Shown here: positions 1 to 20,975 of the stretch, one piece after another
How positions within the stretch are numbered: position 1 is the stretch's first letter
Layout of the letters: each line of letters begins with the position of its first letter
IMG/VR virus record: IMGVR_UViG_3300028840_001737
Span: 1 to 20,975 of that record
Source of the DNA: a virus
Strand: one strand, 5' to 3'
DNA: 20,975 nt
Program-made: the position numbers and the translations under genes
The notes under the pieces: generated by a model
Told to the model about the DNA's origin: nothing
Database searches by the model: none
What the model saw: only the letters and a program-made list of their open reading frames with translations

Positions 1-40
1 TTCTTCAGTAGACGACGAAATAATTATAATAACTGATTAA
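1..40 (+). CDS. C-terminal end of an upstream gene (partial)
   Basis: The reading frame beginning at base 2 gives SSVDDEIIIITD and stops with TAA at 38-40, six bases before the next ATG. This spacing matches the tight gene packing in the rest of the window, so it is probably the tail of a real late gene. A competing frame ends with TGA at 34-36 and cannot be excluded. Nothing can be said about function. Confidence 0.5.
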   Translation, partial: SSVDDEIIIITD

Positions 41-46
41 AAATAT

Positions 47-247
47 ATGGAAAATTCAACAAAAAAATGGTATCAATCAAAAGCAATTCAGGGAAACATT
101 GTTTCAATTATAATGATGGGGCTTATGATTGCTAAAATTGACCTAGATCAAGGCTTAGTAACTGAAGCTATTACTGCTATATTTGCATTAATCTCAGTTG
201 GCTATGCTGTTTATGGTCGATTAAAGGCTACAAAAGTAATTAAATAA
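47..247 (+). CDS. Small membrane protein, holin-like
   Basis: 66 residues with two hydrophobic segments, about residues 17-34 and 40-57, separated by a short charged turn (KIDLDQ). The N-terminus is charged (KKWYQSKA) and the C-terminus is basic. This size and topology fit small phage holins, and the next genes are two more small membrane proteins and a peptidase, an arrangement often seen in lysis modules. There is no diagnostic motif, so holin is an inference from topology and context. The start follows AAATAT with no Shine-Dalgarno, like most genes here, and the next gene begins 2 bases after the stop. Confidence 0.6.
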   Translation: MENSTKKWYQSKAIQGNIVSIIMMGLMIAKIDLDQGLVTEAITAIFALISVGYAVYGRLKATKVIK

Positions 248-249
248 GT

Positions 250-378
250 ATGTCACTTAATAAATACGGTTACAATCAAGATAAGGATCCTGATAACATG
301 ACCTTATTGCTTTCGATTGCTATAATTGTATTGTTTGTATATCTAATAATAGAAGTATGGAAGGATTTGTTACAATAG
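250..378 (+). CDS. 42-residue single-span membrane protein
   Basis: Starts at ATG 250, two bases after the previous stop, and encodes MSLNKYGYNQ, an acidic turn (DKDPDN), then one hydrophobic segment at about residues 18-36 (TLLLSIAIIVLFVYLIIEV), ending WKDLLQ. The stop is TAG at 376-378, so the gene overlaps the next one by 22 bases in another frame. A polar N-terminus followed by one membrane span is what a small accessory lysis or membrane-anchor protein would look like, but no family is recognised. Support comes from its tight placement and the clean polar/hydrophobic pattern. Confidence 0.55.
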   Translation: MSLNKYGYNQDKDPDNMTLLLSIAIIVLFVYLIIEVWKDLLQ

Positions 379-737
379 ATAACTTAATAACTCTAGCATC
401 ATTTGTTGGAATAGCATTTGGTGGGTGGATTTTTATAGAAAAAAGAGCTGTAACTCCTATGAATGAATTTAAAGAAAATAAGTTTTACCCGTTTAAAGAC
501 AAACAAGAGGAACTTAACAATTCGTGTATGAAAAAAATAGATAACGCTGAATTAAAAATAGGAAGTTTAACATCTATATCTGAAGATCAAGAGCATAGAA
601 TAAGAACTCTTGAAAGCTCAATTACTGACATAGAACTTATTAAGCAAGATGTGTCTTATATTAAATTAAATATAGACAAAATGACATCTGGTTTTGAAGA
701 GTTGAAAAAAAAACTAGATAAAAATATTAAAGATTAA
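357..737 (+). CDS. Membrane-anchored coiled-coil protein
   Basis: 126 residues. Residues about 6-26 (IDNLITLASFVGIAFGGWIF) form a single membrane span. The remainder, from about residue 45, is a charged heptad-like helix rich in E, K, I and L (EHRIRTLESSITDIELIKQD and following), suggesting a coiled coil facing one side of the membrane. It overlaps the 42-residue membrane protein and is followed 8 bases later by the cysteine peptidase. The layout resembles XhlA-type haemolysin/holin partners or a phage spanin-like anchor, but sequence alone does not decide. No Shine-Dalgarno is present. Confidence 0.6.
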   Translation: MEGFVTIDNLITLASFVGIAFGGWIFIEKRAVTPMNEFKENKFYPFKDKQEELNNSCMKKIDNAELKIGSLTSISEDQEHRIRTLESSITDIELIKQDVSYIKLNIDKMTSGFEELKKKLDKNIKD

Positions 738-745
738 TTAAATTT

Positions 746-1705
746 ATGAACTTAAACAAACTTAAAAAATCTTTAGCCGATTTTCATCAGATCTTTGGCT
801 TAATCTTTCCTCCAAATTACGGAATTAATATTAAAAACCAAGAGCTAGAGGATTCAAAAGAAGAGAACTATATATTTGGATCAATAGACGATGAAGAAGT
901 TATAGTTCCTGATGGGGACTGGACACCGTATTTGCCAGCAGAAGAAAAACAACATGGATTATTTGACTCAATGAACTGCACAAGGTTTGGATTATTAAAC
1001 TGTATAGAGGCAATAATGAAGGCAAAGTTTGACATTGATGTTAATTATTCAGATAGATACATATCTCAAGGAGTCGGTAGAAACGGAAGTACTATGCAAT
1101 CAGCATTGGATAATGTTAGAAAACTGTATGGAAACGTTTTAGAAAGTGAATGGCCAGTTAATTGGAACACATTCAATAGAAGTGTATATTTCAGAATGCC
1201 TGACAGTGAAACAATAAAGAAGGGTAAAAAATGGATTGACACATATAAATTAACATTTAAATACGTAAACAAAACACCAGCAATGATGCGAGAAGCTTTA
1301 AAAACTAGCCCTTTATATGTTAGTGGCTATGCTTGGTATAAAAAGAATGGAGAATATATATCTTTAAGAAGACCAAATCATTGCTTTATGGTTTATAAAT
1401 ATGGACATGCTTTTGATTCATATAGCCCGTTTATTAAAAAATTGTCATCTAACTATAATTTCGGAACTGTAATTTCTATACACATACAAAAAATAAATGA
1501 AAAAGAGGATATAATAGAGAATTTAAAAGCCAGAGGATTAAAATTTATTCTAAGAGCAGAAAAGGATGGAGAAATATATGAAATAAAAGATAATGAGATA
1601 GAATATGTTAGTCCTAATGATTGGAATAAGCTAAATGTAAAAAAACAAGCCAAAGAAAACACATTGGTTGGCATAACAGAAGATTTATATAATAAAATAA
1701 AATAA
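746..1705 (+). CDS. Papain-like cysteine peptidase
   Basis: 319 residues. The segment DSMNCTRFG places a Cys at residue 78 in a setting like the C1/C39 catalytic Cys. NHCFMVYKYG puts a His at 212, and the following HAFDSYSP has an Asp at 224 where papain-like enzymes carry the Asn/Asp of the NSWG region. The order Cys, His, Asp and spacing of about 134 residues fit a papain-like fold. Residues after about 245 form an extra charged C-terminal region (GEIYEIKDNEIEYV). It sits between small membrane proteins and the virion connector genes, so it could process virion proteins or cleave cell-wall peptide. The fold is fairly likely, the substrate unknown. I see no signal peptide. Confidence 0.65.
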   Translation: MNLNKLKKSLADFHQIFGLIFPPNYGINIKNQELEDSKEENYIFGSIDDEEVIVPDGDWTPYLPAEEKQHGLFDSMNCTRFGLLNCIEAIMKAKFDIDVNYSDRYISQGVGRNGSTMQSALDNVRKLYGNVLESEWPVNWNTFNRSVYFRMPDSETIKKGKKWIDTYKLTFKYVNKTPAMMREALKTSPLYVSGYAWYKKNGEYISLRRPNHCFMVYKYGHAFDSYSPFIKKLSSNYNFGTVISIHIQKINEKEDIIENLKARGLKFILRAEKDGEIYEIKDNEIEYVSPNDWNKLNVKKQAKENTLVGITEDLYNKIK

Positions 1706-1706
1706 T

Positions 1707-2900
1707 ATGAGTTACTCAATTTCAACATTAAAAACAGACTTAACTGGCAAACTTCACGGAACAAGTTTAAGCAAGATTCAAGGAATAAATAATATTATAG
1801 ATGAAGCTGCTAGACAAGTCCTACAAGATGTTGATCCTTACGAAACAATTAAGCAAGCTCAAATCACTAATGGAGTTTATGATAGTGTTTATGATTATCA
1901 GCTGCCATCTGATTTAAAAGGAACTAAGATTGTAGACATCAGACCACAAGCAAATAGAGGATTAGAGGATAGATTTTTTAATAGATTTTCAGAAGATTTT
2001 GACTTAAGAAAAGCCGATGGAACCTTTTCTTTTAGCTACAATGGTTCAGTTAGGTCTTTAAGGCTATCAAGGGCAATTAATGACAATGTGACAATTCACC
2101 AGATGAATAGTTTAACCGAGAACGGGACATGGGCTGCTACTAGTGACGCTACAAACCTAACTACTGATAACGTTTATTACATTTCTGGATCAACCTCATT
2201 AAAATTCGACCTAAATGGATCAACAACTGCTGGATATATAGAAAACAGCACAATGACACAACTAGATCTTAGCGACTATGAAGATCAAGGGTCTATCTTT
2301 TTATGGGCTTATTTTCCAGATTCTAGTATTATTACAAATCTTATTTTAAGATGGGGCAATGACTCTTCTAATTATTGGCAAGCAACTGCTACAACTCCAC
2401 ATAATGAAACAAGTTTTTCTGATGGTTGGAATTTAATAAGGTTTGATTGGAATGGAGCAACTGAAGTAAATGGTGGTAGTATTGATAGTGAAACAGTAGA
2501 CTATGCTAGAGTTACAATAACTTATGATGGTACAGCTGATACTGATATAAGAATAGATAATATAGTTATAAGGCTACAAGAAATATTAGAGCTAGAATAC
2601 TATTCTAAATATATCTTTAGAGATTCAAGCACTAACGCTTTTGCAGAAAATGTAGCAAGCGACAATGATCTAGTGAATTTAGACACAGACTCTTATAATT
2701 TACTACTTTATAAGGTGGCCGAATTAGCAGCCATTAATCAACAAGGAGTTGACAGTACATTAGATTATCAAATATATAGAGACAACTACGAAAGAGCGGT
2801 AAGAAAATATAAGATGATGTATCCAAGTCAATTTAAAAAACCACAAGTTAGTTATTACAATATTACCTCAGGTAATAGAACTAATGATATAAACAGCTAA
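1707..2900 (+). CDS. Head-tail adaptor-like protein with inserted beta-sandwich domain
   Basis: 397 residues, starting one base after the previous stop. The N-terminal helical part (IQGINNIIDEAARQVLQDVD) followed by YDYQLPSDLKGTKIVDIRP resembles phage adaptor or tail-tubular-A-like connectors. The C-terminal part (LYKVAELAAINQQGVDSTLD, then RDNYERAVRKYKMMYPSQ) returns to that helical type. Between them, residues about 136-290, is a Ser/Thr/Asn-rich beta segment (GSTSLKFDLNGSTTAGYIEN; DGWNLIRFDWNGA; DIRIDNIVIRL) that reads like a carbohydrate-binding jelly roll. The neighbouring nozzle-like gene supports the connector role. The family call rests on pattern recognition, not alignment. Confidence 0.6.
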   Translation: MSYSISTLKTDLTGKLHGTSLSKIQGINNIIDEAARQVLQDVDPYETIKQAQITNGVYDSVYDYQLPSDLKGTKIVDIRPQANRGLEDRFFNRFSEDFDLRKADGTFSFSYNGSVRSLRLSRAINDNVTIHQMNSLTENGTWAATSDATNLTTDNVYYISGSTSLKFDLNGSTTAGYIENSTMTQLDLSDYEDQGSIFLWAYFPDSSIITNLILRWGNDSSNYWQATATTPHNETSFSDGWNLIRFDWNGATEVNGGSIDSETVDYARVTITYDGTADTDIRIDNIVIRLQEILELEYYSKYIFRDSSTNAFAENVASDNDLVNLDTDSYNLLLYKVAELAAINQQGVDSTLDYQIYRDNYERAVRKYKMMYPSQFKKPQVSYYNITSGNRTNDINS

Positions 2901-2901
2901 T

Positions 2902-4701
2902 ATGGATCAATATTCAATCACACAAGAGTTTAAAGGCTATAGAACAAAAACCGACAAGACAAAACTTCCTGATGGTTATTTAGTTGATGGTTCTCAGAAT
3001 GTTCTTAGCACTGACGGTGATAATATTAAGATTAGATCAGGATATACGCTTGATGGAGCAGCTAACTCTTCTTTAAATCCTATAGAATCAAGTTATGACT
3101 GGATCACTCATAATGGAACAGAATTAAACTTAAGAAGTTATGATGATGAGTTAGAGTTTAGATATGTTGATTCTAGTGGAAACGTAACATGGACAAGAAT
3201 AGCTGATGGATGGAGTGCCGTTGACTTTAACTATGCAGAATACTGGGATACTGATGAAGTTGAAGATATTCTATTTTTTGTAAATGGTGATGATAATATT
3301 TATTCATGGAGTGGCGCGTATGCCACAGTTGATATAACTAATTCAACAAGCAACACGCTAGTTAAACAAGGAACTACAACCTGGGGAGAGGAAAGATTTA
3401 TAGCAGATGGTACTAACTATGACAAAAAGCTTAAGATTAACGGTACAGAATATACATATACAGGTGGAGAAGGAACAACAACTTTAACAGGAGTAAGCCC
3501 TGATCCAACAGCTGGAGGGCATAGTGATGGGGATTTAGCAGTTCAGTCAGTTTCTACTACAGCTAATAAACCAGGGAGTAATGTTAAAAACGACTTAATA
3601 GCAGTTTTAGATAATCAGGTATGGGTTGGTTCTTTAACTAATAGACAAGTATATGTAAGCGCAGTTAATGATTTCACCGATTATACGTTTAGCTCTCCAA
3701 GACTAGTAGGGGAAGGAGTTTTGCTAACATTAGATGCTTCACCAACAGCATTTGTAGTTCAAGAGGATTCAATGTACATATCAGCTGGTAAAGATCAGTG
3801 GTATTTTTCTACATTCGAATTATCTAGCGATCTTCAGAAAGAGAGCATCTTTGTTAAACGCTTAAAGAGTGATTCTCAAGGAGCTGCTCAATCTCAAGGA
3901 ATGGTAGCTAGAATAAAGAACAATGTAATGTTTGTGTCTAATGAGCCGACTATAGATGTATTAGGAAGAGTAGAGGATGTTGAGACACCACAGTCTATAC
4001 CAGTTAGTGATCCAATAAAACCAACACTAGAAGGTTATACCTTTACAGGGGCTGATTCAATATATCATAGAAATAATTATTATTTAGCTCTTCCAGAGGA
4101 GAATAGACTTCTTATATACAATTTTGAAAGAAGCTTTTGGGAAGCTCCTCAAGTTTTACCTGCTGGGAAATTAGCTATTATTGGCGGAGAATTATACTTA
4201 CATAGTAATTCAGTTCCTGAAACTTATAAGCTTTTTACAGGAACTAATGACAATGATACATCAATAAACGCTATAGCTAAGTTTAGTTACCACAACTATG
4301 GCGATAGAGTTAATTTAAAAAACTTTGATGAATGGTACACAGAGGGTTATATTAGGCAAAACACCAAGCTAACACTTAAACTTTATTATGAATATAGGGG
4401 GGCTGAAACAATCAAAAGCTATACGATAGACGGCAATGATGAAGATATAATATTTAAAAATACAGAAGATGCTAGTCTTGGTAAGATAAGCCTTGGTAAA
4501 AATCCTTTAGGAAACACAGGATCATCAGATGAATCTGATACCTTGAATAAATTTAGACAAATAAACCAGATAGTTAAATCAGATTTCTATGAAGTTCAAG
4601 TTTCTTATGAAAGTAATAGTATTGATTATCAATGGGAACTGCTAGGTTTTGGTGGAAACGTTAAGCCAAGTACTTCTAAACCAATAAGTATTAAAAAATA
4701 A
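2902..4701 (+). CDS. Tail nozzle / stabilization-like beta-propeller protein
   Basis: 599 residues, beginning one base after the adaptor stop. The opening (TKLPDGYLVDGSQNVLSTDG, then IRSGYTLDG) is the pattern found in phage nozzle or packaged-DNA stabilization proteins of the P22 gp10 / tail-tubular-B type, which form the distal part of a short tail. Repeated blade-like beta stretches with aromatic and Gly turns follow (WVGSLTNRQVYVSAVNDFTD; YHRNNYYLALPEENRLLIYN). Residues about 148-229 (TTLTGVSPDPTAGGHSDGD) look like a small inserted beta module. Adaptor-nozzle order argues for a podovirus-like tail; a siphovirus baseplate component is the alternative. Confidence 0.6.
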   Translation: MDQYSITQEFKGYRTKTDKTKLPDGYLVDGSQNVLSTDGDNIKIRSGYTLDGAANSSLNPIESSYDWITHNGTELNLRSYDDELEFRYVDSSGNVTWTRIADGWSAVDFNYAEYWDTDEVEDILFFVNGDDNIYSWSGAYATVDITNSTSNTLVKQGTTTWGEERFIADGTNYDKKLKINGTEYTYTGGEGTTTLTGVSPDPTAGGHSDGDLAVQSVSTTANKPGSNVKNDLIAVLDNQVWVGSLTNRQVYVSAVNDFTDYTFSSPRLVGEGVLLTLDASPTAFVVQEDSMYISAGKDQWYFSTFELSSDLQKESIFVKRLKSDSQGAAQSQGMVARIKNNVMFVSNEPTIDVLGRVEDVETPQSIPVSDPIKPTLEGYTFTGADSIYHRNNYYLALPEENRLLIYNFERSFWEAPQVLPAGKLAIIGGELYLHSNSVPETYKLFTGTNDNDTSINAIAKFSYHNYGDRVNLKNFDEWYTEGYIRQNTKLTLKLYYEYRGAETIKSYTIDGNDEDIIFKNTEDASLGKISLGKNPLGNTGSSDESDTLNKFRQINQIVKSDFYEVQVSYESNSIDYQWELLGFGGNVKPSTSKPISIKK

Positions 4702-4702
4702 T

Positions 4703-4876
4703 ATGAAAACATTACAAGCAAAAAACTATAAAACAAGGAAGGATCTAGACAAAGATTGCAAAGGAATAATCTACAAGGAAGAGTATGAGATTCAAGGAAC
4801 TAAAGAGGAATTAGCAAAACTATCCTTAAAGGATGGATTATTTGTATATGGAATAAAATCTAATGAAATAAATTAA
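4703..4876 (+). CDS. 57-residue hypothetical protein
   Basis: ATG at 4703 follows the nozzle stop by one base, and TAA ends it at 4876, four bases before the collar-protein start. The product begins MKTLQAKNYKTRKDLDKDCK and continues GIIYKEEYEIQGTKEELAKL, a soluble charged protein with a likely beta-then-helix pattern and no membrane span. It fills the only otherwise empty gap in this part of the late operon in the same stop-T-ATG style, which is the main evidence that it is real. It may be a small virion or chaperone protein; the function is not recognised. Confidence 0.7.
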   Translation: MKTLQAKNYKTRKDLDKDCKGIIYKEEYEIQGTKEELAKLSLKDGLFVYGIKSNEIN

Positions 4877-4880
4877 CTAT

Positions 4881-6503
4881 ATGGCACAAAAATTTTTACA
4901 AACACAAGAGTTTCAACTATCTGGTAGCGGTGTAACTGCTACTGCTACAAGTATAACTCTTGAATCATTCCAAACACCAGACGAAACTAATATTACTGAT
5001 TCTGATTTAGGGACAACCAACTATGGAACTTTAGAACCAGGAACAAGCAATGAAGAGATTATTAGCTTTACTGCTGTTACTCAAAATGGTGATGGAACTG
5101 CGACTCTAACAGGCGTTACAAGAGGATTAAAATTTGTTAGTCCCTATACAGCTGATACAAGCCTACGAAAAGCTCATGCTGGTGGTACTATATTTGTAGT
5201 AACAAACAATCCTCAGCTATATGAAGATTTTGCTAGTATTAGCAATGATGAAACAATTACAGGGACTTGGACATTTGATACCGCAGCTTTTCCTAGAATG
5301 GAAGATGCAACAAATGATCCAACATCTGGGGCAATGCTTACAACTAAGGCTTATGTAGATGCTTTAGCTTTAGGGGGAACTCTCACAACTGATAAAGTTG
5401 TGGTAGAAGCTACAGCTGGTGAAACAGTAGCAGCTGGAGAGATAGTATATTTTGATGAAACTGATGACGAATGGAAGCTAGCAGATGCAAGTGCAGCTGG
5501 TACTGCTGAAAATATCCTTTTAGGAGTAGCACAAGGAGCTGGAACTAATGGAAATGGTATATCAGGGGGTGTTTTGTTATCAGCTCTTGACGGAAACCAA
5601 ACAGGTTTGTCCGCTGGAGAATTATATTATTTATCAGACACAGCTGGGGCAATAAGTACTAGTGCTGGCACAAAAGATGTGGTTATAGGATATGCAAAGA
5701 GTGCGACAGAGTTATACTTCAAGCCTAACTTTAAAAGATATGTTACTAAAGATCAACAAGATGCTTTAGCTGGTGTTGGTGGAACTCCATCAAGTACTAA
5801 TAAGTATGTAACAGAAGATTACTTAGTGGGCGAAATTAAAGGATATGCAGGAGCAGCTGCTCCAACTGGATGGTTATTATGTAATGGCTCAGCTGTTTCA
5901 AATGATACTTATTCAGACTTAGTGGCGGTTTGTTTGAATACTTATGGACTAGGAAGCGCTACAGCCTTCACAGCTGATAGTTCAACAGACATTTTTACAG
6001 ACGCTGCTCACGGGCTAAGCAATGGAAACATATTATTACTAGAAAACTCTGGTGGAGCTTTGCCAACTGGGTTATCAGCTGGTACAGTTTATTATGTAAT
6101 AAGTGCCACAACAGACACTTTTCAATTATCCACTACATCAGGCGGTTCAGCGGTTGATATATCAGACAACGGATCAGGAACCCAAAACTATTATACACAA
6201 TTTAAAGTTCCTGATCTAAGAGGTAATGTACCAGTTGGAAAAGATTCTGGAACATTCGGAACATTAGGAGCGTCTGGCGGGGTTGAAACTGTTACTCTTA
6301 CTGCTGCCCAAAGTGGTTTACCAGCTCATACCCATGGAGCAGATGTGTATGATTCAGCTGGTGGATCAGTTCTAGGGTTTAAGGGTCAAAATACTGGAAA
6401 CACAGCTAATATCGATGTAGACAGCGTTGCATCTGCTGCAGCATCAGAAGCTCATACAAACTTACAGCCTTACCTAGTTATCAACTATATAATTAAGACT
6501 TAA
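4881..6503 (+). CDS. Tail fibre/tip protein with phage tail collar domain
   Basis: 540 residues. The C-terminal third carries a phage tail collar domain: GEIKGYAGAAAPTGWLLCNG from about residue 318, then FKVPDLRGNVPVGKD at about 441, and a late Gly/His region (SGLPAHTHGADVYD) ending LQPYLVINYIIKT. Residues about 361-433 interrupt the collar with a separate beta module (LPTGLSAGTVYYVISATTDT). Upstream, residues about 172-287 hold another beta module with GLSAGELYYLSDTAG. The N-terminal region (SGSGVTATATSITLESF) is likely a virion-attachment beta domain. Host-surface recognition or tail-tip assembly is the expected role. The collar call is strong. Confidence 0.85.
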   Translation: MAQKFLQTQEFQLSGSGVTATATSITLESFQTPDETNITDSDLGTTNYGTLEPGTSNEEIISFTAVTQNGDGTATLTGVTRGLKFVSPYTADTSLRKAHAGGTIFVVTNNPQLYEDFASISNDETITGTWTFDTAAFPRMEDATNDPTSGAMLTTKAYVDALALGGTLTTDKVVVEATAGETVAAGEIVYFDETDDEWKLADASAAGTAENILLGVAQGAGTNGNGISGGVLLSALDGNQTGLSAGELYYLSDTAGAISTSAGTKDVVIGYAKSATELYFKPNFKRYVTKDQQDALAGVGGTPSSTNKYVTEDYLVGEIKGYAGAAAPTGWLLCNGSAVSNDTYSDLVAVCLNTYGLGSATAFTADSSTDIFTDAAHGLSNGNILLLENSGGALPTGLSAGTVYYVISATTDTFQLSTTSGGSAVDISDNGSGTQNYYTQFKVPDLRGNVPVGKDSGTFGTLGASGGVETVTLTAAQSGLPAHTHGADVYDSAGGSVLGFKGQNTGNTANIDVDSVASAAASEAHTNLQPYLVINYIIKT

Positions 6504-6507
6504 ATAT

Positions 6508-6732
6508 ATGTATCCAAATACAAAATATCCAATAAATGAAACAAATCAAGAGGATTTTAATGAAATGGGAATGAGTGAAAACTTTAATTCAGGTCAAATA
6601 GGCTCAGATTACCAACAAACACCTGTTCAAAACTATAAAATGCCAACTGTTATGACATCTAGGAGAGCAAGAGAAGAGACCAGAAAAAACCTTGATATGT
6701 TTAATGATTTACAACAAAGACTATTAATGTAA
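6508..6732 (+). CDS. 74-residue hypothetical protein in tail operon
   Basis: Begins MYPNTKYPINETNQEDFNEM four bases after the tail-protein stop, and ends six bases before the next long gene. It is Asn/Gln/Met-rich with a probably disordered first half and a basic helical end (TSRRAREETRKNLDMFNDLQ). No membrane span or Cys motif. A small linker, chaperone or ejection-complex component is possible from position alone. The arrangement and regular codon use support a real gene, but no family is recognised. Confidence 0.7.
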   Translation: MYPNTKYPINETNQEDFNEMGMSENFNSGQIGSDYQQTPVQNYKMPTVMTSRRAREETRKNLDMFNDLQQRLLM

Positions 6733-6738
6733 AAATAT

Positions 6739-9387
6739 ATGGCAATACCTTTCAAGGAGGGCTTATCACAAGCCCAACAACAATCTATACAGAACCTGGT
6801 TAAAGATAGGCCTTCTTCTGCATGGAACGAAACAGATAAAGCTAATTGGAATTACGCTACAGGAAATGCTGCTTTGCCAACTTTCCCATCTCAGCCAGCA
6901 CAACAAGTTCAACCAGTTCAAGCGCCAGCTGGAACTGCGCAAGCATTAGGTAAAGTTGGAGAAAATGTTCTTGGGATGATACCAGGTGGCAATATAATAG
7001 GGAAGGGAATAGCTGCGTCAGTTCCCTCTATAAATGCTGCTACTCAAAAAGCAGCTCCTAAAGTTACTGAAAAGAAGGAAGTAGTAAATCCAGTTACTGG
7101 AGAAAAAAAGACTGAAGTAGTAGAAAAACAAACTGAAACACCAGAAGGCTTGGATCAGTTAGGAATGGACTTCAGGACTTCTGGAGAAGAGGGACAAGTT
7201 TTAAGTGTTTATCAGCAACAATTAATGGATTTACAAGAGCAGAACAATTTAATGATGCAAAATTATCAATCAAAACTAGCTAATTATACCAAGGGGTTAG
7301 AAGCTAGAAACCAACAAGCAGTTAGCAGAATAATGGAAACTTTTGCAGCTAGAAAAGAAGCTCAAAAACAAATTAATAAGTCTGTTTTGGCTGGTGTTAA
7401 AAAGGCTGGAATTAGAGCTGGTAGACAAAGATATGCCACTGAGATACAACAAAGTATAGTATCGGCAGAAGAAAGTGCTGGAATAGCCAGATTAGCCGAG
7501 CTAGATAGACAAGAGCAAGATTTGATTGCTAAAGCTCAAGATGCTAGCACTAAAGAACAATGGAAAGCCTTTAATGACTCTTTCGCAATGGCAATGGAGG
7601 CTCAAAAGCAAAAAGAAGATACTATTAAAGATCTACATGCGGCAGCGATGGAAGAAGAGGATAGAATGTTCAAAAGAATGGAAGAAATTAGAAAACAAGA
7701 AACATTTGAAATGGGCGTTGAAGAGTTCGGAATGGAGAAAGAAAAATTTGCTTTACAACAAGAAATGCTAGGAATGGAATTAGCAGGAGCTAAAAAAGAA
7801 GAAGCGATGGGGTACGTAGAACAACTTGATAGTTCAATGTTATCTCAAATGGATGCAGAACAAAAAGAGATTCTAGCAAAACAAGCAGGAATAATTAACT
7901 TAGATTCTTACATAGCTAAGCAAGAAGCAGCTGCTCAAGCTGGAGTTATTAGTGATGCTTGGGATAGGGCAATGGATATATCTAAAATAACAGGACAATT
8001 AGTAAATCCAGAAACAGGAGAAGTTACAGCCACACTAGAGGATAAAAAGAGGATAGCTGATGAATATTATAAAGAAACTGGGTTAATGCTAGACGAGGCT
8101 AAAATAAATAGAATGATTAAAATGGATAATTGGAAAATGCAAATGGATCAAGCTGAGTACAATCTGGAATTAGCAAAAATGGAACAAAAAGCTATTGAGA
8201 TGGGTGGACAATTAAATGAAAATGGAAAAATATCTTTGAATTTGCAAGATAGTTTAGCTTTAAGTCAAAAAATTGAAAAGTCTGAAGATTATAAAGGGTT
8301 TAATAAATTAAACTCTGCTATGTCAGCTTTAAAAGACTTTGAGAGCTTATTTGATGAACATGGAATGGAAGTTGGATGGTTTGCCGGAAAAGGGAAGGCT
8401 GAATTATCATCTGTTTATCAAACAATGATGACTCAATTAAAGGAGGCTTATGAATTGGGTGTTTTAAGTGATTCAGATATTAAATTGTTAACTGGAACGC
8501 TGCAGGATCCAACTAAGATAGATTTTTCAAGAGGATTAGATCAAGCTGGCGCAGTAAGAGACAGTATTAATAAAACTAAAGATTTCCTTGACAATAAAGC
8601 TTTAACAGCATATCAAAATATAAGCACAATTTATCAAGATTATGATCCAAGTGAAATTGGAGCTCTTCAGAATGTTAGAAGATGGTTTGAAAAGTCTGAT
8701 GCAAGCAAAAAAGACTTAAAGAATTGGATAAATGAAGCTGAAGATGAAACGGCTAAAGCTGAAAGAATAAAACAAGATGAAATGTTAAAATCTCAAATGC
8801 CAGAACTTAACGCTTATGAAAGGTGGCAAGTACTGAGTAGTCCTGGAAATTTTAATTCCCTCCTAGGACAAGAGGTAAAACTGCCCTCTCAAGAAAAATT
8901 GAGCTCTTTAAGTAACGGTAGTACAACATTAAGCAGAATGGGAAGCGGAACCATAACTGGAATTGATGGTAGTAAATACTGGAAGCAAGGTTTAGACTTT
9001 GTTGTAAAAGGTGGAAAAGGTGCTCCTGTTAAGGCTCCATTTAGCGGAACTGTAGTTGATGCTATAGGGGGAAACGTAAACACTGGTGGTCCATTATCAG
9101 CGAAGGAGGGGAAAAAGCAAAATAGCGGCTTTGGAAATCAAGTAAAGGTAAGACTTGATAACGGGGATGAAATATGGATTAGTCATCTTGATAAAGTAGC
9201 TAGTCTTAGACCAGGAATGAGAATAAGGCCAGGACAAATTTTAGGAACCCAAGGAAACACAGGCATGACTTATGGTAATACGGGTGTTCATTTAGATATT
9301 ACAATGAAAAAAAAGAACGGAGAATACTATACTGCTAGAGAGGTAGCTGCCTTGCTAGGAGATAAAAGAATTAATAATAACGTTTAA
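6739..9387 (+). CDS. Long coiled-coil virion protein with degenerate M23 peptidase-like domain
   Basis: 882 residues. After a Pro/Gln-rich N-terminus (about 45-75), residues about 150-560 are dominated by long E/K/Q/M-rich helices (MEAQKQKEDTIKDLHAAAME). Residues about 745-870 match the lysostaphin-type M23 fold: GLDFVVKGGKGAPVKAPFSG, then ISHLDK, then GNTGVHLDITM. However, the first Zn-binding His of HxxxD is Lys749 (Asp753 kept), and the last His of HxH is Asp853 (HLD). His816 and His851 remain. The domain may therefore bind but not cleave peptidoglycan, or bind metal differently. By size, helices and place it is probably an ejection or internal virion protein; a tape-measure-like protein is the alternative. 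Confidence 0.7.
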   Translation: MAIPFKEGLSQAQQQSIQNLVKDRPSSAWNETDKANWNYATGNAALPTFPSQPAQQVQPVQAPAGTAQALGKVGENVLGMIPGGNIIGKGIAASVPSINAATQKAAPKVTEKKEVVNPVTGEKKTEVVEKQTETPEGLDQLGMDFRTSGEEGQVLSVYQQQLMDLQEQNNLMMQNYQSKLANYTKGLEARNQQAVSRIMETFAARKEAQKQINKSVLAGVKKAGIRAGRQRYATEIQQSIVSAEESAGIARLAELDRQEQDLIAKAQDASTKEQWKAFNDSFAMAMEAQKQKEDTIKDLHAAAMEEEDRMFKRMEEIRKQETFEMGVEEFGMEKEKFALQQEMLGMELAGAKKEEAMGYVEQLDSSMLSQMDAEQKEILAKQAGIINLDSYIAKQEAAAQAGVISDAWDRAMDISKITGQLVNPETGEVTATLEDKKRIADEYYKETGLMLDEAKINRMIKMDNWKMQMDQAEYNLELAKMEQKAIEMGGQLNENGKISLNLQDSLALSQKIEKSEDYKGFNKLNSAMSALKDFESLFDEHGMEVGWFAGKGKAELSSVYQTMMTQLKEAYELGVLSDSDIKLLTGTLQDPTKIDFSRGLDQAGAVRDSINKTKDFLDNKALTAYQNISTIYQDYDPSEIGALQNVRRWFEKSDASKKDLKNWINEAEDETAKAERIKQDEMLKSQMPELNAYERWQVLSSPGNFNSLLGQEVKLPSQEKLSSLSNGSTTLSRMGSGTITGIDGSKYWKQGLDFVVKGGKGAPVKAPFSGTVVDAIGGNVNTGGPLSAKEGKKQNSGFGNQVKVRLDNGDEIWISHLDKVASLRPGMRIRPGQILGTQGNTGMTYGNTGVHLDITMKKKNGEYYTAREVAALLGDKRINNNV

Positions 9388-9391
9388 AAAT

Positions 9392-11221
9392 ATGTTAAGT
9401 CCAACACAAATACAACAAATCAAACAACAAATAAATCTTCAAGAAGAAGATGATGATTTTGAAGAAAGAGTACAAGCAAGATTAGAGTCTATGAGACAAG
9501 AGAAAGAAATGGAGAAAGAAAGAGATAAAGGTATGTTTGAAAAAATGGGGGAATCTATAAAGGAGACTGTAACATCTCCTATTGATCAGATGAAATCATA
9601 TGCTGCAAAGAAAGAAGCAGAACTAAGAGCTGAAGGTAAAAAAACAACTGGATTGGCTGGAGTTTGGGAAGGAATGAAAGCAGCTCCAGGAGCTTTAATG
9701 TCTGGAGAGGTTAAATTGCCATCTATACCAGGCATAGGGACAATAGCAGGAAGGGAAGAAAAAAAAGCATTCGTTCAGCCAACAGCTAAAGCCTTAGCTA
9801 GACCATTTGTTGAAACATACAAAGGATTGGCTGGGCTAAATCTTTTCGGAGAAGAAGAAAAAGCTAAATCTGAAGAAGCTGTTTCATTGCCAGGAATAGG
9901 AGAAATAACTCCAAGAGGATTTACCGAAGAAGGTCGTAAAGCAATAGGAGAGTCAGCTTGGGAAGTGGCAGATGTAGCAGGAACAGTCCTTCCAGTTGAG
10001 AAATTAGCAGCCCCATTAGTTAAAGGAGCTAATAAAACTTTAAAATTTGCTGGAAAACCATTAAAGAAAATGTTTGATGTTGGTGGAAACCTAACAAAAC
10101 AAGCTCTTGCTAAACAATCTGGACTTAAGATAGAAACAATAGAGAATTTAATAAAAAATCCAGAGGCTATTACAAATGCTGAAAAAATGGCTATTGATAA
10201 GCTTTCATTAGTTAATAAAGTTGATGAAGGACTAGGGATTAGGCTTAAGGAGCTGGGAGAAGAAGGATCTAAATATTCAGATATAAGAAAAAGCAATCAG
10301 AAAATAAAAAATCCTATAGATAAACTAAAAGAGGAATTAAAAAGCAAGTATAAATTTGATATAGTTGATGGAAAAATAGCAGCAACAACTGAATCTGCTA
10401 CTAGATCTCCATCTGATATAAGAAATCTTCAAAGATTTATTGATGATTGGGGAGCAAAAAAAGAAATAACACCTTCTGAGTTTTTAAACATGCGTAAAGA
10501 TTTGACTAAAATGTCAAAGTTTGATATGGCATCAGGTAAAACAAGCGACGTTATGGGAATAGGTAGAGATTTGAGAAGTTTATTAAATAAAACTTCAAGA
10601 AAAGGAATAAAAGGACTTTCAAAATTAGATGAAGCTTTTTCTAAAGAAAGTGAATTATTAGAACCATTAAGAAAGAAATTGTTCGATAAAGATGGCACAA
10701 TGAAAGATAATGCTATATCCACAATAGCCAATTTGAATAGTCCAAATAAAAGAAAATTATTAGGAAGATTAAAAAAAGTTATTCCAGACATTGAAGAACA
10801 AGTAAATATGGTAAAAATATTAGAGGATATAGATGCTGTTAAGGGTCAAAAAATAGGAGCTTATGCTCAGAACATGTTTAGCAGTGGAGTTGGTGGTTTT
10901 GTTTTGACTGGTGGAAATCCAATCGGAGCTGTTGCTGGTGCTGTTATGTCACATCCACAAACAATAGTTCCTATTCTTAAGAATTACGGAAAAACATCAA
11001 AAATTGCCTCTAAAAAAATAAGCACCCTCATAAAAAGAATGAAGGCGGGAAAGACGCTTACTTTTAGAGAAAAGTCTTTGATAAAAAAAGCTATTCTTGA
11101 TCTTGTTCGTCCATATGACGAGACCAAAGGTGATCAATTCCAGCCCCGAGAAGTCGAAAAAGAAGGTATAAACTACCAAGAACCAATAGGATCCCGTGTG
11201 GAACGAGGATATACAGGGTAA
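9392..11221 (+). CDS. Ejection/internal virion-like helical protein
   Basis: 609 residues, last gene of the long late run. The N-terminus is highly charged (EEDDDFEERVQARLESMRQE). Then come Gly/Ala/Pro-rich amphipathic stretches (VKLPSIPGIGTIAGREEKKA; FVETYKGLAGLNLFGEE), long helical segments from about residue 260, and a Gly/Ala-rich hydrophobic patch at about 497-525 (GVGGFVLTGGNPIGAVAGAV). This mixture is typical of podovirus ejection proteins that insert into membranes, but no catalytic motif is seen. It ends ERGYTG just before the region containing a terminator. The assignment is from composition and position only. Confidence 0.6.
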   Translation: MLSPTQIQQIKQQINLQEEDDDFEERVQARLESMRQEKEMEKERDKGMFEKMGESIKETVTSPIDQMKSYAAKKEAELRAEGKKTTGLAGVWEGMKAAPGALMSGEVKLPSIPGIGTIAGREEKKAFVQPTAKALARPFVETYKGLAGLNLFGEEEKAKSEEAVSLPGIGEITPRGFTEEGRKAIGESAWEVADVAGTVLPVEKLAAPLVKGANKTLKFAGKPLKKMFDVGGNLTKQALAKQSGLKIETIENLIKNPEAITNAEKMAIDKLSLVNKVDEGLGIRLKELGEEGSKYSDIRKSNQKIKNPIDKLKEELKSKYKFDIVDGKIAATTESATRSPSDIRNLQRFIDDWGAKKEITPSEFLNMRKDLTKMSKFDMASGKTSDVMGIGRDLRSLLNKTSRKGIKGLSKLDEAFSKESELLEPLRKKLFDKDGTMKDNAISTIANLNSPNKRKLLGRLKKVIPDIEEQVNMVKILEDIDAVKGQKIGAYAQNMFSSGVGGFVLTGGNPIGAVAGAVMSHPQTIVPILKNYGKTSKIASKKISTLIKRMKAGKTLTFREKSLIKKAILDLVRPYDETKGDQFQPREVEKEGINYQEPIGSRVERGYTG

Positions 11222-11293
11222 TAAATATGGCTATTACGAATAGAAAATCTTTCATAGTTTTAAATTTAATAATTATATTTTAAATATAAAGTA

Positions 11294-11378
11294 TAGAATG
11301 AAAAAAGTCAAGTTTATATATACTTGGGGCGAAGGAATCACGTTCCAAAATATGCAACCTTGATTGGTTCGCATTCTG
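11294..11378 (+). ncRNA. Candidate cloverleaf-like RNA element (late 3' region)
   Basis: In the gap after the last late gene, four small helices can be drawn in order within about 85 bases: 11294-11300 with 11372-11378 (TAGAATG/CATTCTG, one U-G pair), CAAGT/ACTTG (11309-11313/11322-11326), GGAA/TTCC (11334-11337/11343-11346) and AACC/GGTT (11356-11359/11366-11369). The order is that of a tRNA cloverleaf. It lacks the GG of a D-loop, a TTCRA T-loop and CCA, so it is not called a tRNA. An alternative long-range pairing TCAAG/CTTGA exists. Only an 18-codon open frame (11228-11284) lies between the late gene and this element. Short AT-rich helices could be chance. Confidence 0.3.
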
Positions 11379-11384
11379 TTCAAA

Positions 11385-11416
11385 AAGAGCCATGCCTTAA
11401 AGGTGTGGTTCTTTTG
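11385..11416 (+). terminator. Rho-independent terminator ending the late operon
   Basis: AAGAGCCATGCC pairs with GGTGTGGTTCTT around a short TTAAA loop, giving about 12 bp with three G-U pairs, followed by a T-rich run (CTTTTGTTT). It lies about 165 bases after the last late gene and just before the P1 promoter, separating two transcription units. Confidence 0.8.
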
Positions 11417-11418
11417 TT

Positions 11419-11495
11419 TGTGTATAACTTTTAAAAGTATGCTAATCTTAGTATATAATTATACACTTGACAAAGTTTATTCTATGATATATAAT
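11419..11495 (+). promoter_or_regulatory. Promoter P1 with inverted DnaA-box-like operator
   Basis: TTGACA at 11467-11472 and TATAAT at 11490-11495 with a 17-base spacer: an exact sigma70-type consensus. Upstream is an inverted pair, TGTGTATAA (11419-11427, on the other strand TTATACACA, a perfect DnaA box) and TTATACAC (11459-11466), the second abutting the -35 box. A near copy lies at 15312-15387 with the same boxes at almost the same spacing. Predicted transcription start is about 11502, 24 bases before the small membrane gene. The boxes could bind DnaA or a phage regulator. Confidence 0.85.
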
Positions 11496-11525
11496 ATAGA
11501 TATAATAAAAATAAAAACAAAAATT

Positions 11526-11693
11526 ATGACAAAAACAATGTTTATGTGGGGGCTACTTCTAGCTGGACTAGCCTTTACAATCTACTTATCAACACAGCTA
11601 ACTATTCCTTACTTATCAGAACTAATCTCATTTTTCTGGGGAGGATTCGTAGCACTAGCTATTGATAAGTTAATAAAAGCGTCAAGACAATAA
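11526..11693 (+). CDS. 55-residue membrane protein
   Basis: The start at 11526 is chosen because it lies just after promoter P1. A longer in-frame version from 11364 would run through the terminator hairpin and upstream of the promoter. The protein starts MTKTMFMWGLLLAGLAFTIY and has two hydrophobic stretches, about residues 6-24 and 29-46, with a basic C-terminus (KLIKASRQ). It could be a second holin-like or membrane-stress protein. The following gene is a DenV-like repair enzyme, so the unit is not purely lytic. Family not recognised. Confidence 0.65.
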   Translation: MTKTMFMWGLLLAGLAFTIYLSTQLTIPYLSELISFFWGGFVALAIDKLIKASRQ

Positions 11694-11694
11694 T

Positions 11695-12138
11695 ATGTCA
11701 AGAATAAATATAGGAATTGCTCCTTCCGACCTAACTGATAAGCATTTATTAGCTGAGCATAGAGAAATAAAAAGAATATGCTACTTGTTTAATAAACATA
11801 AAAAGCTAATAAAGACTATGAATTATAAAATTCCTAATGACTTCCGGCTGGGCGAGGGACATCTAAAATTCTTTTTGGATAAAGGTGCCTATACTTATTA
11901 TAGATACCTAGAAATTCATAAAGAATGTAAAAAAAGAGGCTTCAAAGTTAAAGATTATTCTAGAAATTGGTTTGAAGCTTACAGTAAATATAGTGAGTAT
12001 TTTAACAATTATAAACCCTCAAGCGATGATATAAGTATAATAAAGGATAGAATTAAAAGAAGATTAGCTAACATTGCTTCTTTGAAATACTATCAAGTAC
12101 AAATATCAACAAAGGAGGCTTTGCTATTGATAGGGTAG
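11695..12138 (+). CDS. denV: DenV-like pyrimidine dimer DNA glycosylase (endonuclease V, T4 type)
   Basis: 147 residues aligning by eye to T4 DenV along most of its length: MSRINIGIAPSDLTDKHLLA, then EHREIKR, FRLGEGHLKFFLDKG, and EIHKECKKRGFKVKD correspond to T4 MTRINL, AEYREL, LGAGHVTFFYDK and ELIAECLKRGFNIKD. In T4 the N-terminal Thr2 amine attacks the glycosidic bond at UV dimers and Glu23 is catalytic. Here Ser2 is at the N-terminus (after Met removal) and Glu24 is the equivalent, so both functions appear intact. The C-terminal SLKYYQ matches T4 WYKYYG. The enzyme would repair UV damage to phage or host DNA. Start follows CAATAAT, one base after the previous stop. Confidence 0.9.
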   Translation: MSRINIGIAPSDLTDKHLLAEHREIKRICYLFNKHKKLIKTMNYKIPNDFRLGEGHLKFFLDKGAYTYYRYLEIHKECKKRGFKVKDYSRNWFEAYSKYSEYFNNYKPSSDDISIIKDRIKRRLANIASLKYYQVQISTKEALLLIG

Positions 12139-12140
12139 AA

Positions 12141-12236
12141 AGCAGTCTGATTACGAATATAACCGTAACTGTTCTGCTGGAAACCCATCAACGGCGTTTT
12201 ATCTGGGTGGGATATGCTGGCATGGGATATCCCACC
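12141..12236 (+). ncRNA. Structured RNA segment between denV and next gene
   Basis: Three hairpins fill this gap. H1: AGCAG 12141-12145 with CTGCT 12174-12178, inside it TTACG/CGTAA (12151-12155/12164-12168). H2: ACCCA 12183-12187 with TGGGT 12204-12208. H3: GGTGGGATAT 12206-12215 with ATATCCCACC 12227-12236, an exact 10-bp stem. H2 and H3 share bases 12206-12208, so they cannot both form fully, as in regulatory switches. H3 lacks a T-run and is not an obvious terminator. The start of the next gene lies 11 bases after H3. No known riboswitch or ribozyme pattern is recognised. Confidence 0.5.
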
Positions 12237-12246
12237 TTATAAAATT

Positions 12247-12435
12247 ATGTTATATAAACAAGTAGTTAAAAAATTAAAAAAACTAAAAGAAAATAGAAGT
12301 ATAATATACATATATAATGAAGAGCCTGGTTATACAATAATACAAGGCACTAAAAACCACTTTCAATATATTATACTTAGAGAATCAGAGCTTAAAGCTC
12401 TTTATAACAAACTTAAAAAAAAATATGAAAATTGA
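12247..12435 (+). CDS. 62-residue basic hypothetical protein
   Basis: The start at 12247 is preferred to the in-frame ATG at 12214 because the latter lies inside a strong RNA hairpin, while 12247 has the AAAATT-ATG context seen at 11526. The product begins MLYKQVVKKLKKLKENRSII and continues YIYNEEPGYTIIQGTKNHFQ, a charged helix followed by a beta-rich part and a basic helical tail (LKALYNKLKKKYEN). It ends with TGA and overlaps the next gene by 11 bases. It may bind nucleic acid or a cell-wall component; no family recognised. Confidence 0.6.
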   Translation: MLYKQVVKKLKKLKENRSIIYIYNEEPGYTIIQGTKNHFQYIILRESELKALYNKLKKKYEN

Positions 12436-13006
12436 GATTTTTTACTTATTGTTTGTCGCCTCAATATCAGTATTTTTAATAAATAATGTAGACTTAAATG
12501 CTAGACTTAATAACACCGCTAATATTGCTAGCAGTAGTAGTGATATTAGCACTAGTACAAAACCAAGAATAACAGATGCTACTGATCCAGAAGTTTTTGA
12601 TAAAGCTTTTGATCAAGCACTAGAAGAATATGCAAAATCAAAAGAGAATGGAGCAACAAGACAAGTTGTTTCAAATACTCCTAAGAATAGCGGGGGTGTT
12701 GTTAGTAATAATAATGCTACTGGGGATGTATATATTAAAAACGATATAACAAACTATATAAGAGAACAGGCAAAAATAAATAATATAAATGTAAACAAAG
12801 CGTTAGCCGTTGCATGGTGTGAATCAAGATTTGATCCAAATGCTAGCAATGGACATAGTACAGCAAAAGGAGTTTATCAATTTCTACGTGGAACTTGGGC
12901 TAATTATTGTGAAGGAGATGTGTTTGATTATAAGTCTAATATAGATTGTTTTATGAAGATTTATCCTAAACATCCAAGTTGGTGGGAATGCCATTGGATG
13001 ACATAA
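12425..13006 (+). CDS. Membrane-anchored or secreted transglycosylase-like protein
   Basis: 193 residues. The N-terminus (KIEIFYLLFVASISVFLINN) is a signal peptide or membrane anchor, followed by a Ser/Thr/Asn-rich linker to about residue 110. The C-terminal domain contains ALAVAWCESRFDPNA, the ES motif of lytic transglycosylases with Glu133 as the presumed catalytic acid, then TAKGVYQFLRGTW. The domain is short compared with full SLT domains and ends WWECHWMT, with four Cys that may form disulfides outside the cytoplasm. It likely cleaves peptidoglycan glycan strands during lysis or entry. Start overlaps the previous stop by 11 bases. Confidence 0.75.
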   Translation: MKIEIFYLLFVASISVFLINNVDLNARLNNTANIASSSSDISTSTKPRITDATDPEVFDKAFDQALEEYAKSKENGATRQVVSNTPKNSGGVVSNNNATGDVYIKNDITNYIREQAKINNINVNKALAVAWCESRFDPNASNGHSTAKGVYQFLRGTWANYCEGDVFDYKSNIDCFMKIYPKHPSWWECHWMT

Positions 13007-13010
13007 AAAT

Positions 13011-13127
13011 ATGCCAAAGGAGGTTAAATTTTTAATAAAACTAGTATTGAAAGCAGCCATTGTCGTGTTGCTTTCAGCACTTGTTTTAGTCTTATTAATA
13101 AGTGAGATAAAAAAATGGATATATTAA
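13011..13127 (+). CDS. 38-residue single-span membrane protein
   Basis: ATG 13011 follows AAAAAT, four bases after the transglycosylase-like stop. The product MPKEVKFLIKLVLKAAIVVL and following LSALVLVLLISEIKKWIY has one hydrophobic span (about residues 8-31) flanked by Lys. It overlaps the next gene by 13 bases. Position beside a peptidoglycan-cleaving enzyme makes a holin or lysis regulator plausible, but nothing confirms that. The AAAGGAGG inside its own early codons is probably coding, not a binding site. Confidence 0.55.
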   Translation: MPKEVKFLIKLVLKAAIVVLLSALVLVLLISEIKKWIY

Positions 13128-13240
13128 TACATTTCAGTAGATGCTTTATATGTGGTAAAGAATATGATGATAAAGAAAATCAAAAAAGCATTTTTGATAA
13201 AGGTATGTGTTTAAAATGCCTTAATGGCAATTTAAAATAA
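13115..13240 (+). CDS. 41-residue zinc-ribbon mini-protein
   Basis: Begins MDILIHFSRCFICGKEYDDK and has two CxxC pairs (C10/C13 and C32/C35) around a short charged loop, the pattern of a small zinc ribbon. It overlaps the previous membrane gene by 13 bases in another frame. Start context is an A-run with no Shine-Dalgarno, so it belongs to the AT-type genes rather than the island that starts 29 bases later. Zinc binding is inferred from Cys spacing; a nucleic-acid or protein-binding role is likely but unproven. Confidence 0.6.
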   Translation: MDILIHFSRCFICGKEYDDKENQKSIFDKGMCLKCLNGNLK

Positions 13241-13268
13241 TCGTTCTTTTAAAAAAAGGAGGTGTGCT

Positions 13269-13421
13269 ATGAGACTTTTGCCATGTTGTGCTAAATGTGG
13301 TAAAAAGATTTACGTTGAGTCGGTTGGAGTTTATTTGGTCGGTCCTTATTATGTAATAGGAATTGACCTATTTTGTTATGAATGTTTTAAAAAAAGAAAG
13401 GAGGGACGAAATGACATGTGA
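13269..13421 (+). CDS. 50-residue Cys-rich protein, first gene of SD-led island
   Basis: Preceded by AAGGAGGTG at 13256-13264, five bases before ATG, the first strong Shine-Dalgarno of the window. Cys residues C6, C7, C10 and C36, C39 form two CxxC-type knuckles separated by a Tyr/Val/Gly-rich beta stretch (YVESVGVYLVGPYYVIGID), ending with a basic tail (KKRKEGRNDM). It ends in TGA and overlaps the next start by 11 bases, so translation is probably coupled. A zinc ribbon is likely; no function assigned. A transferred origin for the whole island is suggested by its changed start signals. Confidence 0.65.
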   Translation: MRLLPCCAKCGKKIYVESVGVYLVGPYYVIGIDLFCYECFKKRKEGRNDM

Positions 13422-13596
13422 CAAGTATTATTCATGTTACAGAGTTGTCAGGTGTGGAAGCTGTGGCGAATTTCTGTGTTATATTGATGAAGAAAAACAA
13501 GATTGCAGACTTAAGCCACATTATACTCATGCTGAGAAAGAGGGAATAAGATGTATAACGTGCAATAATGGGGGTGCTAATGTGCTTAAAGGTTAA
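13411..13596 (+). CDS. Com-like zinc-ribbon protein A
   Basis: Start 13411 is chosen for its Shine-Dalgarno AAGGAGG (13398-13404); an in-frame ATG at 13363 has none. The 61-residue product has C15-x2-C18, C23 and C48-x2-C51 in the order VVRCGSCGEFLCYI and GIRCITCNN. This resembles the small Mu Com-like zinc fingers (CxxC, a Leu-containing strand, then IxCxxC..N). Mu Com is a translational activator, but the similarity here is by motif only. It is paralogous to the gene at 13964 (same Cys order and spacing). It overlaps the next gene by 17 bases. Confidence 0.65.
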   Translation: MTCDKYYSCYRVVRCGSCGEFLCYIDEEKQDCRLKPHYTHAEKEGIRCITCNNGGANVLKG

Positions 13597-13768
13597 ACAG
13601 TGTACAGTCTGTCTAAGGTATCTTGAAACATTGCAAAGTAATCTTGACACTTTTGTAGAAGCCCATTATAAAACTGGGCGTCAACTTTACTGTGTTCAGT
13701 GTTATCAAGATTATGGAAACATGGATGAATTTAACTTTAACAAAGGCGAGCCACATACGCCGTCATAG
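13580..13768 (+). CDS. 62-residue zinc-ribbon protein
   Basis: ATG 13580 is preferred to ATG 13568 because GGGGGTG just before it can serve as Shine-Dalgarno. The protein has C8/C11 (QCTVC) and C38/C41 (YCVQC), spaced 27 residues apart with a charged helix between (TLQSNLDTFVEAHYKTG) and an acidic tail. This is a treble-clef-like or zinc-ribbon arrangement. It overlaps the upstream Com-like gene by 17 bases and precedes an acidic mini-protein. Alternative start 13568 would add MGVL. No family is recognised. Confidence 0.6.
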   Translation: MCLKVKQCTVCLRYLETLQSNLDTFVEAHYKTGRQLYCVQCYQDYGNMDEFNFNKGEPHTPS

Positions 13769-13777
13769 GAGGTGATC

Positions 13778-13951
13778 ATGTGTGAAAATGGATCAGGTCA
13801 TGAGGGTGATAGCAATGGTAATGGTAATAGTAATGTGGATCATGTCGATCCTGACATTACTGATCTTGCAACGGATTATGAAAACAATCCGCTGTCTGAT
13901 GAGAACGTAACCGAATGGACTCCAGGCGGTAAGGAAACAGGACACGCCTAG
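13778..13951 (+). CDS. 57-residue strongly acidic protein
   Basis: AGGAGGTGATC directly abuts the ATG, an extended complement of the 16S 3' tail. The product (MCENGSGHEGDSNGNGNSNV, then DHVDPDITDLATDYENNPLS) carries many Asp and Glu, one Lys and no Arg, and is Gly/Asn-rich and probably flexible. Small acidic phage proteins sometimes mimic DNA to block host nucleases or regulators, but that is only a compositional guess. An open frame on the opposite strand here is judged a shadow because of this start signal and the flanking co-directional genes. Confidence 0.6.
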   Translation: MCENGSGHEGDSNGNGNSNVDHVDPDITDLATDYENNPLSDENVTEWTPGGKETGHA

Positions 13952-13963
13952 AGGGGGTGTACT

Positions 13964-14152
13964 ATGATATGCTGGGGATGTGAGCGTATTATTATTTGCG
14001 GAACTTGTCAAAAGCAATTATGCTATATCAAGAATGGTAAGTGCTATTTTCAGCCTTACTTTGAGCCTTTTGAGGGTCGTCCTCTTGAGTGCATGAATTG
14101 TGGAGCTGGACAATTTCCAAATGAAAAACGTTGGATAACATCGAAAGGATAG
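13964..14152 (+). CDS. Com-like zinc-ribbon protein B (paralog of 13411 gene)
   Basis: GGGGGTG at 13953-13959 precedes ATG by 4 bases. Cys at 12, 15, 20 and 43, 46 repeat the layout of the gene at 13411: IICGTCQKQLCYI matches VRCGSCGEFLCYI, and LECMNCGAGQF matches IRCITCNNGGA. So these are diverged tandem copies, separated by two other genes. A likely zinc ribbon, possibly RNA- or DNA-binding as in Com-like proteins. The basic tail (NEKRWITSKG) would suit nucleic-acid contact. The gene ends in TAG, 4 bases before the next start. Confidence 0.65.
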   Translation: MICWGCERIIICGTCQKQLCYIKNGKCYFQPYFEPFEGRPLECMNCGAGQFPNEKRWITSKG

Positions 14153-14156
14153 AGCT

Positions 14157-14357
14157 ATGAATTTAAAGATCATCATTAAAGACGTATCATCCGGAATTTT
14201 TTTCCTTATCCTTGATAGTATAGCCAAGCCGTTTGGTGGCAAGGTTACAAAAGATGGTGAATTTATCGGAGACGATGAAGCAAAAAAGGCTACAATCCAC
14301 GAAGCCAGCGAAATGTTCGGGGGCAATGATGGGAATTCTAAAAACTCTTCTGATTGA
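14157..14357 (+). CDS. 66-residue protein with hydrophobic N-terminus
   Basis: AAAGGAT at 14144-14150 lies six bases before ATG. The N-terminal half (MNLKIIIKDVSSGIFFLILD) may insert in or lie on a membrane. The C-terminal half is acidic and polar (GGKVTKDGEFIGDDEAKKAT), ending Asn/Ser-rich. It stops in TGA, and the next gene starts 31 bases upstream of that stop in another frame, showing dense overlapping as in the rest of the island. No conserved domain is recognised. Confidence 0.6.
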   Translation: MNLKIIIKDVSSGIFFLILDSIAKPFGGKVTKDGEFIGDDEAKKATIHEASEMFGGNDGNSKNSSD

Positions 14358-14484
14358 TTTGCCAGTGGCTATTCTGGGCTTATTCTTTAAGAATTCGAGC
14401 CCAAAGCCTTGTTCTAATTGTCAAGGTCAATGCAAACCTTACTGCAATGGAGGTGAAAATGTCAGACACAAGCAGAGGAAATAA
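14326..14484 (+). CDS. 52-residue membrane protein with Cys cluster
   Basis: ATG at 14326 (or 14329) follows GGGGGC, a usable though closely spaced binding site. In-frame upstream ATGs would extend across the previous gene without a ribosome binding site. The product MMGILKTLLIDLPVAILGLF has one hydrophobic span, then C29, C32, C36 and C40 (PCSNCQGQCKPYC) and a basic tail. It overlaps genes on both sides (32 and 26 bases). A membrane-tethered Cys cluster is unusual and may bind metal. Weaker support than for its neighbours because start choice and double overlap are uncertain. Confidence 0.45.
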   Translation: MMGILKTLLIDLPVAILGLFFKNSSPKPCSNCQGQCKPYCNGGENVRHKQRK

Positions 14485-14767
14485 GATTGGTCTTTGCCCT
14501 AAATGCTTTGAAGCTGGGCACTTGACCGCTCATCATGTTCTACCAAAAAGGTACTTCGGACAAAACAAGCACAAGCTGTATTTATGCAGGTCTTGTCACA
14601 ATGAAATCGAGGCTACTCTTCCAAGCTGGAAAATGAAGCGAGGTAATTACTTCAAGATCCATAAAGCATGGTTAAGAGATCAGCCAATTGTAGTGGTAGA
14701 CAGCAAAAAGCACAAACGACTTATAAGAGAAAGAAGGATGAACATAGATGAATCTAGGCTCGATTGA
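14459..14767 (+). CDS. HNH endonuclease-like protein
   Basis: Start 14459 is set by GGAGGTGA (14449-14456); an in-frame ATG at 14354 lies inside the neighbouring membrane gene and has no such site. The 102-residue product carries C13/C16, H25-H26 (TAHHVLPKRYFG) and C43/C46-H47 (YLCRSCHNEIE), the Cys4-type HNH core: zinc-holding CxxC pairs around the catalytic His. A charged C-terminal helix follows (KKHKRLIRERRMNIDES). It may be a mobile homing-type nuclease or a phage DNA-processing enzyme. It ends in TGA and overlaps the next gene by 20 bases. Confidence 0.75.
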   Translation: MSDTSRGNKIGLCPKCFEAGHLTAHHVLPKRYFGQNKHKLYLCRSCHNEIEATLPSWKMKRGNYFKIHKAWLRDQPIVVVDSKKHKRLIRERRMNIDESRLD

Positions 14768-14987
14768 TATTGTAATAAGGTATACTCTTATGGGAGTTTT
14801 TTTTACGCTTGTTCTTACCAATATTCACATGACTGGAAACAAGCATCCAAAAGCTCACCTCGTTGGTTTAGCTCGTGTGGCAATTTATATCATATGGTCA
14901 ATTTTTGCTCACGCATACGAGACTATACCTGGTTCAATTGTCATTCTGTGGTTTACTTTTAAAGCTCACATGAAATGGCAAAAATAA
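14748..14987 (+). CDS. 79-residue membrane protein, last gene of SD-led island
   Basis: AAGGAT about 11 bases upstream of ATG is the probable binding site. Hydrophobic segments are at about residues 6-25 (IDIVIRYTLMGVFFTLVLTN) and 40-70 (LARVAIYIIWSIFAHAYETI and onward), so two or three spans. The C-terminus is basic (KAHMKWQK). It overlaps the HNH gene by 20 bases and is followed within 10 bases by the strong terminator at 14995-15023, so it closes the transcription unit. No family recognised. Confidence 0.6.
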   Translation: MNLGSIDIVIRYTLMGVFFTLVLTNIHMTGNKHPKAHLVGLARVAIYIIWSIFAHAYETIPGSIVILWFTFKAHMKWQK

Positions 14988-14994
14988 CTTAACG

Positions 14995-15023
14995 GGGGGG
15001 AATGCAAAGCTTCCCCCCTTTTT
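14995..15023 (+). terminator. Strong Rho-independent terminator closing the island
   Basis: GGGGGGAA (14995-15002) pairs perfectly with TTCCCCCC (15011-15018), loop TGCAAAGC, followed by TTTTT (15019-15023). It is the most GC-rich stem in an otherwise AT-rich window, just after the last island gene, and isolates the island from the downstream genes. Confidence 0.9.
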
Positions 15024-15042
15024 ACTATTAATTATAAAAAAA

Positions 15043-15309
15043 ATGAATAAATGTAAATATTGTGGAGAGGAAACAAAATACAAATTTTGTTCTAGAGAAT
15101 GTTACTATAATAACAGAAGAAAAAAAGATCAAGAGGCTGAATCTTTGTATTTTATAGAAATAAAAAACCTTATTTTACAAGCTCAAGAGGACGCTAAAAC
15201 TCCCACCTTGAGCTATATATCAAAAAAAATGAATAAATCTAAGGGTTGGACTTCTAATATTGTTAATAAAATGATAGAAAAAAATATTATAAAAAAAGGT
15301 TATTACTAG
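15043..15309 (+). CDS. Zinc-ribbon plus winged-helix-like protein
   Basis: 88 residues. N-terminus NKCKYCGEETKYKFCSREC carries C4, C7, C16 and C20, a zinc ribbon typical of tRNA- or DNA-binding adaptors. After a basic linker (NNRRKKDQEAE), residues about 35-85 form helices with TLSYISKKMNKSKGWTSNIV, a winged-helix-like reader, and a basic tail (IEKNIIKKGYY). It is likely a phage DNA-binding regulator. No promoter is seen between the terminator at 15023 and its ATG (A-run context); it may rely on readthrough. P2 operator boxes begin 3 bases after its stop. Confidence 0.65.
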   Translation: MNKCKYCGEETKYKFCSRECYYNNRRKKDQEAESLYFIEIKNLILQAQEDAKTPTLSYISKKMNKSKGWTSNIVNKMIEKNIIKKGYY

Positions 15310-15311
15310 TA

Positions 15312-15387
15312 TGTGTATAACTTTTTTTATTGTGTAATATTAGTATCATTTTATACACTTGACAAAGTTCAATCTATGATATATAAT
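15312..15387 (+). promoter_or_regulatory. Promoter P2, second copy of P1 regulatory region
   Basis: TTGACA 15359-15364 and TATAAT 15382-15387, 17-base spacer. Upstream TGTGTATAA (15312-15320, perfect DnaA box on the other strand) and TTATACAC (15351-15358) form an inverted pair 30 bases apart, against 31 in P1. Sequence identity to P1 extends through most of the -35 to -10 region (CTATGATATATAATATA), while the sequence between the boxes differs. This duplicates a promoter-operator of one regulator. Transcription start about 15394, 22 bases before the next gene. Confidence 0.85.
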
Positions 15388-15415
15388 ATAAATATAATAA
15401 TTAAAGAGAAAAAAT

Positions 15416-15664
15416 ATGAAAACAAGATTTGAGTACAAATTTGATGTCGATTTCAATCAAGAAGTTATCGACAAAAGAGTGAAACTTCACTCAGACACTC
15501 TAATTAGAGATATCAACATGCTAAGTGCTAAGGAGGACGGCATTATAAAAGACTACGATTTAAACGGTAAATACGGCACAGCTATAATGGATGAAGAAGG
15601 TTATGTTAATTTACTAAGAGACTTGGGCATATTTGAAAGTGCTAGAGTCTATCAATTGAAATAA
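15416..15664 (+). CDS. 82-residue hypothetical early protein
   Basis: First gene after P2, with ATG after an A-run (GAAAAAAT). Starts MKTRFEYKFDVDFNQEVIDK and continues with charged helices and a probable beta part (DYDLNGKYGTAIMDEEGYVN), ending ARVYQLK. Soluble, no Cys motif, no membrane span. Strong promoter and first position suggest an abundant early product, possibly a host-directed protein. No family is recognised. The next gene starts one base after its stop. Confidence 0.7.
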   Translation: MKTRFEYKFDVDFNQEVIDKRVKLHSDTLIRDINMLSAKEDGIIKDYDLNGKYGTAIMDEEGYVNLLRDLGIFESARVYQLK

Positions 15665-15665
15665 T

Positions 15666-15905
15666 ATGGATATAGAATTACTTAAAAAACATATGGACGA
15701 AGGTTTTGGATTAACAAAAGAGTTAATTCTAGCAGATGGAGATTTATCTATGTGGCTTGAAACACACATAGATCACAAAAAAACATATTTTTATTTTACA
15801 AAATGTGGAGAAGAAAACAAGCAAATACTTAGAACATTTATAAACGAAGATGATTTGAAGTATGTTAAAAATCAAATAGATTTAATATTAAAAATAATAT
15901 ATTAA
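15666..15905 (+). CDS. 79-residue hypothetical protein
   Basis: Starts one base after the previous stop in the TAAT-ATG style. The product (MDIELLKKHMDEGFGLTKEL, then WLETHIDHKKTYFYFTKCGE) is acidic with an aromatic beta patch and a C-terminal amphipathic helix (YVKNQIDLILKIIY). It is a small soluble protein of P2 operon type, and its order with neighbours suggests co-transcription. No function is assigned from sequence; it may be a helper of the first gene. Confidence 0.7.
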   Translation: MDIELLKKHMDEGFGLTKELILADGDLSMWLETHIDHKKTYFYFTKCGEENKQILRTFINEDDLKYVKNQIDLILKIIY

Positions 15906-15910
15906 ATAAT

Positions 15911-16069
15911 ATGGCTTATTTTAACAAAAAAAAAGGAATAATAAAAGAACCATGGGACTTTCAATATGAAACCCCTTACTTTGTAAAACATTTCTGGGAG
16001 TGGGTGTTAAATGATAATAAGTTTGACGATACACTTCCAAAAGCTAAAAAAGTTAATTTACTTAAATAA
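15911..16069 (+). CDS. 52-residue hypothetical protein
   Basis: ATG 15911 follows TAAATAAT and TAA ends at 16069. The product MAYFNKKKGIIKEPWDFQYE then TPYFVKHFWEWVLNDNKF is aromatic-rich (several Trp, Phe, Tyr) with a basic start and a Lys-rich end (PKAKKVNLLK). Such size and aromatic content suit a binding protein, but no family is recognised. Spaced five bases from its upstream neighbour and one from the next in the same operon. Confidence 0.65.
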   Translation: MAYFNKKKGIIKEPWDFQYETPYFVKHFWEWVLNDNKFDDTLPKAKKVNLLK

Positions 16070-16070
16070 T

Positions 16071-16220
16071 ATGAGTGCATCTAAAAACTTCTTTAATGCT
16101 TTAAAAGATGATCCTCAATCTATAATAGAGTGGTGCGAAAATGAGATTAAGGAATATAAAAAACTAATTAAATTAATTAAAAAATATGAAGGAGGAAATT
16201 TTAAAACTAAAATCAACTAG
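16071..16220 (+). CDS. 49-residue hypothetical protein
   Basis: Start 16071, one base after the previous stop, is preferred to an in-frame ATG at 16011 that lies within the previous gene. It encodes MSASKNFFNALKDDPQSIIE, then WCENEIKEYKKLIKLIKKYE, an acidic turn followed by a Lys-rich amphipathic helix. It could be a small helical binding protein. It is in the P2 operon; no family recognised. Confidence 0.6.
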   Translation: MSASKNFFNALKDDPQSIIEWCENEIKEYKKLIKLIKKYEGGNFKTKIN

Positions 16221-16314
16221 ATCAGATTTTTACTGGTCAAAAATAATTAATAATGCTTGTCTATATGATCACAAAAAAACAACAACAAGTAATAGATGCA
16301 ATAGTGCATCATAA
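16186..16314 (+). CDS. Possible 42-residue overlapping protein (weak)
   Basis: ATG at 16186 has the usual AAAAAT-type start context and opens MKEEILKLKSTRSDFYWSKI, overlapping the end of the previous gene by 35 bases and the start of the next by 50. The first half looks coding (charged then aromatic), but the end (KTTTSNRCNSAS) looks out of frame with the HTH gene. It may be a real short overlapping gene or a spurious frame; without it the 16221-16264 gap is simply short. Confidence 0.25.
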   Translation: MKEEILKLKSTRSDFYWSKIINNACLYDHKKTTTSNRCNSAS

Positions 16315-16459
16315 ATTAATTGATAGGAAATCACCAAGCTTAGAGAAATTGTCAGAAGTTACTGGAATGAAAAAAGCTTCTGTATATTCAAAAATTGATA
16401 GTCTTTTAAGAAAAAAAGCTATATCATTTGAGAACAACGAATATAGAGTACACTTTTAA
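16265..16459 (+). CDS. LexA-type winged-helix DNA-binding protein
   Basis: 64 residues from ATG 16265 (preceded by TCTAT); ATG 16253 would add four residues and is less like other starts here. The sequence MITKKQQQVIDAIVHHKLID, then SPSLEKLSEVTGMKKASVYS and KIDSLLRKKAISFENNEYRV, matches the LexA N-terminal winged helix (helix, turn, recognition helix, wing with basic residues), but lacks the LexA catalytic domain. Probably a small phage transcription regulator. Could act on the P1/P2 operators, which is only inference. Confidence 0.75.
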   Translation: MITKKQQQVIDAIVHHKLIDRKSPSLEKLSEVTGMKKASVYSKIDSLLRKKAISFENNEYRVHF

Positions 16460-16483
16460 GAAATATTTATAGAAATTACTAAT

Positions 16484-16669
16484 ATGAAAAACAGTGGATA
16501 TATACATTTTATTATATCAGAATTATTAAAACATTATAATATAGACAATGTTTTGGATAAAAAACAAACTAATGATCTTATAAAACAAATAAGCAGCCTT
16601 ATAATAGAAGAGAAAAAAAACTATAGAAATGAATTGGAACAAAAAATATTGCAAAAAATATTTGATTAA
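16484..16669 (+). CDS. 61-residue helical hypothetical protein
   Basis: Start after ACTAAT with no Shine-Dalgarno. Encodes MKNSGYIHFIISELLKHYNI followed by DNVLDKKQTNDLIKQISSLI and a charged helical end (RNELEQKILQKIF). The sequence is predicted helical throughout, moderately acidic and basic patches alternating, with no Cys or membrane span. Position among P2 early-type genes is the main support for its being real. No family recognised. Confidence 0.6.
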   Translation: MKNSGYIHFIISELLKHYNIDNVLDKKQTNDLIKQISSLIIEEKKNYRNELEQKILQKIFD

Positions 16670-16686
16670 TTAAAAAAAATAATAAT

Positions 16687-16944
16687 ATGAAAAAAACTAG
16701 AAAATGTCTATATTGTGAAACAAGAATATCATCAAGCAATAGTATTTGTTCTACTTGTAATTTTATAAAAATGTCAGCTATTGAGTTGCAGAGATATTTA
16801 AATAACTTCTTAGATTATAAGAACATAAAAAAGATTGTTTCAGTAGATGTTCAAATAATTGATAAAAGAAAAAGAGATAAAGAAGTTATTGATAGTATTA
16901 TAAAAACATTTGGTGGTAAAAAATTGACAAAACCTAAAAAATAG
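16687..16944 (+). CDS. Zinc-ribbon mini-protein with basic tail
   Basis: 85 residues. C7/C10 (KCLYC) and C21/C24 (SICSTC) form a tight zinc ribbon, followed by a helical domain (SAIELQRYLNNFLDYKNIKK) and a very basic C-terminus (GGKKLTKPKK). This is likely a nucleic-acid-binding protein. The last codons contain a consensus -35 box (TTGACA at 16924-16929) and the -10 follows its stop, so the 3' end of this gene doubles as a promoter for the structured region beyond. Ends in TAG. Confidence 0.65.
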   Translation: MKKTRKCLYCETRISSSNSICSTCNFIKMSAIELQRYLNNFLDYKNIKKIVSVDVQIIDKRKRDKEVIDSIIKTFGGKKLTKPKK

Positions 16945-16952
16945 CATATAAT
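16924..16952 (+). promoter_or_regulatory. Promoter P3 for structured RNA region
   Basis: TTGACA 16924-16929 and TATAAT 16947-16952, spacer 17, an exact consensus. It overlaps the last codons and stop of the zinc-ribbon gene and has no gene for 770 bases downstream. Start of transcription about 16959. Confidence 0.85.
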
Positions 16953-16958
16953 ATAAAT

Positions 16959-17178
16959 GAATTTACATGTTTTAATTGAACGCTACTGTGGTAAACACGA
17001 AGTTTAATTGAGACATTTTGCCAATCACTAGGGAATGATTGGCTCCCTAGCCACAGATATGGTTTTTTCATACTACTAATACAAGAGCTTAGGCTCTAAA
17101 CCGTATTAGTGGCTAGGGATATAATGGTTACCTTAGTCTGGGTCTCTGGATAGTTGCCCCGCTAAAGCTAAGGTTTCC
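16959..17178 (+). ncRNA. Candidate structured non-coding RNA 1
   Basis: Downstream of P3 and without a credible gene. TCCCTAGCCAC (17044-17054) pairs fully with GTGGCTAGGGA (17109-17119). Inside, ACTAATAC (17075-17082) pairs with GTATTAGT (17103-17110), enclosing AGAGC/GCTCT (17084-17088/17093-17097). Before it, CCAATCA/TGATTGG and CTAGGGA/TCCCTAG are interleaved (17021-17050); the connecting loops are too short to form both at once, so they look like alternative hairpins, and TCCCTAG has two possible partners. ACCTTAG/CTAAGGT (17130-17136/17168-17174) closes the 3' part. TTTAATTGA repeats at about 16973 and 17003. The RNA may switch between shapes. I do not recognise the family. Confidence 0.55.
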
Positions 17179-17179
17179 C

Positions 17180-17207
17180 TTGACAAATAATTTAGATTTG
17201 ATATAAT
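17180..17207 (+). promoter_or_regulatory. Promoter P4 for non-coding RNA 2
   Basis: TTGACA 17180-17185 and TATAAT 17202-17207 with a 16-base spacer. It follows directly on the last helix of RNA 1. Predicted start about 17214. The only downstream element is the pseudoknot-capable RNA and a T-run, with no ORF of note, so it probably drives a small RNA. Confidence 0.85.
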
Positions 17208-17213
17208 ATCTTT

Positions 17214-17325
17214 ACCTTAAAAATTACATACTCGCCTACAACAAGAGAACACAGATTAGCTGTTTACCTGCTCCCACTTTGTTGTAGGCGTGGGTAATGG
17301 TAGATAGCCAATCTGTGTTTTTTTT
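17214..17325 (+). ncRNA. Candidate pseudoknotted small RNA 2, about 110 nt
   Basis: CGCCTACAACAA (17233-17244) pairs perfectly with TTGTTGTAGGCG (17279-17290), 12 bp. AACACAGATT (17248-17257) pairs perfectly with AATCTGTGTT (17310-17319), 10 bp. The two helices interleave, which defines a pseudoknot. Loops of about 3, 21 and 19 bases make it sterically possible. An alternative inner hairpin CCCAC/GTGGG (17273-17277/17290-17294) displays the 3' strand of the first helix in its loop. A run of eight T (17318-17325) directly follows the second helix, so it doubles as a terminator. With P4 this is a complete small RNA gene. No known family recognised. Confidence 0.65.
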
Positions 17326-17350
17326 ATTGAAATTTTTATCAATTTTTTTT
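17318..17350 (+). terminator. T-run and back-up terminator of RNA 2
   Basis: The second RNA 2 helix ends in eight T at 17318-17325. Immediately after, ATTGA/TCAAT (17326-17330/17339-17343) forms a short hairpin followed by a further T-run (17343-17350). Tandem stops are expected for a strongly expressed small RNA. Confidence 0.7.
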
Positions 17351-17720
17351 CCTTAATTCTCTTTAATTTTTTAAAGAGAACTATAGGACGAATAATCCTA
17401 GTTGTACCCACGGTTTCACTTACCACCATAAGCAACTATAAATAATTAGATGTTCTCAAAGTGGCTAATACGGATACTCCAGTCTCAAGCATTTATTAGT
17501 TTTAATTCTTCTAAAAAAAAGAATTTCGCTCGTTTTTTTTAACTATTTATTAGTCTTTTTAAACAAAAAAAAGACAGTCTTTAGCAGATCAACTTACACA
17601 AGCTAGAACACAAGGACAAGTAGTTAGGGCAAGGTGAAGTATAGGGTAAATGCTTAGACAGAGAAACGGCTTAGTTAGTGGGGACGTTTTATAACACTAT
17701 AGCTATTGTATTACAATTAT
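17351..17720 (+). other. Gene-free repeat-rich stretch, function unknown
   Basis: No credible gene in 370 bases. It contains an exact 10-bp hairpin TTCTCTTTAA/TTAAAGAGAA (17357-17366/17371-17380), TAGGA/TCCTA (17384-17388/17396-17400), AATTCTT/AAGAATT (17504-17510/17519-17525) followed by a T-run, the direct repeat ATTTATTAGT (17491-17500 and 17545-17554), and GTCTTTTT/AAAAAGAC (17553-17560/17568-17575). AT-rich hairpins and repeats next to small RNA genes could belong to a replication origin, to a longer RNA, or to transcription ends on both strands. From about 17590 to 17700 I see no notable structure. Confidence 0.5.
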
Positions 17721-18044
17721 ATGAAAGAGGATTATCCTTTAAAGTCTTTTAGACTTAACAAAAAAACAATTAAAAATTTAGAAAAAATTAAGAATGAAAC
17801 AAACCTTAGCTATAACATGTTGTTTTATAAGCTTATAAATTTATATAATAATTCAATAAGAAAAACTAATATGAATATAATAGTAAAAGAAGGAGAAATT
17901 TGTCCACATTGCAATACTGGAATAATACAACTAAGGAATAGTAGATTTGGAGAATTTTTAGCATGTGATCAGTTTCCTAATTGTGCATTTAAACAAAATA
18001 TAAAAGAAGACTTAGATATGGGTCAAAAAGGTTTTAAGGATTAA
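17721..18044 (+). CDS. Ribbon-helix-helix plus topoisomerase-type zinc finger protein
   Basis: 107 residues. Start 17721 follows ACAATTAT; an in-frame ATG at 17706 would add five residues. Residues about 1-48 (PLKSFRLNKKTIKNLEKIKN, then NLSYNMLFYKLINLYNNSIR) look like a ribbon-helix-helix DNA-binding domain. Residues about 58-92 hold C61, C64, C82 and C88 (ICPHCNTGIIQLRNSRFGEF, LACDQFPNCAF), the zf-C4 topoisomerase I finger that binds single-stranded DNA. The combination of RHH with a topoisomerase finger in one short protein is uncommon. Probable regulator or DNA-binding protein of the replication region. Confidence 0.75.
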   Translation: MKEDYPLKSFRLNKKTIKNLEKIKNETNLSYNMLFYKLINLYNNSIRKTNMNIIVKEGEICPHCNTGIIQLRNSRFGEFLACDQFPNCAFKQNIKEDLDMGQKGFKD

Positions 18045-18048
18045 TAGT

Positions 18049-18474
18049 ATGTATCAATTTGAATGCTTAAAAGGTTTAGGTAAAAAGTTAGACTTCAACA
18101 AACAATCTAAAGAATGGATAGCGTTTAATGAAAAAAAGACTAATAAAAAGATTAAGAATAGAAAAATAGAAAAATTAAGAGAAATGGATTATATGGAGTA
18201 TTTAAAGACAGATTGGTGGAAACATAGAAGGAAAAAGTTTATTAACAAGTTTAAAATAAAAGATTGTTATTGTTGTAAAGAAAGTTTTAGAGAAGTGCAC
18301 CATTGTAGTTATGATAGAATTGGAAATGAAAAGGATAAAGACTTAGTTCTTTTGTGCAATAAGTGCCATAATGAAGTTCATAACTTGGTTTTAAATGATA
18401 AAAAAATAAAGCTAAAAGAAGCTCATGAAATATATAAAAAAATATTAATACTAGATATATCAAATGAAGTTTAA
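18049..18474 (+). CDS. HNH endonuclease
   Basis: 141 residues. After a basic N-terminus (KKTNKKIKNRKIEKLREMDY), DWWKHRRKKFINKFKIK leads into C73/C76 (DCYCCKESF), H84-H85 (EVHHCSYDRIG), then C103/C106-H107 (LLCNKCHNEVH), the His-Asn-His core with two zinc CxxC pairs. The catalytic His is expected at 84 or 85. It probably nicks or cuts DNA, either as a homing-type element or in packaging or host DNA breakdown. It starts 4 bases after the RHH-finger gene and ends in TAA. Confidence 0.85.
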   Translation: MYQFECLKGLGKKLDFNKQSKEWIAFNEKKTNKKIKNRKIEKLREMDYMEYLKTDWWKHRRKKFINKFKIKDCYCCKESFREVHHCSYDRIGNEKDKDLVLLCNKCHNEVHNLVLNDKKIKLKEAHEIYKKILILDISNEV

Positions 18475-18527
18475 AGGATTTGATAAACTAAAGAAATTTT
18501 ATAATTAACAAACTAACATAAAACAAT

Positions 18528-18743
18528 ATGACAACTAGAAAAGAAATAGTCAAAGACATAAAAAATATAATAGGATTAAAAAACCAGATAGACAATGAAG
18601 TAATAGAAAGAATTTGTAATTATATATTTAATAGAATTAAAGATGAGAATATTATGGCAAAAGAAGTATCCGATTTGCTTATTACAATAGAAGATTATTC
18701 TGATGAAATAAAAAAAGAAATACTTAATTTTATAAGCAAATAA
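18528..18743 (+). CDS. 71-residue acidic helical protein
   Basis: ATG after AACAAT with no Shine-Dalgarno. The product MTTRKEIVKDIKNIIGLKNQ then IDNEVIERICNYIFNRIKDE and KEVSDLLITIEDYSDEIKKE is helical, mixed charge, with no Cys pair or membrane span. The 53 bases before it hold no obvious promoter. It precedes a CGTTTT/AAAACG hairpin. Function not recognised. Confidence 0.65.
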   Translation: MTTRKEIVKDIKNIIGLKNQIDNEVIERICNYIFNRIKDENIMAKEVSDLLITIEDYSDEIKKEILNFISK

Positions 18744-18746
18744 GAA

Positions 18747-18770
18747 CGTTTTGCCGAAACCAGTAAAACG
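18747..18770 (+). promoter_or_regulatory. Short CGTTTT hairpin upstream of P5
   Basis: CGTTTT (18747-18752) and AAAACG (18765-18770) form a 6-bp stem with loop GCCGAAACCAGT. The same CGTTTT/AAAACG core recurs inside the long hairpin at 19614-19670. There is no T-run, so it is not a clear terminator. A shared operator or RNA signal is possible. Confidence 0.4.
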
Positions 18771-18779
18771 ATAAAAAAG

Positions 18780-18816
18780 TTATCCACTTGACATAGTTAC
18801 TAAAGTAATATATAAT
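18780..18816 (+). promoter_or_regulatory. Promoter P5 of SSB operon, with DnaA-like box
   Basis: TTGACA 18788-18793 and TATAAT 18811-18816, 17-base spacer. TTATCCAC (18780-18787) directly abuts the -35 box, just as TTATACAC does in P1 and P2, and differs from a DnaA box (TTATCCACA) only at the last base. The upstream TGTGTATAA arm is missing here. Start about 18823, 21 bases before the ribbon-helix-helix gene. Confidence 0.85.
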
Positions 18817-18843
18817 ACAAGTGTAACAATTAAAGACAATAAC

Positions 18844-18969
18844 ATGAGGAATACAAACATCCATTTAGAGAGGGAGCTAAAAGCAGAACTTAAAAAGAAG
18901 GCCGAACTAGCAGGCACTTCTTTAGAAAAAATGATTATAGCTATTTTACAAGAATATATTAATAATTAA
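18844..18969 (+). CDS. 41-residue ribbon-helix-helix protein
   Basis: First gene after P5. Sequence MRNTNIHLERELKAELKKKA then ELAGTSLEKMIIAILQEYIN is the minimal Arc/CopG-type ribbon-helix-helix: one beta strand (TNIHL), a helix and a second helix after a Gly-Thr-Ser turn. Such proteins bind DNA as dimers and often repress their own operon; here the nearest candidate operators are the TTATCCAC box or the CGTTTT hairpin. It starts after AATAAC and precedes the SSB by 40 bases. Confidence 0.75.
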   Translation: MRNTNIHLERELKAELKKKAELAGTSLEKMIIAILQEYINN

Positions 18970-19009
18970 AGCCGTTAGTAGCAAATTAAAGCTCAAGGCA
19001 ACAAACATT

Positions 19010-19588
19010 ATGGGTACATTTTTACCAGAAGGCTATAAGCCACCAGTAACCAACAGTAAGTATTTAAAGCTTGCTCTTGGTTCAAACAAGGTTAGAATCT
19101 TATCATCTACAATTGTTGGATGGGTAGATTGGCAAACCATGCAAGACGGGTCACGTAAACCATTAAGAACAAAGGACAAACAAGCTCCTATTAATCCAAC
19201 TCAACCACCTAAGCACTTTTGGGCAATGGTTGTATGGGATTACAATGAAGGAGGATTGAAGATTTTAGAAATTACACAAGCAAGTATTAGATCTAGCATT
19301 CTAGCATTATTCCAGAATGATGACTGGGGAGACCCTAAAGGTTATGACTTGACAATTACTAGAGAAGGAGAAAAAATGGAAACTAAATACACAGTTATGC
19401 CTTCTCCTAAATCAGAACTAAGTCAAGAAATAAAAGAAAAATTCGAAAGTACAAAGATTGACTTAAATAAACTTTATGTTAATGGAGATCCATTTGAAGA
19501 TGATGATTTAAATGCAACAGTAAAAGCTAAGAATGTACAAGAGATTATGAATGTTATTAATGAAGAGCCACCATTACCAACAGAATAA
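19010..19588 (+). CDS. Single-stranded DNA-binding protein, gp32-like
   Basis: 192 residues. Opens MGTFLPEGYKPPVTNSKYLK, then LALGSNKVRILSSTIVGWVD, FWAMVVWDYNEGGLKILEIT and DWGDPKGYDLTITREG. This matches the gp32-like SSB type of many phages, with an OB-fold reading LxxGxNxxRILS, aromatic residues for base stacking and an acidic Pro-containing tail (NEEPPLPTE) for partner binding. It lacks the zinc site of T4 gp32. It coats single-stranded DNA during replication and repair. It lies under P5 with the RHH gene and is followed by the long hairpin at 19607. Confidence 0.8.
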   Translation: MGTFLPEGYKPPVTNSKYLKLALGSNKVRILSSTIVGWVDWQTMQDGSRKPLRTKDKQAPINPTQPPKHFWAMVVWDYNEGGLKILEITQASIRSSILALFQNDDWGDPKGYDLTITREGEKMETKYTVMPSPKSELSQEIKEKFESTKIDLNKLYVNGDPFEDDDLNATVKAKNVQEIMNVINEEPPLPTE

Positions 19589-19606
19589 CGTATAGAGCCA
19601 AATTTA

Positions 19607-19676
19607 GCCCGTAGAGAGACGTTTTAATTAAAAAGGCAGAATATGCCTAGACAAACATAAAACGTCTCTCAGGGGC
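19607..19676 (+). promoter_or_regulatory. Long perfect hairpin between SSB and next gene
   Basis: GAGAGACGTTTT (19614-19625) pairs without mismatch with AAAACGTCTCTC (19659-19670), 12 bp. Inside, AGGCA/TGCCT (19634-19638/19644-19648) makes a second hairpin. Outside, GCCC/GGGC (19607-19610/19673-19676) extends the base across a small internal loop. There is no T-run, so it is not a plain terminator. It may slow exonuclease decay, set relative expression of SSB, or bind a protein. ATG of the next gene lies 14 bases downstream. Confidence 0.6.
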
Positions 19677-19690
19677 AAATAAAGACAATT

Positions 19691-19798
19691 ATGAAAGATA
19701 GAATTTTTATATTTATAACAATAATAATAATAAGCATAGTATTAGGAATACTTGGAGTAGCTTTTGGGCTAGTTTTAACAAGAATGATTAATATATAA
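19691..19798 (+). CDS. 35-residue single-span membrane protein
   Basis: ATG 19691 after ACAATT, TAA at 19796-19798. The product MKDRIFIFITIIIISIVLGI then LGVAFGLVLTRMINI is almost all hydrophobic with charged ends, one membrane span. It sits between the long hairpin and the conserved phage gene at 19801, three bases further on, in the usual close-packed style. Small membrane proteins of this kind occur in early phage operons, but no family is recognised. Confidence 0.5.
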   Translation: MKDRIFIFITIIIISIVLGILGVAFGLVLTRMINI

Positions 19799-19800
19799 AT

Positions 19801-20151
19801 ATGTTTCAAATACAAGCATTTATAGATGGTGTAAAAACCTTAAAAAACAATTCATTAAAAATAACTATTGAAACTCAAGACACAAAAACACTGACATCTA
19901 ATGAAATGGCTGAGCTTTTTAAACTAAACGATAAACATGTATGGGTTGCATTTAAAGAACAATCAGTAAAGGTAGAAGATTTAGACATAAAAGAAAGCAA
20001 TGAGTTTAAGAGTGACAAGTCCCCAAGTCAAAGACTAAGAAGTGTTTTATATGTGTATTGGGAAAAATATAAACCAACAGACGACTTTGATTCTTTTTAT
20101 AGAAAAAAGATGGAAGATTTTATAAACTTAATAAAAGATAAATTGGATTAA
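19801..20151 (+). CDS. Conserved phage protein of unknown function
   Basis: 116 residues. MFQIQAFIDGVKTLKNNSLK and TIETQDTKTLTSNEMAELFK form a beta-rich N-terminal part, VWVAFKEQSV a strand, then SPSQRLRSVLYVYWEKYKPT and FDSFYRKKMEDFINLIKDKL a helical part. The SxSQRLRxVLYVxWE pattern followed by FxxFYxxKME is one I associate with small proteins found beside SSB in many phage genomes, with no known function. It probably helps DNA replication or recombination. It starts two bases after the membrane gene stop. Confidence 0.7.
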   Translation: MFQIQAFIDGVKTLKNNSLKITIETQDTKTLTSNEMAELFKLNDKHVWVAFKEQSVKVEDLDIKESNEFKSDKSPSQRLRSVLYVYWEKYKPTDDFDSFYRKKMEDFINLIKDKLD

Positions 20152-20152
20152 T

Positions 20153-20344
20153 ATGGATAATCGAGATCAAAAAATTGTAATACTATGGATAGTATTTTTG
20201 TACTTATTTCTTTTTATAGTAACAATATTAGAAATATTTATAATAGTAGTTTTTGGAACAGAAACGACACCAGCAATTATTTGGGGAATGAATTTGTTTA
20301 TTGTTTTGGTTACAAGTTTAATAAATTACAAATTATTAGAATAG
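20153..20344 (+). CDS. 63-residue two-span membrane protein
   Basis: One base after the previous stop (TAAT-ATG). Two hydrophobic segments, about residues 8-33 (IVILWIVFLYLFLFIVTILE) and 40-58 (AIIWGMNLFIVLVTSLINY), with a short Gly/Thr turn and a charged N-terminus (MDNRDQK). It is one of several very small membrane proteins in the early part. No family recognised. It ends in TAG one base before the NinG-like gene. Confidence 0.6.
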   Translation: MDNRDQKIVILWIVFLYLFLFIVTILEIFIIVVFGTETTPAIIWGMNLFIVLVTSLINYKLLE

Positions 20345-20345
20345 A

Positions 20346-20729
20346 ATGCAAAAGTATAAACCAAAAAAAAAGATAACATCTCAACAAAAAAAGTCTAAAC
20401 TTAAAAGAAAGTTAGATAGAATAATACAAGAGAAAGGAAGAGAAGTTTATGATAGATGTATGGTATGTGGTAGTGAATATTCATGCCTTCATCACTACTA
20501 TACTAAATCAATGAGTTTGAGGCTTAGGTACGACTGGGAAAATTTAATTCCTTTATGTGCAGGGTGTCATTTTTCACATCATAATGGAAATCCAGAAATA
20601 CATAACAAAGTAAGAGATATAAAGGGGGAAGACTGGCTCAAGGAACTTGAAGCAAAAAAAAGACAAATAGCAAATGACACTATAGAATATTATGAGGACT
20701 TGTTGACAAAATTTAATAGAGTAGTATAA
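20346..20729 (+). CDS. NinG-like / HNH recombination endonuclease
   Basis: 127 residues. A basic N-terminus (KKKITSQQKKSKLKRKLD) is followed by C38/C41 (RCMVCGSE), H49-H50 (CLHHYYTKS), LRYDWENLIPLC, then C71/C74-H75 and H78-H79 (CAGCHFSHHNGNPE). The order CxxC, HH, RxDxxN, CxxCHxxHHNGN matches NinG-type recombination proteins of lambdoid phages and related HNH enzymes. The C-terminus (GEDWLKELEAKKRQ) fits too. It likely acts on recombination or packaging intermediates. Its last codons carry the -35 box of P6 (TTGACA at 20703-20708). Confidence 0.75.
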   Translation: MQKYKPKKKITSQQKKSKLKRKLDRIIQEKGREVYDRCMVCGSEYSCLHHYYTKSMSLRLRYDWENLIPLCAGCHFSHHNGNPEIHNKVRDIKGEDWLKELEAKKRQIANDTIEYYEDLLTKFNRVV

Positions 20730-20730
20730 T
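20703..20730 (+). promoter_or_regulatory. Promoter P6 of the anti-SD RNA
   Basis: TTGACA 20703-20708 and TATAAT 20725-20730 with a 16-base spacer, embedded in the last codons and stop of the NinG-like gene. No gene lies between it and the terminator 58 bases further on, so the only product would be the small RNA. Predicted start about 20737. Confidence 0.8.
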
Positions 20731-20736
20731 ATAAAA

Positions 20737-20809
20737 AAATCAAATTTCATATTTTTCTCACCTCCTTAAGAGAAGAAAAACAAAACGCCACTAGCAATAG
20801 TGGTTTTTT
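20737..20809 (+). ncRNA. Candidate anti-Shine-Dalgarno small RNA (about 73 nt)
   Basis: Between P6 and a terminator. TTCTC (20755-20759) and GAGAA (20770-20774) close a hairpin; with flanking T and A bases the stem is about 8 bp including one G-U. The 10-base loop is ACCTCCTTAA. The stretch TCACCTCCTTA (20758-20768) is identical to the 3' tail of bacterial 16S rRNA, the anti-SD. So the RNA could base-pair with Shine-Dalgarno sequences in other messages and block them. The complementary strand would read AAGGAGGTGA, followed by an ATG-led hydrophobic frame antisense to the nuclease gene, which I judge less likely. Function is inferred. Confidence 0.6.
20788..20809 (+). terminator. Rho-independent terminator of the small RNA
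   Basis: CCACTA (20788-20793) pairs with TAGTGG (20798-20803), tetraloop GCAA (a GNRA loop), followed by TTTTTT (20804-20809). It ends both the early operon and the small RNA and lies just before P7. Confidence 0.9.
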
Positions 20810-20812
20810 GTG

Positions 20813-20841
20813 TTGACAATATTATTTTTAATTGATATAAT
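20813..20841 (+). promoter_or_regulatory. Promoter P7 of next gene
   Basis: TTGACA 20813-20818 and TATAAT 20836-20841 with a 17-base spacer, directly after the terminator. Start about 20848, giving a leader of about 79 bases before the ATG at 20927, longer than at P1, P2 and P5 (about 21-24 bases). Confidence 0.85.
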
Positions 20842-20847
20842 ATAAAT

Positions 20848-20926
20848 GAAAGATCATTAGTTTGATTTTTCACTCATAAAAAACATCGGGGGAGAAATCC
20901 CTGGATGCAAACAACTAAATTTATAT
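20848..20926 (+). promoter_or_regulatory. Structured 5' leader of the last gene
   Basis: The leader can form CATC/GATG (20884-20887/20904-20907) above which GGGA/TCCC (20890-20893/20898-20901) closes a GAAA tetraloop. TTAG-TTTG (20857-20864) can pair with CAAA-CTAA (20908-20918, three-base bulge) as an outer helix. The compact hairpin and unusual leader length hint at translational or ligand control. No named riboswitch is recognised. Confidence 0.45.
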
Positions 20927-20975
20927 ATGCAAATTGCTTGTCAAAATCAATCATATTATTATCCTTACTACGTGA
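20927..20975 (+). CDS. N-terminus of a gene cut by the window end (partial)
   Basis: ATG 20927 follows TTATAT and opens MQIACQNQSYYYPYYV, running off the window. A Tyr-rich start is seen; nothing further can be said. It is the gene driven by P7 and preceded by the structured leader. It may be a major early or DNA-metabolism gene, given the strong promoter. Confidence 0.6.
   Translation, partial: MQIACQNQSYYYPYYV

Follow-up and report, generated by a model that had tools for sequence, protein, structure and literature searches.

A block of nine SD-led mini-genes, probably acquired, in a phage contig of otherwise SD-less genes, with a putative anti-SD small RNA

Phage moron or accessory cassettes are made up of small genes of foreign composition and are closed by a terminator. 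In Flavobacterium johnsoniae a Kozak-like start signal with an A-3/A-6 pattern has been reported (PMC6847099), and in Bacteroidota rpsU is translated in an SD-dependent manner by ribosomes lacking bS21 (PMC9976891). Bacterial anti-SD sRNAs that repress by covering the start region are represented by NfeR1/alpha-r14 (PMC10746234) and the csRNAs (PMC3091779): NfeR1 silences ntrB through pairing at the ntrB start region, and CAU is present in 53 of the 61 streptococcal csRNAs. A 2025 review of phage-derived sRNAs describes c4 RNA as covering a ribosome-binding site, and no anti-SD-loop sRNA was found in the part of that review available to us (PMC12197685). In the literature searched, which included few subscription papers, no phage was found to combine an anti-SD sRNA with genes of its own that lack SD, and such a combination would be new, if real.

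The window, that is, the whole stretch of 20,975 nucleotides analysed here, is a tailed-phage fragment represented by one virus record (IMGVR_UViG_3300028840_001737) and encodes a tail collar protein, an M23 peptidase, an SLT lysozyme, a pyrimidine-dimer glycosylase and an SSB-like protein. All 43 genes counted lie on the plus strand, nine of them in an island at 13269-14987 and 34 in the flanks; their start codons were picked by us, and in one island gene 14326 is possible instead of 14329. We consider it probable that this island is an accessory cassette which came from an SD-using replicon and now makes up the downstream end of an operon, the phage itself being SD-less with Kozak-like starts. 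An alternative genetic code was set aside, since table 11 leaves the flank genes open and TGA serves as a stop codon, in one flank gene and in three island genes.

The two groups of genes differ in the way they start. SD sites are found upstream of all nine island genes, with a mean pairing energy of -9.98 kcal/mol versus -0.58 kcal/mol for the 34 flank genes (Mann-Whitney p = 5.6e-6), in agreement with the initial annotation, according to which island genes mostly start after strong purine-rich sites and flank genes start without SD. Upon shuffling of the island start regions the pairing fell to -5.30 +/- 0.66 kcal/mol and none of 500 shuffles reached the real strength; shuffled flank start regions gave -0.25 kcal/mol, and 22 of 500 shuffles equalled the real flank strength. 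Pairing below -13 kcal/mol is displayed by four or five of the nine island genes, depending on the version of the anti-SD used (five with the longer one), and by none of the 34 flank genes. The sets are nearly separate, the weakest island gene (14157) and the strongest flank gene (19691) having the same value of -5.7 kcal/mol, and GGAGGT occurs on the plus strand at only four sites, 13019, 13258, 13768 and 14449, three of them in the island and one just upstream. The flank genes lack SD; their start context is A-rich and Kozak-like, position -6 being A in 30 of the 34 genes (p 7e-8), position -3 A in 27 (p 2e-5) and position -1 T in 28 (p 4e-9), and it resembles the signal of F. johnsoniae. 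TAATATG stop-start junctions with a gap of one nucleotide also recur along the contig (e.g. 1703, 2898, 4699, 11691, 15662 and 20149), which suggests re-initiation without SD. An SD-led block inside an SD-less genome offers a natural test of how initiation signals limit or control acquired genes.

Composition likewise sets the island apart when it is compared with the rest of the contig, a check that the initial annotation had proposed. GC3 is 0.341 in the island and 0.212 in the flank, the best nine-gene block outside the island reaching 0.217; the CpG observed/expected ratio is 0.67 versus 0.38; and, scored against flank usage, the island has a codon cost of 1.122, while none of 28 equally large flank blocks exceeds 0.931, so that both GC3 and codon usage lie outside the range of all such blocks. 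Total GC was discarded as evidence of acquisition because the phage's own structural genes reach the same value (up to 0.41), and the compositional distinction is consequently made only by GC3, CpG and codon usage. The island had been described as less AT-rich than its surroundings, which holds for GC3 but not for total GC when the structural genes are taken into account. The nine overlapping mini-genes that had been proposed were recovered as nine ORFs, but overlaps are present at only five of the eight junctions. As for the use of TGA stops, TGA is indeed rare in the flank (27 TAA, 6 TAG and 1 TGA among 34 genes; Fisher p = 0.024 for TGA), but only three of nine island genes end with it, the remainder being equally divided between TAA and TAG. 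Taken with SD use, these differences in GC3, CpG and codon usage support the suggestion that the block was acquired from outside.

The island opens with a 50-aa Cys-rich mini-protein (13269..13421; SD GGAGGTG), which shows a weak match to phrog_21057, of unknown function (E 1.2e-4). It is followed by a 61-aa Cys-rich zinc-ribbon-like protein (13411..13596; SD GGAGGG), a 62-aa CxxC mini-protein (13580..13768; SD GGGGGTG), a 57-aa acidic mini-protein whose SD, AGGAGGTGATC, is the most extended (13778..13951; extended pairing -19.3 kcal/mol), and a second Cys-rich zinc-ribbon-like protein of 62 aa (13964..14152). The latter and the product of 13411 are paralogous (pairwise E 1e-9), and judging from their sequences the zinc-ribbon-like gene is duplicated within the island. 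The next gene has a weaker SD and encodes a 66-aa protein with a hydrophobic N-terminal and an acidic C-terminal part (14157..14357), and downstream of it lie genes for a 51-aa protein with a likely membrane helix and a Cys cluster (14329..14484), a 102-aa HNH-like protein (14459..14767; phrog_8446 HNH, E 4.8e-4) and a 79-aa hydrophobic, probably membrane protein (14748..14987; phrog_2421, function unknown, E 0.011). The island thus holds four or five Cys-rich mini-proteins, one acidic, two or three that contain hydrophobic stretches, and one HNH-like, and the Cys-rich, acidic and membrane mini-proteins announced by the initial annotation are all represented. The host-takeover or anti-defence role suggested for them found no support, since PADLOC, Pfam and PHROGs yielded no family match of note: Pfam and PHROGs searches of the nine proteins were nearly empty, the HNH-like protein scoring 18.3 bits against Pfam HNH_5 (E 0.0023), below the curated cut-off of 27.5, and PADLOC returned nothing for eight of the nine and an E of about 0.05 for the HNH-like protein. 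AlphaFold models were too poor to be of use (pLDDT 64.6 for the HNH-like protein and 48.9 for a zinc-ribbon-like one), and Foldseek was empty at E <= 0.001. Functional assignments of the mini-proteins thus draw on very weak homology, and an optional, moron-like role in host interaction may be envisaged. Cys-rich mini-ORFs are also seen in both flanks, at 13115-13240 and 15043-15309.

A strong GC-rich intrinsic terminator closes the island (14994..15019, plus strand), as had been claimed, and no consensus promoter of its own was found. The nearest one upstream is a TTGACA-17-TATAAT promoter with 12/12 matches (11467..11495, plus strand), a probable operon start, and the island is therefore probably the distal end of that operon, which would be read as a single transcript from 11467 through the island to the terminator. 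Perfect TTGACA-16/17-TATAAT promoters number seven in 11000-20975 (span 11467-20841), against a Markov expectation of 0.01, and none is present in the left 11 kb of the contig. The donor would be a replicon whose genes start by SD-anti-SD pairing, and the nine genes would be translated SD-dependently, in which case the output of the island would depend on the use of the anti-SD by host ribosomes and on any competitor for it.

Searches for relatives, near and distant, brought up no close phage. A near-identity search of the whole window against the GenBank phage collection gave no match, nor did tblastn of 14459, 2902, 13964, 14748 and 13269 against the same collection; scans of viral contigs with 14459, 2902, 9392 and 14748 found no relative, and comparison of the island DNA with plasmids found none. 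The SSB finds the most relatives, namely 48 virus contigs, one MAG contig and phages of Flavobacterium and Cellulophaga. When the 43 window proteins were compared with 51 loci (L002-L052), four proteins besides SSB matched, each in one to five loci, and these distant SSB relatives have no island gene in common save one HNH-like homologue. The latter, the sole one found (contig L043, identical to L147; 43% over residues 9-73, 65 residues), likewise lies downstream of a Cys-rich mini-ORF, with a GGAGGAG site ahead of it. Use of SD differs from locus to locus among the loci sharing SSB: in L007, six of the 30 listed ORFs, including RadC and DUF932 genes, pair below -7 amid SD-less genes, and L053 carries the same stretch, which indicates that a mixture of SD-led and SD-less genes is not unique to this phage. 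A virus contig and a Desulfobacteraceae MAG each carry the L007/L053 element. Since neither a relative with an empty site nor a donor was found, the argument for acquisition is drawn entirely from composition and start signals.

That the island sits neatly within an operon is a point against acquisition; a search for repeats gave only short or weak ones, with none seen to flank the island, and no integrase was seen. The continuous operon structure and the Cys-rich mini-ORFs in both flanks would also fit an island native to a phage lineage with ordinary SD, the flank having lost its SD through AT drift; we hold this to be distinctly unlikely, because the boundary is sharp over all 43 genes, the flank has a positive start signal of its own, and codon usage and CpG differ between the two. 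Sharp compositional edges, and the existence of only one virus record of 20975 bases, would be in keeping with a chimeric assembly in which the island derives from another organism in the sample. Nevertheless, the edges fall between genes of a same-strand operon, whereas assembly breaks usually fall anywhere, and such a chimera is very unlikely.

The SD sites could instead be no leftovers but a second translation channel under selection. Host ribosomes would normally ignore SD, in the manner of Bacteroidota, whose anti-SD is hidden by bS21, bS18 and bS6, and the island would be read only by special ribosomes or in one phase of infection. In line with this, the flank context matches the Flavobacterium A-3/A-6 pattern (PMC6847099), phages of Flavobacterium and Cellulophaga are among the SSB relatives, and five island genes pair below -13 kcal/mol with the longer anti-SD, a strength like that described for rpsU and its SD-dependent translation (PMC9976891). 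However, the promoters of the contig are perfect TTGACA/TATAAT and not of the Bacteroidota TTTG/TANNTTTG type (PMC6847099), the window proteins that were scanned include no recognisable bS21 or S1, and a translation switch leaves the differing codon usage of the island unexplained, so that we regard this channel as unlikely. The clues to the host conflict, as start context and SSB point to SD-poor bacteria such as Bacteroidota and the promoters point away from them; a Bacteroidota host was set aside because the promoters do not fit. Acquisition of the island from an SD-using replicon is the reading that we retain.

Within the last 280 bases of the contig, a perfect promoter (TTGACA-16-TATAAT, 20703..20730, plus strand, 12/12 matches) precedes a putative RNA, here termed RNA C (20737..20810, plus strand). 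In its hairpin at 20752-20777 a 10-nt loop, ACCUCCUUAA, is predicted at 20760-20769, an unpaired anti-SD which we take to be the 16S anti-SD sequence. CAU (anti-start) lies upstream of the hairpin at 20748-20750, a terminator at 20787-20804 is followed by a T run, and the next perfect promoter is at 20813. From the promoter, anti-SD hairpin and terminator at 20703-20810 we predict a small RNA of about 70 nt, which folds with z scores of -5.6 and -4.5 in two folds. A chance match was set aside; when the letters of RNA C were shuffled 200000 times, ACCTCCTT turned up in 132 cases, in a test that is post hoc. The best four predicted start-region targets, and six of the best seven, are island genes; flank gene 13011 is among the top five, and the strongest predicted pairing on the plus strand lies outside the island, inside gene 9392. 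The loop pairs with island starts because these have SD sites, and the pairing energies are consequently not independent evidence.

If made, RNA C would compete with ribosomes at SD sites, and it is the best candidate for a regulator of an SD-dependent island. We may hypothesize that it acts as a ribosome mimic in a contig with two grammars, shutting off SD-led host mRNAs together with the island while SD-free phage genes escape; this remains a doubtful proposal. If true, it would amount to an RNA-based, selective translational takeover with built-in silencing of foreign DNA in a phage genome, and if RNA C is real, a phage RNA copying the 16S tail would be a simple means of separating phage from host translation. 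We give similarly low credence to RNA C being an antisense RNA to a minus-strand gene at 20574-20750 (58 aa), whose SD-ATG it would cover as in type I toxin-antitoxin systems. The minus strand does read AAGGAGGTGAGAAAAATATG, opening a hydrophobic ORF of 58 aa, but no upstream minus-strand promoter above 8/12 is present in the window, a terminator-like hairpin lies in between, and the ORF runs opposite an HNH gene and owes its hydrophobicity to the Lys-rich partner strand. Moreover, the opposite-strand ORF covered by a look-alike RNA in contig L137 is just 20 aa long.

This look-alike came from a scan of viral contigs for a promoter followed by ACCTCCTT, which gave 93 stretches, all of them screened. 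It is the one look-alike recognised with the layout of RNA C (minus strand near 1600; perfect promoter, CAU, a hairpin with loop CCUCCUUCUA and a terminator), and it lies in an SD-using, low-GC phage, 18 of whose 29 ORFs pair below -7, which fits the takeover idea poorly. Promoter, anti-SD and terminator are also present in contigs L096, L119 and L093, where opposite-strand ORFs do not exceed 9 aa and the small-loop hairpin is absent. An exact scan for the promoter with CACCTCCTTA hit no contig, and a perfect promoter followed by CCTCC or CTCCT within 90 nt was found in none of the 51 loci (L002-L052). Rfam searches gave no match above threshold, the rest being at chance level, and nothing beyond short fragments at chance level (best E 0.03) came up when RNA C and the stretch at 16920-17380 were compared with phages by blastn.

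Immediately downstream of the consensus promoter, 22 of the 93 stretches have a long leader hairpin whose pyrimidine-rich loop includes ACCUCCUU (e.g. L054:2189-2273, minus strand; L061:3931-4015 and L064:7747-7831, plus strand; 19 more loci). The stems vary in sequence yet still pair, and a gene follows; these hairpins are distinct from RNA C and are possibly cis-acting translation elements. In the window itself, a gene-free stretch at 16924-17330 is predicted to give two promoter-driven, strongly folded non-coding RNAs, at 16959-17175 (fold z -6.6) and at 17214-17325 (fold z -5.8, with a U run at the end), and neither has a match above threshold in Rfam. A possible 12-bp pseudoknot, CGCCUACAACAA/UUGUUGUAGGCG, was spotted by eye in the second.

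Compared with the systems described so far, the island resembles phage moron or accessory cassettes in its small genes of foreign composition ending in a terminator, but no consensus promoter of its own was found, and its translation signals as well as its composition differ from those of the carrier. As in the case of SD-dependent rpsU in Bacteroidota (PMC9976891), a few strong-SD genes stand among SD-less ones; nevertheless, rpsU is one host gene, whereas the present case concerns nine phage genes in a block, on a contig whose promoters are of the sigma70 type. RNA C shares with the alphaproteobacterial "cuckoo" RNAs alpha-r14/NfeR1 an anti-SD motif left unpaired in a hairpin, but alpha-r14 has three hairpins with CCUCCUCCC and RNA C a single one with ACCUCCUUAA (PMC10746234). 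Like the csRNAs of the Streptococcus CiaRH regulon, it would be short and driven by a strong promoter, with an unpaired anti-SD, CAU and stem-loops; judged by sequence, it has a promoter and a terminator of its own, and it differs from them in being a putative RNA of a phage contig that displays its anti-SD in a 10-nt hairpin loop (PMC3091779).

Follow-up and report, generated by a model that had tools for sequence, protein, structure and literature searches.

A candidate phage-encoded small RNA that presents an anti-SD sequence in a hairpin loop

We propose, tentatively, that positions 20737-20808 of the phage contig studied here encode a stand-alone, non-coding RNA with an anti-SD loop that pairs with the ribosome-binding sites of SD-led messages and thereby represses their translation, a reading that we regard as quite possible. 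The features on which it is built can be read directly from the DNA: a promoter, a hairpin, a loop identical to the 16S rRNA tail, a terminator, the lack of a start codon and the complementarity of the loop to SDs. The window, by which we mean the whole stretch of DNA that was analysed, is an entire linear IMG/VR record of 20,975 bp. It represents a fragment of a tailed phage with genes for a tail fibre, a metallo-endopeptidase, a transglycosylase, SSB and HNH proteins, and holds every credible gene on the plus strand.

The unit is located at the right end of the contig. Upstream of it, the gene for a NinG/HNH-like HNH endonuclease of 127 aa (20346-20729, plus strand) ends within a consensus sigma70-type promoter at 20703-20730 on the same strand. 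Here, TTGACA (20703-20708) and TATAAT (20725-20730) are separated by a 16-nt spacer and match the consensus at 12 of 12 positions, as the first-pass annotation had claimed, and the -10 box includes the stop codon of the HNH gene. Judging from the spacing to the -10 box, transcription is predicted to start at about 20737, which gives a predicted plus-strand RNA of about 72 nt (20737-20808) that we classify as non-coding because ATG, GTG and TTG are absent ahead of the terminator stem. Within this RNA, a hairpin at 20752-20777 has a stem of eight base pairs (20752-20759 with 20770-20777), not the five first described, and a folding energy of -5.9 kcal/mol by itself. The 10-nt loop (20760-20769) reads ACCUCCUUAA (ACCTCCTTAA). 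The previously noted match to the 3' tail of 16S rRNA, the anti-SD, is an identity over the 11 nt TCACCTCCTTA (20758-20768, plus strand), which span the unpaired loop plus the closing pairs of the hairpin. The minimum-energy and centroid predictions of the fold agree with each other, and the anti-SD loop is unpaired in each.

The intrinsic terminator GCCACTAGCAATAGTGGTTTTTT, also correctly recognized at the outset, follows at 20787-20809 with a stem-loop at 20787-20804 and a T run, and is terminator-like on the minus strand too. Folding of the 75-nt unit yielded -18.4 kcal/mol compared with -6.4 +/- 2.2 kcal/mol for shuffled sequences (z = -5.4), to which the terminator contributes part. Judged by sequence, the unit thus has the promoter of its own, the intrinsic terminator and the non-coding character of a trans-acting, SD-targeting small RNA, and on this basis the description of a stand-alone non-coding unit with an open anti-SD loop holds. 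Directly after the terminator, another consensus promoter with an extended -10 is located at 20813-20841 on the plus strand. Behind it, an ORF that starts at 20905 (MQTTKFIYANCLSKSIILLSLLR...) is cut by the end of the contig at 20975; the leader of this ORF contains GGGGGAG within a hairpin, and its complementarity to the small RNA is weak.

The sequence TCACCTCCTTA occurs once in the 20,975-bp window, compared with 0.01 expected occurrences. Among 200,000 Markov-simulated non-coding stretches of 72 nt with the composition of the window, 11-nt matches to GGATCACCTCCTTA were obtained at a frequency of 1.5e-5, and 0.8% of the same simulated 72-mers contained a stem of at least eight pairs around a motif. 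Chance had been offered as an explanation from the start, but at this frequency per 72-nt transcript a random origin of the SD/anti-SD sequence is unlikely, and remains so if one corrects liberally for a reader who scans for motifs of every kind. The match statistic alone cannot tell the strand, because AAGGAGGTGA, the reverse complement, would serve as an SD just as well.

We also considered a coincidental resemblance to the 16S tail, in which case the hairpin would be part of the upstream operon, as a common 3'-UTR or terminator-proximal element, or would belong to an RNA with another partner. Such an explanation would be consistent with the weakness of the stem (-5.9 kcal/mol), with the single known copy, common to no relative, and with the inflated significance that results from screening a whole window for whatever motif stands out. 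However, an 11-nt match that is placed in a loop, at 1.5e-5 per transcript, withstands a large look-elsewhere factor, and a perfect promoter immediately upstream argues for a separate transcript. We therefore consider coincidence unlikely.

Another hypothesis is that the signal belongs to the opposite strand. The loop would then be the complement of a genuine SD (20766-20758) in a minus-strand message for a hydrophobic peptide of 58 aa (20574-20750, minus strand), and the plus-strand RNA would be at most a cis-antisense repressor, as in the type I toxin-antitoxin system aapA/IsoA. The SD AAGGAGGTGA is located about 10 nt ahead of the ATG, counted from AGGAGG, which is the right spacing, and the window contains only four AGGAGG-N4-10-ATG sites, the other three of which belong to the SD-led cassette genes described below. 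When the HNH gene was recoded synonymously, a frame of at least 58 aa stayed open in just 1.4% of cases (p = 0.014), a mildly unusual length, and the hypothesis should therefore be taken seriously. The IMG/VR data point in the same direction, in that several other matches to a promoter plus an anti-SD either complement the SDs of real genes or lie opposite tiny hydrophobic ORFs (L014, L026).

On the other hand, with a codon score of -0.55 the 58-aa ORF resembles antisense segments (-0.45 on average, sd 0.25) and is unlike genes (+0.41 on average) or the cassette (-0.08 to 0.32). About 156 of its 177 nt, nearly 90%, are antisense within the HNH gene, on the strand opposite to every credible gene in the window, and a terminator-like hairpin is located just before the SD of the ORF. 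Among the matches listed for the minus strand, none is a sigma70-like site upstream of the ORF that could serve as the promoter of a toxin message, with 225 nt of contig available beyond the ORF start. As a candidate for a type I toxin-antitoxin locus, the site offers an opposite-strand ORF with a correctly placed SD and with codon usage unlike that of coding sequences. The first-pass annotation had itself mentioned an SD for an antisense peptide as an alternative, for which the spacing and the length still speak, but which the codon usage, the lack of a listed promoter and the terminator make rather unlikely.

The exact hairpin was absent from IMG/VR. A looser version of it, TCTCACCTCCTTNNGAGA, was identified at nine loci in viral DNA, and at six of these the hairpin-presented CACCTCCTT clearly complements the SD of a real gene, which again agrees with an antisense SD; the locus in L102 is within a long sense frame. 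Nearly the same stretch is present at L104:5823-5840 and L106:1857-1874, on contigs of very different sizes, with a hairpin-presented CACCTCCTT and no antisense ORF, and may possibly represent an independent anti-SD loop. The combination of promoter and CACCTCCTT was found at 18 loci in IMG/VR, several of which are antisense SDs or have tiny antisense ORFs, and none of which has the architecture seen here. At L014:75-142 and L026:11433-11500, the promoter and anti-SD are opposite to hydrophobic ORFs of about 20 residues (MLQKIILTIIILCFIVVKAY and LLKKIIFIIILLMLCYVKAF, respectively), possibly as type I toxin-antitoxin pairs. L027, with a promoter, an anti-SD and a long hairpin, was considered as a similar unit and rejected as unrelated; a short antisense ORF is present there also.

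Relatives of the phage were recognized from the tail, SSB and HNH proteins. None of these exceeds about 54% identity, the upper value for the tail protein as well, and the unit is present in none of the relatives. A search of related phages for the same unit, suggested in the first-pass annotation as a check, was negative, as the perfect promoter followed by CCTCC was recovered from none of the 50 related sequences examined, which comprised 48 viral records and 2 genomes. At a distance of about 54% identity, this absence is weak evidence. Comparisons to phage records at the DNA level returned nothing useful, and no Rfam 15 family scored above the gathering score for the small RNA. A tRNA search was also negative.

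A candidate host phylum was obtained indirectly, as the phylum of the L046 genome, into which a contig of a related phage had been binned; the genomes in this phylum are small, mostly about 0.5-1.4 Mb. The 16S tail GGATCACCTCCTT is present in these genomes, which contain about 4 strong AAGGAGGTG-N-ATG sites each versus about 0.6 for the reversed pattern, and the perfect promoter plus CACCTCCTT was found in none of 287 of them. The L047 genome was rejected as a pointer to the host, since its 16S rRNA is of archaeal type, as read from the sequence, and the phage contig was thus probably mis-binned.

The SD usage of the phage itself is also relevant. Genes outside one cassette start without an SD, typically at ...AATATG, and the phage family reached via the tail protein is likewise SD-poor by a crude count. 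The cassette, at about 13257-14987 on the plus strand, comprises some five genes with SD-led starts at 13269, 13411, 13778, 13964 and 14459, which together span 13257-14767 and which we consider candidate targets. These genes are short, cysteine-rich and HNH-like, with a somewhat higher G+C content and foreign codon usage (scores of -0.08 to 0.32 versus a mean of +0.41 +/- 0.14 for genes); a search for the donor of the cassette found none. When all 44 start regions in the contig were ranked by computed pairing with the loop, the top five coincided with the starts of the SD-led cassette genes (-12.6 to -16.2 kcal/mol versus a median of -2.0 kcal/mol for all 44 starts), a trivial consequence of their having SDs. 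The early observation that most phage genes lack SDs is thus correct outside the cassette, but this does not mean that the RNA would leave the phage unaffected. The computed duplexes between the loop and the SDs of the cassette are similar in energy to, or weaker than, the duplexes that the 16S tail would form at the same sites, and global competition would therefore need very high RNA levels. That the RNA is a decoy that generally shuts off SD-led host translation and spares SD-less phage genes, as originally proposed, would fit with the SD-less starts outside the cassette and with a loop that by computation can pair with any SD, but appears extremely unlikely given the SD-led cassette of the phage, a binding about equal to or weaker than that of the 16S tail at unfavourable stoichiometry, the few strong SDs in the candidate host phylum and the lack of a comparable unit in relatives.

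The small RNA that we favor, which would block SDs, would be transcribed from the promoter at 20703 as a separate unit. The open loop may then pair in vivo with SDs and thereby block initiation. Its targets would be the SD-led cassette of the phage itself plus a limited set of SD-led host messages, not all host translation. If accumulated, the RNA could hit abundant and accessible SDs, but would hardly be expected to outcompete ribosomes globally. Since the remainder of the phage and its relatives are SD-poor, an anti-SD loop would discriminate between messages. A bolder version, which we consider very unlikely, is that a phage-made mimic of the 16S tail titrates SDs, so that SD-led messages from the host and from acquired genes are repressed and the SD-less phage core is translated, with the RNA serving as a switch between translation classes.

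Other parts of the contig also appear to encode structured RNAs. Seven perfect TTGACA/TATAAT promoters, all on the plus strand, are located at 11467, 15359, 16924, 17180, 18788, 20703 and 20813, several of which bear the extension TATAATATAAAT. Downstream of the promoter at 16924 (region 16924-17180) lies a highly structured non-coding RNA of about 220 nt (16959-17180, z = -6.6), and the non-coding stretch behind it extends to about 17700. The promoter at 17180 (region 17180-17333), which has an extended -10, precedes a strongly folded RNA (17213-17333, z = -6.2) that ends in the terminator-like AATCTGTGTTTTTTTT and in which CGCCTACAACAA can alternatively pair with TTGTTGTAGGCG, an indication of a pseudoknot or a switch. 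No Rfam family was identified at the cut-off for either of these two RNAs. The phage thus apparently makes other structured RNAs, and an additional stand-alone RNA is therefore plausible.

Anti-SD motifs in the hairpin loops of small RNAs are an established type of regulator (PMC3927594, PMC7143759, PMC9410917). The alpha-r14/cuckoo RNAs of the Rhizobiales (NfeR1, SmelA075 and SmelA099) are stand-alone, trans-encoded and predicted to silence messages at translation start regions (PMC3927594, PMC7143759). As judged from the predicted fold, the phage RNA resembles them in being a stand-alone small RNA with an unpaired anti-SD motif in a loop. However, the alpha-r14/cuckoo RNAs are bacterial, have three or four hairpins with CCUCCUCCC in each loop and are often encoded in several genomic copies, whereas the phage RNA is single-copy, has one hairpin plus a terminator with ACCUCCUUAA in the loop, and lacks the multi-hairpin CCUCCUCCC arrangement. 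In the Firmicutes, the C-rich loops of small RNAs such as IsrR, FsrA and RNAIII are single-stranded and pair with SDs in AT-rich genomes in which G-rich runs are rare (PMC9410917, PMC3927594). The phage RNA would likewise direct a C-rich single-stranded loop at the SD, but the Firmicutes RNAs are host-encoded and larger, with several C-rich regions and with known targets and regulation. AbcR1 and AbcR2 contain two CU-rich anti-SD motifs in unpaired regions and are thought to act at the ribosome-binding site (PMC7143759). They share the unpaired anti-SD motif with the phage RNA and differ from it in being alphaproteobacterial, Hfq-binding RNAs of about 114-120 nt with three stem-loops.

The type I antitoxins of the IsoA family in Helicobacter pylori pair with the toxin message and block its translation (PMC6733600). 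Here too, the predicted short RNA has its promoter inside an opposite ORF, but the IsoA system depends on transcription of a toxin message from the other strand, which is disfavored in the phage by the codon usage, the terminator and the lack of a listed promoter. On paper, the phage RNA would be mechanistically similar to the alpha-r14/cuckoo, AbcR and Firmicutes C-rich-loop RNAs, and we do not assign it to any of these families. Our search of open-access papers found no example of a phage-encoded small RNA with an anti-SD loop. Small RNAs with anti-SD loops thus represent a known kind that has seldom if ever been reported from phages.

The type of regulator is known from bacteria, and its presence here would place it in a new setting and connect two modes of translation initiation in a testable way. 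If real, the interest lies in a phage-encoded small RNA with an anti-SD loop within an SD-poor phage. It would suggest how a virus that ignores SDs can act selectively on messages that use them, including those of its own acquired cassette.
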